Origin: Nitrospiraceae bacterium | GTDB lineage: Bacteria; Nitrospirota; Nitrospiria; Nitrospirales; Nitrospiraceae | Direction of reading: 5' to 3' | DNA: 64,000 bases | NCBI GenBank assembly: GCA_919902505.1 | Contig: CAKKRE010000037.1 | Location: forward strand, 1-64,000 | Shown: piece after piece, positions 1-64,000 of the stretch | Layout: each line of letters begins with the position of its first letter | How positions within the stretch are numbered: the first letter of the stretch is position 1 | Made by a program: the position numbers and the translations under genes | Notes under the pieces: model-generated | Databases searched by the model: none | What the model was told of the DNA's origin: nothing | The model's input: only the letters and a program-made list of their open reading frames with translations

Positions 1-121
1 CGCTGACAGTGAGTTCTTTATCCCGCAGCGTTTCAATGATCTGCAGCCGCTTGGGGTGCGAAAAGATCTTGCACACTTCGGCGTGGAGTTCAAACACCAA
101 TGTATCGGGACTATGAGGCAT
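1..121 (-). CDS. ArsR/SmtB-family transcriptional regulator, 3' end cut by window
   Basis: Reading the minus strand from the ATG at 121 gives an open frame of 40 codons running off the window edge. It begins MPHSPDTLVFELHAEVCKIF and continues with SHPKRLQIIETLRDKELTVS. The 'hpkRLqIIetL..kELtV' stretch is the start of the ArsR-type winged-helix fold, where LIxxL is followed by the 'ELxV' turn before the recognition helices. ArsR proteins are usually about 100 residues and repress their own promoter until a metal, thiol or redox ligand binds. A perfect 9-bp inverted repeat lies 19 bp upstream of the start and fits an autoregulatory operator. The ligand cannot be told because the C-terminal part is missing. 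Confidence 0.75.
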   Translation of the reverse strand, partial: MPHSPDTLVFELHAEVCKIFSHPKRLQIIETLRDKELTVS

Positions 122-139
122 GGGAGTGACCGTCTGTTT

Positions 140-165
140 CAAAGTTGCGAGGTTTTGCAACTTTG
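140..165. promoter_or_regulatory. Inverted-repeat operator, probable ArsR binding site
   Basis: CAAAGTTGC at 140-148 and GCAACTTTG at 157-165 form a perfect 9-bp inverted repeat around an 8-bp spacer. It lies directly upstream of the divergently oriented ArsR-type gene and 155 bp upstream of the radical SAM gene. The size and symmetry are typical of a dimeric winged-helix repressor site. Binding by the neighbouring regulator is inferred. Confidence 0.6.
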
Positions 166-273
166 TAGATCAAAGTCATTGTTGTGTCAATCGTCATTCC
201 CCCCGCGCCGCCGTGTTTCCTGGTGCTGTCGCCCGGAGGTTCGTCTCACGCTCACGTGTGCCTGTGTCGTTGG

Positions 274-279
274 TATAAT
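274..279 (+). promoter_or_regulatory. Candidate -10 box for the radical SAM gene
   Basis: TATAAT at 274-279 is a consensus -10 hexamer. It would start transcription near 286, about 35 bp before the chosen ATG at 320. No good -35 hexamer is seen 17 bp upstream. The box overlaps an in-frame ATG at 278, which argues against that ATG as the start. Confidence 0.4.
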
Positions 280-319
280 GCGGCGTGAAACTGCGGGTGG
301 CCATGGAGATCTGGCGATC

Positions 320-1402
320 ATGACGACATCCGTCGCGGCGGCCAAATACTGGCACAAGCTTGAGGATGGGCGCATCCAATGCGACCTCTGCCCGCGGTAC
401 TGCAGGCTGCAGGAAGGGCAACAGGGGTTGTGCTTTGTCCGGGCGCGGCAGCAGGATCAGATCGTCCTGACGACCTATGGGCGATCGAGCGGCTTTTGTG
501 TCGATCCGATCGAGAAGAAACCACTGCATCATTTCTTGCCCGGCACGCCGGTCTTGTCGTTCGGGACTGCGGGGTGCAACCTCGCCTGCAAGTTCTGCCA
601 GAACTGGGACATGAGCAAGTCGCGTGAAATGGACCGCTTGGCCGACGAAGCCTCGCCGGAGACGATTGCGCAGGCGGCCGCCGAACTGGGCTGCCGCAGC
701 GTGGCCTATACGTACAACGATCCCGTCATCTTCCATGAGTATGCGATCGATGTGGCTCAGGCCTGCCGTGAGCGAGACATCAAGTCCGTCGCGGTGACGG
801 CCGGGTATGTCTGCGACGAACCCCGCGCAGAGTTCTATCGGTACATGGATGCGGCGAACGTCGATCTGAAAGGGTTCACCGAGCGGTTCTATCATCAACT
901 CACCGGCGCACACCTGCAACCGGTGCTTGAGACCCTCGTCTACTTGAAGCACCATACGACGGTGTGGCTGGAGATCACGACGCTGCTGATTCCGGGCGAG
1001 AACGATTCGGAACAGGAACTGGAAGCGCTCACACAATGGGTGGTCGAACAGTTGGGGCCCGACGTGCCGATCCATTTCAGCGCCTTCCATCCAGACTATC
1101 GGATGCTGGATCGGCAACCGACGCCGCCCACCACCTTGACCATGGCGCGTCGGATCGCCATGAAGAACGGTATCCGCTATGCCTATACCGGTAACGTCCA
1201 CGATCCCGAAGGCGGCAGTACTTTTTGCCATCACTGTGGCCGAAAGCTCATCGGCCGGGATTGGTATGAATTGAGCGAGTGGAGGCTCACTGCGGACGGC
1301 GCCTGTCGTTTCTGCGGGACGCCCTGTGCCGGCGTCTTCGAAGCCAGGCCCGGCCGTTGGGGTGCACGGCGGCGGCCGGTGTTGTTGAAGGGGGAACATT
1401 AA
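320..1402 (+). CDS. amrS: AmmeMemoRadiSam-system radical SAM enzyme
   Basis: Radical SAM protein of about 360 residues when started at ATG 320. The open frame runs further upstream, but that sequence is not conserved-looking and holds the -10 box. Near the N-terminus lies a cysteine cluster (CDLCPRYC). The SAM-radical Fe4S4 motif follows as CNLACKFCQNW (CxxxCxxC), preceded by the typical 'GTPVLSFGTAGCN'. Later come 'YTYNDPVIFHEY' and 'DLKGFTERFY', signatures of the AmrS/PflA-like family. A C-terminal CHHCG...CRFCG pair may bind zinc. AmrS proteins usually occur with AmmeMemoRadiSam partners (AMMECR1-like and Memo-like), but neither is adjacent here. The substrate of the system is not established. 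The next gene follows after about 80 bp. Confidence 0.88.
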   Translation: MTTSVAAAKYWHKLEDGRIQCDLCPRYCRLQEGQQGLCFVRARQQDQIVLTTYGRSSGFCVDPIEKKPLHHFLPGTPVLSFGTAGCNLACKFCQNWDMSKSREMDRLADEASPETIAQAAAELGCRSVAYTYNDPVIFHEYAIDVAQACRERDIKSVAVTAGYVCDEPRAEFYRYMDAANVDLKGFTERFYHQLTGAHLQPVLETLVYLKHHTTVWLEITTLLIPGENDSEQELEALTQWVVEQLGPDVPIHFSAFHPDYRMLDRQPTPPTTLTMARRIAMKNGIRYAYTGNVHDPEGGSTFCHHCGRKLIGRDWYELSEWRLTADGACRFCGTPCAGVFEARPGRWGARRRPVLLKGEH

Positions 1403-1481
1403 GGAGTTTTGTCGATAGCCTGCCGCGCAGGCGAGATGGATAGAAGGCGGGGAACCTAATTGTCATCGAAAGGGAGGCTCT

Positions 1482-1883
1482 ATGAAAGCAAAGAGAACAG
1501 CGTCGAAGGCCGGCAAGAATCAGAAGAATGAAACGTCCCCCAGCCCATTGGCCCGCAAGGCCCTGGCGGTCAAACGGCAGCAGCAGAAGGAAGCGGTCAC
1601 GGCTGCGATGGAGAAATCACAGCGGAAGGGAGCGAGTGAGAGCGCGTCACGGGTGTCTGCCGCATTGGTCCGAACCGTCGAGGCCGCAAAACTCCGGCGT
1701 GAGAAGCAAACGATTGCAGGAGCGATGGAAGAATCGCACCGAGCAGCCGGAACTGCGAAGCAGCCACGGCCATCGAAAGCTTTGGAACGAACCGTCGAGG
1801 CCGTCGGACGTCTGCGCAAGAAAACAGCGATCACGGCGGCCTTGGAAGAATCGCAACGCCGTTCGGCTCCACGGGGAGCCTGA
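1482..1883 (+). CDS. Lys/Ala-rich triple-repeat protein of unknown function
   Basis: A 133-residue, highly basic protein without signal peptide or membrane segment, preceded by a good ribosome site (AGGGAGG about 8 bp before the ATG). It contains three diverged copies of a unit of roughly 40 residues, visible as KEAVTAAMEKSQRK, KQTIAGAMEESHRA and KTAITAALEESQRR. The last two copies are each preceded by 'RTVEA..LR.K', and the first by a more diverged version. The repeats are predicted helical and amphipathic. I do not recognise the family. The composition resembles histone-like or nucleic-acid-binding proteins, but that is only a resemblance. It is probably a stand-alone transcription unit. 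Confidence 0.6.
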   Translation: MKAKRTASKAGKNQKNETSPSPLARKALAVKRQQQKEAVTAAMEKSQRKGASESASRVSAALVRTVEAAKLRREKQTIAGAMEESHRAAGTAKQPRPSKALERTVEAVGRLRKKTAITAALEESQRRSAPRGA

Positions 1884-2055
1884 ACGAGAGGACACGCTTT
1901 TGTGCAATTGCCTTGAGATAGTCTCCGCCTGCGTGGGCCGAAGCCCGTTGGTAGAGGAGTCGGCGTAGCAGGCCTGATAGTCCTGCTCTCCTAGCGGGCA
2001 AGGTCATACATCGAGAAAGGCTTCAGACAACGATTGCTGAACCATAGTGCGGGGC

Positions 2056-2227
2056 CAGTAGTGTCCGGTTAAAACAGAAATGGTCGTTTATTCAGTCGCA
2101 ACCCATTGATTCGTAAGGAGGCCGTTTTTGGTTTCGCGTTGAAATCGTGGCCACCCTCAAAACCTCTGAAAGACGCACTGCCATTGGATTTCAGCGAATC
2201 ATACCCGTTTTTAACCGGACACTACTG
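2056..2227. mobile_element. 172-bp MITE with perfect 19-bp terminal inverted repeats and 9-bp target duplication
   Basis: CAGTAGTGTCCGGTTAAAA at 2056-2074 is repeated exactly inverted at 2209-2227. The nine bases GTGCGGGGC occur directly on both sides (2047-2055 and 2228-2236), a perfect target-site duplication. The 134-bp interior is too short for a transposase. The small ORF in it (2106-2288) runs out through the right end and is not credible. A 9-bp duplication is compatible with an IS4-like transposase acting in trans, but I cannot name the parent. The rest of the 1884-2472 gap holds no gene I can support. Confidence 0.85.
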
Positions 2228-2302
2228 GTGCGGGGCAGTGATTGAGCCGTGTCTCAATAGCGAACCTCCACCGGCCAGAGCAACCTGAGGATCGCGTCAT
2301 GT

Positions 2303-2384
2303 TAGGGCCATTCGGCCCTAGATAATTTCCCTCAACTAGGTCACGGAAAGTTTGGTTGTTGGGGCACTTTTTGCACTACGTAGT
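2303..2384 (+). promoter_or_regulatory. Hairpin and palindrome upstream of the response regulator
   Basis: TAGGGCC (2303-2309), a four-base loop and GGCCCTA (2314-2320) form a tight hairpin without a T-run. Downstream, ACTACGTAGT at 2375-2384 is a perfect 10-bp palindrome, 89 bp before the regulator's ATG at 2473. The palindrome may be a LuxR-type operator, possibly autoregulatory. Function is inferred from position and symmetry only. Confidence 0.35.
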
Positions 2385-2472
2385 AAGACTTGCGACATGC
2401 CCGAGCTCCCATCTGCGGTATGCTGGCACCCGCGTCCTGGACCGCATTATCGGCTGAATCAGAAGAGCTCCA

Positions 2473-3141
2473 ATGTCGGGATCTGATCATCAAGAAAACA
2501 AACCTCGGGCCCTCATCGCGGACGATCAGGCGGTCGTCGCGGCCGGGATTCGAAAGTTGATCGAGCCGGAATGTGAAGTCGTCGGGATTGTCGACGACGG
2601 CCGGACGCTCCTCGTGGAGGCGGAGAAGCTGCGGCCTGACCTTATTATCATGGAAATCACCCTCCTATTGCTCAATGGTGTGGATGCAGCTCCTCACCTC
2701 ACCAAGGCGATCCCAGGAAGCAAGATCATCTTCCTGACCGGTCAGACCAGTTCCGCATACGTAGCGGCGGCGTTCAAGGCCGGCGCGTCAGCCTATGTCT
2801 TAAAACGTTCACCACCTTCGGAGTTGAGTCAAGCCATTCAAGCCGTGAGGAAGGGGCAATGTTACCTGACTCCCCTCATCACCAAAGACGTATTGGCGAA
2901 CGGCGAGAATGGTTCAAAACTAGAGGCAGGCAGAGCGACAGTGGCTTCCCTCACTCCCCGCCAGCGAGAAGTACTGCAACTCATTGCAGAAGGGCGAGGG
3001 ACCAAAGAGGTCGCCACGCTGCTCAGTATCGCGGTGAAGACCGTCGAGTTTCATAAGTTCCGCATTATGGACCAGCTGAATCTCCATTCCACCGTCGCTT
3101 TGGCGAAACGCGCCATTGCCGAGGGGCTCGTCGGACCCTAG
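2473..3141 (+). CDS. NarL/LuxR-type response regulator with Glu at the phosphoacceptor site
   Basis: 222 residues: receiver domain (about 12-130) plus C-terminal LuxR helix-turn-helix (about 158-220, 'LTPRQREVLQLIAEGRGTKEVA...VKTVEFHKFRIMDQL'). The receiver keeps the acidic pair D17/D18, T89 and K111. At the site aligned with NarL 'PDLILLDLNMPGMNG' the protein reads PDLIIMEITLLLLNG, so the phosphoacceptor Asp is Glu61 and the following Pro is Leu. Asp-to-Glu at this site often mimics phosphorylation, so the protein may be constitutively active or respond to another signal; that is inference. No sensor kinase is adjacent. It sits immediately before the exosortase/EPS genes, which it may control. 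The ATG at 2473 agrees with the receiver start, although the Shine-Dalgarno is only 'AGAAGAG'. Confidence 0.88.
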   Translation: MSGSDHQENKPRALIADDQAVVAAGIRKLIEPECEVVGIVDDGRTLLVEAEKLRPDLIIMEITLLLLNGVDAAPHLTKAIPGSKIIFLTGQTSSAYVAAAFKAGASAYVLKRSPPSELSQAIQAVRKGQCYLTPLITKDVLANGENGSKLEAGRATVASLTPRQREVLQLIAEGRGTKEVATLLSIAVKTVEFHKFRIMDQLNLHSTVALAKRAIAEGLVGP

Positions 3142-3505
3142 TGCTCGCCTCAGGGTAGCCTCGTTCCTGGAACTGAGCCCTGTATGTTGACCGCCCGTAT
3201 AACTCATGGGTCGGCGACTGAGGGGGCGCAAGACCTCACGGGTCTGCGCAAGTACCGATGGTCTTACTAAGCCGATGAACCCCCTGCGGGGTCCAGCCGT
3301 TCCCTATGGGACATCGAGCGAATGACGCGCTGATCCTTGTCGTTCGGACTTAACACTGAATTGGAAACACGTCCTTCAACTCATGATGGCTGCACGTTGC
3401 GAAGGGTGATTAGACCCCATGCTGGGTAGGACGCCTATAAGCCGGCATGGTGAGATACGCATGCTTACGCGTTCGCGCTCGCTCGAACGACCACTATTCA
3501 GTTAG
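3142..3505. other. Gene-free leader region with a strong hairpin
   Basis: No credible coding sequence. A stable stem pairs GCGCA-GACC (3226-3235, one bulged A) with GGTC-TGCGC (3241-3249). A GC-rich CCCC/GGGG hairpin follows at about 3280-3291. The region may be a structured 5' leader of the EPS genes, or a scar left where the N-terminus of the TPR gene was lost. A TAG at 3503-3505 closes the TPR reading frame upstream. Confidence 0.4.
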
Positions 3506-3625
3506 CAAAGCGACAGATACCCCAGGGGAATTCCGGATTCAGCCAATGGACGTGCGATACAGCTCGATCCCTCCAATTTCGAGGCCAAATGGTCGCTCGG
3601 CGATCTCTATCTGGCTGCAGGGAAA

Positions 3626-5464
3626 ATGGAGGAGGTCGGCAAGATAGCCGAAGAGCTGGTGACAGCAAATGCACAACACCCCGCTGGCTATCTTCTCCGT
3701 GCCGGCGTGGCCCTGGGAGCAGACCGTGTCACGGATGCGATTAGCTCATTGAAACAGGCTGTCGAACTCGACCCGACTATGCTGCGCCCCCTCCTTGCCC
3801 TCGCGAACATCTACTTTGCGCAGCAAGAGCATAAGCAGGCTGCCGAGTGGTTCGATCGAGCGCTTCAAGTGGCTCCCAATTCAGCGGATGTACGCGTTGC
3901 CCGGGGACATTTCCTGTTCGCAACTGGCGCTCCTGAGGAGGGGCGCAGGGAGTTTCAAAAGGCGGTCGAGCTGAGTCCGGATCAGGAACAGGTTCGGCTC
4001 GTTCTCGCGGATCGGTATGTGGCGCTCGGCCGGCGGGATGATGCCGAGCAGGAATTGGCCGGTCTCATTGCCGACATGAATTCCCACAAGGCCCGCAAGG
4101 CCCTTGTGGAGTTGAAGCTGACCGTTGGTCAAGTCGCCGAGACGAAACCGTTGGTGAACGCCATTCTCGAAGCCGAGGAGCATGACCCGGTCGGCATCTA
4201 TCTCAAGGGGCGTATCGCGCTAGCGGAGAATGGTGTGCCCCAAGCAGTCGGCCTGTTCGAAGAGGCCATTGGTCGGAATGCGGCTCTTTCCGGCCCTCAT
4301 CTCTATTTGGGGCTGGCCCGTTTGGCGCAGGGCCGGGTGGATTCTGCACAAGAAGAACTCCGCGAGGCAATCCGGCTTCAGCCCGATAACGAGGCCGGCC
4401 ACCTCGCTCTCGCGAAACTGTATCTTGCGCAACAGAAGCCGGCTGAGGCTGAGAAAGAAGCATGGCAGGCGTTACGATTAAATCCCTCCAGTCTCGAAGC
4501 AGCAGTCGTATATGGCGACACTCTTGTGCTTGGAAAGAACTGGACTAAGGCCGAAGAGGTGTATGGCGCGATCGTTCGGCAGCTTCCTGGCCATCCTGTC
4601 GGCTATGTGAAGATGGCAGCTCTCCGCAAAGTGCAGGGGCAGTCGGCCGAGGCGGCGAAACTTTTCTCACAGGCCCTTTCGCGCGCGCCTGATGATCTGG
4701 CTATTCTGCAGGACTACCTGGTCTCACTTGTGGAGTCGAGGCAGGCTCAACAGGCAGATCGCGTTCTTGGGGAGTATCTGGCCAAAGGCTCGCGTGATCC
4801 GAACCTATGGAGACTCGCGGGGCGGTTGTACGTCTCTCAGCGCAAGACGGATCAAGCCGAGAAGGCCTTCCGGAAAGCGATCGAACTCGCGCCGGATCTT
4901 GCGCTGGTCCACTATGAGCTTGGCCAATTGTATCTCTTGGAGCGTAAGCTGCCTGCGGCGGAGTCGGCGTTTCAGACTGCCCTGAAAAAGGAAGAAACCA
5001 ATTCGGAGGTCCATACGGCGTTGGGCCTGGTGTTGGCTTCGCAGGGTCGGGTCGATGCGGCGAATGTACACTATCGGCGAGCCGTCCAACTTGATCGGCG
5101 CAACGCGGTGGCGGCCAACAATCTTGCGGCCAGCCTGACCGAACAGCAGGAATTTGACGATGCGCTGGGGTTGGCCCTGGCTGCCCACGATCAGGCGCCT
5201 GCGAATCCGGCTATTAAGGATACGCTGGGGTGGATCTATTACAAAAAGAACCGGTTTGCGGATGCCCATCGGCTGCTGGCCGAGGCCTCGGCGGCGCTTC
5301 CGCAGCACCCGGCCGTGCGGTACCACCATGCGTTGACGCTCTCGAAAATCGGAAAGCAGGAGGAGGCGCTTGCCGAGCTGAAAACCGCGCTGGCACTTCC
5401 TGGGGGCTTCCCTGGGGCAGATCGTGCGGCCCAGATGATTGCGTCGAACAAGGTTGAAGAGTAG
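3626..5464 (+). CDS. prsT: TPR-repeat protein of the PEP-CTERM/exosortase EPS system, N-terminally truncated (PrsT-like)
   Basis: 612 residues made almost entirely of 34-residue TPR units, for example 'AFRKAIELAPDLALVHYELGQLYLLERKLPAAESAF'. PrsT-type TPR lipoproteins of exosortase EPS loci are usually about 900 residues and start with a lipoprotein signal. Here the reading frame shows TPR-like sequence upstream of the only ATG (codons from about 3554 read AIQLDPSNF and EAKWSLGDLYLAAGK). It is then closed by a TAG at 3503, with no ATG, GTG or TTG between. The signal peptide and first repeats are therefore missing, so the product would be cytoplasmic or the gene is decaying. It would normally act at the inner membrane in polysaccharide export. 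The stop codon TAG is the first bases of the palindromic repeat at 5464-5589. Confidence 0.75.
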   Translation: MEEVGKIAEELVTANAQHPAGYLLRAGVALGADRVTDAISSLKQAVELDPTMLRPLLALANIYFAQQEHKQAAEWFDRALQVAPNSADVRVARGHFLFATGAPEEGRREFQKAVELSPDQEQVRLVLADRYVALGRRDDAEQELAGLIADMNSHKARKALVELKLTVGQVAETKPLVNAILEAEEHDPVGIYLKGRIALAENGVPQAVGLFEEAIGRNAALSGPHLYLGLARLAQGRVDSAQEELREAIRLQPDNEAGHLALAKLYLAQQKPAEAEKEAWQALRLNPSSLEAAVVYGDTLVLGKNWTKAEEVYGAIVRQLPGHPVGYVKMAALRKVQGQSAEAAKLFSQALSRAPDDLAILQDYLVSLVESRQAQQADRVLGEYLAKGSRDPNLWRLAGRLYVSQRKTDQAEKAFRKAIELAPDLALVHYELGQLYLLERKLPAAESAFQTALKKEETNSEVHTALGLVLASQGRVDAANVHYRRAVQLDRRNAVAANNLAASLTEQQEFDDALGLALAAHDQAPANPAIKDTLGWIYYKKNRFADAHRLLAEASAALPQHPAVRYHHALTLSKIGKQEEALAELKTALALPGGFPGADRAAQMIASNKVEE

Positions 5465-5589
5465 CAGGATGTTGAAAAAGTCCGCCAGCTTTGTTCTCGC
5501 ATCGTTCAGCTCCTCAACGTACCCCCGAGGGTACGCCTCGGGGCCTCACTCGCTGCGGCCTCGCTGAACGGCCTTTTTGAACATCCTGC
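5464..5589. repeat. Palindromic repeat, family 1 copy A, starting on the TPR gene's stop codon
   Basis: GCAGGATGTTGAAAAAG (5464-5480) is inverted at 5573-5589 as CTTTTTGAACATCCTGC with one mismatch. Internal sequence (GTCCGCCAGC...TTCTCGC...GTTCAGC...GCTGAACGGCC) matches the copies near 13.2, 42.3, 48.1 and 58.4 kb. The left end follows the TA of the upstream TAG stop. Its perfect CTAG ends have decayed. It could also fold as a large terminator-like hairpin in the transcript. Confidence 0.8.
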
Positions 5590-5672
5590 GGATTGGTCGG
5601 AGAGCATCAGCGAGTTTCAATGACCTACTGGTCCGTGAATCGTGCAGCAGTGATGGTGAATGAGGGCCGTGG

Positions 5673-7259
5673 GTGGAAAACTCTCTAGTCAATCCTCCCG
5701 AAACGGTAGAAGGCTCGAGGTCATGCCGCTCATTCGCTCGCGCGAAAGCGGACCTGTTCGGCAACTATCCCGTTCTGCTGCGAGCCGTTGGACTCGGCGT
5801 GCTCCTCGTGCTGCTCTGCGCGCCTATCTTCGGCGACCTCGTGAACCTCTGGTGGAACCGATATGGCTTTTCGCACGGATTCCTCGTGCCGCTGGTTAGT
5901 CTGTACCTCGCCTGGCTTCAGTGGCCCACGCTGAGGCAGATCCCCATTGAACCGGCATTCGTGCCGGGATTGCTCTGGCTGGTGGTCTCGACAGTTTTGC
6001 TGTTGGCGAGCGAAATCGCCGGTATCCTGACGACCGGGAGCCTGGCCCTGATTCTGGTTCTCGCAGGGCTTGTGCTGCTTCTGTGCGGCTATGCCTATCT
6101 GAAAGTGCTGGCGTTTCCGCTGGCCTATCTGATCTTCATGACGCCGGTCCTTGATGGCCTGACCGAACCACTTGTCTGGCCCTTTCAACTCCTGACCGCG
6201 AGCATGGCTGCCTCGATGTTGCAGGCGCTCGGCATTCCCGTTCTGCTGGAGAACAGCATCCACATCATCCTGCCCACCGTTACGCTGGAGGTGGTGCGCG
6301 AATGTAGCGGGGCCGGATTGCTCATTGCCGTTCTGGCCGTTGGGTTACCGCTGGCCTATCTCACCCTGCAGGCTTGGTGGAGTCGGATCACCTTGGTGCT
6401 GTCGTCGGTCATAATCGCGATTGTGGCCAATTGGGTCCGCGTGGCGGTCATGGGCCTTTACGCTCAAGCGGGGGGCAAGGATCTTCACGGGCCGTACCAT
6501 ATTCTGCAGGGATTGTTTGTCGATTGGGTTGCGTTTGGCTTTCTGTTCGTGGGGGCCTGGCTGCTGGGCAAGATGGAGCATGTTGCGTCAATGCCCTCCT
6601 TACATGAGGAGAAGGAATCCTCCAGCCGATGCATCTCTCTTGGCCCAGCGTCGAATCGCGCCTGGTGGCTGGCGTGCTGCACCCTTGCGGTAGCGACGCT
6701 TGCTCTGTACCAGCTTGATGGCGGAACGACGGAACTGAAGAAAGATCTGGCGACGTTTCCGAACGTCATCGGCGATTGGGTCATTGACCACCAACAGAAC
6801 AATGAATCACTCATTGGCTTGTCGGGTGCTGATGAATCACTTGCGCGGACCTATCGTGGGCCCGACGGTCGGCGGGTGTCTCTGTCTGTTGAGTACACAA
6901 GGGCGCAACGCCAGGGAAAGGAACTCGTGGGGATGGGAACTGCCTCTCTTCACGAGGGGGCCAACGCCACGGTTTTGCGGGTCGGGGAGGGTTCGGTACC
7001 GGCGAATCGCACCATCCTAAACAAGAGCCGCCGCCCCATCCCGGCTCTGTTTTGGTATCACATCAACGGGACGAGCTATGCGGATCGTTCTCTGGCAAAG
7101 CTGGCGACGATCAAACAGGCCTTTCTACGCGGGCGAACCGATGGCGCACTTGTCATCGTATCAACTGAGCCTCGCAATAGTGAGGGCGAAGATTCCTGGA
7201 AGACGCAGGAAGAGTTCGCCGGAGCCGTCTTCCTTCTCATGCAAGAGTATCTCCCATGA
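5673..7259 (+). CDS. xrtA: Exosortase fused to EpsI domain (exosortase A type)
   Basis: 528 residues, GTG start. Residues about 30-300 form a polytopic exosortase with roughly eight membrane segments. The catalytic Cys is in VVRECSGAG (C211), the conserved Arg in NWVRVAV (R256) and the His in HGPYHILQG (H276). From about 350 to the end lies a periplasmic EpsI/DUF3485 domain ('FPNVIGDWVI', 'YTRAQRQGKEL', 'FWYHINGTSYAD'). Exosortases cleave and process PEP-CTERM sorting signals in the inner membrane and occur with EPS genes. The following gene overlaps by 4 bp, so they are translationally coupled. No PEP-CTERM substrate is visible in this window. Confidence 0.9.
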   Translation: MENSLVNPPETVEGSRSCRSFARAKADLFGNYPVLLRAVGLGVLLVLLCAPIFGDLVNLWWNRYGFSHGFLVPLVSLYLAWLQWPTLRQIPIEPAFVPGLLWLVVSTVLLLASEIAGILTTGSLALILVLAGLVLLLCGYAYLKVLAFPLAYLIFMTPVLDGLTEPLVWPFQLLTASMAASMLQALGIPVLLENSIHIILPTVTLEVVRECSGAGLLIAVLAVGLPLAYLTLQAWWSRITLVLSSVIIAIVANWVRVAVMGLYAQAGGKDLHGPYHILQGLFVDWVAFGFLFVGAWLLGKMEHVASMPSLHEEKESSSRCISLGPASNRAWWLACCTLAVATLALYQLDGGTTELKKDLATFPNVIGDWVIDHQQNNESLIGLSGADESLARTYRGPDGRRVSLSVEYTRAQRQGKELVGMGTASLHEGANATVLRVGEGSVPANRTILNKSRRPIPALFWYHINGTSYADRSLAKLATIKQAFLRGRTDGALVIVSTEPRNSEGEDSWKTQEEFAGAVFLLMQEYLP

Positions 7260-8380
7260 AGACGATCGCCCCATTGCGCATTCGGGTGGTGAATTCCACG
7301 GAGGAATTCAAGGGGCTGGCTCGTGAATGGGAAGGATTGCTCAATACTGTTCCAGGACACAGCATCTTTCTCACCTGGGAGTGGTTGTACTATTGGGCGA
7401 AACATCATCTGGGAGATCACCAGATCAGGATTCTCCTGGCGTTCGACGACCATGAACGTCTGGTCGGCATTGCACCGTTCTACCTCCGCAGGGCGAAGGC
7501 TCAAGGCGTGATCCCCTTCCGGGAATTGAGGTTTCTGGGTAGCGAGGCCGTCTGTTCGTCCTATCTCGATTTCATTGTGCATGAGCAACACAAGCCCGCC
7601 GTGCTTCAGAGCCTCTACCGCTATCTATTCAATGAGGTACGGGGTGAGTGGGACATCCTGACGCTCTCCGATGTGCCTGCCGAGTCCTCCACGCTCGATC
7701 TGTGGAACGAGTTATTCGCCGAGGCAGGGAAGGTCGGAGAGGTAATCGGTACGACCAGCTGTCCCGTGATTCGGCTACCGGAAGACCTCCACACGTATCG
7801 AGCAGGCCTTGGACGCAATAGGCGATATACGGTGCAACGAAAGACCAAGTGTCTCCAGGAGGCCGGACGGATGAAGTTTACCCGGGCCACAAGCCCTGCC
7901 GATGTCGAAGCCGCCTTCGAGTCGGTCGTGACCCTCCACCAACGGCGTTGGAGTTCTCGATCGGGCGGTGGCGTATTTGCCAATGAACGTGCGAGACGGT
8001 TTCACCGGGACATCGTGGGGGTATTGAGTGAGCGCGGTCGAGTCAGTATTGATCTGTTGTCGTTGGATGGTCGGCCCATCGCAGGTATCTATGGATTTGT
8101 CTATCAAGGCGTCTATTATTTTTATTTACCGGGGTTCGATCCGGACGTGATTCCGAAAGCCAGCCCGGGCCTGCTCTTGTTGCATCACCGTATCGAGCAG
8201 GCAATCTGCGACGGTCAGCGGATAGTAGATCTCTTGCAGGGCGCGCAATCGTACAAGCTCGAATGGTCTAACGATGTCCAAAGGTCAATCACGCTGCGCT
8301 ATTACAACCGGTCCGTTCGGGCTGTGGCTCTCAAGCTGCTGGAGAGCGGAAAGCAGGCTGCCAAGATATTGGTGAGGTAG
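7256..8380 (+). CDS. GNAT/FemAB-like acyl or aminoacyl transferase of the exosortase locus
   Basis: 374 residues, with a start overlapping the exosortase stop (ATGA). It is a soluble protein of the CelD/BcsL (Acetyltransf_6) and FemAB-like superfamily. The N-terminal half contains 'FLTWEWLYYWAKHHLG' and the C-terminal GNAT-like half contains 'RRWSSRSGGGVFAN', 'GIYGFVYQGVYYFYLPGFDP' and 'SPGLLLLHHRIEQAI'. Such proteins are regular members of exosortase/EPS clusters and are thought to attach acyl or aminoacyl groups to sugar precursors. The actual donor and acceptor are unknown. Translational coupling to the exosortase supports a shared role. The polysaccharide deacetylase follows after about 45 bp. 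Confidence 0.8.
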   Translation: MKTIAPLRIRVVNSTEEFKGLAREWEGLLNTVPGHSIFLTWEWLYYWAKHHLGDHQIRILLAFDDHERLVGIAPFYLRRAKAQGVIPFRELRFLGSEAVCSSYLDFIVHEQHKPAVLQSLYRYLFNEVRGEWDILTLSDVPAESSTLDLWNELFAEAGKVGEVIGTTSCPVIRLPEDLHTYRAGLGRNRRYTVQRKTKCLQEAGRMKFTRATSPADVEAAFESVVTLHQRRWSSRSGGGVFANERARRFHRDIVGVLSERGRVSIDLLSLDGRPIAGIYGFVYQGVYYFYLPGFDPDVIPKASPGLLLLHHRIEQAICDGQRIVDLLQGAQSYKLEWSNDVQRSITLRYYNRSVRAVALKLLESGKQAAKILVR

Positions 8381-8424
8381 AGCGAGGGTCGGTCGTAGGA
8401 GCGAGTCGCAAGGAGGCGTCGGTC

Positions 8425-9456
8425 GTGAAACTGGTCGTGACAGTCGATGTGGAGGAGGATCAATGGGGAATCGTTCCGCATTCCCATGCGACCGCACGCA
8501 ATGTATACCGTCTTCCGACTTTGCAGAAGTTGCTCAATGAGTTTGGCATCATCCCGACGTATCTTCTGACCTATCCGGTGGTGCGTGACCCATATGCGGT
8601 CGGTCTCCTCCGAGAAATCTTCGATGCCGGCGAGTGCGAGATCGGGGCACATTGTCATCCCTGGAATACGCCGCCCTATGAGGAGGCTCTCAATAAGTAC
8701 AACAGCATGCTCTGCAACCTGCCGGCCGCTCTGCAGTACGAAAAATTGCAGCGGTTACATGAAGTCATTCAGAGCAACTTTGAGACGGTTCCCATTGCCT
8801 TTCGAAGCGGACGTTGGGGATTCGATGCGGAAGTTGCTAGGAACATCGTCCGGCTTGGCTATCGTATCGATACCTCCGTGACCCCGTATACATCCTGGGC
8901 ACAAGCCTCCGGTCCTGACTTTTCGTGTTTTTCCCCCAAGCCCTATACCTTCACGCAGGGCTTTCGCACTGAGCGGGATTCGAACCACATGCTTGCTGAA
9001 ATTCCGGCCACGATCGGTTACCTCCATGGTGAGTTCCAGGCCTGCGCCAAATTGGTACAGCGGCTCAATCGTGCCCCGCTGTGCGGGTTCAAATTCGGCA
9101 GTCTGTTGTCGCGCTTGCACCTCCTACGGAAGGTGTGGCTCTCTCCGGAAATGGAGACTCCTGCCATGATGATGCAACTCGTCCGTCAAATGCGGAGTCA
9201 AGGCTATGAGTTGCTGAATCTCGTGTTCCATTCTTCGGCGCTGCTGGGAGGATGTGGACCGTTCGTTCGCTCTCAAGCAGACGAGCATGCATTTATGAGA
9301 AAGCTGCACACGTTTCTTCGCCTCGCACTGAAGGACGGCATTGTTTTTATCACTCTTTCAGACGCCGCCAGGTGTTCCTCCCCACTCCCGGCCGACCCGG
9401 TGGCAACGCGGGACTCGCAATCGTTTGTGACCAGCTGTCCTGCCGGCATGGCTTAG
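8425..9456 (+). CDS. Polysaccharide deacetylase family protein
   Basis: 343 residues, GTG start with AGGAGG about 9 bp upstream. The NodB-type fold is shown by 'VTVDVEEDQWG' (metal-binding Asp near residue 8) and 'GECEIGAHCHPWNTPP' (metal-binding His pair), then 'FRSGRWGFD' and 'LGYRIDTSVTPY'. These enzymes remove N- or O-acetyl groups from polysaccharides using a divalent metal. There is no signal peptide, which is common for deacetylases of exosortase EPS loci. It ends the run of EPS genes. The roughly 280-bp gap that follows holds no gene that I can support. Confidence 0.82.
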   Translation: MKLVVTVDVEEDQWGIVPHSHATARNVYRLPTLQKLLNEFGIIPTYLLTYPVVRDPYAVGLLREIFDAGECEIGAHCHPWNTPPYEEALNKYNSMLCNLPAALQYEKLQRLHEVIQSNFETVPIAFRSGRWGFDAEVARNIVRLGYRIDTSVTPYTSWAQASGPDFSCFSPKPYTFTQGFRTERDSNHMLAEIPATIGYLHGEFQACAKLVQRLNRAPLCGFKFGSLLSRLHLLRKVWLSPEMETPAMMMQLVRQMRSQGYELLNLVFHSSALLGGCGPFVRSQADEHAFMRKLHTFLRLALKDGIVFITLSDAARCSSPLPADPVATRDSQSFVTSCPAGMA

Positions 9457-9740
9457 CCGGGAGCGTGAGCACTTGCTCAATGTTCGTCTGAGCGGCCCTA
9501 CCCAAACAGGTCGAACAGAGTTTGCTGTGGTTCGAATCCGGCTGAAAGGCGGTTCGTTGCCGCGTGGTGATACCTATATGTAGCGGCACGGACTAGGTAG
9601 CCCCCAATTGTTGTGTCGAAAGTTTTTCTTCATCACCTCATAAAAATTCCTAGTGTGAAGTTTTTATGGATCTGATAGGGTTGGGACGCATTCGGTTAGA
9701 CATAGATCGTTATTGTCCGCTGCGATTCGGGGAGGTCACT

Positions 9741-9911
9741 ATGCGTAGTCCTCAACTCGAGCCCACCATGACACGGACACTCACCTGTCTCCACATGCGA
9801 CTCATCGATCGCATCCGCTGCGAGGATGAAACAGAACGTCCTCTCTATCGATGCCTCGAATGCGGAGCCGTCATTCAAGACCCCAATGCTGTCGCCAAGA
9901 CTTCCGCATGA
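9741..9911 (+). CDS. Small zinc-motif protein (paralogue 1)
   Basis: 56 residues. ATG 9741 is chosen over an earlier in-frame ATG because GGGGAGG lies 7 bp before it. The sequence contains TCLHMRLIDRIRC and YRCLECGAVIQDP, a C-x-H ... CxxC arrangement that could bind one zinc. A second gene with the same signature lies at 11924-12097 (CLHSRLVDCV, LRCLECGAIIPDP). Between the two metal-ligand pairs there is an acidic stretch (EDETER here). I do not recognise the family. The size and conservation suggest a small regulatory or adaptor protein. Confidence 0.65.
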   Translation: MRSPQLEPTMTRTLTCLHMRLIDRIRCEDETERPLYRCLECGAVIQDPNAVAKTSA

Positions 9912-9945
9912 TCGTGCAGACTAGGCGATTCGCGCAGGCCTCCGC

Positions 9946-10218
9946 CTAACGAAGCATTCCGCTCACGATCAGTTCGACTGCCTGCTCAGGATTCAGCCCG
10001 CGGGCCATCAGCGTTTCCAATTCCTTCTTATCCACGCTTCCGATCGCCGCCTCGTGTGTGATTTTCGCCTCCGGGTGAAAGACTCTCACGATTGGGATGG
10101 CGCTGGCATGGGCCCGTCCCTGCACGATTTCCATACAATCCACGTGGCCGCGGGCTCCTTCGGCAGGGGCTTCGGTGATGCCGGTAATCTCGGCGGTGGC
10201 TTCGCCCTCCAGCACCAC
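9946..10218 (-). pseudogene. SufB/SufD C-terminal remnant
   Basis: The open frame encodes about 90 residues matching the C-terminal end of SufB/SufD Fe-S scaffold proteins: 'RVVLEGEATAEITG', 'FHPEAKITHEAAIGSVDKKEL' and 'LMARGLNPEQAVELIVSGML'. SufBD proteins are normally more than 300 residues. The frame continues upstream to about 10.3 kb without a start and without recognisable Suf sequence, then meets the promoter region of the next, divergent gene. The N-terminal beta-helix portion is therefore missing and no sufC or sufS is nearby. It is most simply a broken gene. A short functional SufBD-like protein started at GTG 10218 cannot be excluded. Confidence 0.6.
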
Positions 10219-10379
10219 GCGTGTTTTGATGAGGCTTCGCGATCGCCTGCTTCGAACGATGACAGGGCCTGGGCAGAGCGGTTGCAGGAAGGGGAGTCAT
10301 CCAGTACAGTGAAAGAGTCCGCTCCGCCATGCCTGTGGCTGGAAGTACCCCCTCACACCACTGACCAGGAGAGATACCG

Positions 10380-11018
10380 GTGGGATGTAACAAACTGATT
10401 TCGATCGGGCTGCTTCTGTGGTATCTGGCTGTGTCGGTCTGGATGGCGCAGGCGCCGGTCGATCCGCAATTCTGGCTGCTGGCGAGCATTCTGCCGGGGC
10501 TGTTCGTCGCCCTGTTGATTGTGACTCATCGCTACCTTCCCTTGTCCCATACCTCCCATGCGCTCATCACAGCCTTTCTCACGCTCCACACGATCGGCGT
10601 GCATTACACCTACGCCGAAGTGCCGATCGGGGTGTGGATGGACCAGGTCCTGCATCTCGGGCGGAACCACTTCGACCGGATCGTGCATTTCAGCTTCGGG
10701 TTTTTGCTGGCCTATCCGATGGAAGAGCTGTTTCGACTGAGCGCGAGCATCCAGGGCTGGGTGGTGTACTACCTTCCCGTGATGACGGTCCTTGGACTGA
10801 GCGGACTCTGGGAAATCATTGAATCGTGGGTGGCGCGCGCCGTGCATCCGGAATTGGGGGTGACGTATTTAGGTTCGCAGGGGGATATCTGGGATGCGCA
10901 GAAGGACATGGCGGCCGCGCTCTACGGGTCATTGTTGTGCATGACCCTGCTCCTGGTCGTGCGTGCCCTGCGAGGGGCGGAGTCGGCGCTGGAATCCGAA
11001 GCGGCGCTTTCCGAGTAG
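10380..11018 (+). CDS. DUF2238 (YjdF-like) membrane protein, copy 1
   Basis: 212 residues, GTG start preceded by AGGAGA. There are about six hydrophobic segments. The family signature is clear: 'GVHYTYAEVPIGVWMD', 'RNHFDRIVHFSFGFLLAYPMEE', 'WEIIESWVA' and 'YLGSQGDIWDAQKDMAAAL'. The conserved His, Asp and Glu within the membrane regions suggest ion binding or catalysis, but the family's function is not known. A paralogue follows after 5 bp, so the two form an operon and a tandem duplication. Confidence 0.85.
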   Translation: MGCNKLISIGLLLWYLAVSVWMAQAPVDPQFWLLASILPGLFVALLIVTHRYLPLSHTSHALITAFLTLHTIGVHYTYAEVPIGVWMDQVLHLGRNHFDRIVHFSFGFLLAYPMEELFRLSASIQGWVVYYLPVMTVLGLSGLWEIIESWVARAVHPELGVTYLGSQGDIWDAQKDMAAALYGSLLCMTLLLVVRALRGAESALESEAALSE

Positions 11019-11023
11019 ACGGC

Positions 11024-11665
11024 ATGGGTGTGAGGGCGAGGGACCAGGGCGGAGTGAGGCCGAACGATCGCCCGATCATAATGGGGCTGCTCATCGTTTA
11101 TGGGCTGTTCTGGGTCGGGCTGGCCATTGCGCCGGTGGATCGGCAGGATTGGTTCCTGGAGAATCTGCTTGCGGTCGCGCTCGTGACGGTGCTCGTCCTG
11201 ACTTATCGGCGGTTCGTGTTTTCTCTCCCTTCCTATTATTTGATTCTGGCGTTCCTGCTGCTCCATGCGATCGGCGCCCATTACACCTATGCTGAAGTTC
11301 CCTTCGGGTTTTGGTTGAAAGATGCGCTGGCGTTGAGTCGAAACCCGTTCGATCGCCTCGTGCATTGTGCCTATGGGTTGCTCCTGGTCTATCCTCTGCG
11401 CGAAGTGCTCATGCGTCTGGCGGGCGTGCGGGGGATGTGGGTGAGTTATCTGGCGATCAGCGGTATTCTGGCGCAGAGCGGTTTTTTCGAAGTGATTGAA
11501 GCGATCGTTGCGATGATCGTCAGCCCTGAACTCGGAAGTCTGTATCTGGGGACTCAAGGCGACGAATGGGATGCGCAGAAGGATATGGCGGCCGCTTTTT
11601 TGGGTGCGCTCCTGACCATCACCGGCACGATGTTCCTCCGTCGGGATGAACGGCTCTCTACCTAA
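11024..11665 (+). CDS. DUF2238 (YjdF-like) membrane protein, copy 2
   Basis: 213 residues from ATG 11024. A longer frame runs upstream inside the previous gene, but the spacing of 5 bp after that gene's stop favours this start. It aligns throughout with copy 1: 'GAHYTYAEVPFGFWLK', 'RNPFDRLVHCAYGLLLVYPLRE' and 'YLGTQGDEWDAQKDMAAAF'. Like copy 1 it has about six membrane segments. Divergence between the copies suggests an old duplication, possibly forming a heterodimer. The stop codon TAA lies inside the left arm of the palindromic element at 11663-11841. Confidence 0.85.
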   Translation: MGVRARDQGGVRPNDRPIIMGLLIVYGLFWVGLAIAPVDRQDWFLENLLAVALVTVLVLTYRRFVFSLPSYYLILAFLLLHAIGAHYTYAEVPFGFWLKDALALSRNPFDRLVHCAYGLLLVYPLREVLMRLAGVRGMWVSYLAISGILAQSGFFEVIEAIVAMIVSPELGSLYLGTQGDEWDAQKDMAAAFLGALLTITGTMFLRRDERLST

Positions 11666-11841
11666 CCCGGACTATTCATGAATACCTGCTCCGGCGTTCG
11701 ATTCTGTCGCCCGGCGAGGCTGTTCTCGTTCGGCCTCCTCGACGGACTACCAGTACGCCTGCGTCGGCCTCACGTGCGAGCAGCCTCGGCGGGCTTCTGT
11801 CTCGAACGTCTCGCGACGGTATTCATGAATAGTCCAGGTTA
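11663..11841. repeat. Palindromic element, family 2, starting on a stop codon
   Basis: GGACTATTCATGAATACC (11669-11686) is exactly inverted at 11818-11835. The arms extend outward with one mismatch to TAACC (11663) and GGTTA (11841). The TAA at 11663-11665 is the stop of the upstream DUF2238 gene. The interior has no ORF. The ATTATTCATGA version at 58712-58907 is a diverged relative. The gene-free stretch 11666-11923 is mostly this element. Confidence 0.8.
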
Positions 11842-11923
11842 ACGGAATCACTCGAATGATTCTGCTATGATCCGGAGCGGATTTGGGTCAGAGATGATGC
11901 TCAGGCTTACGACGGAGGGCGCC

Positions 11924-12097
11924 ATGAATACTCCACGACTCGATCTGCCGCCCAGGACTCCCGCACCAACCTCCCACTGCCTTCATAGCCGCCTCGTTGA
12001 TTGCGTCCTCACGGATAAAGGCGAAGAAACCGGCACTCTCCGCTGTTTGGAGTGCGGCGCAATCATTCCCGATCCGATTCCTGCATCGGCGCGGTAA
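11924..12097 (+). CDS. Small zinc-motif protein (paralogue 2)
   Basis: 57 residues from ATG 11924, chosen for GGAGGG about 6 bp upstream. It shares with the 9741 gene the C-x-H motif (HCLHSRLVD) and the CxxC motif (LRCLECGAIIPDP), at the same spacing. The N-terminal 20 residues are Pro/Thr-rich and not conserved. No homologous family is recognised. The two paralogues bracket the SufBD remnant and the DUF2238 pair. Confidence 0.65.
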   Translation: MNTPRLDLPPRTPAPTSHCLHSRLVDCVLTDKGEETGTLRCLECGAIIPDPIPASAR

Positions 12098-12205
12098 TTT
12101 CCCCTCGCTGGCTTCATCGACAGGGAATCGGCACTCCCTCTCATTCTGCGCGACTTCCGGCCGTGTCCCGGCCCTGCTCAAGGATATCCGCCGGTCTGTC
12201 TCTCA

Positions 12206-12643
12206 TTACGGCCAATAATTGGCGCGTGCTTTGACGTAGCCGAAAACGATATCCCGCCGCGCGACCATGCCGATGAGCTTCTGGTCCTTTACGACCGGGA
12301 GACGGATCAGGTGCCGTTCCTGGAGGACATGAATCAGGTTCATCAGCGGCGTCTCTTCGGTGGTGGTGATGACCTCGCGGGTCATGATCTCCGAGACTGA
12401 TACTTCGCGAAGATCCCTCCCCTGCTCGACGGCTTTCAGCAGATCGAACTCCGTGACCAGCCCTCGCAAGGTGCCATCTGTCTCGGTGACCGAGACACTC
12501 CCGAAATTGTGCTCGCTCAAGAGTTCTGCAACGACCATGGCGCTGGATGCCGGGCTGACCGTGACAACGGCATCCTCCATGATCTGACGGACGATCAGTG
12601 TTTTGGGGTCGCAGGCGTGGACGAAATATTCTGTGGCTCTCAT
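12206..12643 (-). CDS. CBS-pair domain protein, sigma-54 controlled
   Basis: 145 residues from ATG 12643, with GGAGGG just upstream; the longer frame to 12841 is not used because it would cross the promoter. It has two CBS motifs: 'VRQIMEDAVVTVSPASS...GLVTEFDLLKAV' and 'VSEIMTREVITTTEETPL...LIGMVARRDIVFGYVKA'. CBS pairs bind adenine nucleotides and sense energy state. It is a clear paralogue of the gene at 28350, sharing an N-terminal 'ACDPKTL' and C-terminal 'VARRD...GY.KA..YW'. A near-perfect -24/-12 promoter lies 80 bp upstream. Its target protein is unknown. Confidence 0.88.
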   Translation of the reverse strand: MRATEYFVHACDPKTLIVRQIMEDAVVTVSPASSAMVVAELLSEHNFGSVSVTETDGTLRGLVTEFDLLKAVEQGRDLREVSVSEIMTREVITTTEETPLMNLIHVLQERHLIRLPVVKDQKLIGMVARRDIVFGYVKARANYWP

Positions 12644-12722
12644 AGGACCCTCCTTCCGTTCCACCGTGGAGTGAGGTGACAGGACTCTATGATTCAGGTG
12701 ACATTTCTCCGCTTCGAAGAGG

Positions 12723-12739
12723 AGCAAGCTTGGTGCCAC
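12723..12739 (-). promoter_or_regulatory. Sigma-54 promoter for the CBS gene at 12643
   Basis: On the minus strand the sequence reads GTGGCACCAAGCTTGCT. It matches the consensus TTGGCACnnnnnTTGCW at nearly all positions, with exactly 10 bp between GG and GC. Transcription would begin near 12712, about 70 nt before the ATG. No enhancer-binding activator gene is in the window. Confidence 0.75.
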
Positions 12740-13030
12740 TACCAGTCGACTCACAACCACTAAGGCGGGAGAGGAATCAACCGGTTTGATCTTGAGGGGT
12801 GTAAGCGAACCGTTTGAAAGCATGGCGGTCCTGCCGGACATGCGCGGATGGCGCGCGATACCAGGGCGGGAGGGGAGTCGCTCCCGTCTTGGTTTGCAGG
12901 CAGGCGTTGTGGATATTTGCGCCAGCGCTCAGCACCGGTGTTGCGGAAATTCTCCGCAGTCTTATTCGGCCCTGAAGCCTCCGTCGACCTCTGAAGCCCC
13001 TGTGTTGTGCCGATCACGACTGGAGGAATG

Positions 13031-13047
13031 TTGGCACGCCTGTTGCG
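13031..13047 (+). promoter_or_regulatory. Sigma-54 promoter for the lipoprotein/quinone-reductase pair
   Basis: TTGGCACGCCTGTTGCG has consensus -24 (TTGGCAC) and -12 (TTGC) elements with 10 bp between GG and GC. Initiation is expected near 13058, followed by GGAGG and the ATG at 13101. The 12644-13100 gap otherwise holds no gene and is the shared control region of two divergent sigma-54 promoters. Confidence 0.75.
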
Positions 13048-13100
13048 CCTGATGGGGAGGCGGGGTTCCAACAGCAAACCGACGCATGTTGGAGGACATG

Positions 13101-13478
13101 ATGAGTGTCGCACGGAGCATCGTCGTTCTAGCAGGCTGCGGAAAAACTCGATTGTTGCGCAATACGCGACGATCAACTCAGACGTGGTGTCGGTATCAGC
13201 ATCGCCCGCAGGCTGCGCAAAAAGGCTGTCCAGCAAGGCCGCAGCAAGCGAAGAGGCGAATCGTACTCGCGCCGTACGGTGAGCTTCTGAGCGCCGCGAG
13301 AACGCCGCTGGCGGACTTTTTCCGCAGCCTGCTAGTCGTGTTTATGGGAGGTTGGTCGGTGGCCGCCTGTGCCCCGCCGACTCCGAAAGTCGCCCCATCG
13401 GTTGCGCCAGCAATGATCGAGCGGGAACGGGTTGCGCCGGTTCGCCAGCAGGACCGATCATTCCAGCCGATGGTGTAA
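13101..13478 (+). pseudogene. Small lipoprotein gene with palindromic element inserted in frame in its signal peptide
   Basis: The reading frame is open (125 codons) but composite. It starts MSVARSIVVL, then reads through 68 codons of the repeat at 13128-13335, then resumes as VVFMGGWSVAACAPPTPK to the stop. Removing the element while keeping one CTAG gives MSVARSIVVLVVFMGGWSVA followed by ACAPPTPK. That is a textbook lipoprotein signal peptide with lipobox SVAAC and a mature part of about 36 residues (Pro-rich, ending DRSFQPMV). The inserted 204 bp is an exact multiple of three. With 68 polar and basic residues in the signal peptide, export is unlikely, so I call it disrupted. It is transcribed from the sigma-54 promoter and is followed at 27 bp by the quinone-reductase-like gene. 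Confidence 0.75.
13128..13335. mobile_element. Palindromic CTAG-flanked element, family 1 copy B (long form)
   Basis: CTAGCAGGCTGCGGAAAAA (13128-13146) is perfectly inverted at 13317-13335. CTAG occurs at both ends and one copy is the target. The element is an 80-bp arm (13128-13207) followed by a core of about 128 bp nearly identical to the copy at 42305-42432. There is no transposase gene, so it must move in trans. The disrupted lipoprotein gene shows the empty site directly. Confidence 0.85.
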
Positions 13479-13505
13479 GGAGGCGTAGGGCATGGTGGAG
13501 GTGCC

Positions 13506-14093
13506 ATGGGTAAATTTATCACCATCATTCAGGGCCATCCCGATGCGCAGACTCGACATTTTTGCCATGCCTTGGCGGACGAGTATGCCAAGGGCTGCGA
13601 AGACGGCGGGCATGAAGTGCGACGCATCGAGGTGGCCCGGCTGGAGTTCCCTTGGTTGCGGACGAAAGACGAGTTTGAACAGGGCATGCCGCCTGATTCG
13701 ATCAAGCAGGCTCAGGATGCCATCCGGTGGGCGGACCATCTCGTCATCTTCTATCCCCTCTGGCTGGGGTCGATGCCGGCGCTCCTCAAAGCGTTTCTCG
13801 AACAGGTCTTTCGTCCCGGCGTGGCCTTTGAGTATCGAGCGCAGGGGAAGATGGCGAAGCAGCTCTTCACGGGGAAGTCGGCTCGCATCGTGGTGACCAT
13901 GGACATGCCCGCGCTGGTGTACCGATGGTTCTTTCTGGCCCACAACCTGAAGAGTCTCGAACGGAACATCCTCGCCTTCTGCGGGATCAAGCCGACGAGG
14001 GCAACCTTGATCGGTCAGGTGGAAGGCATGAATGAGCGGCAGCGGGCGAGCTGGTTGGACGAGATGAGGGGCTTGGGCGATGTAGGGAAGTGA
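13506..14093 (+). CDS. NAD(P)H quinone oxidoreductase-like flavodoxin-fold protein
   Basis: 195 residues of the flavodoxin_2 / NQO1-MdaB family. The FMN/FAD-binding start is 'IIQGHPDAQTRHFCHAL', the typical 'HADHLVIFYPLWLG..PALLKAFLEQVFRPGVAF' region appears as 'WADHLVIFYPLWLGSMPALLKAFLEQVF', and 'FCGIKPTR' closes the fold. These enzymes transfer two electrons from NAD(P)H to quinones or related oxidants. It lies 27 bp after the interrupted lipoprotein gene and should share its sigma-54 promoter. Start ATG 13506 follows GGTGGAGG. After the stop, a weak overlapping frame (14090-14509) lies largely antisense to the next gene and is not supported. Confidence 0.88.
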   Translation: MGKFITIIQGHPDAQTRHFCHALADEYAKGCEDGGHEVRRIEVARLEFPWLRTKDEFEQGMPPDSIKQAQDAIRWADHLVIFYPLWLGSMPALLKAFLEQVFRPGVAFEYRAQGKMAKQLFTGKSARIVVTMDMPALVYRWFFLAHNLKSLERNILAFCGIKPTRATLIGQVEGMNERQRASWLDEMRGLGDVGK

Positions 14094-14333
14094 GCCTGCC
14101 CCGGGATTTGCGGGAGGGGTTGGACCAGATCAAGACGGCGTTTCGGAGACTATGTGAGGGACCCGCACAGTATCGGCGCGCTCCCCCTGCCGTCCAGCTG
14201 AAGCTCGTCTTCCGGCCACAAGCGCGCGGGCAACAATCCAGTGATCGGAGTCGAACATTGGTGGACGTGTTCGTCGCGGACAGTCTCGCCGATTACATTG
14301 CCGTCAAATCCCTGTGCCGAAGTCAGGCCCGTC

Positions 14334-15248
14334 TCAAGGATTGTGCAGCAGTTTCCTGCATTCGGCCAGAATATAGATCGGCCGCGTGTCCTTTCCTTTT
14401 TTATCCGGATTGTGGCCGATGGCCGCGCCGGTCATCACCATGCCTGGTGGGCAGTGCCAAAATAGCACCTTGCCGAGTTGCGGGCTTGATGGCGGGATCC
14501 TTGGCGTAACGAGAATGTCATCAGCGGGGCGATTCTTGAGCCCACCATCATAAATCGCCTGTGCGCGTTGGTGATCGAGGGCAATGGACAGCAGGCTTTG
14601 TCGCAACTGAAGTTGGTTTTCGATTTCGGTAATACCGAGGGAGACCTGACCGGTTGGGATGCTGGTTTGATACAGCGTCCCCTCCCGTGGGAAATTGATC
14701 AAAAAGTCGGCTTTGGTGAGTGGGCCGGCCACGGTGCCATCCGGCGTCAGGTCGCCGCATGAAAACCGAAACGATTCCCAGGTGCGATTGTTGATTTCTT
14801 TGATGAAGAGCTCTTGGAGCACGCCGTTTCTGAACAGGTCAAAGCAGGAAATGAATGTGCTCTCCACGACTTTGTCCTTCACATAGTCGAGATCGTTACA
14901 GGCCAACCAGACTGATCCACTCGGCGCCAGTTTGACGGGGTAGTTTTTCGGCACACATCCGGCGACGATGAAGGTGCGACCTGCATTGGAGGTGTATTGG
15001 TTGTCCTTCGCATCAAGCGGGCTCTTGTCGAGGTAAAACCCCGGAGTCTGATTGATGGTTGCGGTCACGTCGGATCCCGTTTGGGCCCAGAATCCTTCCG
15101 AAAGGACGAGTCCCTGGTGGTGATCGTAATATCCGACAGTGCCTTCCGTTATGACCTGGTTGAGGGTCAGTTCAGTCGCCCCGCCTACCGGCGCAAATCC
15201 GAGCGAAGCCAGGACGATGCTGATGAAGCCGAGCGATGATCGATACAT
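14334..15248 (-). CDS. Secreted protein of unknown function
   Basis: 304 residues with a signal peptide (MYRSSLGFISIVLASLGFAP, cleavage near GGA-TE). The mature part contains several cysteines ('AGCVPKN', 'WLACNDLDY', 'ISCFDLF', 'FSCGDLTP'), a central 'ISxxFDLFRNGVLQE' region and a C-terminal block 'LFWHCPPGMVMTGAAIGHNP...YILAECRKLL'. That block resembles no family I can name. The tail-fibre-like gene lies 30 bp upstream on the same strand, so the two are probably one transcription unit and the proteins may act together at the cell surface. Confidence 0.7.
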   Translation of the reverse strand: MYRSSLGFISIVLASLGFAPVGGATELTLNQVITEGTVGYYDHHQGLVLSEGFWAQTGSDVTATINQTPGFYLDKSPLDAKDNQYTSNAGRTFIVAGCVPKNYPVKLAPSGSVWLACNDLDYVKDKVVESTFISCFDLFRNGVLQELFIKEINNRTWESFRFSCGDLTPDGTVAGPLTKADFLINFPREGTLYQTSIPTGQVSLGITEIENQLQLRQSLLSIALDHQRAQAIYDGGLKNRPADDILVTPRIPPSSPQLGKVLFWHCPPGMVMTGAAIGHNPDKKGKDTRPIYILAECRKLLHNP

Positions 15249-15278
15249 GATGGTCTTCTCCGTGGTGCCCGTGGACGT

Positions 15279-15764
15279 TCAGCGTTGATCCTTGTGAGAC
15301 TGCGGAATGGCGCGCGCTTGCGCCAATCGTGCGAGCTGCTGCTGCAGCGACTCAATGGTCTTGTGCTGCTCGATCAGATGCAGGGTCAGCTCTTCGACCT
15401 TGCGTAAGAGCTTGGCCTGCATATCGCCGAGGCCGATACCCTGCTGTTCCGCTTCCACGGCGCTGGGCATGTCCGGTAGATGACGATAGGTCTTGATGAA
15501 GCCCTCGACCTCCGGCAGAGTCTTCAGCTGATAGTCGGGCTGAAACACGTAATCCGCCCAGTCTTTCATCTGCTTGATCCGCACTTCTTCAGCCAGGATC
15601 TTTCCGCCCACTACGAGCTTGTAATCGGTGGGAAGCCGTTCGGTGAGATTGTTGACGCCGACGGCGATCCCGCGTCCAACGGCAAGGTCGTACACCCCGT
15701 CCGGCACCAGGTCGGTTCTGCTGGCGGCGCCGCCCAGATATACTCGCTTGGTATCGGCCTGCAA
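15279..15764 (-). CDS. Tail-fibre/adhesin-type C-terminal protein, probably 5'-truncated
   Basis: 161 residues from a TTG at 15764. The region 'MKDWADYVFQPDYQLKTLPEVEGFI...HLPDMPSAVEAEQQGIGLGDMQAKLLRKVEELTLHLIEQ' is the widespread end module of Bacteroidetes-type adhesins and tail-fibre-like proteins: an intramolecular-chaperone-like head followed by a coiled coil. The frame continues upstream with related-looking sequence (TLPGDEDILLRPGS, DVTATVLQADTKRVYLGG) to a stop near 15.86 kb without an ATG. The N-terminal part of a larger surface protein seems to be missing. It is followed by the secreted 304-residue protein. Confidence 0.6.
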   Translation of the reverse strand: MQADTKRVYLGGAASRTDLVPDGVYDLAVGRGIAVGVNNLTERLPTDYKLVVGGKILAEEVRIKQMKDWADYVFQPDYQLKTLPEVEGFIKTYRHLPDMPSAVEAEQQGIGLGDMQAKLLRKVEELTLHLIEQHKTIESLQQQLARLAQARAIPQSHKDQR

Positions 15765-15901
15765 GACCGTCGCTGTGACGTCTCTGGATGTCGAACCGGG
15801 TCTCAGCAGAATGTCCTCATCGCCGGGCAGGGTCCGGTTGACACGGCTTCTTCAGCCGCGTAGCCTCGTTTCATTTTTTCACTCATCGAAAGGACAACAT
15901 C

Positions 15902-16915
15902 ATGGCCACTCGGCATGTCGTTCCTGATCGGATCATGCAACTCGGGTTCGGGTTTTGGGGATCGAAGACCTTGCTGTCCGCCGTCGAACTCGGTCTGTTC
16001 ACGGAGTTGGCAAAAAAGCCGCTTGATGCCGGCGGGTTGGCCAAACGGTTGGAGCTCCATCCCCGAAGCGCGCGGGATTTCTTCGATGCATTGGTCGCGC
16101 TCGGGATGCTGAAGCGGGTGGGCACGCGCTATGCGAACACCTCTGAGACCGCGCTCTTTCTGGATCGTGCCAAACCGTCCTATGTCGGCGGCATACTCGA
16201 AATGGCCAACGTCAGGCTCTATCCGTTCTGGGGATCGCTCACGGAAGGGCTCCGGAGCGGGAAGCCGCAAAATGAGGTGAAGACGGGAGAGGATTTCTTC
16301 GGCACGTTGTACGCCGATCCGCAGCGGCTGGAAGGGTTTCTCAAAGCCATGACCGGACTCAGTCAGGGTACGGCGCGGGCCATCGCTGCGAAGTTCCCGT
16401 GGAAGCGTCATCGTTCCTTCGTCGACATCGGCTGCGCGCAGGGCGGTGTGGCGGCGGAGATCGCGCTGGCCCACAAGCATCTGTCCGGGCAGGGCATGGA
16501 TCTGCCGGTCGTGCGTCCGATTTTCGAGGCCTATGCGAAGTCCAGGAAGCTGGAGAAGCGGTTCACATTTCATGCGGGAGATTTCTTCAAAGATGCGCTT
16601 CCGAAGGCCGATGTCCTCATCATGGGGCACATTCTCCATGACTGGGACCTCAACGAGAAAATGATGCTGTTGCGCAAGGCTTATGAGGCGCTGCCGTCCG
16701 GCGGGGCGTTAATCGTCCATGAGGCGTTGATCGACGATGCGCGAAAACAGAACGTGTTTGGATTGTTGATGAGCCTGAACATGCTGATCGAGACGCCCGG
16801 CGGATTTGACTTCACCGGCGCGGATTGCATTCAGTGGATGAAGAAGGCCGGTTTTAAACGGACAAAGGTGGAAAAGTTAGCGGGGCCGGATTCGATGGTG
16901 ATCGGCATCAAATAA
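15902..16915 (+). CDS. O-methyltransferase-like SAM-dependent methyltransferase
   Basis: 337 residues with the two-domain layout of class-II O-methyltransferases (hydroxyneurosporene/acetylserotonin type). The N-terminal winged-helix dimerisation domain reads '[21 protein letters not shown]', then '[25 protein letters not shown]'. The C-terminal Rossmann domain has '[16 protein letters not shown]' (SAM motif I), 'GHILHDWD' (catalytic His region) and '[10 protein letters not shown]'. It methylates a hydroxyl on a small aromatic or isoprenoid substrate that cannot be predicted. It stands alone, divergent from the 15764 gene, with a terminator-like hairpin about 135 bp downstream. Confidence 0.85.
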
Positions 16916-16971
16916 GGCTGAGGCTTGACGCGAAGCCTTTTGCGCGCCACGGGCTCTTCTGTCCGGACGCC

Positions 16972-17001
16972 TTGACAAGCAAGAGCCGACAAGAGTAGTT
17001 T
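16972..17001 (+). promoter_or_regulatory. Candidate sigma-70 promoter upstream of a terminator (possible small RNA)
   Basis: TTGACA at 16972-16977 is followed after 18 bp by TAGTTT at 16996-17001. A transcript would start near 17008 and meet the intrinsic terminator at 17050-17087, giving an RNA of about 80 nt. The -10 match is poor, so this is tentative. Confidence 0.3.
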
Positions 17002-17049
17002 TCTCTCCGTTTCAACATATCAAAAGGCCAAAGAGCGTTCCGCTCCAGA

Positions 17050-17087
17050 GCCCGGACGACCCTCAGTTGGGTTGTTCGGGCTTTTTT
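17050..17087 (+). terminator. Rho-independent terminator
   Basis: GCCCGGACGACCC (17050-17062) pairs with GGGTTGTTCGGGC (17069-17081) with few mismatches and is followed by six T. It ends either the methyltransferase transcript or a short RNA started at about 17008. Confidence 0.8.
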
Positions 17088-17139
17088 ATTGTTCACCGCC
17101 ATGGGTGATGCAGTCCCATGCACGTCGATGAGGTCTTCC

Positions 17140-18006
17140 ATGTCTCGACAGCGCCTTTACGGTTATTTCCTGCTGCTCACCTGCTGGTTCGCGCTTTCTC
17201 TCAACGTGAGCGATGGATTTGCAGAGTATGAAGTCATCGAAGTTTCCGATGGGGGGACGATTAAAGGCCAGGCCGTCTGGAAGGGTGCGATCCCGAAAGT
17301 CCCGCCGCTCAAGGTCTTCGCAGACTTGGACCGGTGCGGGGCAGAGGTGCCGTCGCCGGCCTTGCGGATCGATCCGGCCACGAACGGACTCCAGGACGTC
17401 CTCGTGTATCTCGAGCGGGTGGAGCGGGGCAAGGCGGCCGAGCCGGCATACCGTCTGTCGATGGGAAAACGCGCAGCGGATGCCGCGACAGAACCCTGCC
17501 AGTTTCAGCAGCCTGTCTTTCCGTTCGTCCGTAGCGCCGAGGTGGCGCTGATCAATTTCGAGCCCGTGCTTCACAATCCGCATTTCTTCAACGACAAACA
17601 CGGCAGCCTCTTCAACATCGCCATGCCGACGGCCAACCGCGAAATCACGACAAAGCTGGTCCGTGCCCGCGGCGTCGGGTTGCGGTTGCAATGTGATGTC
17701 CACGTGCACATGAACGCCTGGGTAGCCGCGCTGGACCATCCCTATTTCGCCGTCACTGATGAACAGGGCCGGTTTGAAATCAGCGGCGTTCCGCCTGGAT
17801 CCTACACGCTGGTCGCCTGGCATCCCGGGTACAACATCGTGAAGTTCGCCTCATCCCGCCCGCTGTATGACGATCCTCATGTCATCAGGCAAGCGATGAC
17901 GCTGTCGTCGAAGGCACAGGTGGAGCACCGGTTTGAGTTTCCCGTCCGACCGGTAGAGGTCGAGTGGAAAATCGCCGGCGGGGATGGGGAACTTCCGCCG
18001 GAATAA
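17140..18006 (+). CDS. Secreted carboxypeptidase-regulatory-like (methylamine-utilisation-type) protein
   Basis: 288 residues from ATG 17140, with a signal peptide (FLLLTCWFALSLNVSDGFA). The mature protein has an Ig-like/cupredoxin-like beta fold. 'VSDGGTIKGQAVWKGAIPK' opens the first domain; 'NPHFFNDKHGSLFNIAMP' and 'QCDVHVHMNAWVAALDHPYFAVTDEQGRFEISGVPPGSYTLVAWHPGY' give the carboxypeptidase regulatory-like pattern. The His-rich DVHVHMNAW region suggests metal binding. Proteins of this kind commonly accompany cytochrome c genes, and the next gene here is a cytochrome-containing outer-membrane-like protein 77 bp downstream. A shared periplasmic electron-transfer or assembly role is inferred. 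Confidence 0.72.
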   Translation: MSRQRLYGYFLLLTCWFALSLNVSDGFAEYEVIEVSDGGTIKGQAVWKGAIPKVPPLKVFADLDRCGAEVPSPALRIDPATNGLQDVLVYLERVERGKAAEPAYRLSMGKRAADAATEPCQFQQPVFPFVRSAEVALINFEPVLHNPHFFNDKHGSLFNIAMPTANREITTKLVRARGVGLRLQCDVHVHMNAWVAALDHPYFAVTDEQGRFEISGVPPGSYTLVAWHPGYNIVKFASSRPLYDDPHVIRQAMTLSSKAQVEHRFEFPVRPVEVEWKIAGGDGELPPE

Positions 18007-18082
18007 TCGACCGTTGGAGCAGCTTGCTGGTGATGCCAACCGGACCGTGGGTCGCACGGTTCGCATAGGGGAGGCTGATTTG

Positions 18083-19549
18083 ATGAAGACATCGACGTTA
18101 CGTGCAAGGACCGCGATCGTGATGGTCCTCGCCCTCATTGCGCTGATGAGTTACGGACTGAGCGGGTTGGTGCCACGGGCCGACGCGATTCCGGCCTTCG
18201 CCCGCAAGTACGATTTCAAATGCAATGTGTGTCACGTGCCGGGCTTCCCGAAACTGAACGACTTCGGCAACCTGTTCAGGGATCGCGGCTATCAATTGGG
18301 ATCGGATGCGGACTCTCCGGTGTATGAGGGCATCGGCATGGGCTACTGGCCGGTTTCGCTGCGGACCACCGTAGGGTACCAAGCCGCGAATGTGCGAACT
18401 GATGGAAGCGGCGTGACGACCGGCGGATTTGGATTCACCGGACTGGACCTGCTGAGTTTCGGCACGTTGGATCGTAATCTGGCGTTCGGGGTTGTGTTCA
18501 CACCGGGATTGGGCAGCGCGGGCTTCGGCACCGGCGCGTCGGACAGCGATCTGGAGAGTGCTTTCGTGCGGCTCATGAGACTTGAGCGGTTCCTTGGCGT
18601 GAAGAGCGCGAGCGGCGATTACCTGCTGAACCTCAAGGTCGGTAAGTTCGAACTCGATCTGCCGTTCAGTGAAAAGCGCAGCCCGACGTTGAACACGACG
18701 TTTGCGATGTACCATTACATGCCGGGGACGCCCTACACGGCGACCATCGGCGGCACCGCCACCAGCTCGTATCTCAATCCCAATACCTTTGCCATTGGGG
18801 AGAATCAGCCTGGTGCAGAACTCTCCGGTATCAAGAAGACCTCGATGACCGACGGCTACTTCCGCTACTCTTTCTCCGCATTGGCCACAAACACATTTTC
18901 CGGCCCGCTGAGTGGTTGTCCATCCGGCACCACCTGTGGAACGGGTGGAAGGAACGTCAATTTTTACGGCCACGTCACCCAATCGTTCGGCGGGTATGGC
19001 ATCGTGACCGGCCAACGAATCGGTCTCTTCGGTGCCTACGGGACGGCACCGACGCTGGTCAATCCCACCTGTCCGACTTGCCAGGCCGTGGCGGGCAGCG
19101 GGCAGCCGTTCAGCCGTTTCGGCGTGGATGTCAGTCTGACGTTGAACGGAGAGTGGAACCTCTTCGGCGCGTGGATGATGGGAAACGACAGCAAGAATAT
19201 GTTCGTCTCGCAAGGCCTTGCGGATGCGCAGAATGCATCATGGAACGGTGCCTTTGTCGAACTCGATTATGCGCCCGCCCTGCTCCCCCTGCTGGATATG
19301 CCGGACTGGTTTTTTGCCTACCGGTATGATCTCATTCGCAACAACCGGCAGGGCGATCCGACATTCGCCAAGAACTATAACAACGTCGATTCACATACGT
19401 TTCTGGTGCGGTACTTCATCCATCATTCCACCAGGACCGACCTGGCGCTGCATGCCGAGTACAATACCTACCGCACGACCGGCGTGGGAACCAACGGCGG
19501 CGATCTCATGGGCCAAACCATGTTGGTCGGTTTCGATTTCGCCTATTGA
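18083..19549 (+). CDS. Mono-haem cytochrome c fused to outer-membrane beta-barrel-like protein
   Basis: 488 residues from ATG 18083 (GGGGAGG upstream). There is an N-terminal signal peptide, then 'IPAFARKYDFKCNVCHVPGFPKLNDFGNLFRDRGY' with one CxxCH haem site. The remaining 400 residues are rich in Gly and aromatic residues with alternating hydrophobic strands, ending 'GQTMLVGFDFAY' with a terminal aromatic as in outer-membrane barrels. This suits a porin-cytochrome that carries electrons across or into the outer membrane, or a channel with a periplasmic haem plug; that is inference from architecture. It follows the secreted 17140 gene and precedes a lipoprotein gene, probably one operon. Confidence 0.78.
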   Translation: MKTSTLRARTAIVMVLALIALMSYGLSGLVPRADAIPAFARKYDFKCNVCHVPGFPKLNDFGNLFRDRGYQLGSDADSPVYEGIGMGYWPVSLRTTVGYQAANVRTDGSGVTTGGFGFTGLDLLSFGTLDRNLAFGVVFTPGLGSAGFGTGASDSDLESAFVRLMRLERFLGVKSASGDYLLNLKVGKFELDLPFSEKRSPTLNTTFAMYHYMPGTPYTATIGGTATSSYLNPNTFAIGENQPGAELSGIKKTSMTDGYFRYSFSALATNTFSGPLSGCPSGTTCGTGGRNVNFYGHVTQSFGGYGIVTGQRIGLFGAYGTAPTLVNPTCPTCQAVAGSGQPFSRFGVDVSLTLNGEWNLFGAWMMGNDSKNMFVSQGLADAQNASWNGAFVELDYAPALLPLLDMPDWFFAYRYDLIRNNRQGDPTFAKNYNNVDSHTFLVRYFIHHSTRTDLALHAEYNTYRTTGVGTNGGDLMGQTMLVGFDFAY

Positions 19550-19581
19550 AGACCCGAGCCGGGAGGGAGGGCCGACCCAAC

Positions 19582-20415
19582 GTGAAGAGCCGGTCCATTC
19601 GAAGTCGCGAAGTCGTAGGCATGTTGCTGGTGTGTCTGCTGACAACCGCTTGTTCGGCGGCACCACCCAAGAGCGAGGAAACCTGCCTGTCCTGCGACGA
19701 CCATCGTGTGGTACGGATCATTCCCGTGGACGAACAGGCGGCATCCGGTCAGGGTCGTCGATTCGACCATCCGCTCTCATTGGAGAAGAAACAATGGGAA
19801 ACGGTCCTGCGGAGCGTGACTGTGCGAAGCATCCACTGGCCCTTGCTCGGCCCCTCATATCACGGCACCACAGAGCCGGCCTTTACCGACGAGGAAGTCT
19901 TCTACTTGGGGGCGGCATTGCAGCACGCGTTTCAGGAAGCGACGGCTCAGCAGCGCGTCGTGTTTGCGTTGACGAGGAGCAGCGACGCGGGATTGTCACA
20001 GCTCACCTCAGGGGCTTGGTTTGTCGAACAAGGTCGAATCCATCTGCAGCTTGCCAATTATCGGGTCACGGTGACCATGCCGTCGATACGGCAGCAGATA
20101 TGGAACGATCCATTGTTTGCGCAGAGCGGAGCGTTTTACGAACCGGTGCCCGGTGCTCACCAGGAAACAGTGAAGGTTGCGCAGGCAGGAGGCAATCCGT
20201 TTCGCCCGGAGCCGGCCGAACTTGCAATCGAATACGGCGCGTTGACCGGCCATGCGTCGCCGCCTCCTGCCGTACCTTCGGCGGTGGCCGTTCCTGCCAC
20301 GTCGTTCCCATCGCTGGAAGACGGCTTGGGGCAGCTCAAACGTCTCTATGAACAGGGATTGATTACGGAGGAAGACTACCGAACGAAGAAACAACAACTC
20401 CTCGATCGACTGTGA
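19582..20415 (+). CDS. Lipoprotein with C-terminal SHOCT domain
   Basis: 277 residues from GTG 19582, with GGGAGGGAGG 11 bp upstream. An earlier TTG overlapping the previous stop is less likely. The lipoprotein signal is 'VVGMLLVCLLTTACS'. After an 'ETCLSCDDHRVVRIIP' segment, the middle has alpha/beta-like sequence without known motifs. The last 30 residues, 'LEDGLGQLKRLYEQGLITEEDYRTKKQQLLDRL', are a SHOCT (short C-terminal) domain, often an oligomerisation or targeting element. It is probably anchored in the outer membrane near the porin-cytochrome encoded upstream. Specific role unknown. Confidence 0.75.
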   Translation: MKSRSIRSREVVGMLLVCLLTTACSAAPPKSEETCLSCDDHRVVRIIPVDEQAASGQGRRFDHPLSLEKKQWETVLRSVTVRSIHWPLLGPSYHGTTEPAFTDEEVFYLGAALQHAFQEATAQQRVVFALTRSSDAGLSQLTSGAWFVEQGRIHLQLANYRVTVTMPSIRQQIWNDPLFAQSGAFYEPVPGAHQETVKVAQAGGNPFRPEPAELAIEYGALTGHASPPPAVPSAVAVPATSFPSLEDGLGQLKRLYEQGLITEEDYRTKKQQLLDRL

Positions 20416-20538
20416 ATGACGGGCAGTACCTCCGTGAGGGGAGCAAGACGTTGTGAAGCGGACGGTCGTAAGACTGCTTTCTCCGGTAAGACTCGGTTAA
20501 GATGCGGGACCAACAGATGTCTGTGTGAAAGGAACCGC

Positions 20539-21357
20539 ATGACCAAGCCTGCCTCTCCTGTCGCTTCGCGCTGGGCCCTTCCCAAGCACGATGACTGGTC
20601 GACTCCGTTTGCCGAGGTCTTGCTGGAGCAGCTTGATCTGCGTCCCGGTCTGACGATTCTCGATATCGCCTCCGGTCATGGTATTCCGACGTTCTATCTG
20701 GCGGAACAGGTTGGGCCGGCCGGCAAGGTCACCGGCATCGATGCTAGCCGCAGCCAAGTAGCGAGTGCGCGTGCCATTCAAGGAACTGAGCTTCCCTGGC
20801 TCCGATTCGAATGCCTGGATATGCGTGCCTTGCCCGCATCCTTCCCCTCCTTCGAGCGCATCACCGGTAATCTCTCGGTGATGTTCTTTCGACCTCACCG
20901 CTTCGATGCGGTTCGCGGACTGATCGAGCATCTGGAGCCAGGGGGCCAGTTGGTGCTGACTTTTCCCTCTCTCGGCACGTTCGACTCCATCTGGCGCCGG
21001 ATCGATCAGGAAATGGGGCGATACGGACTTGTCATCGAGCGGGAACGATTGGCGGCCCATGTGGCGGAGCGGCCGTCTGCGGAAGACGCGCGTGGATGGT
21101 TGGAACGGCTGGAGATGGAACGGGTCGACGTTGTCGAGCGCCCGCTGGAGGTTGCGAGTGGGCCCGGCCCGCGGTTTCTCACTCATCCGCTGTTGCGAGG
21201 CGGCTTTCTCGACGATGCCTATGAATGTTTCGACGATCCGCGTCTTGCCGAGGAAGTGATGATCCGCGTGTCGGACGACGTGGAGTCCATGAGGCCGTTA
21301 GTGGCCCAACGTTGTGTGATGACCGGGTGGAAACGAGAGGGCGCCCGCGCCTCGTGA
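20539..21357 (+). CDS. Class I SAM-dependent methyltransferase (UbiE-like)
   Basis: 272 residues from ATG 20539 (AAAGGA upstream). Motif I is 'ILDIASGHGIPTFYLAEQVGPAGKVTGIDAS' and the motif II region is 'LRFECLDMRALP'. It then diverges from classical UbiE. The C-terminal third, with 'HVAERPSAEDARGWLERLEME', may select substrate. A soluble methyltransferase of unknown substrate. It is convergent with the TerC gene, 22 bp apart. Confidence 0.8.
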   Translation: MTKPASPVASRWALPKHDDWSTPFAEVLLEQLDLRPGLTILDIASGHGIPTFYLAEQVGPAGKVTGIDASRSQVASARAIQGTELPWLRFECLDMRALPASFPSFERITGNLSVMFFRPHRFDAVRGLIEHLEPGGQLVLTFPSLGTFDSIWRRIDQEMGRYGLVIERERLAAHVAERPSAEDARGWLERLEMERVDVVERPLEVASGPGPRFLTHPLLRGGFLDDAYECFDDPRLAEEVMIRVSDDVESMRPLVAQRCVMTGWKREGARAS

Positions 21358-21378
21358 GCAAGGATTCGTCCTGCCTCG

Positions 21379-22161
21379 TCAGGGTTGGGCACCCGGCTGC
21401 CGCCGGTCTTCCGCATAACGACTGTGGAGTTTGACCGGCGCAGCCCGCTTTTTTCGCATGCGAATGTTAAGCATTTCGACCGTGACGGAGAAGGCCATGG
21501 AGAAATAGATATAGCCCTTGGGCACATGCACGTCGAACCCTTCGACCATCAAGGTCACGCCCACGAGAATCAGAAACGAGAGGGCCAGAATTTTGATCGT
21601 GGGGTGTTCATCCACAAAATCTCCGATGGCTTTGGCCGCCATCAACATCACGACGACGGCAAGGATGATCGCCACCGCCATGATCGAGACATGTTCGACC
21701 AGGCCGACCGCCGTAATCACCGAATCCAACGAAAAGACGATATCCAGGAGCGCAATCTGAACGAGCACCATCCCCAGGCTGGCTGCGGCGGCCGGGGTCT
21801 CGCCGCCCTCGATCCCCTCGAGGCTGTTGTGGATTTCGTGCGTAGCCTTGGCCATGAGGAACAGGCCGCCGCCGACCAGAATCAGATCCCGCCCGGACAC
21901 GCCGTGGCCGAAGATGGTCACCCAGGGATGGGTGAGCCCCATCACCCAGGAAATGGAGAACAAGAGTCCTAGGCGAGCCATCATGGCCAGGCCCAAGCCC
22001 ACTTGGCGTGCGACGGCGCGCTGATGCTCGGGGAGTCGACCGACGAGGACGGAGAGAAAGATAATGTTGTCGATCCCCAGCACGATCTCCAGCGCGGTCA
22101 AGGTTCCCAGGGCGATCCATATTTCAGGATTGGCAAGCCAGTCCAACATCAGCGGCTCCAT
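21379..22161 (-). CDS. TerC family integral membrane protein
   Basis: 260 residues with about seven membrane helices. TerC signatures are 'GTLTALEIVLGIDNIIFLSVLVGRLP' near the start and 'LLDIVFSLDSVITAVGLV' in the middle, with the conserved acidic residues inside helices. TerC/YgdQ/Alx-type proteins are linked to tellurite resistance and manganese export. No yybP-ykoY riboswitch is seen upstream. It is the last of four same-strand genes (universal stress protein, ATPase, CBS protein, TerC) suggesting a stress/ion operon, although about 160 bp separate it from the CBS gene. Confidence 0.9.
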   Translation of the reverse strand: MEPLMLDWLANPEIWIALGTLTALEIVLGIDNIIFLSVLVGRLPEHQRAVARQVGLGLAMMARLGLLFSISWVMGLTHPWVTIFGHGVSGRDLILVGGGLFLMAKATHEIHNSLEGIEGGETPAAAASLGMVLVQIALLDIVFSLDSVITAVGLVEHVSIMAVAIILAVVVMLMAAKAIGDFVDEHPTIKILALSFLILVGVTLMVEGFDVHVPKGYIYFSMAFSVTVEMLNIRMRKKRAAPVKLHSRYAEDRRQPGAQP

Positions 22162-22321
22162 TCGTGAAAGAGAGGGCGAGCGGGTCGATCTGTCATGCGA
22201 GGATGTGTAGCATACGATACGTATCGAGGAAGTCTACCGTTCCAGGCGGGTCTGCGCAATCAAAACGTGGCGATGCGCCGCAGGGGGCCGCGGGACCGCC
22301 ACCGGCCCCGCAGCCTCGTGT

Positions 22322-23167
22322 TCATGTGCGCCGGAGGTAATCCGGGAGATCGCGGATGGCGACCATCTTCACCAGATCGCGGATCGACAGGACTCCGACG
22401 ACCTTCTCATGTTCCGTGACAGCCAGGTGGCGGATTCGTTTCACGGACATCCGTTCACTGGCATCGCGGATGGTGCGATTGATGTCGATGTCGAGCAACG
22501 GCGAATTCATGAGCGCACCCACACGCAGGGTCTGCGGATCGAGCTGATAGGCCAGCAGTTTGCGCACCAGGTCGCCTTCGGTGACGATGCCCACGAGTTC
22601 GTCGGCTTCCATCACAAACAGCGCCCCGATGTGTTTGTTCGCCATCCGTTGCGCCGCGCCGAGGGCCGTTTCGTCGCTGCCGATGGTTTCGATGGCTGTT
22701 TTCATGAGGACGCTCAACGGCCGGTAGACATTCGTGAGCGCCTGCACCGGCCCGCCGTCTGCGTCGACGAAGTGCCTCACCAGATCGCGTATCGAGATGA
22801 TTCCGAGCACATCCGTGCCTTCGGTCACCACGAGGTGCCGCACGTTTTTACTTTGCATCAAATGACTGGCATCGACCATCGGGCGAGTCGGCGCGATCGT
22901 GATGAGCGGACTGCTCATGATGTCCGCCATGCTGGTTTGAGAGGGAACGCGGCCCGGTGCCAGCACCTTGGCGACGAGATCGGTTTCGGTGACGATTCCC
23001 GCAATCCGGCAATCGTTGTGCGGACGATCGAAGCATTCGATCAGCACCGAGCCGACGTTGCGCGTCCGCATTTTGGTGGCGACGGTCACGACGGAGGTAT
23101 CCTGCGGGACGACCTCCAATTGGCGATGCATATAGTCGCTGACGTGCTGTCCCGATACGGTCGTCAT
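22322..23167 (-). CDS. Four-CBS-domain protein
   Basis: 281 residues comprising two CBS pairs, for example 'VSDYMHRQLEVVPQDTS', 'MADIMSSPLITIAPTRP', 'MKTAIETIGSDETAL' and 'VGALMNSPLLDIDINRT', each followed by a 'GI(V/I)(T/S)..DLV' strand. It has no attached enzyme or DNA-binding domain. Such proteins bind AMP/ATP or SAM and report energy charge. It lies about 90 bp after the ATPase gene on the same strand and may regulate that pump. Confidence 0.88.
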   Translation of the reverse strand: MTTVSGQHVSDYMHRQLEVVPQDTSVVTVATKMRTRNVGSVLIECFDRPHNDCRIAGIVTETDLVAKVLAPGRVPSQTSMADIMSSPLITIAPTRPMVDASHLMQSKNVRHLVVTEGTDVLGIISIRDLVRHFVDADGGPVQALTNVYRPLSVLMKTAIETIGSDETALGAAQRMANKHIGALFVMEADELVGIVTEGDLVRKLLAYQLDPQTLRVGALMNSPLLDIDINRTIRDASERMSVKRIRHLAVTEHEKVVGVLSIRDLVKMVAIRDLPDYLRRT

Positions 23168-23259
23168 AAAAGCTCCTTTTCTTCAACATGAATTTCGCTG
23201 GCTGGCATTGCGAACGTGCACGATTGTCTCTCATCGGTTTCAATCGATCCAGGCATACG

Positions 23260-26058
23260 TCACGTCCCCCGGTCGGGTTGCAGCGAGAGTCGCGCGCCCA
23301 TTCGCCCGCGGACGAATTTCTGAAGTTCGTCTGCCAGGAGCAAGCCGATGGCCCCGAGCGCCAGCGGTCCGAAGATCCAGGCCGGGAGCGAGGCGGTGCC
23401 CAAGACCAGATGTCCGACCGGGCTGTAGGTCATGACGAGCAGGATGGTCAGTTCGACGGCGACACCCACCAGGATCAAGGGATTGCTGAACCAGCCGAGC
23501 CGGAACGCCGAGATGCGGTCTGTGCGGCAGGCAAAGACATTCGCGACCTGGGCCGCCACGATCCCGGCAAAGGTGACGGTCGTCGCTTCCTGATACAAAG
23601 GCGAGGTCCAGTCGAGCGCGGCCCCCCAGCTCCAGCCCTGGCTATACAAATAGAGAAAAAAACCTCCCATGGCAATGCCGGCTTCGATCAATCCCAAAAA
23701 AGCGTAGGCCCTCAGGAGCACATCCCAGCTGAGGAGTCGTTCGGTTCGGGGTCGCGGAGGGTCGTCCATCACCCCGCCCTCCGGCGGTTCTGCGGCCAGG
23801 GCCAGTGCCGGGACCATGTCTGTTCCCAAATCGACGGCCAGAATTTGCGGGATCGTGAGGGCGAGCGGCATCGATGAGAGTCCGAATCCCAGATACGGCA
23901 CGATCTCCGGGACGTTGCTGGCCAACACATACGTGACGAACTTGCGAATATTGGTATAGACGGCCCGTCCTTCTTCGATGGCGTGGACAATGGTGGCGAA
24001 ATTGTCGTCGAGCAGAATCATGGAGGCCGTCTCTTTGGCCACGTCCGTTCCGGCGATACCCATGGCGATGCCGATGTCGGCAGTTTTCAACGCCGGCGCG
24101 TCATTGACCCCGTCGCCCGTCACGGCGACCACTTCGCGCATTTCCTTGAGCGCCGAGACGATGCGCATTTTGTGCCGGGGCGCCATGCGGGCGAAGATCG
24201 GATCCGGTTCGCCGGGAGCGGTCGGGGTGAGCAGCCGGCGCAGTTGATCGTCGCTGAATGTGTCGATGTGTGCGCCTTCGATCACCGGCACGAAATGGCC
24301 CGGTGCCGTGGGTATCGTTTCCGGAGCCAGCCCGACCTTGCGTGCGACGGCCAATGCCGTCAGGGGATGGTCTCCCGTAATCATCATGACGCGGACCCCG
24401 GCCCGGCGGCATTTTTTGATCGCGTCCGGCACTTCACGGTGTGGCGGGTCCATCATGGCCACGAGTCCGAGAAACGTCAGTCCCTGCTCTACCGTGTCGG
24501 CCTCTAACTGCTCCACGCCGCGTTCGACTTCTCGCATGGCCACGGCCAGCACCCGGTACGCCTGCTGAGCGAAGGCCTGACTCTGGGCGAGCACTTTTTT
24601 GCGGCCGTCGACGGTGAGCTCGGCGGGTGTCGCCGATCCCTGCTGCCTGGTGCACAACGGCAAGACCGATTCCGGCGCGCCTTTGGTGAAGGCGAGCAGC
24701 CGACCCTCGCTCCAGTGCAGCGTCGTCATCCGTTTGCGATCCGCATCGAAGGGGATTTCGCCCATGCGCCGGAGCGGCGGGCGGTGGAGGAGTCCGTGGT
24801 CCGCGGCAAACTCCAGCAGCGCCGTCTCAGTGGGATCACCGGTGGTGCGGCTACGCCCGTCCGGGTGGCGCGTGCGCTTGGCGTTGTTGCAATGAACGAT
24901 GGCGTCGAACAGGGGACGCCATCGTTCCGATTCGGGCGCGGTGATGAGGCGATTCCTGGTGAACAAACAGCCTTCTCGCGATTCGACGACGAGGTCGTCC
25001 ACGTACAGCCTGTCGAGCCGCATCCGGTTTTCCGTCAGTGTCCCGGTCTTGTCGGTGCAGATCACGGTGGTGCACCCCAGCGTTTCGACGGATGCCAGGT
25101 GTTTGATGAGTGCCTTGCGCGCAGCCATGCGCTGACTGCCCATGGCGAGGGCCAGGGTGACGGTCGGCAGGAGCCCTTCGGGTACATTGGCGACGATGAT
25201 GCCGATGCCGAAGATCGTGCTCGCCCAGAAGCCTAATCCCATCCCGACGCCGATGGTGAAGAAGACCAGGCCCATCAGCAGTGAGAGCCCGGCGACGACA
25301 TGCGTCACCTTCACAATTTCTTGTTGGAGCGGGCTCAACCCGATTTGTACGGTTGTCGTCAGGTGCGCGATTTTGCCGAATTCGGTGTTGAGGCCGGTGG
25401 CAAAGACCACGCCCTGGCCATGGCCGGAGAGGACCGTGGTTCCGGCGAAGGCCAGATTCGCAATGTCGAGCGGATGGCCGTCGGTGATGGGATCGGCCGA
25501 CCGTCGTTGCGGTTTCGATTCGCCGGTGAGAGAGGAGTTATCGACGCGCATGCCGACGGCTGCGGTGAGTCTCGCATCGGCGGGAATCTGCTCACCTTCT
25601 TCCAGCACGAGCACATCGCCCGGTACCAGTTCGCTGCGGGCGATCTGTTGCTGCTGCCCGTCGCGAAGGACCCAGGCTTGGGCCGGCAGCATGCTGCGCA
25701 AGGCTTGGACCGCGCGTTCTGCCTTGTACTCTTGCAGGAAGGCGAAAATGGCATTGATGAGAATCACGCCGAGGATGGCCCACCCCAATGTCGCCATGCC
25801 TTCACCGGAGTGGAGGGCGTCGGCGAGGAACGCCAGTCCTGCCGCCACCCACAGGAGCAGTGCCAGGAAATGCGTGAACTGACGCGCAAAGCGGCTGATG
25901 AGCGGCATCCCGCGCAACGCCTGCAGACTATTCGGCCCGTACCGGAGGGTTCGTCGCCGGACGTCGTCCGACGAGAGGCCCTGCGGAGTGGTGGCGAGCG
26001 CGCGGTACACCTGGCTGGGAGCCAGGCGGCAGACTTCTAGCGCAGTCAGTTCAGGCAC
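23260..26058 (-). CDS. P-type cation ATPase, Na/K- or Ca-like (type II)
   Basis: 932 residues from GTG 26058. That start has GAGGA 5 bp upstream and overlaps the stop of the stress-protein gene; an ATG 36 bp earlier lies well inside that gene. Domains in order: cation-ATPase N domain, actuator with 'LTGES', M4 'NVPEGLLPTVTLALA', phosphorylation site '[13 protein letters not shown]', 'KGAPE' nucleotide site, 'TGDGVNDAPALK' hinge, and M6 'DLGTDMVPALALA'. The M4 and M6 sequences resemble Na,K-ATPase more than SERCA, so Na+ or mixed-cation export is the best guess. Translational coupling to the stress protein implies induction under stress. Confidence 0.9.
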   Translation of the reverse strand: MPELTALEVCRLAPSQVYRALATTPQGLSSDDVRRRTLRYGPNSLQALRGMPLISRFARQFTHFLALLLWVAAGLAFLADALHSGEGMATLGWAILGVILINAIFAFLQEYKAERAVQALRSMLPAQAWVLRDGQQQQIARSELVPGDVLVLEEGEQIPADARLTAAVGMRVDNSSLTGESKPQRRSADPITDGHPLDIANLAFAGTTVLSGHGQGVVFATGLNTEFGKIAHLTTTVQIGLSPLQQEIVKVTHVVAGLSLLMGLVFFTIGVGMGLGFWASTIFGIGIIVANVPEGLLPTVTLALAMGSQRMAARKALIKHLASVETLGCTTVICTDKTGTLTENRMRLDRLYVDDLVVESREGCLFTRNRLITAPESERWRPLFDAIVHCNNAKRTRHPDGRSRTTGDPTETALLEFAADHGLLHRPPLRRMGEIPFDADRKRMTTLHWSEGRLLAFTKGAPESVLPLCTRQQGSATPAELTVDGRKKVLAQSQAFAQQAYRVLAVAMREVERGVEQLEADTVEQGLTFLGLVAMMDPPHREVPDAIKKCRRAGVRVMMITGDHPLTALAVARKVGLAPETIPTAPGHFVPVIEGAHIDTFSDDQLRRLLTPTAPGEPDPIFARMAPRHKMRIVSALKEMREVVAVTGDGVNDAPALKTADIGIAMGIAGTDVAKETASMILLDDNFATIVHAIEEGRAVYTNIRKFVTYVLASNVPEIVPYLGFGLSSMPLALTIPQILAVDLGTDMVPALALAAEPPEGGVMDDPPRPRTERLLSWDVLLRAYAFLGLIEAGIAMGGFFLYLYSQGWSWGAALDWTSPLYQEATTVTFAGIVAAQVANVFACRTDRISAFRLGWFSNPLILVGVAVELTILLVMTYSPVGHLVLGTASLPAWIFGPLALGAIGLLLADELQKFVRGRMGARLSLQPDRGT

Positions 26059-26956
26059 GCCATCCTCGTACGATGAGCACCGAACAGGGGACATACTTCA
26101 GCAGCGTTTCCGAGACGCTGCCCAACTGAAGCCGTTCGGACCCCGTCAAGCCCCGTGAGCCGGCCACGAGCAGATCCACCTTGCCGGAGGCGGCCTGCTG
26201 GATGATCGTGTCGGTCACATGATCGACCTTCACCTGCGTCGTGACGGCGCAACCTTCGGCCAGGAACCGATCGCGTAAGTTCTCTACGACCTGTTCGGCG
26301 GCCTGACGTTTCGGGACCGAGATCTGCTCCACCTGGTCCTTCGACAGGTACTTGGCCGCCAGTTCCGTCATGGCCGGTTCGACGACCGACAACACCGTGA
26401 CGTGCGCGGACTCCGGAAGCAGGCGCTGGCACAGAAAGCGACAGGCGCCTTGGGAGTGTTTCGAGGCATCCGCCGCAAAGAGCACGTGAGAGAGGGCTGT
26501 AAGCGGCCGTTTTACCACCAACACCGGGCAGGCGGCCAAGGCGCTGACTTTACGGGACACACTGCCCAGGAGGTAATGTTCTGCATCGCTCAGGCCGCGC
26601 GAGCCGAGGACGAGCAGATCGGCTTTTTTCTGCTTGGCCAGCTTCGTGATGGTATCGGCCACGCGGCCATGGGCGAGGATCGTGTCGATGGCCGTGCGAG
26701 GCTTCGTGGTGGCCTGCTTCAACGCGATTTTCGCCAGACCTTCGAAGCGCCGCAGAATCTGGTCGCCGGCCTTCGTCATGGCGGCGATGGCCTGTTTCGA
26801 GACAGCAGCGTGTTTACGTGCGGCGGATTTCAACGATGCGCTGTCCACGACATGGACCAACGTGACGAAGTCGGGTGGGCGGCTGGCGACCGCTTCCAGC
26901 ATCTGCACACTCCACTCGGCGAACTCCGATCCATCCACCGCGATCATCATCTTCAT
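26051..26956 (-). CDS. Tandem universal stress protein (two UspA domains)
   Basis: 301 residues from ATG 26956. The longer frame crosses the promoter and is not used. Domain 1 starts 'MKMMIAVDGSEFAEWSVQML' and ends 'LLVLGSRGLSDAEHYLLGSVSRKVSALAACPVLVVK'. Domain 2 starts 'SHVLFAADASKHSQGA' and ends 'LLVAGSRGLTGSERLQLGSVSETLLKYVPCSVLIVR'. Both keep the GxxGxxxxxxGSxS ATP-binding loop. Proteins of this kind are induced on starvation or oxygen limitation. The stop overlaps the start of the ATPase gene. It is a paralogue of the 47255 gene. Confidence 0.9.
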   Translation of the reverse strand: MKMMIAVDGSEFAEWSVQMLEAVASRPPDFVTLVHVVDSASLKSAARKHAAVSKQAIAAMTKAGDQILRRFEGLAKIALKQATTKPRTAIDTILAHGRVADTITKLAKQKKADLLVLGSRGLSDAEHYLLGSVSRKVSALAACPVLVVKRPLTALSHVLFAADASKHSQGACRFLCQRLLPESAHVTVLSVVEPAMTELAAKYLSKDQVEQISVPKRQAAEQVVENLRDRFLAEGCAVTTQVKVDHVTDTIIQQAASGKVDLLVAGSRGLTGSERLQLGSVSETLLKYVPCSVLIVRGWRA

Positions 26957-26998
26957 GTGTGTTTCTCCCAGGTTGCAGTACCGCCCCGAGATAGAGTC

Positions 26999-27015
26999 TG
27001 CATCGGGTATGCCTG
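26999..27015 (-). promoter_or_regulatory. Weak sigma-54-like promoter for the stress-protein/ATPase operon
   Basis: The minus strand reads CAGGCATACCCGATGCA, with GG and GC 10 bp apart and the conserved GGCA and TGCA cores, but not a full consensus. A start near 26988 would give a leader of about 30 nt. Its plausibility rests on the stronger sites in front of sister genes. Confidence 0.35.
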
Positions 27016-27217
27016 AACGCGGTCTGATCACGAAGCGGTAACTGTGTGCGATGCCAGGCGGTTGGCAGGTTTGCCGGGTAGTCGTCGTAGGCAGTTGCGG
27101 CGTTTTGCAGCAGTGGGCGGGACGATATTGGGGTAATTGGCCTCAGTGAGAGGGGAGATCCGGATGGCGATGTTCGGAGGACATGCGCCTGTGCACGTTG
27201 GCTGATCGGTCGGCATT

Positions 27218-27234
27218 CAGGCATCACGATTGCG
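27218..27234 (+). promoter_or_regulatory. Sigma-54 promoter for the 27262-29646 gene run
   Basis: CAGGCATCACGATTGCG has GGCA at -24 and TTGC at -12 with exactly 10 bp between GG and GC. The expected start is near 27245, only 17 bp before the ATG at 27262. It lies back to back with the weaker minus-strand site at 26999. Confidence 0.55.
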
Positions 27235-27261
27235 TGAGAAGGCCCGAGGGAGGGACGCGCA

Positions 27262-27795
27262 ATGTTTGAGCGCCGAGTCATTGCGGTGATGAGTGGAATG
27301 GTGGGACTGAGTCTGTGGCTGGCCGGAGTGGAGCCGGTCGCTGGAGGAGTGACGACACGTGTGGCTCCGGGCGGTGACGCGATTGAACTGGAGATCCCTA
27401 CCGACATCGGAACGCAGAAAGAAACCCTCCCGCTTTACCACAGCGGGAAGATCCACTATTTCAGCGCCGGCATCGGCCAGGTTGAGCGTGAAGCGGCGTA
27501 CCCTCCGTTTCCCTTGAAGCTGGTGTTTACAGCAGGCGGGAAGCCGTTCGTGACGGGGGTGGAGGTCGTGCTTCGCCAGAGCAAGGGTGCGACGGTGTTG
27601 ACGGTTCCCCGGGAGCAGGTGACGGGCCCCTGGCTCTTTATCGATGTACCGGATGGTACCTACGAAGTGGCGGCCACGCTGGGCGGCCAGATACAACAGG
27701 TGAAGGGGATTCACGTCCGGCGAGGACATGTCACCACGCAGCATGTTCGCTGGGTCGAGGACCGGAGTCCTGTCCTGCCTGCGCAGGCAGAGTGA
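27262..27795 (+). CDS. Secreted protein of unknown function
   Basis: 177 residues with an N-terminal signal peptide (VIAVMSGMVGLSLWLAGVEP, cleavage near VAGG-VT). The mature protein is beta-rich: 'TLPLYHSGKIHYFSAGIGQVEREAAYPPFPLKLVFTAGGKPFVTGVEVVL', then 'GPWLFIDVPDGTYEVAATLGGQ' and a 'RRGHVTTQHVRW' end. The 'FIDVPDGTYEV' part is like carboxypeptidase-regulatory or Ig-like folds. It heads a run with two CBS genes and an L,D-transpeptidase, preceded by a sigma-54-type promoter. I do not recognise the family. Confidence 0.7.
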   Translation: MFERRVIAVMSGMVGLSLWLAGVEPVAGGVTTRVAPGGDAIELEIPTDIGTQKETLPLYHSGKIHYFSAGIGQVEREAAYPPFPLKLVFTAGGKPFVTGVEVVLRQSKGATVLTVPREQVTGPWLFIDVPDGTYEVAATLGGQIQQVKGIHVRRGHVTTQHVRWVEDRSPVLPAQAE

Positions 27796-27838
27796 GGGGA
27801 TAGCTGCGGATAGCATGGGTAGACAAGGAGGAAGCGGT

Positions 27839-28312
27839 ATGGTGAAGAAGCGGAAAGCCCCGGCGAGACGATCGGCCAGTGCGAGTCGCAGACGCGTGGC
27901 ATTCGAAGACCTCACGGTCGGCGACATTGTGAACAAGCGCGTGCAGGCGGTGCGTCTCGACATGAAGGGCGACCGCGTGGCGAAGTTGCTTCTGAAAGAG
28001 GGAAGCAATGTGTCCGTCGTGGATCAGGCGAAACAGCTCACGGGGGTTGTGAGCGAACATGATCTGTTGTCGGCGCTCGATGAGGGGCAGGCCTGGAGTG
28101 ATCAGACGGCGAAAGATCTCATGACCGAAAATCCCTACTCGGTGCCGCCGGAAACCACGCTGTCTACCCTGATACATGTTCTGACGGAGAGCGATCTCAT
28201 GTCAGTGCCGGTCGTGAATGCGGGCAATCGGCTCGTGGGAGTGGTGACGCGTCGCGATGTGGTGCGTGCCGCGCTCCGTCCCGGAGTGAAGCGACGGGCG
28301 AAAGGCAGGTAG
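27839..28312 (+). CDS. CBS-pair protein with basic N-terminus
   Basis: 157 residues from ATG 27839 (AAGGAGG 8 bp upstream). The first 20 residues are strongly basic (VKKRKAPARRSASASRRR), possibly nucleic-acid or membrane contacting. Then comes a CBS pair: 'VGDIVNKRVQAVRLDM...GVVSEHDLLSAL' and 'AKDLMTENPYSVPPETT...LVGVVTRRDVVRAAL'. It probably senses adenine nucleotides. It is in line with the 27262 gene (43-bp gap) and the 28350 CBS gene (37-bp gap). The partner is unknown. Confidence 0.87.
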   Translation: MVKKRKAPARRSASASRRRVAFEDLTVGDIVNKRVQAVRLDMKGDRVAKLLLKEGSNVSVVDQAKQLTGVVSEHDLLSALDEGQAWSDQTAKDLMTENPYSVPPETTLSTLIHVLTESDLMSVPVVNAGNRLVGVVTRRDVVRAALRPGVKRRAKGR

Positions 28313-28349
28313 GAATTGACCTATTGCGTGTGTGGAGAGGGGGCGACGT

Positions 28350-28784
28350 ATGCGCCGTATCGACTTGATCACTCAGGCCTGTGACCCGAAAACGCTGACG
28401 GTCGGCCAGCTGATGCAGGATGCGTTGTTTACCTGTACGGCACAGACGGACGCGCTGACCATCGGTCGGCTGATGACCAAACAGAATTTCGGCGGCTTGC
28501 CCGTAGTGGCAGAGGACGGCTCTCTGGTCGGGCTCGTGACGGAATACGATCTCCTGCAAGCCATGATCGAAGGCCGGGATTTGCGCAAAGTGTTCGCTTC
28601 AGAAATCATGACGACGCAGCCCCTGACGGCTCGGGAGAACATGACGTTGGAGGAAGTCGCGAACCTGTTCCAAGACCGGTACGTGACGCGCCTGCCGGTG
28701 GTGCGGGGCAAGCAGCTTGTCGGCATCGTTGCCAGGCGGGACTTGTTGCACGGGTATATGAAGGCCTCGGCATATTGGTCATAG
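28350..28784 (+). CDS. CBS-pair protein, paralogue of the 12206-12643 gene
   Basis: 144 residues from ATG 28350. A GTG six codons upstream is possible but sits in the ribosome-site region GGAGAGGGGG. CBS1 is 'VGQLMQDALFTCTAQTDALTI...GLVTEYDLLQAM' and CBS2 is 'ASEIMTTQPLTARENMTL...LVGIVARRDLLHGYMKA'. It matches the gene at 12206 over its whole length, including 'ACDPKTL' near the start and 'YW' at the end. The next gene starts 2 bp after its stop, so co-transcription is certain in practice. Confidence 0.88.
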   Translation: MRRIDLITQACDPKTLTVGQLMQDALFTCTAQTDALTIGRLMTKQNFGGLPVVAEDGSLVGLVTEYDLLQAMIEGRDLRKVFASEIMTTQPLTARENMTLEEVANLFQDRYVTRLPVVRGKQLVGIVARRDLLHGYMKASAYWS

Positions 28785-28785
28785 C

Positions 28786-29646
28786 ATGATGCCGGAACAG
28801 GCTGTGACCGCTACTGCGCGAGTAGTACCGCGGGTCGTCCTCATGGTTGTGTTGTTCGCTCCCGGCACGTTGCCCGGGGAGGCGGCTATGCCAAGGCGGG
28901 CGGCCGAAACCCGTTCCCCCTGTGCCGTTCATCACCCGAGCGATGAGCGGGTCGCCTGGCATTGCCGGCGACTACAACGAGGGGAAACACTGGAGACGTT
29001 GTTCGGTCGGCGGTGGGTCGATGTCGCGCGATTCAACCGGATCGATCGCCGGCATGCGCAGCCGGGACGGGAGATCAAAATACCGATCCGGCTCGACGAC
29101 GTGGCGGAGTTTACCCCGTTGCCGCACCGCTATTCTGCCGGAGAACAGGATCAACAGCTCATTGTAGTGGATCTGACGGAACAGTTCATCGGTGCCTATG
29201 AATACGGGTTGTTGAGATTGTCCTTTCCGATCGCTTTCGGGGAGCCGGAGAACGAAACGCCTGTCGGAGACTATCGGATTACCGCTGCTCACCGTACTCA
29301 TCGATCCTGCCTCTATACCATCGAATCGACGCCCGTGCCCTATCCGATGCGATACGCGTTGCGGTTTTACGTGAACGCACAGGGAGTGAGTTATTGGATT
29401 CACGGTCGTGACTTGCCGGGATATCCGGCCTCTCACGGATGTATCGGCCTGGCTGATGAGCAGATGCAGCGCCGGTATTACGGTGTGCTGCCTACCCCGG
29501 TACTGGAGGATGCCAAGCGATTGTATGAGTGGGTGATCGGAGATCGAGCGGATTCAGGCACTCTCCTTCCCCTGTCGAACGGCCCGCGCGTGGTCATACT
29601 CGGTAGTCTCGCGAAAGGAGGGTATGCGGGTGCGCCCATGCCTTAA
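28786..29646 (+). CDS. L,D-transpeptidase (YkuD family) with LysM-like domain
   Basis: 286 residues. It has an N-terminal signal sequence (VVPRVVLMVVLFAPGTLPG) and a LysM-like segment 'WHCRRLQRGETLETLFGRRWVDVARFNRID'. The YkuD catalytic domain ends 'WIHGRDLPGYPASHGCIGL', holding the active-site His and Cys. L,D-transpeptidases make 3-3 cross-links in peptidoglycan or attach lipoproteins, and are linked to envelope stress and stationary phase. Its tight coupling to two CBS genes under a sigma-54-type promoter fits envelope remodelling under stress. It is convergent with, and overlaps by 4 bp, the deleted MFS gene. Confidence 0.87.
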   Translation: MMPEQAVTATARVVPRVVLMVVLFAPGTLPGEAAMPRRAAETRSPCAVHHPSDERVAWHCRRLQRGETLETLFGRRWVDVARFNRIDRRHAQPGREIKIPIRLDDVAEFTPLPHRYSAGEQDQQLIVVDLTEQFIGAYEYGLLRLSFPIAFGEPENETPVGDYRITAAHRTHRSCLYTIESTPVPYPMRYALRFYVNAQGVSYWIHGRDLPGYPASHGCIGLADEQMQRRYYGVLPTPVLEDAKRLYEWVIGDRADSGTLLPLSNGPRVVILGSLAKGGYAGAPMP

Positions 29647-30203
29647 CCGGTGCGCCGGTGTTGTGTCACGGGAGAGGACAGGGTCCCGATGATTGCGAGC
29701 ACCGAGAAGCACGCGCCCGCGTAGAATGTGAAGGCCGCGCCGAGTCGATCCCATAAGAATCCTGCGAGGAGGCTGGCGATGAGCATCGCGAGCCCGCAGG
29801 CCAGGTTGAAGCAGCCGTAGGCTGTCCCGCGCAGATCGGTCGGTGCCACGTCTGCGACCATGGTGGCCAGCAGGCCTTGTGTCATCCCCATGTGAATGCC
29901 CCACAGCGCCACGCCTGCCAGAATCACGCTCCAGTGATCGTTCAAGGCCAGTCCCTTCCTCCTGCCGAGATAGTCGCTCAAGGTCCCCGAAAAGACTTTG
30001 ACCACGAGGGCCAGGGACTCGGCCAGTCCTTCCACGATGCCGACCGCGATCGTGCCGGCGCCGAGTGTCGTGACCATGAACAGCGGCAGCAGGCTGTGAA
30101 TCATTTCCGACGAAATGTCCATCAAGAGGCTGACAAAACCCAGCACCCAAATGCCTGACGGCATCTGTCGGAGTGAGGTGTTTGGAGAGGTGCGTTGCAT
30201 CAA
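29643..30203 (-). pseudogene. MFS transporter with in-frame internal deletion
   Basis: 186 residues instead of about 400. Residues 17-80 are TM1-TM2 and motif A of a 12-helix MFS protein ('WVLGFVSLLMDISSEMIHSLLP', then 'SGTLSDYLGRRKGLAL'). The next residues jump directly to what is normally TM10-TM12 ('LAGVALWGIHMGMTQGLLATMVADVAPTDLRGTAYG', then 'LLAGFLWDRLG'). About 200 residues (TM3-TM9) are missing, yet the frame is intact. Such a half-sized product could not form the usual transport path alone. I call it a deletion derivative. A functional small protein is possible but unsupported. Confidence 0.75.
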
Positions 30204-30228
30204 AGCGTGCGAGGATGCTGACCATTAC

Positions 30229-30564
30229 TTACGTTGTGTGACGGGGGACGTACATGATGACGGCCATCCCGATCATGCAGATGACAGCACCGACCATGTC
30301 GAATCGATCTGGCCTGGTGCCGTCCGTGCCCCATCCCCATAACAACGAGAGCACGATGAACATGCCGCCGTAGGCTGCGTACACCCGCCCGAAATGGGCC
30401 GTTTGCAGCGTTGGAATAACTCCGTAGAGGATCAACAACATCGCTCCCGCCGCCGCATATCCGAACGGCTTTCCCTCACGGAGCCACAGCCAGACGAGAT
30501 AGCTGCCGCCGATTTCACACAATCCAGCGATGACGAAGAGACTGATCGACAGGGGGACCGACAT
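30229..30564 (-). CDS. YnfA/UPF0060 family small membrane protein
   Basis: 111 residues with four membrane helices, the standard size and layout of UPF0060. Signatures are '[24 protein letters not shown]' (E in TM1 as in SMR-type exporters), '[26 protein letters not shown]' and '[25 protein letters not shown]'. The family resembles small multidrug resistance proteins and may export cationic compounds. The deleted MFS gene follows after about 25 bp on the same strand. Confidence 0.92.
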
Positions 30565-30749
30565 CGCTGCTTCCTCACGATAAAGAATAGGCGTTTCAGG
30601 TATCGTGATTTCGGCAGCGACTATGGCGGATTATGGTTCAGTTGTCCAACTGTCGCCGCACGGTTCGGCAAGCATTGACCTGAACATGCCGAATCGGCGA
30701 TGCCTTCTCTCTTGTCGCCGGGTGAGCGACTGCTGTTCCGTCGGTTCGG

Positions 30750-30947
30750 CTACTGCCGCTGCCGTGGATGATGTTCCGGGCAGGGACGCGGCCTCTGGAG
30801 GTCGGACGGGAGGGCGGTGGTCTCATCCAAGCAGGCGCGGTCCAGTTGTGTCTGCGCAAGTACGGTCGCTCCGGTGAGATTGGAGCCGCGCAAGGCGAGG
30901 TGTCGCGATATGACGACAATCGGATCGCTGCCACGAACCTGCAGCAA
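30750..30947 (-). pseudogene. Remnant of a pentapeptide-repeat protein
   Basis: A 65-codon frame reading 'ALRGSNLTGATVLAQTQLDRACLDETTALPSDLQRPRPC'. Units of the A(D/N)LxG type are followed by the 'D..T.LP..L..P.PC' closing element seen at the ends of pentapeptide-repeat proteins. Only about two coils remain and there is no start with a ribosome site. The rest of 30565-30967 holds nothing I can identify. Confidence 0.45.
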
Positions 30948-30967
30948 TCGACTTCACGATGGCCTCA

Positions 30968-31180
30968 ATGTGCGACTCGAAAGATCGGATCACTCATCTG
31001 ATACCTCGGGGTGCGGACATCACCAAGCGCGATCACCAGGAAAACGAGGTGAATCAATGGAACGACGAATTGAGGCGACGAGTCGAAGGACATGGGTGGG
31101 AGCTTGTGGCATCTCAAATTGGGTTGCTGGTATTGGCGTCTGAACTCACGTTGGCCGAAGCCCGCGCCGCTGGCCCTTGA
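30968..31180 (+). CDS. Small hypothetical protein
   Basis: 70 residues, starting at ATG 30968 (an earlier in-frame ATG lies 9 bp upstream). It is charged and helical ('NEVNQWNDELRRRVEGHGWEL', 'GLLVLASELTLAEARAAGP') with no recognisable motif and no clear ribosome site. Base composition shifts towards AT here, approaching the HNH gene island. It is plausible as coding, but weakly supported. Confidence 0.35.
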   Translation: MCDSKDRITHLIPRGADITKRDHQENEVNQWNDELRRRVEGHGWELVASQIGLLVLASELTLAEARAAGP

Positions 31181-31330
31181 GCGCGGACTTGCACGGTTCT
31201 CTTGCTCAATAGTGTGTTAGGCCGGCTTATGCAAGAAAAAAGGCTTGACGTTCGGTGGTCTTTTCGGACATACATGCGGGCCGTTTACGCTCTTGAAAAG
31301 AGCAAAGTCAGAAATTATATCTGGGTTGCT

Positions 31331-32002
31331 ATGGATGCGAAAATAATCGTTGAAGAATTCCAGGACTATCTCGCGCCGAGATTAGACACATACGAGCAAT
31401 CGATCTACCTGTATATACTCAGACACGGTCGCTTGCAGGGAAAAGCTGAGATCACCATCGGATTCAAATCTGCACGTAAAAAGATGGCTCTCGGAATAGG
31501 GGAAAAGGGAAAGCCCATGTCGGAAGGCACGTGTTATGAGAAGCTCAGATCCCTCGAGTCAAAAGGTTGTCTTCGAATCATCGGCACCGAGAGAGAAGGT
31601 ACAAAAATCCAACTTTGCCTTCCCTCTGAGATCGAAGGATTGATTCCGTCCGAAGAAGTCGCCGCTGTGTTGAGCTTGGAGGAAATGGATTTCTTTGATA
31701 TCTCGGAGAATCGTGTGCTAATCCTCGAAAGGGAACGCAGGAAGTGTTTCTATTGCTTCCGAGCACTCGATCCATCGAATCACGTGATAGAGCATGTCAC
31801 GTCTCGCCCTGCCGGCAATAATAGCTATCGCAATGTTGTGGCCGCGTGCCTCGGTTGCAACAATAAAAAAGGTAACTCGTTGGTGGACGATTTTCTTCGC
31901 GGTTTATATCGAACGGGATACCTCAGCGAACGCGACTTCGAGTGTCGTCTTGAGGCGTTACGTCTTCTGAGGGATGGTGAACTCAAGCCAAAGATCTCGT
32001 GA
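31331..32002 (+). CDS. HNH endonuclease-domain protein with N-terminal winged helix
   Basis: 223 residues from ATG 31331; the frame is open to 31202 and the start is uncertain. The N-terminal part ('YEQSIYLYILRHGRLQGKAEITIGFKSARKKMAL', 'SEGTCYEKLRSLESKGCLRI') reads like a replication-initiator-type winged helix. The C-terminal part, 'CFYCFRALDPSNHVIEHVTSRPAGNNSYRNVVAACLGCNNKKG', is an HNH nuclease with two CxxC zinc pairs. It could be a restriction or mobile-element protein. The gene is visibly richer in A+T than its surroundings, uses different codons and has no related neighbour, all suggesting horizontal acquisition. Confidence 0.78.
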   Translation: MDAKIIVEEFQDYLAPRLDTYEQSIYLYILRHGRLQGKAEITIGFKSARKKMALGIGEKGKPMSEGTCYEKLRSLESKGCLRIIGTEREGTKIQLCLPSEIEGLIPSEEVAAVLSLEEMDFFDISENRVLILERERRKCFYCFRALDPSNHVIEHVTSRPAGNNSYRNVVAACLGCNNKKGNSLVDDFLRGLYRTGYLSERDFECRLEALRLLRDGELKPKIS

Positions 32003-32212
32003 TGTAATTGACGAACATGGTAGGAGTGAGGCACGGTATGGACGTGCTTATGTTGAAATGAACCGACATTCTGATGGCTCTTCTTCGGTGAGGGGCTGGC
32101 AACGGGTCATCTCTTCTCATGGGAATTCCACGCATGCTCACTCCTAGGAGGGAGGAGTGTGACGGTGACGCCAGTCCCAAACGGGCGTTCCTCACCAAAT
32201 CAGATACTCGAA

Positions 32213-33547
32213 TCATGTGCATTGATCCACTGATTTCGCCAAGTCTTGAAGCGATTGGCTGATCCTCACGTCAAACGGCAAACAGTCGCCTAGCCCTCGT
32301 AACGCATCCGGGAGTTGCTCCAACGATCTCCTCGCATGCTGGCGGAGCTCTTCGAGGGATGGAGAGGCGGTGAGGCGCCGGCCTCCCTGCATCACCTGAC
32401 CCAGTAGCGGCGCGCCTTCCGGGCAGTCGCCCTCGACCGTGATGATATCACCGTTCAGGCGTCCGTCGGTTCCGATCCGGCGGTAGACCTGTTTTCGACC
32501 GGGCCAGGTGGCCTTGCCTTCGGAACGTTTACGGCAGGGTCTGCCGGCATATTCCTGGAGTTTGTACGCACAGTCCAGGTAGGGGGCATCGGCCGACGTG
32601 GTCATGGCCGTGCCGATCGCAAAACTGTCGATCGGTGCCTGTCCTGTCACCAGCGCCTGGATGCGTTCCTCGTCAAGATTTCCGCTGGCGAGGATTTGGG
32701 TGGCCGTGAGGCCTCCGCGATCGAGGATGTGCCGAACCTTGCGCGCGTGTTCGGCGAGGTCACCGCTATCGAGCCGGACACCGTGGATCGAGATGCCCCG
32801 TGCTTTCAAGCGACCCGCCAGGGAGACCACCTTCTCCGCCGCCGCTTCCGTGTCATAGGTGTCGATGAGGAACACGACGTTGCGCGGTTGCGCCTCTGCG
32901 ATGTGGGTGAACGCCTCTGTCTCATCGAGATGGGCCTGGACAAACGAATGGGCCATCGTCCCGTAGATCGGGATGCCGAAGCGGGCGCCGGCTGATACGT
33001 TCGACGTGCCCGCGAGTCCGGCGAGGTATGCGGCGCGGGCGGCGAGGAGGCCCGCCTCTGCCCCATGCGCACGGCGGAGGCCGAAATCGATCAGGGGTTT
33101 GTCGCCGGCAACCAAGACCGACCGGCAGGCTTTGGAGGCCACCATCGTTTGGAAGTTCAGGAGATTCATGACCCTGGTTTCCACGAGTTGCGCCTGCGGT
33201 AGGGGGGCGGTAATGCGGAGGATCGGCTCGTGTGGAAAAAAGAGGCTCCCCTCCGGCATCGCGTGAACCTCGCCGGTAAAGCGCATCGCGCGGAGCGCGT
33301 CGAGCGACGCCGGGCTGAATCCACCGGTCTGGTCGAGCCAGGCGATGTCGGGATCTGAGAAATGAAACTCCTCCAGATAGCTCAAGACCTGCTCCAGTCC
33401 CGCGGCCATGAAGAAGTTGCGTTGCGGCGGCAGTTTCCGGACAAAGAATTCAAAGACGGCGATGTCCGTCATTCTCTGGGCGAGGTAGGCTTGCGCCATC
33501 GTGAGTTCGTAGAGGTCCGTGAGCAGCGCGTCCGAGGTGATGTTCAT
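32213..33547 (-). CDS. pncB: Nicotinate phosphoribosyltransferase
   Basis: 444 residues from ATG 33547, which overlaps the pncA stop by 4 bp. Motifs: 'LLTDLYELTMAQAYL', 'EFFVRKLPPQRNFFMAAGLEQVL', 'DFGLRRAHG', 'GTSNVSAGARFGIPIYGTMAHSFV', 'GVRLDSGDLAEHARKVRHILD' (PRPP site region), 'ILASGNLDEERI' and 'FAIGTAMTTSADAPYLDCAYKL'. The enzyme makes nicotinate mononucleotide from nicotinate, using PRPP and ATP. With the nicotinamidase directly upstream it forms the complete salvage step from nicotinamide to NaMN. It is the last gene of the six-gene run starting at 37712. Confidence 0.95.
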   Translation of the reverse strand: MNITSDALLTDLYELTMAQAYLAQRMTDIAVFEFFVRKLPPQRNFFMAAGLEQVLSYLEEFHFSDPDIAWLDQTGGFSPASLDALRAMRFTGEVHAMPEGSLFFPHEPILRITAPLPQAQLVETRVMNLLNFQTMVASKACRSVLVAGDKPLIDFGLRRAHGAEAGLLAARAAYLAGLAGTSNVSAGARFGIPIYGTMAHSFVQAHLDETEAFTHIAEAQPRNVVFLIDTYDTEAAAEKVVSLAGRLKARGISIHGVRLDSGDLAEHARKVRHILDRGGLTATQILASGNLDEERIQALVTGQAPIDSFAIGTAMTTSADAPYLDCAYKLQEYAGRPCRKRSEGKATWPGRKQVYRRIGTDGRLNGDIITVEGDCPEGAPLLGQVMQGGRRLTASPSLEELRQHARRSLEQLPDALRGLGDCLPFDVRISQSLQDLAKSVDQCT

Positions 33548-34125
33548 GCGGCCAATCGCTCCAAGCAAAGGGGAATGGCGCCGGCCAGCACCATCGCTTC
33601 TTCGGCGTGCCGGCCGTCGTCGGGAAGCACATTGACCGGCCGGATGGCGTCGACCAACAGGCAGACCTCATACCCGAGTGTCCGGGCGTCCCGCACGGTT
33701 TCGAGCACACAATAGTCCGTGGCCAGTCCTCCGATGAACAACCGGCCGATGCGGGCTGCCCGGAGACGATCGTGCAACGGAGTGCCCTGGAAGCCGGAGT
33801 AGGCCTCGTGTGTGGGATCGGTGCCTTTCGAGATCACAATGGCCGATGGGGGAAGCCGGAGGTCGTCAGGAAATTGTGCCCCTGGCCTGTGTGCGACGCA
33901 GTGTGGCGGCCAAGGGCCCCCCTGTGCGTGGAAGGAGCAGTGGTCGGGCGGGTGCCAGTCCCGCGTGGCAAATACCGGCAGGCCCTGTTCGGCAAACAGG
34001 GCCAGATACCGCTGCAACGGAGGAATCACTTCTTGGCCGCCGGGCACCGCCAGCGCGCCATCCGCGACAAAATCGTTCTGAACGTCCACAATGAGGAGCG
34101 CATCGCCTGGTTGAAGAGGTTTCAT
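33544..34125 (-). CDS. pncA: Nicotinamidase
   Basis: 193 residues. Isochorismatase-fold hydrolase with the complete nicotinamidase set: catalytic Asp in 'LIVDVQNDFV', Lys in 'VISKGTDPTHEAYSGF' and Cys in 'GLATDYCVLETVRDA'. The metal-binding 'TRDWHPPDHCSF' (D-x-H...H) and 'WPPHCV' are present. It converts nicotinamide to nicotinate and ammonia. The stop overlaps pncB (ATGA). The cytochrome c gene ends 37 bp upstream. Confidence 0.94.
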   Translation of the reverse strand: MKPLQPGDALLIVDVQNDFVADGALAVPGGQEVIPPLQRYLALFAEQGLPVFATRDWHPPDHCSFHAQGGPWPPHCVAHRPGAQFPDDLRLPPSAIVISKGTDPTHEAYSGFQGTPLHDRLRAARIGRLFIGGLATDYCVLETVRDARTLGYEVCLLVDAIRPVNVLPDDGRHAEEAMVLAGAIPLCLERLAA

Positions 34126-34161
34126 ACGGAGTTCCTTCGCGGAGCTCGTCCGCCCGGCATC

Positions 34162-34542
34162 CTATCGGCTCTGTTGCACGAGCAGGCGGATGTAGGCCAG
34201 CACGTCCTGCATTTCCGTTTCGGTCAGTTGCCCCTGCCAGGAATGCATCGGGCTGAAGACGATGCCGTGCTCGATCGCTCTGAGCAACTCCTCGTCGGAC
34301 TTGAGGAAGGACTTGAATCGGTGGAAATTGGCCGGCGGGACCGTCAATGCGGCGGCATCGGGGCCGTCGCCCCATCCGCCACGGCCGTGACAGGCGAGGC
34401 AATGACGCTCGTAGACCGCCTTCCCTCTGGTGACGTCCGGCGGAAAGTCCTGTGCCGTCGCCGAGCCACAGACGGCCGAGAGGGTCACGGCAAGCGAGAC
34501 GACGAAGGAATACCTGGTGCCGGTGGTCATGACGATCTGCAT
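34162..34542 (-). CDS. Periplasmic c-type cytochrome (mono-haem)
   Basis: 126 residues from ATG 34542 (AAGGAGA upstream); ATG 34530 is an alternative. It has a signal peptide (SFVVSLAVTLSAVCGSATAQ), then 'GKAVYERHCLACHGRGGWGDGPDA' with one CxxCH, and an axial-Met candidate in 'GIVFSPMHSW'. 'LTETEMQDVLAYIRLL' is the last helix of a class I cytochrome c. It is a small soluble electron carrier. Its place inside an operon for ribosome hibernation, proteolysis and NAD salvage is unexpected; the reductase or oxidase partner is unknown. Confidence 0.88.
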   Translation of the reverse strand: MQIVMTTGTRYSFVVSLAVTLSAVCGSATAQDFPPDVTRGKAVYERHCLACHGRGGWGDGPDAAALTVPPANFHRFKSFLKSDEELLRAIEHGIVFSPMHSWQGQLTETEMQDVLAYIRLLVQQSR

Positions 34543-34559
34543 GCGTCTCTGTGTCTCCT

Positions 34560-34724
34560 TCAGCTTTTCTTGGTCGTGTGCGCGATGAACGACGAAAAGT
34601 GTTGCTGCAGTTTGGTGCTGCCGCAGGCGGGACATTGTACCTCACCTTTCTCATGTTGCTTCAGTGTCACGATGATCAGCGATTCTTTTCCGCAGTCCAG
34701 ACAGGTGTAGTCATACATGGGCAT
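34560..34724 (-). CDS. FmdB-type zinc-ribbon protein
   Basis: 54 residues from ATG 34724, with GAGG upstream; the longer 125-codon frame is mostly antisense to the Lon-like gene. 'MPMYDYTCLDCGKESLIIVT' and 'VQCPACGSTKLQQHFSSF' give two CxxCG pairs, as in the FmdB/putative regulatory zinc-ribbon family. Function of the family is unproven. It sits 17 bp after the protease gene and 18 bp before the cytochrome gene, so it is co-transcribed. Confidence 0.85.
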   Translation of the reverse strand: MPMYDYTCLDCGKESLIIVTLKQHEKGEVQCPACGSTKLQQHFSSFIAHTTKKS

Positions 34725-34740
34725 AGGGACCTCGTGTTGT

Positions 34741-37155
34741 TTACCCTGTGACCTTTTCCGGCTCTTCTTCGCCTTCTCCCCAATTTGCGACGATCTGCGC
34801 CATCTCCTCCAGGCGCGCGGCGGTTCGACCGTAAATGCTCTCGGGCGGGAAGGTTCCTTCCGGTCCGCGTTCCCCGGCGGGGACGCCGATGAGCAGCTCA
34901 AGCGCCTGTTCGACGTGGTCCACGCCATAGACGGCAAACGTTCCCTCTTCCACGGCCACGACGACTTCCCGGTTCAGCGCCAGGTGTTTCGTGTTTCGAG
35001 CGGGGATGATCACCCCTTGCGTGCCTGTCAGGCCACGCCGCTTGCACGACTCAAAGAACCCTTCGATTTTCTCGTTGACGCCGCCGATGGGCTGGATTTC
35101 ACCGAGTTGGTTCACCGAGCCGGTGACGGCCAGCGATTGCCGGATGGGAAGGTCGGCGAGGCTTGAGAGGACGGCCGTGAGTTCGGCCACGGCGGCACTG
35201 TCTCCCTCGATTTCGGAGTAGGTCTGTTCGAAGGTGAGGGTGGCGCTGAGCGCGAACGGCTGCATCCCCGCGAATTTGCCCGCCAGGAATCCGGCCAGCG
35301 TCATGACCCCCTTGCTGTGGATGTTTCCAGCGAGCTCGACCTCGCGTTGAATATCGATCACGCCTTTGGTGCCGACATAGGTGCGGGCGGTGATCCTGGT
35401 GGGACGACCGAAGGCATAGTCGCCCAGCTCATAGACGGACAGCCCGTTGACCTGACCGACGACCGCGCCCTGCAGATCCACCATCAAGGTCCCTTCGCGG
35501 ATTTCATCCTGGATCCATTGCTCAGGCAGGTCGGCACGGTGTCGCTGGTGCGCCAGGGCCGATTCGACATCCGCGCGCGTCACGAAGGAGTGCCCGTCTT
35601 TCCTGGCCCAATACCCGGCTTCGCGAATGAGGTCGCTGACCAGGCTGAATCGCAAGGACAGCCGGTCGTGCCGGTCGGCATAGCGAAACCCCTGGCGGAT
35701 GACTTCCGCCACGGCGTCGGCGCCGAAATGCGGCAGTCCTTCCTCCTTGCATAATTTGGCGACGAAGCGCGCATATTGGCGCTCCTGCCGTTCATCGTGC
35801 GGGACCTCCACATCGAAATCGGCCTTCACCTTGAAGAGTTTGGAGAAGTCCTCTTCGTAGGCCTGCAGCAGATGGTAGATGCCCGCTGTGCCGACCAGGA
35901 TGACTTTGACCGAGACGGGAATCGGTTCGGGACGCAGGCCCGCAGTGGCGAAGCCGTAGAACTCGGCCGGATCCTCGATGGTGACGGCGCCGGTCTTGAT
36001 GACGCGCTTCAAGGCTTCCCAGGAAAACGGCTGGCGGAGGAGATCCAGCGCCTGCAGAATCAGGTAGCCGCCGTTGGCCTGCAACATGGACCCCGCCCGG
36101 ATTTCGGTGAAATCGGTATACATCACTCCGAGGTGCGCCCGGCGCTCGATTTTTCCGATGAGGTTGCTGTAGGTCGGGTGGGGCTCATCCACAACCGGTG
36201 CTCCGGCGGTGGCTTCCCGGGCCACGATGAGGTTGACGGCGAACCGGGTCATGTCCGAGCGACGGGTTTGCTCCAGTCCGGGGATCGGCAGCACCGGACC
36301 GCTGTGAGGTAGGAAGTCTTTGTATTTGTGAATGATGTCGTGATGGACCCGCTGCAGGTACGTCGTCACGGGTCGTAGGTCTTGATAGGCTTGCTGAAGT
36401 ACGTCGTAGGCCCCCTTCATGACGTTGGCGACGATCTGGTGGTCGAGATGATGCAGGGCCTGCTCGGCTTCCCGTTCGAGGGTGTGCATCCGGACATGAA
36501 ACTCACGCAGGTCGCTCTCAAGTGATTGTCGTCGGTCGGTGAGTTCCTGCTGAACCTGTTCAGATAGTGCTTCCATTTCCTTTTCCGTCATCGGGCGGTC
36601 GTCTTTCAGCGGCACCAGCCCGAAGCCGACCGGCGTTTCTTCGAACCCGAATCCGCGTTGGTGACAGAGCGCGGTGAGGTCGTGAAACAGGGCCTTCTTT
36701 TTTCCTTCCGTCTCCTCGATGATCTTCGCCTTGGCATCGAGGTACTTCTTGCCTTCGAAGGCCGCGGGAATGTCCCGGCGCAGGCCATCGATGAAGGTGC
36801 TCATCTCGCGTTTAAACGACGCGCCTTGCCCCGCCGGAAACGAAAGGCAGGTCGGGCGCGACGCGTCCTGAAAGTTGTGGACGTAACACCAGTCGGATGG
36901 AGCCGGTGCCATGTGGGCCAGCCGCTTCACCATTTGTCTGACGAGTGTGCCCTTGCCCGTCCCGACTGGCCCGGAGACGAAAATGTTGAAGCCGGGGCTC
37001 TTCATTTGGAGGCCGAAGTCCAAGGCCTCGACCGCCCGCTCTTGCCCGATCGTGTCATCGAGCGGTTCGACTTCGCTCGTATCATCGAATCCCAGGCGAC
37101 CGGGGTCCACCTGCGGAGCCAGCAGGCTGGCGGGAAGTTTGTATTTATCCGACAT
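34741..37155 (-). CDS. Lon-like ATP-dependent protease (AAA_32/Lon-C, LonB-like)
   Basis: 804 residues from ATG 37155 (AGGAG upstream; a GTG immediately before is possible). There is a Walker A 'GPVGTGKGT' near residue 65 in the N-terminal AAA part, a long coiled-coil region (about 170-260) and a second AAA-like segment. A C-terminal Lon protease domain follows with the Ser-Lys dyad in 'EGDSAAVAEL' (Ser653) and 'GGVNEKIEGFF' (Lys696), 43 residues apart as in Lon. It resembles the cytosolic 'ATP-dependent protease' family distinct from classical LonA. It lies 12 bp after the HPF-like gene. It should degrade damaged or regulatory proteins under stress; substrates are unknown. Confidence 0.9.
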   Translation of the reverse strand: MSDKYKLPASLLAPQVDPGRLGFDDTSEVEPLDDTIGQERAVEALDFGLQMKSPGFNIFVSGPVGTGKGTLVRQMVKRLAHMAPAPSDWCYVHNFQDASRPTCLSFPAGQGASFKREMSTFIDGLRRDIPAAFEGKKYLDAKAKIIEETEGKKKALFHDLTALCHQRGFGFEETPVGFGLVPLKDDRPMTEKEMEALSEQVQQELTDRRQSLESDLREFHVRMHTLEREAEQALHHLDHQIVANVMKGAYDVLQQAYQDLRPVTTYLQRVHHDIIHKYKDFLPHSGPVLPIPGLEQTRRSDMTRFAVNLIVAREATAGAPVVDEPHPTYSNLIGKIERRAHLGVMYTDFTEIRAGSMLQANGGYLILQALDLLRQPFSWEALKRVIKTGAVTIEDPAEFYGFATAGLRPEPIPVSVKVILVGTAGIYHLLQAYEEDFSKLFKVKADFDVEVPHDERQERQYARFVAKLCKEEGLPHFGADAVAEVIRQGFRYADRHDRLSLRFSLVSDLIREAGYWARKDGHSFVTRADVESALAHQRHRADLPEQWIQDEIREGTLMVDLQGAVVGQVNGLSVYELGDYAFGRPTRITARTYVGTKGVIDIQREVELAGNIHSKGVMTLAGFLAGKFAGMQPFALSATLTFEQTYSEIEGDSAAVAELTAVLSSLADLPIRQSLAVTGSVNQLGEIQPIGGVNEKIEGFFESCKRRGLTGTQGVIIPARNTKHLALNREVVVAVEEGTFAVYGVDHVEQALELLIGVPAGERGPEGTFPPESIYGRTAARLEEMAQIVANWGEGEEEPEKVTG

Positions 37156-37166
37156 CACCCGGGCTC

Positions 37167-37712
37167 CTACAGTTCCAACGCGTGGGGTGGTTGAACGATG
37201 GTGGCGTGTAGGCCCTTCTCGCCCGGTTCGCTCTCGAAGATGACCTCCTGTCCGTCCTCCATGTCGTTGAACGGGATGCCCTTCACGGCATTCTTATGGA
37301 AATACACTTCGCCGCCGCCGTCCTTGAGGATGAAGCCATAGCCGAGGTGAGGAAATACTTTGCTCACCACGCCGCGGAGTTGAGGGAGCGGTTCGATACG
37401 CACGATTTTGTCGGCCCGTTTCTCGCGATATTTCCGCAGTTCGATCGCCACGGCATCGAAGGCGGCCCGGATCGCTTCCTCGAATGTTTTGTCCTCCTTG
37501 CGGGAGGTGATGGTGTGACGGGTCGGCACCGTGACCAGCACAAGCGCTTCTGCCACGTTGTCCAGTTTTTTATGATGGCGATTCTTCGTCAAGGTGACGC
37601 GTCCATGAATGATGTCGTCGTGGCCACGCTGCAAGGTGGCCATCCGCTCTTCGATCTCGGTTTTCCAGCGCGGGGTCATAGCGATGTTGCGGCTCTCAAC
37701 TTCCATGTTCAT
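37167..37712 (-). CDS. HPF/RaiA-type ribosome-hibernation domain fused to a cold-shock domain
   Basis: 181 residues. Residues about 1-110 resemble the S30AE/HPF fold: 'MNMEVESRNIAMTPRWKTEI', 'RHTITSRKEDKTFEEAIRAAFDAVAIELRKYREKR'. Residues about 115-175 form a CspA-type OB fold: 'GVVSKVFPHLGYGFILKDGGGEVYFHKNAVKG', with RNA-binding 'GYGFI' and 'VYFHKNA' motifs, then 'GQEVIFESEPGEKGLHATIV'. Such fusions probably bind ribosomes and RNA during dormancy. It heads the six-gene operon and is preceded by a sigma-54 promoter. Confidence 0.88.
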   Translation of the reverse strand: MNMEVESRNIAMTPRWKTEIEERMATLQRGHDDIIHGRVTLTKNRHHKKLDNVAEALVLVTVPTRHTITSRKEDKTFEEAIRAAFDAVAIELRKYREKRADKIVRIEPLPQLRGVVSKVFPHLGYGFILKDGGGEVYFHKNAVKGIPFNDMEDGQEVIFESEPGEKGLHATIVQPPHALEL

Positions 37713-37760
37713 GCGTCCTCCTCTCGGCTCAGATGGAAACTGGGTTCAACCCCTGTCCTC

Positions 37761-37777
37761 AGCAAAGCACATGCCTT
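37761..37777 (-). promoter_or_regulatory. Sigma-54 promoter for the HPF-Lon-pncAB operon
   Basis: The minus strand reads AAGGCATGTGCTTTGCT: GGCA at -24, TTTGCT at -12, 10 bp between GG and GC. A start near 37751 gives a leader of about 40 nt before ATG 37712. hpf-like genes are known to be associated with the rpoN system in other bacteria, which supports the call. Confidence 0.6.
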
Positions 37778-37920
37778 GCCGCAGGTGGGAACGAGGGGCA
37801 GGGATGGAGCTGAACCGGCTGAAAGTGGGGCATTTGCGCGACTTCAGCAAGCGGGATGATGGTGGCCTTTCGGGGCACTGGCGCATAATTCCTCACTGTC
37901 TCCGGAGGGGCTGAAGCTCA

Positions 37921-39081
37921 ATGCGCCAGTTGTTGGTTCCATTGCTGGCTGAAGCGGGCATATTTTCGGGAACATGTCTTGCGTCGGACAGCGGTATGCC
38001 GGTGTTGAAGAAATCTGCCCTGGAGACCTACCTCAAGGTTCGGTTCGGGCCGAGCGCGGAATTGCTCGCCTATGGACCGATCGGCAAGGAGACGAGCGGC
38101 GCGCGGTATAAGCAATACGGCTATGGCGCGCCTGTCCGGTTGACCTTCCGCCAGGGGGGCAAGACCCGCCGGGTGGTGTTGGGCACGATGAGTCCCGGTC
38201 CATTCGGCCATGAACATCCGGCCGACCGGGCTCAGGCGATGTTGTGGGACTACGACTGCTACGGCCGCCTGCCGGGACATATCGATGCGCTGGATGTGGG
38301 GGCCTTCACCGCGCGTGGAGAGTTGATGTCCGTGGCGGCGGCCAAGGAATTCTTTTTACTCACCGAATGGTCGGAGGGAGCGACCTATCACAAAGATCTC
38401 GAACGCATGGCAGGGGCGACCAAGCCGACTGCGCTCGACCGGAAGCGGACCGGAGCGTTGGCCGGATATCTGGCCGACATTCACCGGGTGAAACAGACCG
38501 ATCCGCAACTCTATCGGCGGCGGTTGCGGGAATTGCTCGGCCATGGCGAATGTATCATGGGCCTCACCGATAGTTACCCCGATCGGTTTGCCTTCATCAC
38601 GGAAGACCTTCTGCCGCGAATCGAGGTGGCCTGCAATGTGTGGCGATGGCGACTGCGCAGCCGGCATGCGCGCCTGTCGCAGGTGCATGGGGATTTCCAT
38701 CCCTGGAATGTGCTGTTTCGCCACGGGACGGATTTTTCCGTACTGGACCGGTCACGCGGGGAGTGGGGTGAGCCGGCGGACGACGTGACGTCGATGTCGA
38801 TCAACTATCTGTTTTTCTCGCTGTGCCGCCGTGGAACGTTGAAGGGCGCGTTGGAAGTGGCGTTCCATTCATTCTGGGAGACCTACCTGACCAGGAGCCG
38901 CGATCACGAGGTGTTGGAGGCGACGGCGCCGTTTTTCGCGTTTCGCGGGTTGGTGCTGGCGAGTCCGCTCTGGTATCCGAAACTCACCGTGACCGTGCGG
39001 CGGAAAATCTTCCGGTTCATCGAGAATGTTCTGGCGACGCCGCGCTTCGACCCGGCGGATGTGAATCGCTATTGCGAATAA
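37921..39081 (+). CDS. Aminoglycoside phosphotransferase-family kinase-like protein
   Basis: 386 residues from ATG 37921 (GGAGGGG 10 bp upstream); ATG 37996 is an alternative. The catalytic loop 'QVHGDFHPWNVLF' (HGDxHxxN) and 'VLDRSRGEWGEPADDVTSM' (the aspartate of the DFG-like motif) mark the APH/choline kinase fold. The N-terminal lobe contains 'GPSAELLAYGPIGKE' and 'VVLGTMS'. It phosphorylates a small molecule, probably a sugar or alcohol. The next gene, a CysC-like kinase, starts 8 bp after its stop, and a sugar-acting GH13 gene follows. Divergent from the HPF operon. Confidence 0.8.
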   Translation: MRQLLVPLLAEAGIFSGTCLASDSGMPVLKKSALETYLKVRFGPSAELLAYGPIGKETSGARYKQYGYGAPVRLTFRQGGKTRRVVLGTMSPGPFGHEHPADRAQAMLWDYDCYGRLPGHIDALDVGAFTARGELMSVAAAKEFFLLTEWSEGATYHKDLERMAGATKPTALDRKRTGALAGYLADIHRVKQTDPQLYRRRLRELLGHGECIMGLTDSYPDRFAFITEDLLPRIEVACNVWRWRLRSRHARLSQVHGDFHPWNVLFRHGTDFSVLDRSRGEWGEPADDVTSMSINYLFFSLCRRGTLKGALEVAFHSFWETYLTRSRDHEVLEATAPFFAFRGLVLASPLWYPKLTVTVRRKIFRFIENVLATPRFDPADVNRYCE

Positions 39082-39089
39082 GTGATGCG

Positions 39090-39617
39090 ATGACTCACGC
39101 CCCCTTCGCCATCTGGCTCACCGGTCTTCCCGCCTCAGGGAAAAGCTCGATTGTCGCGCGGTTGTTACCCAGGCTCGAATCGTGGGGATCGCCCGTGGAG
39201 GTCCTGGAGTCCGATGCCGTCAGGCGTATGTTGACTCCGGAGGCCAGCTATTCCAACGAAGAACGCGACCTGTTCTATCGCGCCCTGGCGTTCATGGGAT
39301 CACGACTGTATGCGCATGGGGTGAGTGTGATCTTCGACGCGACGGCAAGCCGGCGGGACTATCGTGAATTTGCGCGCAGCCTGATTCCAAGCCTGTTGGA
39401 AGTCTCCATCGAGTGTCCGCTGGAGGTCTGCATGCAACGCGACAAGAAGGGCACGTACAAGCGAGGGCTGGAAGGCGGGTCGTCCACCGTGCCCGGGTTG
39501 CAGACACCCTACGAAGCACCGATCTCGCGGGCTCTGGCTATCGATACGACGGTCGTCTCTCCGGACGCGGCAGCCGAACGGATTTTCGAATTGATCCGAT
39601 CCCCTCTTCGGTCGTGA
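39090..39617 (+). CDS. CysC-like P-loop kinase (adenylylsulfate-kinase family)
   Basis: 175 residues from ATG 39090. Walker A is 'IWLTGLPASGKSS', then 'LESDAVRRMLTPEASYSNEERDLFYRALAFMG' and 'VIFDATASRRDYREFARSLIP'. 'KGTYKRGLEG' replaces the usual KGLYKKA of APS kinases. The fold is that of CysC, but no sulfate-assimilation gene is nearby. Linked with an APH-type kinase, it may phosphorylate another substrate or modify proteins. About 160 bp separate it from the GH13 gene. Confidence 0.82.
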   Translation: MTHAPFAIWLTGLPASGKSSIVARLLPRLESWGSPVEVLESDAVRRMLTPEASYSNEERDLFYRALAFMGSRLYAHGVSVIFDATASRRDYREFARSLIPSLLEVSIECPLEVCMQRDKKGTYKRGLEGGSSTVPGLQTPYEAPISRALAIDTTVVSPDAAAERIFELIRSPLRS

Positions 39618-39783
39618 GGTGTGTAGCCTGTCTCCCCGCGCTTCAGGCATGCAGTCTTCTATAATTTCTCATCGCAATCGGCTATCAACCGTCTGCCGTC
39701 AGCTCGTGACCTGCCTCTTGCTGAGTTGAGCGGCCTCCGATAGGATGAGGCTGTTCCAGCGAGTGCTTACCGTGAGGGCACCC

Positions 39784-41694
39784 ATGCCCGCGTCACTCAG
39801 CCACATACATCCCGATACCCCGATGGGGGCTAATCTCATTGCCGACGGCGCGACGTTCCGTTGCTGGGCTCCGCATGCCAAGTCCGTCCATGTGGTCGGC
39901 GATTTCAACCATCAGGTACGTAACGAAGCGAGTGTGCTGACGCGGGACGCGCAGGGGCATTGGCGTGGGTTCTTCCCGGGGGTGAAAGATCGCCAGCGCT
40001 ATATGTTCTATGTGGTCGGCGAGGGAAGTGAGGGGCTCAAGCGGGATCCCTATGCCCGTGAATTGGAGTCGCCCTTCCCCAGCCAATGTATCATTCGCCA
40101 TCCTGATTTTCCCTGGCACGAGTGCGGCTATGTCACGCCGTGTTTCCATGAATTCGTGATCTATCAGCTCCATGTGGGGACCTTCTTCACCCCGAATCTT
40201 CCGCAGAAGGGCGGCACCTTCCTCGATGTGGCTCGCAAGCTGCCCTACCTCGCCGACCTTGGTGTGACGGCGCTGCAACTGATGCCCATTCAGGAGTTTC
40301 AGACCAGCTTCAGCCTGGGCTACAACGGCACCGACTATTTTTCTCCAGAAATGGATTTCGCCGTGCCGGATGCCGATCTGGCTCCTTATGTGGCGGTGGT
40401 GAACCGGCTGCTCGAAGAAAAAGGATTGCGCCCGTACCAGGTGAAGCAGCTCAGGGGGGAAATGAATCAGCTCAAGGCGCTGATCGATCTCGCCCATGTC
40501 TATGGCCTGGCGGTGCTGCTCGATGTGGTCTACAACCATGCGGGCGGAGACTTCGGGGACCAGAGCCTGTATTTCTTCGATCGCCAGAATCCGGCCGGCG
40601 GTCAGCGCCACTCGCTGTACTTCGCCGATGTCGGCCACGCCGGCGGCCTTGTGTTCGACTTTGCCAAGCCGGAGGTGCGCGACTTCCTGATTCAGAACGC
40701 CAAATTCTTCCTCACGGAATACCGGGTCGATGGATTCCGGTACGACCAGGTGAGCGTGATCGATCACGACGGGGCGCCGGAGGGCTGGCGTTTTTGTCAG
40801 GACCTGACCTCGACGGTGCATGCGCAGCGGCTGGAGACGTTGCACCATGCGGAATATTGGGATGTGAATCCCTTCATCGTCGCCCCCTTGCCTGTGGGGG
40901 CCGGGTTCGACACCACGTTGACCGATGGTCTTCGGATTGTGATCCGCGATGTCATCGGCAATGCGAGCGCGCCAGACGGGCGCCCGCTCAATATGATGGG
41001 GTTGGCGAGAAGCTTGTGGCCGGAAGGGTTCAACGAGTTCTGGCGCTTTGTGCAGGGGCCCGAGAACCACGACATCGTCTACCGGGGGCGGGAGCAGCGC
41101 ATCGCCCGGCTTGGCGATCCGGACCATCCCCGATCCTGGTTTGCGCGCAGCCGGGCGCGGGTCGCGACCGGCCTCAGCCTCACGGCCCCCGGGATTCCCA
41201 TGCTGTTCATGGGACAGGAATTTCTGGAGGACAAGCAGTGGGCGGACGACTTCGTGACGCACCGCGAGCTGCTTCTCCATTGGGCCGGTCTCGAACAGGG
41301 CGACCGGCAGATGATCGACCATCTGCGGTTCACGCGGGAACTGTTGCACTTGCGCCGAAGAATGCCGGCGCTTCGTGGCCAAGGGTTTCGAGCAGCGCAT
41401 GTGCACGATCAGAACCGGGTCCTGACATTTCATCGCTGGGTGGAAGGCGAAGGGCACGACCTGCTCGTGGTGGTGCACCTGGCCGATTTTACCCGCGTCG
41501 GGTATCGTCTCGGGTTTCCCGATGGTGGTGACTGGCTGGAAATCTTCAACAGCGATGCCTATGAAAACTGGATCAATGCCGGTGTGGCCGGCAACAGCGG
41601 GCGCGTGACCGCCGGACTGCAGCCCCTGCACGGCTTCGCCTATTCGGCAGCGGTGGTGCTCCCCGCCAATAGTATGCTGATATTTGCGCGTTAG
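39784..41694 (+). CDS. GH13 alpha-amylase-family enzyme with N-terminal CBM48
   Basis: 636 residues from ATG 39784. The N-terminal CBM48-like domain is 'GATFRCWAPHAKSVHVVGDFN'. The GH13 barrel has 'LGVTALQLMPIQEF', region I 'DVVYNHAGG', region II 'VDGFRYDQVS' (nucleophile Asp), 'HHAEYWD' near the acid position and region IV 'GPENHDIVY'. The C-terminal beta domain includes 'VLTFHRWVEG'. The layout resembles glycogen branching enzyme or maltooligosyltrehalose trehalohydrolase, but I cannot choose. It should act on alpha-glucans in the cytoplasm; no glycogen-synthesis genes are adjacent. Confidence 0.85.
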   Translation: MPASLSHIHPDTPMGANLIADGATFRCWAPHAKSVHVVGDFNHQVRNEASVLTRDAQGHWRGFFPGVKDRQRYMFYVVGEGSEGLKRDPYARELESPFPSQCIIRHPDFPWHECGYVTPCFHEFVIYQLHVGTFFTPNLPQKGGTFLDVARKLPYLADLGVTALQLMPIQEFQTSFSLGYNGTDYFSPEMDFAVPDADLAPYVAVVNRLLEEKGLRPYQVKQLRGEMNQLKALIDLAHVYGLAVLLDVVYNHAGGDFGDQSLYFFDRQNPAGGQRHSLYFADVGHAGGLVFDFAKPEVRDFLIQNAKFFLTEYRVDGFRYDQVSVIDHDGAPEGWRFCQDLTSTVHAQRLETLHHAEYWDVNPFIVAPLPVGAGFDTTLTDGLRIVIRDVIGNASAPDGRPLNMMGLARSLWPEGFNEFWRFVQGPENHDIVYRGREQRIARLGDPDHPRSWFARSRARVATGLSLTAPGIPMLFMGQEFLEDKQWADDFVTHRELLLHWAGLEQGDRQMIDHLRFTRELLHLRRRMPALRGQGFRAAHVHDQNRVLTFHRWVEGEGHDLLVVVHLADFTRVGYRLGFPDGGDWLEIFNSDAYENWINAGVAGNSGRVTAGLQPLHGFAYSAAVVLPANSMLIFAR

Positions 41695-41949
41695 TTTCCT
41701 CCGATTTCCCTTCCCCGCACCTCCATGTGTTCTCTTTCCCGAGCTTACGGGCCTGTTCTTAACGAACCCGTCGCCTTTGCGCGCCATAAGAGTTCTTCGT
41801 AGAGCGGACGACCGCAGGCTGAGGTCTTATCTCCGCTACAGAATGGCAGCAGGAGCGACAGACTGTCGGTGCGATGGGGCGTAGAGTCACGATGTGCGCT
41901 ATACGCCGTTCATGTTTGGCCGCACACCTGCAATCGAGAGGAGGTCACG

Positions 41950-42267
41950 ATGAACATGCGCAGCCTGATGGCGGTCATGCTGATCTGGATGGGGATGGTC
42001 GCTCCGGTTCTCGGATTTCAGACCGCCGCAGAGTTTCCCGTGAGCTGGGTCGAGCACGTGGATCATCGCAATCACCTGCTGACGTTCAAGACCGAGGATG
42101 GTCAGGTGCGGATGTTCCGGGTGGCCGATTCGGTGGCGATGCGGCGTGAGTGGCTGAGTAAAGGGGATCTCGTCAGCATCGAAGTCGATCTCGACGACCA
42201 GATCGTAAACATCGTGAAAGTGGATCGGAGATCCGAACCCGATCGACAGGTGTCACGTCGCAAATGA
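41950..42267 (+). CDS. Small secreted protein of unknown function
   Basis: 105 residues from ATG 41950 (GAGAGGAGG upstream). It has a signal peptide (MRSLMAVMLIWMGMVAPVLG), then a short beta-rich domain 'VSWVEHVDHRNHLLTFKTEDGQVRMFRVADSVAMRREWLSKGDLVSIEVDLDDQIVNIVKV'. That pattern resembles small periplasmic OB-like or DUF-type proteins. It ends in a basic tail. Palindromic repeat copy C follows 37 bp after the stop. Confidence 0.7.
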   Translation: MNMRSLMAVMLIWMGMVAPVLGFQTAAEFPVSWVEHVDHRNHLLTFKTEDGQVRMFRVADSVAMRREWLSKGDLVSIEVDLDDQIVNIVKVDRRSEPDRQVSRRK

Positions 42268-42304
42268 GAAGTGGCAGATTTGTGTGAGTGGTCAGGCTCG
42301 CCGC

Positions 42305-42432
42305 GCAGGATGCGCAAAAGGGCCGCTCAGCAAGGCCGCAGCAAGCGAAGGGGCGAATCGTACTCGCGCCGTACGGTGAGCCGCTGAGCGCCGCGAGAAC
42401 GCTGCTGGCGGACTTTTTCCGCATTCTGCTAG
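42305..42432. repeat. Palindromic repeat, family 1 copy C (short form)
   Basis: About 128 bp nearly identical to the core of copy B (for example GCGAATCGTACTCGCGCCGT and GCGGACTTTTTCCGCA). The left end is decayed (CGCGCAGGATGCGCAAAAG) while the right end keeps CTAG at 42429-42432. Read on the minus strand, this CTAG supplies the TAG stop codon of the methyltransferase gene at 42429-43280. Confidence 0.85.
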
Positions 42433-43280
42433 GTCGTCCACCAGGAGGCGACCATAGGATGGGGCCGCGGACGCAATGGCCGCGGATGAACCCACCGGCC
42501 TTGTGAACGAAGCCCCGCCTGTCGGCAGTATGCGGCAGCGACCTCCGCTTCATCTGTGCCTTGATTCACCATGAACAGGGTTCCTCCCGCCGCAAGGTTG
42601 CGCGCGATACGGGCAAAGAGCCGTTCCGGAGAAAACACGGTCAACGGGAGCCGCCAGGCGAGGACCGGCGCCGGCGTGACAAACGGAAACCAGGTCGTGA
42701 GGACATCCACCTGTTCGTCTATCTCGCAATAGTCGGCGGTCCCAAACGAGGTTTGCAGAAGATCTGCGACGTATCCGGCGGCCGCATCGTAACGGCTGTA
42801 GCCGGTTGAATAAAGGCGGAATCCCTCGACATCCACACCAGTCAGTTTCGCCGGCCTGAAAAACCGGTGCAGTGTCTGCGCATACCAGAAGTTGGCACAG
42901 CCCACATCCGTGACGCGACCGCCCGTGGGAACGGGCCGGTCCGCTGCCGTCCAGGCCTGGTCCAGCAAATCGAGATAGGCGTAGTTCGCCAGGGACGTAT
43001 GTTGTCCATAGCGGGATTCGAAACAGACACCATAGCGGGACTGCAGGGATTCGATACAAGTCTGCTGCCAGGTTGCCAGATCCGTGAGACGGCCGACCGG
43101 CACTTCGTGGTAAGGCTTTCTCGCCCAGCGCATCCGTTCCGAGAGGCGGAACCACAACGCATGATAGAGCGACCGGCACCGTTGTCCGAGTGAGTAGCGG
43201 GGCGGTGATGGCTGCAGGCCGGGTGGCGAATCCTCCAGTTCGCAGGCGGATCGGGATCTCGCCGGAGTGGTCGTGTCCAT
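42429..43280 (-). CDS. SAM-dependent methyltransferase-like protein
   Basis: 283 residues. Motif I is 'VTDVGCANFWYAQTLHRFFRPAKLTGVDVEGFRLY' (less usual, with a Phe-Trp-Tyr run), then 'ADYCEIDEQVDVLTTWFPFVTPAPVLAW' and 'RNLAAGGTLFMVNQGTDEAE'. The N-terminal 90 residues are basic. It shows no membrane segments. The substrate is unknown. The TAG stop coincides with the right-end CTAG of the palindromic repeat copy C. Upstream on the same strand the transglycosylase gene ends about 65 bp away, so they may be co-transcribed. Confidence 0.75.
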   Translation of the reverse strand: MDTTTPARSRSACELEDSPPGLQPSPPRYSLGQRCRSLYHALWFRLSERMRWARKPYHEVPVGRLTDLATWQQTCIESLQSRYGVCFESRYGQHTSLANYAYLDLLDQAWTAADRPVPTGGRVTDVGCANFWYAQTLHRFFRPAKLTGVDVEGFRLYSTGYSRYDAAAGYVADLLQTSFGTADYCEIDEQVDVLTTWFPFVTPAPVLAWRLPLTVFSPERLFARIARNLAAGGTLFMVNQGTDEAEVAAAYCRQAGLRSQGRWVHPRPLRPRPHPMVASWWTT

Positions 43281-43344
43281 AGGAATCAGTCTCGCTCACC
43301 CTCCCGGCGCTGCCAATGAAAAGTTAAAAGGTCGCCGGGATTAC

Positions 43345-44229
43345 TCACTGAGGACGCACGAACCGGAGCAGGCTCTCGCCTGCGGCCAACCGGGAAAATT
43401 TCCGCTTCAACTCATTCACTCGATCGAGGTAGGTTTTTGCACTGTGATCGCCGCACCGTTGCTGCGGGGCCAGCCGAAACCCACGCGCGACGTACGCGTG
43501 GCCCGCGCCGGCCCCGCAGAGATGAATCAGGGCGGCTAGATCTTGTTTCTGCTGGAAGGTGGGGCGAGGCCTTCGATGCGAACCGATTGCGTTCGCCACG
43601 GCGCGGTCGAGCAGGGCGGAGGTCAACTCGATGGCATGGCTCGGCAGGACGCGGCTGTAAAAGGAATTGAACCAGCAGGAGTGAGGATCGTTCCAGGGGC
43701 CCTCCTGGACGACACGATGGTCATGAATGCAGTATCGCTTTCCTTCTTGAAACGTCGCGTCGGTGATCTGAAACATGCCGACGGCGCTCGATGCCGGACG
43801 ATACCGTTCCAGTGGATTCCAGGTTAGTCGCCAGCGCCAGTAGGTACGTGCGACCGGATTGCCCGCGCTTTCGACCTGCGCGAGTGCGGCCAGAAGGTCC
43901 GGCGTCATGATGGCAGTGGAATGTGTGCGGAAGAGCGGACCGTATTCCTTCCACGTTTCATACGGGTGCTTATCGAGCGCATCGTCGAGCGCAAAAAACA
44001 TTTCCGTCGGCTTGTGGATCGTGTGGTAGACCCAATTCACGCTCGCGCCGAAGAGCAGAAGGGCAGCCAGGCCGACCACAAGCCTGGCGGTGAACGGCAA
44101 GCGTCGCAATGCGGCGAGCAGGGCTCGATATCTGTGTCGCCAGGCGCGCCGGCGAACGGCCACAATCGTGCTCCTGCGTCCGCGCCTCCTGCGACGGAGC
44201 ACAGCCTGCGGATACGAACGGGAAGGCAT
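43345..44229 (-). CDS. Membrane-anchored lytic transglycosylase (SLT domain)
   Basis: 294 residues from ATG 44229. A strongly basic N-terminus (RRRRRGRR...) is followed by one membrane anchor 'TARLVVGLAALLLFGASVNWVYH', giving a periplasmic catalytic part. The SLT-type motif has catalytic Glu in 'LAALAQVESAGNPVARTYW' and 'SSAVGMFQITDATFQEGKRYC'. 'LIHLCGAGAGHAYVARGF' is a later conserved turn. It would cleave peptidoglycan glycan strands. Confidence 0.85.
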   Translation of the reverse strand: MPSRSYPQAVLRRRRRGRRSTIVAVRRRAWRHRYRALLAALRRLPFTARLVVGLAALLLFGASVNWVYHTIHKPTEMFFALDDALDKHPYETWKEYGPLFRTHSTAIMTPDLLAALAQVESAGNPVARTYWRWRLTWNPLERYRPASSAVGMFQITDATFQEGKRYCIHDHRVVQEGPWNDPHSCWFNSFYSRVLPSHAIELTSALLDRAVANAIGSHRRPRPTFQQKQDLAALIHLCGAGAGHAYVARGFRLAPQQRCGDHSAKTYLDRVNELKRKFSRLAAGESLLRFVRPQ

Positions 44230-44777
44230 GGGGTCACTATAACTCAAAAAAGGGAGTCGGAGACCTGGTGATTCTCTTGCTCGCGGACCGTGCGCCCTCA
44301 GAAGGGCCTCGTTCGACGCGCGCAGTTGAGGAATCACCAGGCCTCCTTGCATGGGGAAATAAGATTTAGAGAAGCTCTGGCGTGGTCGCCCGCGTGCCCC
44401 GCCCGTGACCTCGTTCGTCCTGGCGTCAAGTCTCTCCCTCGTGCTTCATAGGAGAGATATGAACAGGGATTTTCCGTCGAACCTCTCATCTGGCGCTTGA
44501 AACTCCGCCGTACTGCCTTGTGCAAAGAAATATTTATACTGCACGACTGGTTGCTTGTTTGAGCTGATGTGTTGCATCGAACCCACGAGTCTACGTGTAA
44601 TCATCTCAGTGAGAAAGTTGACAGTATTTTTTGCAGACATTAGGCTCCGGCAGTAGAGCGGATTGGCGTGATGTGAAAGTCGAAGGGCTGCTTGCGATGT
44701 GCCGGAATGCGGTTGCTGGGCTGGTCCTCAATCTTCAGATCCTGCTAAGAATTGAGTGAATCGTGGCGAAGGAGTAG
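44230..44777. other. Gene-free, AT-richer stretch
   Basis: I see no credible gene, RNA or repeat between the transglycosylase start and the HNH gene. Short frames here lack ribosome sites and recognisable products. Base composition drops in GC from about 44.45 kb on, continuing through the HNH gene, consistent with an acquired segment. Confidence 0.4.
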
Positions 44778-45833
44778 ATGGGCGTGCCTCCACCACCTCC
44801 CCTTGAATGCATTTACTGTAAAAGAAGTGCCGTTCGATTCAATCGAGAGCATGTCATTCCTGAGGCATTTGGCTCATACGGAGCTGATACGATGGTCTTG
44901 GCTAATGATGAGGTTTGCCAGGAATGCAACTCAAGGTTGGGTCGAGAGATTGACCAGATTCTCAGTCGAGATTCCTATGAGGCTCTGATCCGTGCCAATT
45001 CCCTACCGCAGAGTCATGGTGCTGGAGAGCGGTTCGCTCCCCGGCGATGCAGAATATACGTTCCAGATGAGGAGCAGTTCGGAATTCTGCGCGGCGCACG
45101 CCTTGCCATTGACTGGAACACTAGGCGGCCCAAGTTACTAAATCAAGTGATTGTTCGATCCAGCGCTGGCACGCTACACACATTCCTTGTCAATGAATTC
45201 CATGAGGCCGACCAAATCATGCTTAAGAATCTGCCTCGTGGAGCAATTCGAGTCGTAGGTACCGATCCAGATGAGTTGGAAGCACTAATGCAGATGGTTA
45301 GGGATTGCGGTGTCCGGTTGGAACGTCGTGAAACTGTGCAGGCTCCACCCGCATTGGTCCAGCCGGATATCCCTACAGTGATTGAAGGTCGAATTGATAC
45401 ACGAACCTGGCGTGCGATTGCTAAGATAGCATTTAATTATCTGGCTTATATTGAGGGCCATCCTTTCGTTCTTGCTGATCGGTTTGACCCTATCCGGGAG
45501 TTTATTGCAGGTGGTCGCACTGATCGGGCCATGGTCCGTCTGCTAAATGCACCTATTCTTACCAATGAAAGCTATCAATGGCGGGCTTTCGAAGGGCATC
45601 TCGTTGCATATCAATGTGAGAATAGAACGCTTCGAGGGAAAGTATCGCTCTATAACTCCATCACCTATGAAGTCATGTTGTGTGGCGATCTTGGCTTCTT
45701 CTACTCTCTCAAAAATGGGCATGCGTTCGATCCGGTCGCTCGGCGAGTAACTGCTCTTGCAAACTTGCCGTTCCATGTATTGCGACCCAGTGAAGCAACT
45801 CGGCTCCTTTCCTTTTTTCCGTTGGATGATTAA
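44778..45833 (+). CDS. HNH endonuclease-domain protein
   Basis: 351 residues. The N-terminal HNH_5-like zinc nuclease reads 'ECIYCKRSAVRFNREHVIPEAFGSYGADTMVLANDEVCQECNSRLGREIDQ', with two CxxC pairs and the catalytic His in REHVIPEA. The remaining 270 residues are unfamiliar: 'RCRIYVPDEEQFGILRGARLAI', 'WRAIAKIAFNYLAYIEGHPFV' and 'SLYNSITYEVMLCGDLGFF' suggest an additional beta-rich domain. Proteins of this organisation often belong to defence islands, but no partner genes are present. The gene is AT-richer than its neighbours. Role unknown. Confidence 0.75.
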   Translation: MGVPPPPPLECIYCKRSAVRFNREHVIPEAFGSYGADTMVLANDEVCQECNSRLGREIDQILSRDSYEALIRANSLPQSHGAGERFAPRRCRIYVPDEEQFGILRGARLAIDWNTRRPKLLNQVIVRSSAGTLHTFLVNEFHEADQIMLKNLPRGAIRVVGTDPDELEALMQMVRDCGVRLERRETVQAPPALVQPDIPTVIEGRIDTRTWRAIAKIAFNYLAYIEGHPFVLADRFDPIREFIAGGRTDRAMVRLLNAPILTNESYQWRAFEGHLVAYQCENRTLRGKVSLYNSITYEVMLCGDLGFFYSLKNGHAFDPVARRVTALANLPFHVLRPSEATRLLSFFPLDD

Positions 45834-46087
45834 GGGATCATGGGAATTGAGAGGACATCTTGCAGTAGCTCATTTTGAACCATCCCAATCTGTCCTCAAT
45901 CACGAGCTTGGTTATGTCTGGCAAGTTATCGATCATGCCTCATATCTTGTCAGTAATCCTCGACGGGTCACTCCCAGAGTTGTTATGGGATGTAAGATTG
46001 TTGAAACGTGTGGGTAGTGAGTCTGCGGCAGGGAAGTTGAGAGGCCAGCTTTAGGAGAGGAACGAGAGGTTTGCTACTCTGGCAAGC

Positions 46088-46537
46088 CTACGGCGCCACG
46101 GTGAGCTCCTTCACCATCTTCCGATGCGGGATACCGGCGTCCATGAAGGGCTCGCCGACCACGTGGAACCCGGCTCGTTCATAAAATCCCAGCGCATGGG
46201 TCTGTGCGGACAGGATCACGCGCGGGAGCCCTTGCCTAACCGCCAGATCCAGCAGTGTTTGGAGAAGGGCCTGTCCGATGCCGCGCCCGCGCCAGTCCTT
46301 GAGCACTGCCATCCTGCCGATGGTGCCATTCTGTTGCATGCGTGCCGTGCCGATGGCCTCTCCGCGGTCGTTCCACGCCAGCACATGGGCGCAAGATGAA
46401 TCGAGCCCATCCCACTCCAGCTCCACCGGCACTCCCTGTTCGTGGATAAACACCGTTTCGCGAATCGCCCTGATGGCCGACCCCGTGGTGGCCCAGTCGG
46501 TAAGTTCTACCCGTCCAGTGTCGGGATGTTGCGGCAT
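46088..46537 (-). CDS. GNAT-family acetyltransferase (ElaA-like)
   Basis: 149 residues, a complete GNAT domain: 'AIRAIRETVFIHEQGVPVELEWDGLDSSCAHVLAW' near the N-terminus and the acetyl-CoA loop 'VLKDWRGRGIGQALLQTLLDLA' (motif A, R/Q-x-x-G-x-G/A). 'GLPRVILSAQTHALGFYERAGFHVVGEPFMDAGIPHRKM' closes the fold and matches ElaA-type enzymes. The acceptor is unknown. It is monocistronic, divergent from the following weak ORF. Confidence 0.87.
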   Translation of the reverse strand: MPQHPDTGRVELTDWATTGSAIRAIRETVFIHEQGVPVELEWDGLDSSCAHVLAWNDRGEAIGTARMQQNGTIGRMAVLKDWRGRGIGQALLQTLLDLAVRQGLPRVILSAQTHALGFYERAGFHVVGEPFMDAGIPHRKMVKELTVAP

Positions 46538-46720
46538 GATTGTCTGACCTCCTCAATCTGCGCGGTTTGCTGCATCCGATTCCGGAGAGACGGCGCGTCT
46601 CAAATGTAATTCTCTTTTGGAGGATCGGCAACCACATGGTACCGTTCATCATGATGGTCTGCCTGTGACACGACGCAGGCGCGCGCCGAGTGGCTCCGGT
46701 TCACCGATGGGAGGTCATCC

Positions 46721-46984
46721 GTGAAAACTCAACGTCGAACCTATGATGTCGTGGCAGGGCGGAGGATCCGGTCCGGATTGTGGCATTCCTGGTGTCAGGC
46801 CGGTGGAAGGTCTGAAACCCCGCGTGTATTCGGTTGGTCCTTTCTACGCTCGGTGTGGTCGCTGCTTCGCAAAGTGACCTGGGGCCGGATCGGTCGTGAG
46901 CAGGAGGGGCGCTCCCCCTGGGGGCACACATCCACCGGTTGTTCCGCGCCGCGATCCACGGCCATCTATGGTCGCTTGAACTGA
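46721..46984 (+). CDS. Small hypothetical ORF
   Basis: 87 codons from GTG 46721, preceded by GGGAGG about 7 bp upstream. The product is basic and Trp/Ser-rich without motif or signal. The region up to the next gene (46985-47190) has no other credible gene. It is kept only for the good ribosome site; it may be spurious. Confidence 0.25.
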   Translation: MKTQRRTYDVVAGRRIRSGLWHSWCQAGGRSETPRVFGWSFLRSVWSLLRKVTWGRIGREQEGRSPWGHTSTGCSAPRSTAIYGRLN

Positions 46985-47198
46985 CCGGCGGTATCCCGTT
47001 CGGTCGATTGCCATTCCGCCCGCTCGTTGTTCTGCTTTCTGTGTATCCGTCCTTTCTTCGGTTTTTCGCTCAAAGCATAGGCCTCTGGCCCCAACGGCAA
47101 CCTTCCTCTGACCTTCCACAGGTGAAGAAGAGCTTGGCTTATTCCTGCGGAAAGAAGCTATTGACCCGCCGATCCGTTGAGGCGAAGATGCGGCAGCG

Positions 47199-47215
47199 TT
47201 GGCACAACGCCTGCT
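47199..47215 (+). promoter_or_regulatory. Sigma-54 promoter for the universal stress protein
   Basis: TTGGCACAACGCCTGCT: perfect -24 (TTGGCAC), -12 element CTGCT and 10 bp between GG and GC. The expected start is near 47226, 29 bp before ATG 47255. Confidence 0.65.
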
Positions 47216-47254
47216 ACTCAAGTCTGTCACGGATTGAACGATGAGGGGCGACCT

Positions 47255-48109
47255 ATGAAAGTCTTGATTGCGACCGATGGATCGAAATACGGAAAGTGGG
47301 CGACGGAATGGGTGGCGCGGATGCCGTTCGCGGAGAAGCCGGATGTGAGCGTCTTGCATGTGACGGATGTCGAGGCCCTGCGCGCGCCGTTCATGTTTCA
47401 GCCGGTGGTGATCGGCAATGAGCCGTTTATTCAGGAAGAAATCAAGCGGATTGAAGCCCGTGGAAAGACGGCCATGGCCGAGGCCAAGGCCCAGATGGCG
47501 TCGCTCAAATTGAAAGGCAAGCTGGTGTCTGAGCGCGGGGCAGCCGGCTCGACCATTCTCGATCGTGCGCCGCAGCGTGACGGACTGGTGGCGATCGGGA
47601 GTCGGGGGTTGGATGCGCTCGACCGGTTCATGCTCGGGAGTGTTTCGACCCAGGTGACGTTGCATGCGCCCTGCTCGGTCCTCATTGTGAAGGAAGAGCC
47701 GCGTCCGCTGAGTCGGATTCTGTTCGCAGCCGACGGGTCCAAGGCCTCTGACAAGGCCTTGCGGTTCCTGCTGACCAAACTGCAGCCGGAAGAACGGGAG
47801 GGCCTGGAGCCGATCGATGTGGTGGTGATGCACGCCATGCCGTTCCTGAAGTATCCGGAACTCAAAGAAGCCGGCGCCCGCCTGGTCGAGCAATGCGCGA
47901 ACAAGCTGCTGAAGGCCGGGTATGTGGTCGATGAAGTGGTCCAGCTGGGGAAACCGGCCGATGAGATTTTGAAAGTGGCGACGAAGAAGAAAATCGATCT
48001 GATCGTGACCGGGGCCAAAGGTATGGGGGCTGTCGCCAGATTCCTGCTGGGCAGCGTCTCCACCAAGATCGTGCAGCACAGTACCTGCTCGGTGCTCGTG
48101 GTCCGTTAG
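47255..48109 (+). CDS. Tandem universal stress protein (two UspA domains)
   Basis: 284 residues from ATG 47255; the longer frame would include the promoter. Domain 1 begins 'MKVLIATDGSKYGKWATEWVARM' and ends 'VAIGSRGLDALDRFMLGSVSTQVTLHAPCSVLIVK'. Domain 2 begins 'SRILFAADGSKASDKALRFLL' and ends 'IVTGAKGMGAVARFLLGSVSTKIVQHSTCSVLVVR'. The ATP-binding loop is present in both. It is a paralogue of the 26051 gene. Its TAG stop (48107-48109) is the start of palindromic repeat copy D. Confidence 0.9.
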   Translation: MKVLIATDGSKYGKWATEWVARMPFAEKPDVSVLHVTDVEALRAPFMFQPVVIGNEPFIQEEIKRIEARGKTAMAEAKAQMASLKLKGKLVSERGAAGSTILDRAPQRDGLVAIGSRGLDALDRFMLGSVSTQVTLHAPCSVLIVKEEPRPLSRILFAADGSKASDKALRFLLTKLQPEEREGLEPIDVVVMHAMPFLKYPELKEAGARLVEQCANKLLKAGYVVDEVVQLGKPADEILKVATKKKIDLIVTGAKGMGAVARFLLGSVSTKIVQHSTCSVLVVR

Positions 48110-48175
48110 CAGGCTGATGGCAAAGGCCGCCAGCGGCGTTCTCGCGTCGTTCAGAGGCTCGACGTACGGCCACGG
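48107..48175. repeat. Palindromic repeat, family 1 copy D (half copy)
   Basis: TAGCAGGCTGATGGCAAAGG and GCCAGCGGCGTTCTCGCG, then GTTCAG and ACGTACGGC, match the first 65 bp of the reverse complement of the copy B core. The other half is missing. The element begins exactly on the stop codon of the universal stress gene. A separate hairpin (CCGGTAGC / GCTACCGG, 48241-48269) lies downstream without a T-run. Confidence 0.7.
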
Positions 48176-48361
48176 GTGGGCTCTGCTGGTTCCTCCCTGG
48201 GAAACCAAGACTGCTGTGGCATTTCACCCCGCTCTAAGGGCCGGTAGCGTAGCAAAACGCTGCTACCGGCATCCCATTCCTCTCAAAATCCGGACTCTCT
48301 CACGGCATGGTCCCTGCTGTTCTCAGGACCAGCAGAGGCGCCTAAGGCAGACGATCGACGC

Positions 48362-49600
48362 ATGACAGAAGCAGCGAGGGTTTTCAGGTGGAATTCAGAG
48401 GGACAGCATCGGCGATCCGGTGACTGGCGTTCTCCTGCGGGACGATGCCTGGTGATCGGGCTGGTACTGATCCTGGCAGCAGCCTGCGATCGGGATGCGC
48501 CCGTGGCGCCGCCGGCCGGCAAGCCGGTGAGCAGAGCCGCCAACGGGATGGTGCAGCTGACCGATCCTGAAATTACCCGGGCCGGCATCGAGGTGATGAC
48601 GGTCAAGAAAGAGCCGTTTACCTTCCATCGCGAATTTCCCGCGACCGTTCAAGCCAACGAGAATGAACTGGCAGAGGTCACGACCCTTATTCGAGGGAGG
48701 GTCGTTGAGGTGCTGGTCGATGTGGGGAAGGATGTGAAGAAGGGTGAGCGGCTGGCGTTGCTCGACAGTACCGATCTCGGGATGGCCGAAGGAGCGTACC
48801 TCAAGTCGGCGGCGAGGCAACACGAAGCGCAGCTGGCCTTTGAACGGGCGAAAAATCTCCATGAGCATCGTGCGATCAGCCTGGCCGAGTTGCAACGTCG
48901 GGAAGCGGAAATGAAAACCGCGCGCGCCGATGGGCGGGAGGCATCGCATCGGCTGGCGCTCCTTGGCCTGCCGGCCCAGGAAATCCAACGGCTCGAACGC
49001 GAGCAGACGATCCGGTCCGACGTGGCGATTCGAGCGCCCCTTGCAGGTCGCGTGATCATGCGTAATATCACGCGCGGGGAGGTGGTGGAGACCTCGCGGA
49101 ACTGTTTCACCATCGCCGACCTGTCCGATGTCTGGGTGGTGGCTAACGTCCCGGAAAAGGACGTGCGCTTTATTCGTCCGAAGGACCGGGTTCACGTGAT
49201 GGTTCCGGCCTATCCGCACGGGCTGTTCTCCGGCACCGTGACCTACATCAGCGATGTCCTCGACCCATCGACCAGGACGATGCGCGTCCGTGTCACCGTG
49301 CTCAATCCCGATCGGACCTTGAAGCCGGAGATGTTCGCTATGGTCCGTGTCTTCGCGTCGCCTCAACCCGAGGCGCTGGCGGTGCCGCTCACGGCCGTGC
49401 AGCAGGACGGCACAGGCAAATTGCTGTTCGTAAGGAGACCGGACAATCGATTCGAATCGCGCCGGGTTCTCCTGGGAGACGAGCTGGACGGCAAGACCAT
49501 CGTCCTGGAGGGGCTGCACGAGGGTGAAGACGTGGTGGTCAAAGGGGCCTTCGCAATCAAGTCGGAGTTCGATATCCACAAAATCGAGCCCACGCCATGA
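48362..49600 (+). CDS. RND efflux periplasmic adaptor (CusB/CzcB type), lipoprotein
   Basis: 412 residues with a lipoprotein signal ('LVIGLVLILAAACDRD'). Membrane-fusion features: 'EVTTLIRGRVVEVLVDVGKDVKKGERLALLDS' (lipoyl-like half), a helical hairpin (about 150-210) and 'RSDVAIRAPLAGRVIMRNITRGEVVE' (second lipoyl half). The beta-barrel part contains 'VWVVANVPEKDVRFIRPKDRVHVMVPAYP'. It bridges the inner-membrane pump to an outer-membrane channel. The pump gene overlaps by 4 bp. No outer-membrane factor (CusC/TolC) gene is adjacent. Confidence 0.9.
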   Translation: MTEAARVFRWNSEGQHRRSGDWRSPAGRCLVIGLVLILAAACDRDAPVAPPAGKPVSRAANGMVQLTDPEITRAGIEVMTVKKEPFTFHREFPATVQANENELAEVTTLIRGRVVEVLVDVGKDVKKGERLALLDSTDLGMAEGAYLKSAARQHEAQLAFERAKNLHEHRAISLAELQRREAEMKTARADGREASHRLALLGLPAQEIQRLEREQTIRSDVAIRAPLAGRVIMRNITRGEVVETSRNCFTIADLSDVWVVANVPEKDVRFIRPKDRVHVMVPAYPHGLFSGTVTYISDVLDPSTRTMRVRVTVLNPDRTLKPEMFAMVRVFASPQPEALAVPLTAVQQDGTGKLLFVRRPDNRFESRRVLLGDELDGKTIVLEGLHEGEDVVVKGAFAIKSEFDIHKIEPTP

Positions 49601-52600
49601 TTGCCTCACTGTTGGAGTTCTCGCTCCGCCAATCGATCCTCGTCATCGGACTGGCCTGCATGTTCTGCGTGGCCGGTCTGTTCGCCTTTCAATCCATTCC
49701 CATCGATGCCTACCCCGACGTGACCAATGTGCAGGTGCAGGTGTTGACGGAAGCGCCGGGCCTCTCTCCCGTTGAAGTGGAACGCTTCATTACCTACCCG
49801 ATCGAACTGCAAATGAACGGGCTGCCGGGCCTGACAGAAATTCGCTCGTTGTCCAAGTTCGCGCTCTCCCAGCTGACGGTGGTGTTTGAAGACGATGTGG
49901 ATGTGTACTTTGCCCGCCAGTTGGTATTGGAGCGAATCATGGCGGTCAAGGAGCGGTTGCCGGCGGGTATCGATCCGGTCCTGGCGCCGGTCACGACTGG
50001 ACTGGGAGAGATCTACCAATACTATCTCGAAGGCCCGCAAGCCCATGCGACCGATACGGCGCTCGTAGAGGCCGAGCTGACGAATCAGCGGACGGTACAG
50101 GACTGGGTGCTCCGTCCCTTGCTGAAGAGTGTGCCGGGTGTGATCGATGTGAACGGCCTGGGCGGATTCGTGAAGCAGTTCCAAGTGCTGGTGGATCCCG
50201 ACAAGCTACGCAAATACAGCCTGACGCTGCATAACATCTACGAAGCTGTGCAGAAGAACAATGCCAATTCCGGGGGCAATGTGCTGGAACGATATGCGGA
50301 ACGCGCCATTGTGCGGGGGTTGGGACTTATCAAAACCCTGCCGGACATCGAGCGTATCGTCGTGAAGGAAGCGGGTGGCACACCGGTGTTCGTCCGTGAT
50401 GTGGCAGAGGTGCGTATCGGTCATGCGGTGCGCCATGGCGCGGCCGTGTTGAACGGCGAGCGGGAGGTGGTGGCGGGCACGGTGCTGATGCTGCGCGGAG
50501 GCAATGCACGTGAAGTCGTCCAGGCCGTGAAACGCCGGGTCGACACGATTCAGCAGGACGGGTTGTTGTCGGAAGGCCTCAAGATCATCCCATTTTATGA
50601 CCGGATCGAGCTCGTGACAGCGGCCATCAATACCGTGCGCGATGCCTTGATCGAGGGCATCGTCCTGGTGACCGTCGTGTTTTTCCTGTTTCTGGGCCAT
50701 GTGCGGAGCGCGATCGTCGTCACGGTGTCTCTGTTGGTCACGCCACTGATGACGTTCCTGGTGATGCAGCGCGTGGGGCTCTCCGCCAACCTCATGACCC
50801 TGGGTGGCTTGGCGATCGGTATCGGTGAAATTGCCGACGGATCGTTGGTCGTGGTGGAGAATGTCTATCGCCATCTCTCCGACAATCATCTGCATCAGCG
50901 GTCCCGGCTTGAGGTGATTTTCAGGGCCACCAGCGAGGTGGGGCGGCCGATCGTGTTCGGGATCCTGATCATCAGCGTCGTCTTTCTTCCCCTCATGACT
51001 CTGCACGGCATGGAGGGAAAAATGTTCGCCCCGTTGGCCTATACGCTGGTGATTTCGCTGCTGATGTCGGTGGTCGTCACCTTGACCCTCTCGCCGGTTC
51101 TGGCGTCCCTGATCCTGCGCGGCGACCATCCGGAGGAGACCCGGCTCACCCGGTGGATGAAGGCCCGCTACCAGCCGGTGCTCCGTTGGACGCTCGACCA
51201 TCGGGTGCCGGTGTTGCTGGGATCGACGGCGGCCGTGCTTGCGAGTCTGACCCTGCTGCCGTTTGTGGGGCGGGAATTCATTCCGATTCTGGAGGAAGGC
51301 GGGTTGACGCCGCAAATCGTGCGTCTGCCCAGCGTGTCGTTGCAGGAGTCGATCGCGATTGAGAAACAGACCCAGAAAGTCATGCTGGAATTGCCGGAAG
51401 TGCAGATGTCGGTGAGCAAGATCGGACGCCCCGATATCGCCGTCGGTCCGGAGGAGCCGAATGAGAGCGATCCGATCGTGACGTTGCGTCCGCGAAACAC
51501 GTGGACCACTGCGCAGACACAATCGGGCCTTGTCGATGCGATCCGGCGGCGGCTTGCGGAGATTCCCGGTATCTCCGTCCTGATGAGTCAGCCGATCCAG
51601 GAGCGGGTCGATGAGTTGATCTCCGGCATCCGGACTGAATGCGCCATCAAGTTGTTCGGGGACGATCTCGCTCTGTTGTCTCAGCATGCTGAAGCGATTG
51701 CGGATCTGGTGCGCACCGTCGAAGGCGTGAAAGACGTCAAGGTCGAACAGGTTGCCGGGCAGCCCTATCTGACGATCGACATCGATCGTCAGAAAATCGC
51801 CCGTTACGGGATCAACGTGTCGGATGTGCACGACATCATTACGACGGCGGTGGGCGGCAAGCCGGCCACGCAGGTGTATGAAGGGGAGCGTCGATTTCAG
51901 CTGATCCTGCGTTTCCCGGAGCCCTATCGCAACAGTATCGGGGCCATCGGCGAGATCCGGGTACGATCCGCATCCGGCGCGCCGATTCCCTTGAGCGAGC
52001 TCGCGACCATCGAGATGCGTGAAGGCCCCGCCCGCATCAGCCGTGAGCAGGCGAAGCGGCGGATCTACATCGGTTTCAATGTGGTGGGGCGCGACATCGG
52101 CAGTGTCGTGGATGAAGGCCGGAAGCTGTTGGCTGAACGGATCCGGTTGCCGCAAGGGTATACGGTGGCGTGGGGCGGGGCGTTCGAGAATATGGAACGC
52201 GCCAATGCGCGGTTGCTGCTGGTGGTGCCGATCACGCTCGGGTTGGTCTTCTTTCTGCTCTTCTGGGCGTTTCACTCGCTGCGTTATGCCGCCTTGATCA
52301 TTCTGAATCTGCCGTTCGCCTTGATCGGCGGTGTCGTGTCGCTGTGGCTCAGCGATCAGTATCTGAGTGTGCCCGCCTCAATCGGGTTTATCGAACTGTT
52401 CGGGTTGGCGGTGGGAAACGGCATCGTGCTGGTCTCCTACATCAATCAGTTGCGGAATGAGGGGCAGCAGACGGAGGCGGCGATCATGACGGGCTGTGTC
52501 TTACGACTTCGCCCGGTCGTGATGACGATGATGACGACGTTGCTCGGCCTCCTGCCGCTGGTCCTGGCCCAGGGCATCGGCGCCGAAGTGCAGCGGCCGT

Positions 52601-52725
52601 TGGCCACCGTGGTTGTCGGCGGCCTGTTCACCTCGACCGCATTGACCTTGCTGGTTCTCCCGGCCCTGTACCGGACCTTTGCCGAACAGGAGGCCGCGAA
52701 GGAACATGCTCCGGAGTGGGTGTGA
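49597..52725 (+). CDS. Heavy-metal-type RND efflux pump (CusA/CzcA family)
   Basis: 1042 residues, the family's usual size. Twelve membrane helices in two halves. Key stretches: 'FQSIPIDAYPDVTNVQVQVLTEAPGLSPVEVERFITYPIE' (HME-RND N-terminus), 'GEIADGSLVVVENVYRHL' in TM4 with the acidic relay residue, 'VGREFIPILEEGGLT', 'VGPEEPNESDPIV' and 'GNGIVLVSYINQLR' (TM10 region). It exports divalent or monovalent heavy metals by proton antiport. I cannot decide between Cu/Ag and Zn/Co/Cd. It is coupled to the adaptor upstream and followed 17 bp on by the MgtA-like ATPase. Confidence 0.92.
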   Translation: MIASLLEFSLRQSILVIGLACMFCVAGLFAFQSIPIDAYPDVTNVQVQVLTEAPGLSPVEVERFITYPIELQMNGLPGLTEIRSLSKFALSQLTVVFEDDVDVYFARQLVLERIMAVKERLPAGIDPVLAPVTTGLGEIYQYYLEGPQAHATDTALVEAELTNQRTVQDWVLRPLLKSVPGVIDVNGLGGFVKQFQVLVDPDKLRKYSLTLHNIYEAVQKNNANSGGNVLERYAERAIVRGLGLIKTLPDIERIVVKEAGGTPVFVRDVAEVRIGHAVRHGAAVLNGEREVVAGTVLMLRGGNAREVVQAVKRRVDTIQQDGLLSEGLKIIPFYDRIELVTAAINTVRDALIEGIVLVTVVFFLFLGHVRSAIVVTVSLLVTPLMTFLVMQRVGLSANLMTLGGLAIGIGEIADGSLVVVENVYRHLSDNHLHQRSRLEVIFRATSEVGRPIVFGILIISVVFLPLMTLHGMEGKMFAPLAYTLVISLLMSVVVTLTLSPVLASLILRGDHPEETRLTRWMKARYQPVLRWTLDHRVPVLLGSTAAVLASLTLLPFVGREFIPILEEGGLTPQIVRLPSVSLQESIAIEKQTQKVMLELPEVQMSVSKIGRPDIAVGPEEPNESDPIVTLRPRNTWTTAQTQSGLVDAIRRRLAEIPGISVLMSQPIQERVDELISGIRTECAIKLFGDDLALLSQHAEAIADLVRTVEGVKDVKVEQVAGQPYLTIDIDRQKIARYGINVSDVHDIITTAVGGKPATQVYEGERRFQLILRFPEPYRNSIGAIGEIRVRSASGAPIPLSELATIEMREGPARISREQAKRRIYIGFNVVGRDIGSVVDEGRKLLAERIRLPQGYTVAWGGAFENMERANARLLLVVPITLGLVFFLLFWAFHSLRYAALIILNLPFALIGGVVSLWLSDQYLSVPASIGFIELFGLAVGNGIVLVSYINQLRNEGQQTEAAIMTGCVLRLRPVVMTMMTTLLGLLPLVLAQGIGAEVQRPLATVVVGGLFTSTALTLLVLPALYRTFAEQEAAKEHAPEWV

Positions 52726-52742
52726 GAGGAGTTCACGAGACC

Positions 52743-55268
52743 ATGGAGAATGGACGACCCTTTTGGGCCTGTTCTCCGGATGAGGTGCTGCGCGACTTGC
52801 GTGCCGTACCGGAGGGGTTGAGCACCGGCGAGGCCGAACAACGGCAGGTCGTCTCCGCGTCCGCCCGGCTCAAACCCCAGCGGGAGAGTCAGCCGTTCCG
52901 CCTCCTGCTGGCCCAATTCCGAAGTCCCATCATCCTCATCCTGCTCTTCGCTTCCGGGGTGTCGTTTTTTCTCGCAGAACATAGCGATGCGCTCATCATC
53001 CTGGCCATCATTCTGGTCAGCGCCCTGTTGAGTTTCTGGCAGGAATATAGCGCGGCTCGCGCCGTGGCCGGCCTGTTGGCGCTCGTGCAGATCACGGCTC
53101 AAACATGGCGGGACGGCCGGTTGCGCGAGGTGCCTGCCGACGATATCGTGCCGGGCGATATCGTGGAGCTTTCGGCTGGATCGAGTCTGCCCGGAGACGC
53201 GCGGCTGCTCGATGCCAAGGATCTGTTCGTCGATGAAGCGACCTTGACGGGGGAGACCTATCCGGCAGAGAAATCGACAGGAACACTCACGGCCGCGGTC
53301 CCCTTGCAGAAGCGGACGAACAGCCTGTTTCTGGGAACCCATGTGGTCAGCGGGCAGGCGCGGGCTGTGATCGTGGCGGTGGGCAAGGACACGGAATTCG
53401 GCCGCATCGCCCATCGGATGCAGGTGCGGTCGCCGGAAACGGAATTTGAGCGGGGCGTGCGCCGATTCGGGTATCTGTTGCTGGAAGTCACGCTGCTGCT
53501 GGTGTTGTCGATATTCGCGGTGAACGTGTATTTGGAGCGCCCGGTCCTGGAGTCCTTTCTGTTTTCCATGGCGTTGGCCGTCGGCCTGACGCCGCAACTG
53601 TTGCCGGCCATCATCAGCGTCAACCTCTCCCACGGCGCCAAGCGAATGGCGCAGCAGAAGGTGGTCGTCAAACGCCTGACCTCGATTGAAAACTTCGGCA
53701 GTATGAACGTGTTGTGCTCCGACAAAACCGGCACCCTGACCATGGGGTCCATGCGGCTGCACGCGGCACTGGATCTTCAGGGCAGGCCGAGCGAGAAGGT
53801 GTTATTCCTCGCCCAGCTGAACGCGATGTTCGAAACGGGATTCCCGAATCCGCTGGACGACGCGTTGCGCCGACACCGGTCGGTCGATCTCACCGGTTAT
53901 CGCAAGCTGGAGGAAGAACCGTACGACTTCGTCCGCAAACGGCTCTCGATCCTGGTGGCGACCCCGCAGACGCACCTGTTGATCACGAAGGGGGCCGTGG
54001 ACAGCATGCTGACGGCCTGTCTCGATGCTGAACAGTCGGACGGTACCGTGGTACCGATCGATGGGGTTCGGGATTCCATTCGACAGCAGGTTCGCGAACT
54101 GAGCGCGCAAGGATTTCGCACACTGGGGCTGGCCTGCCGTGACATGGGCGCTGCTGATCGTGTTTCCAAGGAACATGAAACGGCGATGACCTTTCTGGGC
54201 CTGGTGGCCTTTGCCGATCCTCCGAAGCCCGGCATAGCCGAGACCATTGCGACGCTCAAAGGCCTCGGGGTCTCGTTGAAAATGGTGACAGGGGATCAGG
54301 CGCTGGTGGCGGCGTATGTCGGGCGGGCGGTTGGGCTGGAGAATCCGCGCCTGCTTACGGGGACTGATTTGCGTGGCATGAGCGACGACGCGCTACGCAC
54401 GCGCGCGAACAGCATCGATGTCTTCGCGGAAATCGAACCCAATCAAAAGGAACGCATCATCCGTGCGCTGCGCGCATCGGGGAATGTCGTCGGGTACCTC
54501 GGCGACGGTATCAACGATGCCCCGGCCCTCCACGCGGCGGATGTCGGCATTTCCGTCGATAGCGCCGTCGATGTCGCCAAAGAAGCGGCCGATCTCGTCC
54601 TGTTGGAGCATGATTTGGGCGTGCTGGTGCAAGGCGTTCGCGAGGGCCGCATGACCTTCGCCAATACGCTGAAATATGTGTTTATGGCCACCAGTGCGAA
54701 TTTCGGCAACATGTTCAGCATGGCCGGCGCCTCCCTGTTCCTGCCGTTTCTCCCGTTGCTGCCGAAGCAGATCCTGCTGACGAATGTCCTGACCGATCTT
54801 CCGGAAATGACCATTGCCACCGACCGGGTCGATCACGAACTGATCGAGCGGCCTCGCCGATGGGATATTCCGTTCATCCGACGATTCATGCTCACCTTCG
54901 GTCTGGTGAGTTCCCTGTTCGACTACCTCACGTTCGGAGTCCTCCTGCTGCTGTTGCACTCCACGACCGGCCAGTTTCGCACCGGCTGGTTTGTCGAGTC
55001 CGTGCTGTCGGCCTCGTTGATCGTGCTGGTCATTCGCACCCGTCGGCCCTGTTATACCAGCCGACCCTCTTCCGCGTTGTTGATCACGACGCTCCTGACG
55101 GGACTGGGGACCATGTTGCTGCCGGTGACACCGGTGGGAGCGTTTCTGGGATTCGAACCGCTGCCACCGATCTTCTGGGCGGCGATGATTGGAATTCTGT
55201 TGGCCTATGTGGTGGTGGCGGAGTTCGCGAAGCAGTTGTTTTACCGGCAGGTTCACAATGGGAACTAG
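52743..55268 (+). CDS. mgtA: Magnesium-type P-type ATPase (MgtA/MgtB family)
   Basis: 841 residues from ATG 52743 (GAGAGGAG upstream; a GTG overlapping the RND gene is also possible). Motifs: 'EATLTGETYPAEK' actuator, 'VGLTPQLLPAIISVNLSHGAKRMA' (MgtA-like M4), phosphorylation site 'CSDKTGTLTMG', 'KGAVDSML', 'FAEIEPNQKERII', 'GDGINDAPALHAADVGISVDSAVDVAKE'. It imports Mg2+ with the gradient in characterised relatives. Its link to a metal-efflux RND pump is notable. The stop codon TAG is the left CTAG of the palindromic element at 55265-55453. Confidence 0.85.
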   Translation: MENGRPFWACSPDEVLRDLRAVPEGLSTGEAEQRQVVSASARLKPQRESQPFRLLLAQFRSPIILILLFASGVSFFLAEHSDALIILAIILVSALLSFWQEYSAARAVAGLLALVQITAQTWRDGRLREVPADDIVPGDIVELSAGSSLPGDARLLDAKDLFVDEATLTGETYPAEKSTGTLTAAVPLQKRTNSLFLGTHVVSGQARAVIVAVGKDTEFGRIAHRMQVRSPETEFERGVRRFGYLLLEVTLLLVLSIFAVNVYLERPVLESFLFSMALAVGLTPQLLPAIISVNLSHGAKRMAQQKVVVKRLTSIENFGSMNVLCSDKTGTLTMGSMRLHAALDLQGRPSEKVLFLAQLNAMFETGFPNPLDDALRRHRSVDLTGYRKLEEEPYDFVRKRLSILVATPQTHLLITKGAVDSMLTACLDAEQSDGTVVPIDGVRDSIRQQVRELSAQGFRTLGLACRDMGAADRVSKEHETAMTFLGLVAFADPPKPGIAETIATLKGLGVSLKMVTGDQALVAAYVGRAVGLENPRLLTGTDLRGMSDDALRTRANSIDVFAEIEPNQKERIIRALRASGNVVGYLGDGINDAPALHAADVGISVDSAVDVAKEAADLVLLEHDLGVLVQGVREGRMTFANTLKYVFMATSANFGNMFSMAGASLFLPFLPLLPKQILLTNVLTDLPEMTIATDRVDHELIERPRRWDIPFIRRFMLTFGLVSSLFDYLTFGVLLLLLHSTTGQFRTGWFVESVLSASLIVLVIRTRRPCYTSRPSSALLITTLLTGLGTMLLPVTPVGAFLGFEPLPPIFWAAMIGILLAYVVVAEFAKQLFYRQVHNGN

Positions 55269-55453
55269 GAGCCTGTCCGACATTGACCGTTCTACTGCGG
55301 CAAACGATCCACGATCATCTGCGTCGTTCTCGGCCCGAAAAAATCCTCAACGTATTCCAGCGAATACGCGTCCGGTTTTCCCGGGCCTGCGGCCTCGCAT
55401 CTGGTCGCGCCTCCTTCGCCTCGCTACGAAGGCAATGTCGGACAGGCTCCTAG
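55265..55453. repeat. Palindromic CTAG-flanked element, family 3, on the mgtA stop codon
   Basis: A perfect 21-bp inverted repeat: 55265-55285 begins CTAGGAGCCTGTCCGACATT, and 55433-55453 ends AATGTCGGACAGGCTCCTAG. Both ends carry CTAG. The left one contains the mgtA stop TAG (55266-55268). The interior has no ORF. The arm sequence differs from families 1 and 2, but the CTAG ends and position are the same. Confidence 0.85.
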
Positions 55454-55612
55454 CGTCGCGAGGCCGTCGGAAGGGAGGGAGGTGAGAAGGACCGTCACGT
55501 TGCGGCTCCCTGTAATCGATCATCTCCTTGACTGTGAATGGTGATGTAGTACAACCAAAGAAAGAAGTTCGTACCCTGTGCACCCCCCGCTGCCGATTCT
55601 CGTGAGGACGTC

Positions 55613-57130
55613 ATGGCCGTTTCCACGCCGCTCTCCAATACTCCGTCGTATGATCCGCAGGTGTTGCTCGATTCACAGCCGGTGACCGTGAATGTGATCG
55701 ACCCTGCCGACCATTCCGTGCCATTCCAAAATCGAACCTCGCTGGAAATATTCGGCGACATGGCCGGCTCCAGGTGCCACGCGAAAGTCGCAGGGAAGGC
55801 GGCTCCCTGTGAGTTTTGCCGCATGCCTGAGGCGTTGGCGCGGGGAGGCGTGGTGTCTGAGGAGGTGGACATGCCCGATGGCCGCCGTCTCCTGATCCAT
55901 TGGGCCAAGGCCCCGACGACGGACGGACGGGTACACGTCATTGAAACGATCGTGGATGTGACGAAACGCAAGCAGGACGAGCAGAGCCTGCGGCAGTCGC
56001 AGAAGATGGAGGCCCTCGGGCGACTGGCGGCCGGCATCGCGCACGATTTTAACAATCTGCTTATGGTTGTGATCGGCCATGCGCAACGGGTGGCACAGCA
56101 GCTCGGCTCGCATCCCTGCCATCATGAAGTGGAGATGATCGGGCAGGCGGGGAGCAGGGCGGCCGCCTTAACGAAGAAGCTGCTGACGTTCAGCCGGCGC
56201 CAGGTGCTGGAGCAACGGGATGTGCCGCTCAATACGTTGATTCGCGACATGGAAGATATTCTGCGTCGTTTAATCGGAGAGCAGATTCAGACGGTGATTG
56301 TACTCGACCCCAGAGCCGGGCATGTGTTGGGCGATCCCGTGCAGATCGAACAGGTGTTGCTCAATCTGGCCCTCAATGCGCGCGATTCCATGTCAGAAGG
56401 CGGGATTCTCACGATCGAGACGGGTAATGCCGATCTGGACGAGGCGTACGTGCGTGCCCATCCCGGCGCGGTTCCTGGTCCCTACGTCAAACTCGTGGTG
56501 GAGGATACCGGATGCGGGATCGACGCCGAGACTCTCGCCCATATTTTTGAGCCGTTCTTCAGTACGAAGGAGTTCGGCAAAGGCACCGGCTTGGGGTTAG
56601 CCACTGTGTATGGCATTGTGAAGGAAAGCCGCGGTTATATCGATGTGACCAGCCAGCCGGGACGCGGCTCGCGGTTTACGGTGATGTGGCCCCGGGTGCT
56701 GACGCAAACAGGAGAAGCCGAGCCGGTGGCGGCATCTCGCGCGGTTCCCGCCGCCTGCGCGACCATCCTGCTTGTGGAAGACGATGAGGGCATTCGGCGT
56801 CTCGTCTCAGCTGTGCTCCGGGACCAGGGCTATGAGGTGCTGGCGGCCACCGACGGTGTCGAGGCCCTGCAAATGCTGCAATTGCGAAAAGGGGGATGCG
56901 ACCTCCTGATCACGGATGTGATCCTGCCGAGAATGAAAGCGGCCGTGCTGGCACAGGGGGCGAGGACCATGTTTCCGAACATCAAAGTGCTCTTTATTTC
57001 CGGTTATGCCGGCGACATGCTGGTCTCGCACGGGGTGGATGCGCAAGCCGCGTATTTGCAGAAACCGTTTCTCCCCCAGGCCATTATCGAAAAGGTGGCC
57101 GAACTTCTCCTTCCCCCACGCCGGCAATAG
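55613..57130 (+). CDS. Hybrid sensor histidine kinase with C-terminal receiver
   Basis: 505 residues without membrane segments, so cytoplasmic. Order: a PAS-like sensor (about 15-115) carrying a cysteine cluster 'GSRCHAKVAGKAAPCEFCRMPEAL'; HisKA 'MEALGRLAAGIAHDFNNLLMVVIGHAQRV' with the phospho-His; HATPase_c with 'LNLALNARDSM', 'VVEDTGCGID', 'FEPFFSTKEFGKGTGLGLATVYGIVK'; and a receiver 'ILLVEDDEGIRRLV', 'DLLITDVILPRMK', 'LFISGYA' (Ser for the usual Thr), 'YLQKPFLP'. The C-x9-C-x2-C cluster could bind a metal or sense redox state. No partner regulator is adjacent. Confidence 0.92.
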   Translation: MAVSTPLSNTPSYDPQVLLDSQPVTVNVIDPADHSVPFQNRTSLEIFGDMAGSRCHAKVAGKAAPCEFCRMPEALARGGVVSEEVDMPDGRRLLIHWAKAPTTDGRVHVIETIVDVTKRKQDEQSLRQSQKMEALGRLAAGIAHDFNNLLMVVIGHAQRVAQQLGSHPCHHEVEMIGQAGSRAAALTKKLLTFSRRQVLEQRDVPLNTLIRDMEDILRRLIGEQIQTVIVLDPRAGHVLGDPVQIEQVLLNLALNARDSMSEGGILTIETGNADLDEAYVRAHPGAVPGPYVKLVVEDTGCGIDAETLAHIFEPFFSTKEFGKGTGLGLATVYGIVKESRGYIDVTSQPGRGSRFTVMWPRVLTQTGEAEPVAASRAVPAACATILLVEDDEGIRRLVSAVLRDQGYEVLAATDGVEALQMLQLRKGGCDLLITDVILPRMKAAVLAQGARTMFPNIKVLFISGYAGDMLVSHGVDAQAAYLQKPFLPQAIIEKVAELLLPPRRQ

Positions 57131-57360
57131 TGCGCGCACGAGCACGACTGGCCTGATTGGTTCAATCTTGCCTGTATGCAGCCCGCTTCCCGATGGCCGC
57201 CGGTGATTCCGTTACGATGCTGCCCGCAGGCGTAAGGGTCGCGTATCCAACTGGTCGAATCGACGCGGATGACTGCTTGACGCCGGAGCGGGGAGTCGGC
57301 ACACTCCCGGCCATGGCGGATCTCGGTCCTTCGACCTGAGAGCGTGGTAAGGAGAGGCGA

Positions 57361-58377
57361 TTGCTCGCGTCATGGACCATCCTCGTGCTGAGCGGAGCCA
57401 TGATCGTCATGGCGGGGACGAAGCTCTCGCGCTGCGGCGATCAGATAGCGGCGCTGACAGGGCTCGGGCGACTGTGGGTCGGCGTCGTGTTGATGGCGGC
57501 TGCGACGTCGCTGCCCGAGGTGTTCACAACCGTCAGCGCCGGTTTGCTCGATGCGCCGGACCTGGCCGCCGGGGATCTCTTCGGCGCGGTGCTTGCCAAC
57601 ATGTTCACCCTCGGCCTCATCGACCTTGTCCATCGCGACAAGCGCGTCTGGGAGCAGGCGGCCTTCGAGCATACGCTCGTGGCTGCGCTGGCGATGCTCC
57701 TCACTGGATTAGCCGCGTTTCTGGTGTTGTTCCGGAGCTCGACGGGTCCTTCGGCCATCGAAGGGGGAAGTGCTCTTCTTTTTCTGGCCTATGTTTTCGG
57801 CATGCGGATGGTGTTTCGGCAGGAAGACGTCAAGCGGCGTCAGCGGGCACAACAACTCCTTGCCGAGGCGGAGGCTGACGACGACCACACGCGAGAGTCG
57901 GCCCGGCGTGACGGACTGCGCCGCGCCGCCATCGGATTCGTCGCCGCCACGATGATCTTGATCATCGCGGCTCCACTGCTTGCGAAGTCGGCCAAGGATA
58001 TCGCGGATCAATCGGGAGTCAGCACGACCTTCGTCGGGACGTCGCTCGTGGCGGTGGTGACGACATTGCCTGAGTTGGTCACGTCTCTGGCCGCCGTCCG
58101 GCTCGGGGCCTTCGATCTTGCCGTGGGCAATCTCTTCGGCAGCAATGCCTTCAACATGGCGGCCTTCTTGTTTGCCGATCTGGCATACGCCGGTGGGCCA
58201 TTACTCGGCGCGATCGACTCCACTCATGCGCTGACCGCCCTCTGGGGCATTCTGATGATGAATATAGGGCTGATGGGGATTGTGTATCGAGTGGAGAAGC
58301 GGTACTGGCTCATTGAACCGGACAGCCTGGTGATGATCCTCGGGTATCTGCTCGGCCTCTGGCTGTTGTTCCGATGA
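57361..58377 (+). CDS. Calcium/sodium:cation antiporter (CaCA, YrbG-like)
   Basis: 338 residues, TTG start with AAGGAGAGG upstream. There are about ten membrane helices in two inverted alpha-repeats: 'MAAATSLPEVFTTVSAGLLDAPDLAAGDLFGAVLANMFTL' and 'VAVVTTLPELVTSLAAVRLGAFDLAVGNLFGSNAFNM'. Both hold the ion-binding Glu in the TxLPE motif. It exchanges Ca2+ or Na+ across the inner membrane. It has its own roughly 230-bp upstream gap. A palindromic element starts 16 bp after the stop. Confidence 0.92.
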   Translation: MLASWTILVLSGAMIVMAGTKLSRCGDQIAALTGLGRLWVGVVLMAAATSLPEVFTTVSAGLLDAPDLAAGDLFGAVLANMFTLGLIDLVHRDKRVWEQAAFEHTLVAALAMLLTGLAAFLVLFRSSTGPSAIEGGSALLFLAYVFGMRMVFRQEDVKRRQRAQQLLAEAEADDDHTRESARRDGLRRAAIGFVAATMILIIAAPLLAKSAKDIADQSGVSTTFVGTSLVAVVTTLPELVTSLAAVRLGAFDLAVGNLFGSNAFNMAAFLFADLAYAGGPLLGAIDSTHALTALWGILMMNIGLMGIVYRVEKRYWLIEPDSLVMILGYLLGLWLLFR

Positions 58378-58392
58378 TGCCTGACGTGCCCA

Positions 58393-58715
58393 CTAGCAGG
58401 ATGCGGAAAAAGTCCACCAGCGGCGTTCTCGACATCCGTGAAGCGTGAATCGTGAAGCGTATCTCGTCGGGGGCAGAGCGTATGGCTGGTGGCGTATAGC
58501 TGAGAGGAGAGATGCCCACTCTCGATTTCTGGCCATATGCTATGAGCGCTATGCCATAAGCTCCGTTCTGCGGACGAGAGACGAACGACGTTTCACGAAC
58601 GACGCACTACGAGGGCGGCCCTTTTGCGCATCCTGCAGCTATTCTGATACCAACACACGCCGTGAGCTGATTGCGATGTAGGGTGCAAAATCAGAGTTTT
58701 TCCGCAACCTGCTAG
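58393..58715. mobile_element. Palindromic CTAG-flanked element, family 1 copy E (long form, inverted, with insertion)
   Basis: Left end CTAGCAGGATGCGGAAAAAG at 58393; right end TTTTTCCGCAACCTGCTAG ending at 58715. CTAG is at both ends. The right 80 bp match the extra arm of copy B in reverse orientation, so E is the same composite element flipped. Its core is interrupted by about 160 bp of unrelated sequence (roughly 58.44-58.61 kb). Its right CTAG is shared with the next element. Confidence 0.8.
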
Positions 58716-58907
58716 CCCGCATTATTCATGACGGTTCGTCGCGAAATCGCCGAGTCACGTTGCGAGACCGGCGCGCGGAGCCGGGAGGACCCAAGGCGTA
58801 CTCGTGCAGTACGTCGAGGGTCCGAGGGGCGAGCCCGCCGGCCGAAGGCTCGTCGCAGCAGTGAATCGGCGATTGCAGCAGAAGTGCTCACGAATAATGC
58901 GGGCTAG
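58712..58907. repeat. Palindromic CTAG-flanked element, family 2
   Basis: CTAGCCCGCATTATTCATGA (58712-58731) is inverted at 58888-58907 with one mismatch, with CTAG at both ends. It directly abuts copy E and shares the CTAG at 58712-58715. Its arms are related to the ATTCATGAAT arms at 11663-11841. Confidence 0.8.
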
Positions 58908-58938
58908 GATGTGTTCAGTCACGTCACCTCACGGGCGG

Positions 58939-59307
58939 TTATTTCCAGGAGACGGAGGGGAGGGAGATGACTCGGTCGGTCTCCGCGGTCGTCTGTGCCT
59001 CCAGGAGCAGATCGTGCACAATTTTCACACGGGCCCGTATGTCCTGAGAGAGCGACAGGAATTCGACCCCGAACGAATCCTTGCCGGTCCAGGTGACGAC
59101 GGCGGGTTTGATTTCGATAGGTTCCCGGCGATCGGGCAGTGAGATGCGCAGCGTCAATCGCATTCCGCAATGCACCTTGGCGTCAGGTTGTTCGATCCGG
59201 CAGCCGCCCGGGGAGAAGTCCCGCACAACGCCCTGGCTGGTCCCGCGAGGTCCCTGAAGCTCAATGGGCCGGTTCATCTCCACTCGTGTGTTCTTCCGTT
59301 TCGACAT
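58939..59307 (-). CDS. PilZ-domain protein (c-di-GMP receptor)
   Basis: 122 residues. A single PilZ domain with the RxxxR motif ('RKNTR') followed about 25 residues later by 'DFSPGGCRI' (DxSxxG), the two sites that bind cyclic di-GMP. 'TWTGKDSFGVEFLSL' is the typical closing strand. No other domain, so it must act by contact with a partner. A link to the exosortase EPS locus is possible but nothing in the sequence proves it. Start ATG 59307. Confidence 0.88.
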   Translation of the reverse strand: MSKRKNTRVEMNRPIELQGPRGTSQGVVRDFSPGGCRIEQPDAKVHCGMRLTLRISLPDRREPIEIKPAVVTWTGKDSFGVEFLSLSQDIRARVKIVHDLLLEAQTTAETDRVISLPSVSWK

Positions 59308-59450
59308 CGATCGCCCTTTCCGCGCTGCGCCTCGCCTCTATGTGACAGGATCAAGCCCCTGCTGTTCTGAAACCATCCGACAAGCGGACCTTCATGGAAG
59401 GGATTCGTCGATCCCATCCGTTGTCGGGTTGCCCCCTGGTGTGGACTTGC

Positions 59451-60440
59451 TCAAATAGCCGGCCGCATGAGTGACTCCGCCAACTCCTTGAATGCCGGAT
59501 CCAGCATGAATCGCTTGAATGAAACGTCCTGTCGTGGATCCGGTATGCGGTCACCCGCATCTCGCTGACGATCGTTGTGGAAAGCGGCATGGAGGGATTG
59601 CATGGCCCTCTCCCGGTCGTTCATCCCCGCATAGGTGCGAGCGAGGTCGTAATGAAAGAGGGGATTGGCAGGATCTTGTGAGAGGCCATAGTCCAATGTG
59701 GTTTTGGCGCGTGCCAGGTCACCGGTCATGCCGTAGGCCACCGCCAAGTTATGAACGAGCAGACGCCAGAGGGCTCGGTCGAGAGTCGGGTTCGTTCGTT
59801 CGAGTGCGATCGCCTGTTCATAGTGCGAGATGGCCTGTCTGAATTGCCTTTGAAGGTAGGGCACGCTGCCTGCTCGAAAGTGATCGAGGCTTCCGGCCAA
59901 GGGGGCGGGGATGATGGCGAGGCTCTGCAGCACTTCGCGTAATCGTGAATCATCTCCGGTCGTGAAACCGGTTTTGGCAACATGAATGTCTGTGTAGACG
60001 TTGTCTTTACGGACGCAGGCAAACAGGTGGAGTTGATCTACCGGTGTTCCTTTGGTCTCGGGAAGCAGATACTCGAGGACAGGCACCTGCCTGATTTCGT
60101 ATCGTGTGATGTCCTGCGGGGGTTGTTCCGGTGATGTCCGCGCGATGCGTTCCAGATGGGCAAGACAGCCTTGTTCCGTAGCCTGACCGGATACCGCTTC
60201 TAACGTGACCGAGAGATGTATCGATGCGGCGTTGTTGGTGGCTAGAAAATATCGCCGTCCATCCGGTTTGAGCCCATCGACCTGTATACGATAACCGGTG
60301 ATGTCGAGTGTCACGGCCCACGGCTGTTCCACCAGGGCGATGGTTGCGAGCTGCGGTGGCTTCGTTGCCATGGCGGTCCCGACAGTCACAAGGGTAGCGC
60401 CGAGTAGGCTGGCGAGAACTGATTTCGTGAATGGTGGCAT
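59451..60440 (-). CDS. Secreted TPR-containing protein
   Basis: 329 residues with a signal peptide (SVLASLLGATLVTVGTAMA). The N-terminal half (about 30-190) is beta-rich with 'WAVTLDITGYRIQVDGLKPDGRRYFLATNN' and 'LHLFACVRKDNVYTDIHVAKTGF', unlike any family I know. The C-terminal half contains about three TPR units: 'GSVPYLQRQFRQAISHYEQAIAL', 'LVHNLAVAYGMTGDLARAKTTL' and 'PLFHYDLARTYAGMNDRERAM'. It probably works as a periplasmic scaffold. Confidence 0.78.
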   Translation of the reverse strand: MPPFTKSVLASLLGATLVTVGTAMATKPPQLATIALVEQPWAVTLDITGYRIQVDGLKPDGRRYFLATNNAASIHLSVTLEAVSGQATEQGCLAHLERIARTSPEQPPQDITRYEIRQVPVLEYLLPETKGTPVDQLHLFACVRKDNVYTDIHVAKTGFTTGDDSRLREVLQSLAIIPAPLAGSLDHFRAGSVPYLQRQFRQAISHYEQAIALERTNPTLDRALWRLLVHNLAVAYGMTGDLARAKTTLDYGLSQDPANPLFHYDLARTYAGMNDRERAMQSLHAAFHNDRQRDAGDRIPDPRQDVSFKRFMLDPAFKELAESLMRPAI

Positions 60441-60788
60441 GGGATCTCTTTGCCCTCTTCCTTCGCGTGAGCGTCCTGCGGTGACTGTAGTCTAACGTTC
60501 ACGCCCCGCCTGCCAAAGAAAAAGTGCGAAACCGGCCTGACCGGCACTCGCCTGTGGCATCGTGCGGCAGTTCGGAGGTCAGTCTGGGATATTTGCCGTC
60601 AGTGGTCATGCGCAAGGCGCCGATGGGATGGAGACGGTGTTCCTAATCGTTGTCTGTTGCAGCCGCTCGGTCTGGGGATCGGGTAGCATTCGCGGGTGGC
60701 CATCGGGTACCGGCTTTGCATTGTGTGAGGCAAGGATGTATCTGTACCGTGGGCCGGGCATGCCGGACGTAGAACGGAAGGAGCAAGG
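60441..60788. other. Intergenic region between divergent genes
   Basis: No credible gene. The frame at 60562-60849 has no ribosome site and overlaps the next gene. A weak sigma-54-like match (CGGGTACCGGCTTTGCA, ending near 60720) lies about 70 bp before the 60789 gene but lacks the full -24 consensus. Confidence 0.35.
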
Positions 60789-61388
60789 ATGCAGCAGCGA
60801 ACCACGGGGCTACTGGGGTTTCGGCGACGGTGGCGAGTCGCCTGCTTAGTGGCGGCAAGTCTCATGCTGGCGGGGCCGTCGGCGCATGCCACCGTGCAGG
60901 TGCTGCCTGAGATGACGCTGAAGCGCGAGGGGCGGACCATCACCGGAGCCAAGGCGATTCGCGCCGATCAGACGATGCAGGAAATTCTGACGGCCTTCGA
61001 TCGCGCGGAGCACGCGCTGGAACGGCAGGATCTCAGCGCGCTGCTGCAGTTTTATGCGTCCGGCTACAACTATCACGGCTTACATGTGGCGGACGTGGAG
61101 CGCATCTGGGGCGAGGTCTTCGAGCACTATCGCGCGTTATCCTCGACGCACCTGTTTTCCGAGATGAAGGTGGTGCAGACGGGAGAAGAGACCCGGGTGG
61201 AGTTGACGTGCACCGGCGGTCTGTATGGCACAGAGGCGCAGTCAGGCACCCGCATCACGCTGGATAGTTGGTTCCAGGAGGTGCACTATCTGGTGCGGGA
61301 CAAGAACGGATGGCGGTTTCTCGGGAATCGGGGAGATGCGCCGCGTTCGGCGCCCTTCTCCTCGTCCCCGCACCATCCTCTGTTCTGA
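60789..61388 (+). CDS. Secreted NTF2/SnoaL-like protein
   Basis: 199 residues, ATG 60789 with AAGGAG upstream. It has a signal peptide (RVACLVAASLMLAGPSAHA). The domain 'EILTAFDRAEHALERQDLSALLQFYASGYNYHGLHVADVERIWGEVFEHYRALSSTHLFSEMKV' and 'DSWFQEVHYLVRDKNGWRFLGNRG' has the NTF2-like cone-fold pattern, often a ligand-binding module. Convergent with the following gene. Role unknown. Confidence 0.75.
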   Translation: MQQRTTGLLGFRRRWRVACLVAASLMLAGPSAHATVQVLPEMTLKREGRTITGAKAIRADQTMQEILTAFDRAEHALERQDLSALLQFYASGYNYHGLHVADVERIWGEVFEHYRALSSTHLFSEMKVVQTGEETRVELTCTGGLYGTEAQSGTRITLDSWFQEVHYLVRDKNGWRFLGNRGDAPRSAPFSSSPHHPLF

Positions 61389-61398
61389 GCGGGGGTGA

Positions 61399-61851
61399 TT
61401 AGGCTGCAGCGGCGGATGCGGCTGTCGCAGCTGTGCCGAGCAGCTTTTTGACGCTGGCATGGGCCAACACCACGTCCGGTGTCCGCTGCAAGGCTTCATA
61501 GTAGCTACGTTCAAAGCCATCACCCTCTTCGGAGGGACGGAGCATCATGCGCGCTTCTGCCAAGAGGTCCTGCGCCGCTTCAAGGGTCGTGTCGTCTTGA
61601 TCTTCCAGGACGACATCGATGCGGACGACGAGGTGTGACAAGGGGTGAAGCCAGGCGAACCAGGGGTCGTTCATGACCAGCTGCAGCAGTTGCCCCGCCG
61701 AGGAGACGCGCCCGTAGATGCGTTCATAGGTGACTTGTTCGGAGACGATGAGGGACTTATGCAGGCCGAGGAGGCCGTGCCGGAGGTCCTTGAGGCTGCG
61801 GCGCAAACTGTCCGGAATCGGATTCTGAGCCGACCAGGAAGAACGTGTCAT
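61399..61851 (-). CDS. Conserved helical protein of unknown function
   Basis: 150 residues, soluble and helical: 'LRRSLKDLRHGLLGLHKSLIVSEQVTYERIYG', 'LLQLVMNDPWFAWLHPLSHLVVRIDVVLED' and 'YYEALQRTPDVVLAHASVKKLL', then an Ala-rich tail. This pattern (DPWFAWL...LQR.PDVVLAH) is familiar as a widespread hypothetical family but has no known role. ATG 61851. Confidence 0.72.
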   Translation of the reverse strand: MTRSSWSAQNPIPDSLRRSLKDLRHGLLGLHKSLIVSEQVTYERIYGRVSSAGQLLQLVMNDPWFAWLHPLSHLVVRIDVVLEDQDDTTLEAAQDLLAEARMMLRPSEEGDGFERSYYEALQRTPDVVLAHASVKKLLGTAATAASAAAA

Positions 61852-62154
61852 ATACCACCAATCCTAACAGATCCACAGCTTCAAGCGACGGTTGTTCCTA
61901 CCACAGGAATGACGCCCGATCCAGGGCCGATGCTCCGTCCTTCGTGGATACTCTATCGGCGTGTTTGCGCAAGGATTGAGTCGTCGGCAGGGGGAGGCGA
62001 CATTTTTTTGTAAGGCCGCGTCGTAGGCGTGAGGAAAACCGGGGTTTTCTCCTGGAAGCTGAAGCACTTACCTGAATATTGGTCGCGCTCGGGATGTGTA
62101 CGTAGGGGATCCGGATCCCACCTCAGAATCGGGAAGGCAGCGAGATTGGAGGCT
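61852..62154. other. Intergenic region upstream of the Ca-type ATPase
   Basis: About 300 bp between two divergent genes. I see no gene, hairpin or convincing promoter. It must hold the control region of the ATPase. Confidence 0.4.
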
Positions 62155-64000
62155 ATGGTCGAGCAGGGGCACAACATCCACACTCGGTGGTACGCACAGT
62201 CCCCGGATGAACTCGCGCGGGCTCTTGACGTGAGCCTCGCCGAGGGATTGCGCGAGGATGACGCTGCGCGTCGCCTGTCGATGCACGGCCGTAACGAACT
62301 GCCGGAAGCCCCGCCCCCTTCCCCTTGGACCATCCTGGGGGCGCAGTTCACCAGCCTGATTGTCTGGGTGCTGATCGGCGCTGCGATCGTCTCCGGCCTG
62401 CTCGGAGAATGGGTCGATACCGGCGCCATACTCGCCATCGTCCTGCTGAACGGATTTCTGGGTTTCGCTCAAGAATATCGAGCCGAACAGTCGCTGGCGG
62501 CACTCAAAACCCTGGCGGTGACCTATGCGCGGGTGATGCGCGGCGGCTCGCGGCGGTCGCTGTCTTCCACAGAATTGGTTCCCGGCGACATCATCGATGT
62601 AGAGGCGGGGGATCGCATCCCGGCGGATGCGCGCCTCATTCAAGCCGCGGCGTTGCGCACGCAGGAGGCCGCGCTGACCGGGGAATCGACGCCGGTCGAC
62701 AAATCAGGCGGGGTGCTTCCCGACAACGACCTGCCCCTGGCCGATCGGCGGAACATGGTGTTTCTGGGGACCACCGTCACGGGAGGGAAGGGCCGCGCGC
62801 TTATCGTCGCAACCGGCCGTGGAACCGAGCTGGGGCGGATCGCCACGTTGATGACGACGGTGCCGGTCGAACCGACCCCGCTCCAGCGGCGGCTGGAGCA
62901 GTTCGGCCATGTGCTGCTGCTGCTGTCGCTCGGGATCGTCGTCGTCGTGTTCGTGCTGGGCTTGTGGCGAGGCGAGCCGGTCTTCGATATGTTTCTCACG
63001 GCCGTGAGTCTGGCCGTCGCGGCCATCCCGGAAGGTCTGCCCGCGATTGTGACGACGACCCTGGCGCTCGGCGTCATGCGCATGGTGACGCGCCATGCGC
63101 TGATCCGACGATTGCCGGCCGTGGAGACGCTGGGGGCGGCGACGGTGATCTGCACGGACAAGACCGGGACCCTGACGAAGAACGAAATGACGGTGACCCG
63201 CCTGGCCCTCGATGGACAGGTGTATGAGGTGACGGGGGAAGGGTATGCCCCGGAGGGTGACATCATCGGTAGCGATCCGCGGGAGGGGGGATTGCGGGAT
63301 CTTCTGCTGAGCGCGCTGTTGTGCAACGCCGCAACGCTCAAGGAAGTCGATGGCAGTTGGAACGTGGTGGGCGATCCCACGGAAGGGGCGTTACTCGTTG
63401 CGGGCGGCAAGGCCGGATGGCGGAAAGAAGACCTGGAGCGGGCGCATCCGGTGGTGGGGGAAATCCCCTTCGATTCCGACCGCAAGATGATGACGGTGGT
63501 TCGACGATCGGGCGAAGACATCGTGGCCTATGTGAAGGGAGCCCCGGATATTCTGCTCGGCCGTTGTTGCGACTATCTGTCGGTCGAGGGGCAGGTGCGG
63601 CCGCTCACCGATTCGATGAGAGAGTCCATTCTGTCCATCAACCGGCAGTTCGCCGAGCAAGCCCTTCGTGTCGTTGCCCTGGCCCGGCGGCGCCTCGATC
63701 AAGAGCCGTCCACTTGCGAGTCCGAGCGCATCGAGCGGCAGTTGGTCTTTCTCGGTTTGGCCGCCATGAAGGATCCCTTGCGTCCCGAAGCCAAGATGGC
63801 CGTCGAGCTCTGCCGGTCGGCCGGTATTGTGACGGTGATGATCACCGGTGATCACAAGGAGACCGCCCTGGCCATTGCGCGTGAGGCGGGCTTCCCGGGC
63901 GGCGCGACGCAGGCGCTGTCCGGCCTGGAGTTGAATGGGCTGACCGATGGCGAGTTGTCCGCGCGGGTCCGGGACATTTCTGTCTACGCGCGAGTCTCGG
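62155..64000 (+). CDS. Calcium-type P-type ATPase (type IIA), 3' end cut by window
   Basis: 615 codons from ATG 62155 (TTGGAGG upstream), open to the window edge. Motifs: '[21 protein letters not shown]' N domain, '[19 protein letters not shown]', '[12 protein letters not shown]' actuator, M4 '[19 protein letters not shown]' as in SERCA/PMR1, phosphorylation site '[13 protein letters not shown]', '[10 protein letters not shown]', '[10 protein letters not shown]' and '[21 protein letters not shown]'. It exports Ca2+ or Mn2+. This is the third P-type ATPase in the window, and each belongs to a different subtype. A frame in the other register (62325-63227) is an artefact. Confidence 0.92.

Follow-up and report, generated by a model that had tools for sequence, protein, structure and literature searches.

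A putative sigma-54-type stress operon joining ribosome hibernation, proteolysis, a cytochrome, and NAD salvage in Nitrospiraceae

Gene content of the locus

The window analyzed here is a 64-kb stretch of a Nitrospira genome of 4.24 Mb. Between positions 32213 and 37712 it contains six minus-strand ORFs that encode a ribosome hibernation factor (HPF), a Lon-like protease, an FmdB-family zinc ribbon, a cytochrome c, nicotinamidase, and nicotinate phosphoribosyltransferase (Table 1). The intergenic gaps calculated from the coordinates are, from HPF to pncB, 8, 16, 17, 36, and −4 bp. An earlier sequence-only reading had proposed these six genes, a spacing of −4 to 37 bp, and the domain identities of all six products. 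These claims are borne out by the ORF positions, the computed gaps, and Pfam/NCBIfam-type profile matches, respectively.

Table 1. Coordinates of genes and regulatory features in the window.
Feature	Position	Strand	Basis
Enhancer-like site A, TGGCGCATTGAGCTTCA	37912..37928	−	17-bp dyad TGNNG-N7-CNNCA
Enhancer-like site B, TGAGGAATTATGCGCCA, its start 33 bp from the start of site A	37879..37895	−	17-bp dyad TGNNG-N7-CNNCA
Sigma-54-type −24/−12 promoter, GGCATGTGCTTTGC (GG-N10-GC), 63 bp upstream of the HPF start codon	37762..37775	−	15-genome alignment
HPFcold-type hibernation factor, S30AE + cold-shock domain, 181 aa	37167..37712	−	Pfam PF02482 + PF00313
Lon-like ATP-dependent protease (AAA_32 / LonB-LonC type), 805 aa	34741..37158	−	Pfam AAA_32, LonB_AAA-LID, LonC_helical, Lon_C
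FmdB-family zinc ribbon, CxxC...CxxC, 54 aa	34560..34724	−	TIGR02605, 50.2 bits (cut-off 31.3)
Mono-haem cytochrome c, CLACH motif (one CXXCH)	34162..34542	−	Pfam Cytochrome_CBB3/Cytochrom_C
Nicotinamidase PncA, 193 aa	33544..34125	−	Isochorismatase domain; nicotinamidase 1ilw/1im5, E 2e-51
Nicotinate phosphoribosyltransferase PncB, 444 aa, 4-bp overlap with pncA	32213..33547	−	PRK09243.1-3, 633.7 bits (cut-off 503)
HNH endonuclease-type ORF, in the place of the missing part of the seventh gene	31202..32002	+	PF01844 above cut-off
Remnant of seventh operon gene (pentapeptide-repeat), last 50 codons	30753..30902	−	tblastn match to the L113 homologue (residues 442-491, 64% identity)
Second enhancer, paired dyads 33 bp apart, bidirectional	27096..27145		Window scan
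Tandem universal stress protein (Usp), first gene of its transcript	26051..27031	−	Pfam Usp
P-type cation ATPase after Usp	23260..26094	−	Pfam E1-E2_ATPase, Cation_ATPase_C

Both HPF domains, the N-terminal Ribosomal_S30AE and the C-terminal cold-shock domain (CSD), score above the Pfam gathering score within one chain. Residues 3–171 align to residues 10–176 of HPFcold from Coxiella burnetii (CBU_0020, PDB 9T0Z; PMC13392368) with an E-value of 2.7e-11, i.e., over the full length. The two proteins share the domain order and a similar length, although their identity is low across a long divergence. On sequence grounds, the first protein of the operon is a true relative of the HPFcold hibernation factors. 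In HPFcold, the cold-shock domain covers the anti-Shine-Dalgarno and S30AE blocks the decoding site, as described in the same source, whose HPFcold tree already takes in Nitrospirota. The HPF of the window is likewise predicted to bind the 30S A site and the anti-Shine-Dalgarno.

The catalytic signatures of the Lon-like protease are intact, with a Walker A motif GPVGTGKG and a Ser/Lys dyad formed by Ser654 (GDSA) and Lys697 (GGVNEK). Its closest solved chain is Meiothermus LonC (4fwd), with which it shares the AAA_32 region and the Lon_C protease domain, but from which it differs in having Walker A; its score against the LonB equivalog model, 149 bits, is far under the cut-off of 517 bits. A literature search for a tie of YcbZ/LonH to ribosomes returned nothing usable. 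The zinc ribbon is 94–100% identical in most genus members. The N-terminus of the cytochrome is hydrophobic and, judged by eye, resembles an export signal. The nicotinamidase assignment follows from the match given in Table 1, the PncA score on PRK11609 falling short of that model's cut-off.

All six genes have dN/dS values below 0.4 and hence evolve under purifying selection. The ratios are mostly below 0.11 for HPF (0.03–0.11), Lon, and the zinc ribbon, and 0.13–0.36 for the cytochrome, pncA, and pncB. The slower evolution of the first three genes may mean that the second half of the operon is more loosely coupled.

No terminator-like site beyond chance expectation was detected between the genes, and the scan gave fewer intrinsic terminators than shuffled sequence did. 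A sigma-70 promoter scan yielded nothing exceeding chance, no promoter of pncAB's own was seen, and an Rfam search of positions 30000–40000 returned zero RNA elements. The locus combines a common strand, short gaps, a conserved order, and freedom from internal terminators, as a single operon should, and we infer that the six genes are co-transcribed from one upstream promoter. The sequence-only reading, for which a scrambled order in relatives or internal terminators would have counted against the operon, holds in both respects.

In relatives, the unit extends further downstream. An intact pentapeptide-repeat gene (assigned by Pfam; its product looks exported) follows approximately 25 bp past pncB, or past the cytochrome gene where pncAB are absent, and it is intact in the four closest relatives, whose Lon proteins are 97% identical to that of the window. 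The HNH endonuclease-type ORF found in its place has a weak IscB-like HNH match in NCBIfam. Since relatives have the gene intact and the window retains no more than its last 50 codons, we read the window operon as a truncated version of a seven-gene unit. Both this remnant downstream and the sigma-54-type promoter/enhancer upstream had been overlooked earlier.

Conservation of the gene order

Of the 78 Nitrospiraceae genomes sampled, 17, spanning six genera, have the complete six-gene order, and sub-blocks are present in many others. Among same-contig cases in these genomes, HPF and Lon are immediate neighbors in 39 of 40, the zinc ribbon and cytochrome genes in 43 of 48, cytochrome and pncA in 23 of 24, and pncA and pncB in all 33. 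By their distribution, HPF-Lon, zinc ribbon-cytochrome, and pncA-pncB act as modules that can be joined. These patterns are most simply explained if the ancestor of the family already had the six-gene order, which was later eroded. Since it recurs family-wide and each gene is under purifying selection, the cluster cannot be ascribed to chance.

Erosion has affected different parts of the operon. Lon is gone from it in G052, G061, and G075; the absence is clean in G052, and in G075 a 41-residue remnant persists between HPF and the zinc ribbon (L114:5546-5668). The operons of G048 and G072 lack the pncAB pair. Neither HPF nor Lon is left in G042 and G057, where the cytochrome is retained, and the cytochrome is absent in G012 and G021 (L126, L127), where HPF, Lon, and pnc are kept. 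Thus the gene set is not obligate, as Lon, pncAB, and even HPF have each been lost in some relatives. In several g6 genomes, a zinc ribbon-cytochrome(-pncAB)-pentapeptide cassette lies a few kilobases off, with a tandem Usp gene ahead of it (L116-L118, L146-L149).

Two further local changes were seen. In G018 (L145), Lon is split into two frames, via mutation or assembly error. The pncA gene of G038 (L133:8243-8821) is only 63% identical to that of the window, while its neighbor genes are 90–100% identical, an apparent in-place swap for a distant version.

Sampled loci of other phyla contained no HPF-Lon linkage. Outside Nitrospiraceae, only the deep-branching Nitrospirota L066, L068, and L071 have Usp, HPF-CSD, and Lon in a row, and in the first two of these pncB immediately follows Lon. 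This suggests that the association either predates the family or arose twice.

Sigma-54-type promoter and paired upstream dyads

When the regions upstream of HPF were aligned for 15 genus members, an exact GG-N10-GC element stood out amid otherwise diverged DNA. The pattern GGCA[CT]N5TTGC[TG] occurs within 300 nt upstream of HPF in all 19 loci of a family-spanning set and on the opposite strand in none of the 19, with a chance expectation of about 2% per 300 nt. The genome has rpoN, as an ORF in L001 carries at its C-terminus the RpoN box ARRTVAKYR (read by eye). Another HPF gene of the same genome lies between rpoN and a rapZ-like gene (L001, G000:C1). This cluster also ties an HPF to sigma-54 biology, but its product is a separate protein, of the long type by a weak C-terminal match, whereas the HPF of the window is a second copy, with a cold-shock domain. 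The conserved promoter element and the presence of rpoN suggest activation of the operon by sigma-54.

Farther upstream, two sites, TGGYGCATTGRGCTTCA and TGAGGAAAAATGCGCCA-like, both fit the dyad TGNNG-N7-CNNCA. Their 33-bp spacing is kept in nearly all close relatives and in other genera, with a single 32-bp case (L113). Across loci, site B precedes the −24 element by 92–163 bp, activator sites being expected at about 80–200 bp.

These motifs were found by inspecting the sequences and then tested on overlapping sets; therefore window-wide and reversed-pattern controls carry more weight than raw motif counts. Searching the family for site B together with the promoter yielded 35 matches in 33 genomes, versus one for the reversed pattern used as a control. 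Judged by their coordinates, 26 of these matches immediately precede HPF or, in G057, the zinc ribbon gene. In the genome of the window (G000), covered outside this contig by pattern searches, the exact HPF-type site pair was found once, at HPF, and the search gave no more operons with this enhancer: every other match is a lone site that has one mismatch and lacks a suitable promoter. Loci outside Nitrospiraceae gave zero perfect matches to the dyad pair with promoter. A motif search of the window and the rest of its contig found no gene for an enhancer-binding protein.

A window scan with a generic dyad pair at 33 bp plus promoter gave only two hits, HPF and 27096-27145, versus none in six shuffles; at other spacings from 25 to 44 bp there was none, except for one at 31 and two at 34 bp. 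A sigma-54-like element flanks the second enhancer on each side (27000-27013, minus; 27220-27233, plus). Its minus-strand side leads to the Usp and cation ATPase genes and its plus-strand side to CBS, CBS, and YkuD genes. The upstream region on the Usp side is conserved in alignment, and in the relatives analyzed the dyad-pair architecture recurs at the same two places, HPF and Usp. Moreover, in another genus the zinc ribbon-cytochrome-pnc cassette is headed by a tandem Usp gene with its own promoter and dyad pair (one mismatch). The operon most likely belongs to a small sigma-54 stress/dormancy regulon.

Two other observations concern sigma-54-like promoters. A conserved, membrane-like ORF of approximately 31 residues (MTRTQWLLIGAIGLGFAIGIYLLFFCPTDCR-like) lies between the sigma-54-like promoter and tandem Usp in L116, L117, L118, L149, L126, and L127. 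Good sigma-54-like sites that lack paired dyads precede a second Usp gene (47200-47215, plus) and a CBS-domain gene (12738-12723, minus).

In L119 and L120, where HPF and Lon have been lost, the enhancer and promoter are retained ahead of the zinc ribbon gene. No other indirect evidence speaks as strongly for transcription of the downstream genes from the HPF promoter. The same loci bear on an alternative explanation, in which HPF-Lon is the functional unit and an unrelated zinc ribbon-cytochrome-pnc cassette has settled behind a convenient promoter. Such a chance-built neighborhood would agree with the unequal constraint on the operon halves and with g6 genomes that keep HPF-Lon apart from zinc ribbon-cytochrome(-pnc) (L116, L117, L049, L051). 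However, the separated cassette is headed by a tandem Usp gene with an enhancer and promoter of the same kind, and it retains the HPF enhancer where HPF and Lon are gone. We consider this explanation unlikely.

Proposed function and known counterparts

We propose that the locus is one Nitrospiraceae stress/dormancy operon with a sigma-54 promoter and an activator acting from two 17-bp dyads 33 bp apart, and we regard this as probable; the dormancy role is our inference from gene content and regulatory context. Failure of energy or oxygen would be sensed by a putative enhancer-binding protein at the paired dyads, and sigma-54 polymerase would then produce one transcript with all operon genes. 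HPFcold would park 70S ribosomes and cover the anti-Shine-Dalgarno end of 16S rRNA, while the Lon-like protease and the small zinc ribbon would be made from the same transcript. By analogy, the exported cytochrome c may sustain a trickle of respiration, and the nicotinamidase and nicotinate phosphoribosyltransferase may recycle nicotinamide to NAD in the low-energy state. In most genus members, the pentapeptide-repeat protein, truncated in the window, would also be produced. The individual protein roles and the inducing signal are assigned tentatively. Oxygen or energy limitation is the leading candidate signal, because in N. marina Usp-flanked clusters, including electron-transport proteins, increase at low oxygen (PMC8115632).

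The same N. marina clusters would also suit an operon that primarily serves oxygen limitation or respiration, its cytochrome feeding a high-affinity oxidase and HPF and the rest being accessory, and the cytochrome is indeed retained in G042 and G057, which are devoid of HPF and Lon. Yet the cluster contains no oxidase gene, and in G012 and G021 it is the cytochrome that is missing. This explanation is possible, if rather less than probable.

The sequence-only reading had seen a re-awakening program, with ribosomes parked to begin with and the NAD pool restored once the cell resuscitates. The stress program itself gains from the conserved gene train, the single conserved promoter at its head, the relation to 9T0Z, and the stress-type neighbors with the same enhancer. 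The re-awakening step is not supported. It shares with the proposed operon the presence of the genes in one train, but a single upstream promoter would yield all products simultaneously, a separate promoter for pncAB was not seen, and the pair is missing from the operon in two genomes. Since they would be made together with the ribosome-parking factor, if co-transcribed, pncAB are at least as likely to act on stress entry or during stress, and we find the delayed-rebuilding version very unlikely.

The proposed stress operon has a partial counterpart in Mycobacterium tuberculosis. There, the NarL-type response regulator DosR acts at scattered promoters, and its regulon includes a P-type cation ATPase as well as CBS proteins. 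Usp proteins are reported members as well (PMC9283954), and the regulon pairs an HPF-like translation inhibitor, Rv0079, with pncB2, Rv0573c (PMC11203133), so NAD salvage beside translation arrest has a precedent. With this precedent and its wide occurrence within Nitrospiraceae, the gene combination is less unusual than the sequence-only reading held. In Nitrospira, an HPF-type inhibitor, PncB, and Usp may likewise come under one regulator, the operon and the Usp promoter sharing their enhancer architecture. The two systems differ in that the Nitrospira genes form a compact operon, headed by a sigma-54-type promoter and enhancer, and no homology to DosR is claimed. We give about an even chance to a broader proposal, a Nitrospiraceae dormancy regulon in which sigma-54 and one dedicated, putative enhancer-binding protein reading 33-bp-spaced TGNNG-N7-CNNCA pairs would co-induce HPFcold, the protease, the exported cytochrome, NAD salvage, and the exported pentapeptide-repeat protein along with the Usp and cation-ATPase/CBS transcripts. 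Such a regulon would be the counterpart, in nitrite and comammox oxidizers, of that of DosR, having evolved independently of it.

The component families and the HPFcold class are already known. The accessible part of the HPFcold report (PMC13392368) describes neither this operon context nor a sigma-54-type promoter. A limited literature search found no description of the operon as a unit, of its truncated seventh gene, or of a sigma-54 promoter with a fixed-spacing enhancer common to stress genes; given this limited coverage, their novelty is provisional.

Nitrospira are dominant nitrite oxidizers, including comammox organisms, and their survival of starvation and anoxia is poorly understood. 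Now that a promoter, an enhancer code, and a gene set are defined, this question can be tested. The operon also gives a physiological context to the recently named HPFcold class and, if the proposal is true, ribosome hibernation would be linked via sigma-54 to redox and NAD upkeep within a single operon.
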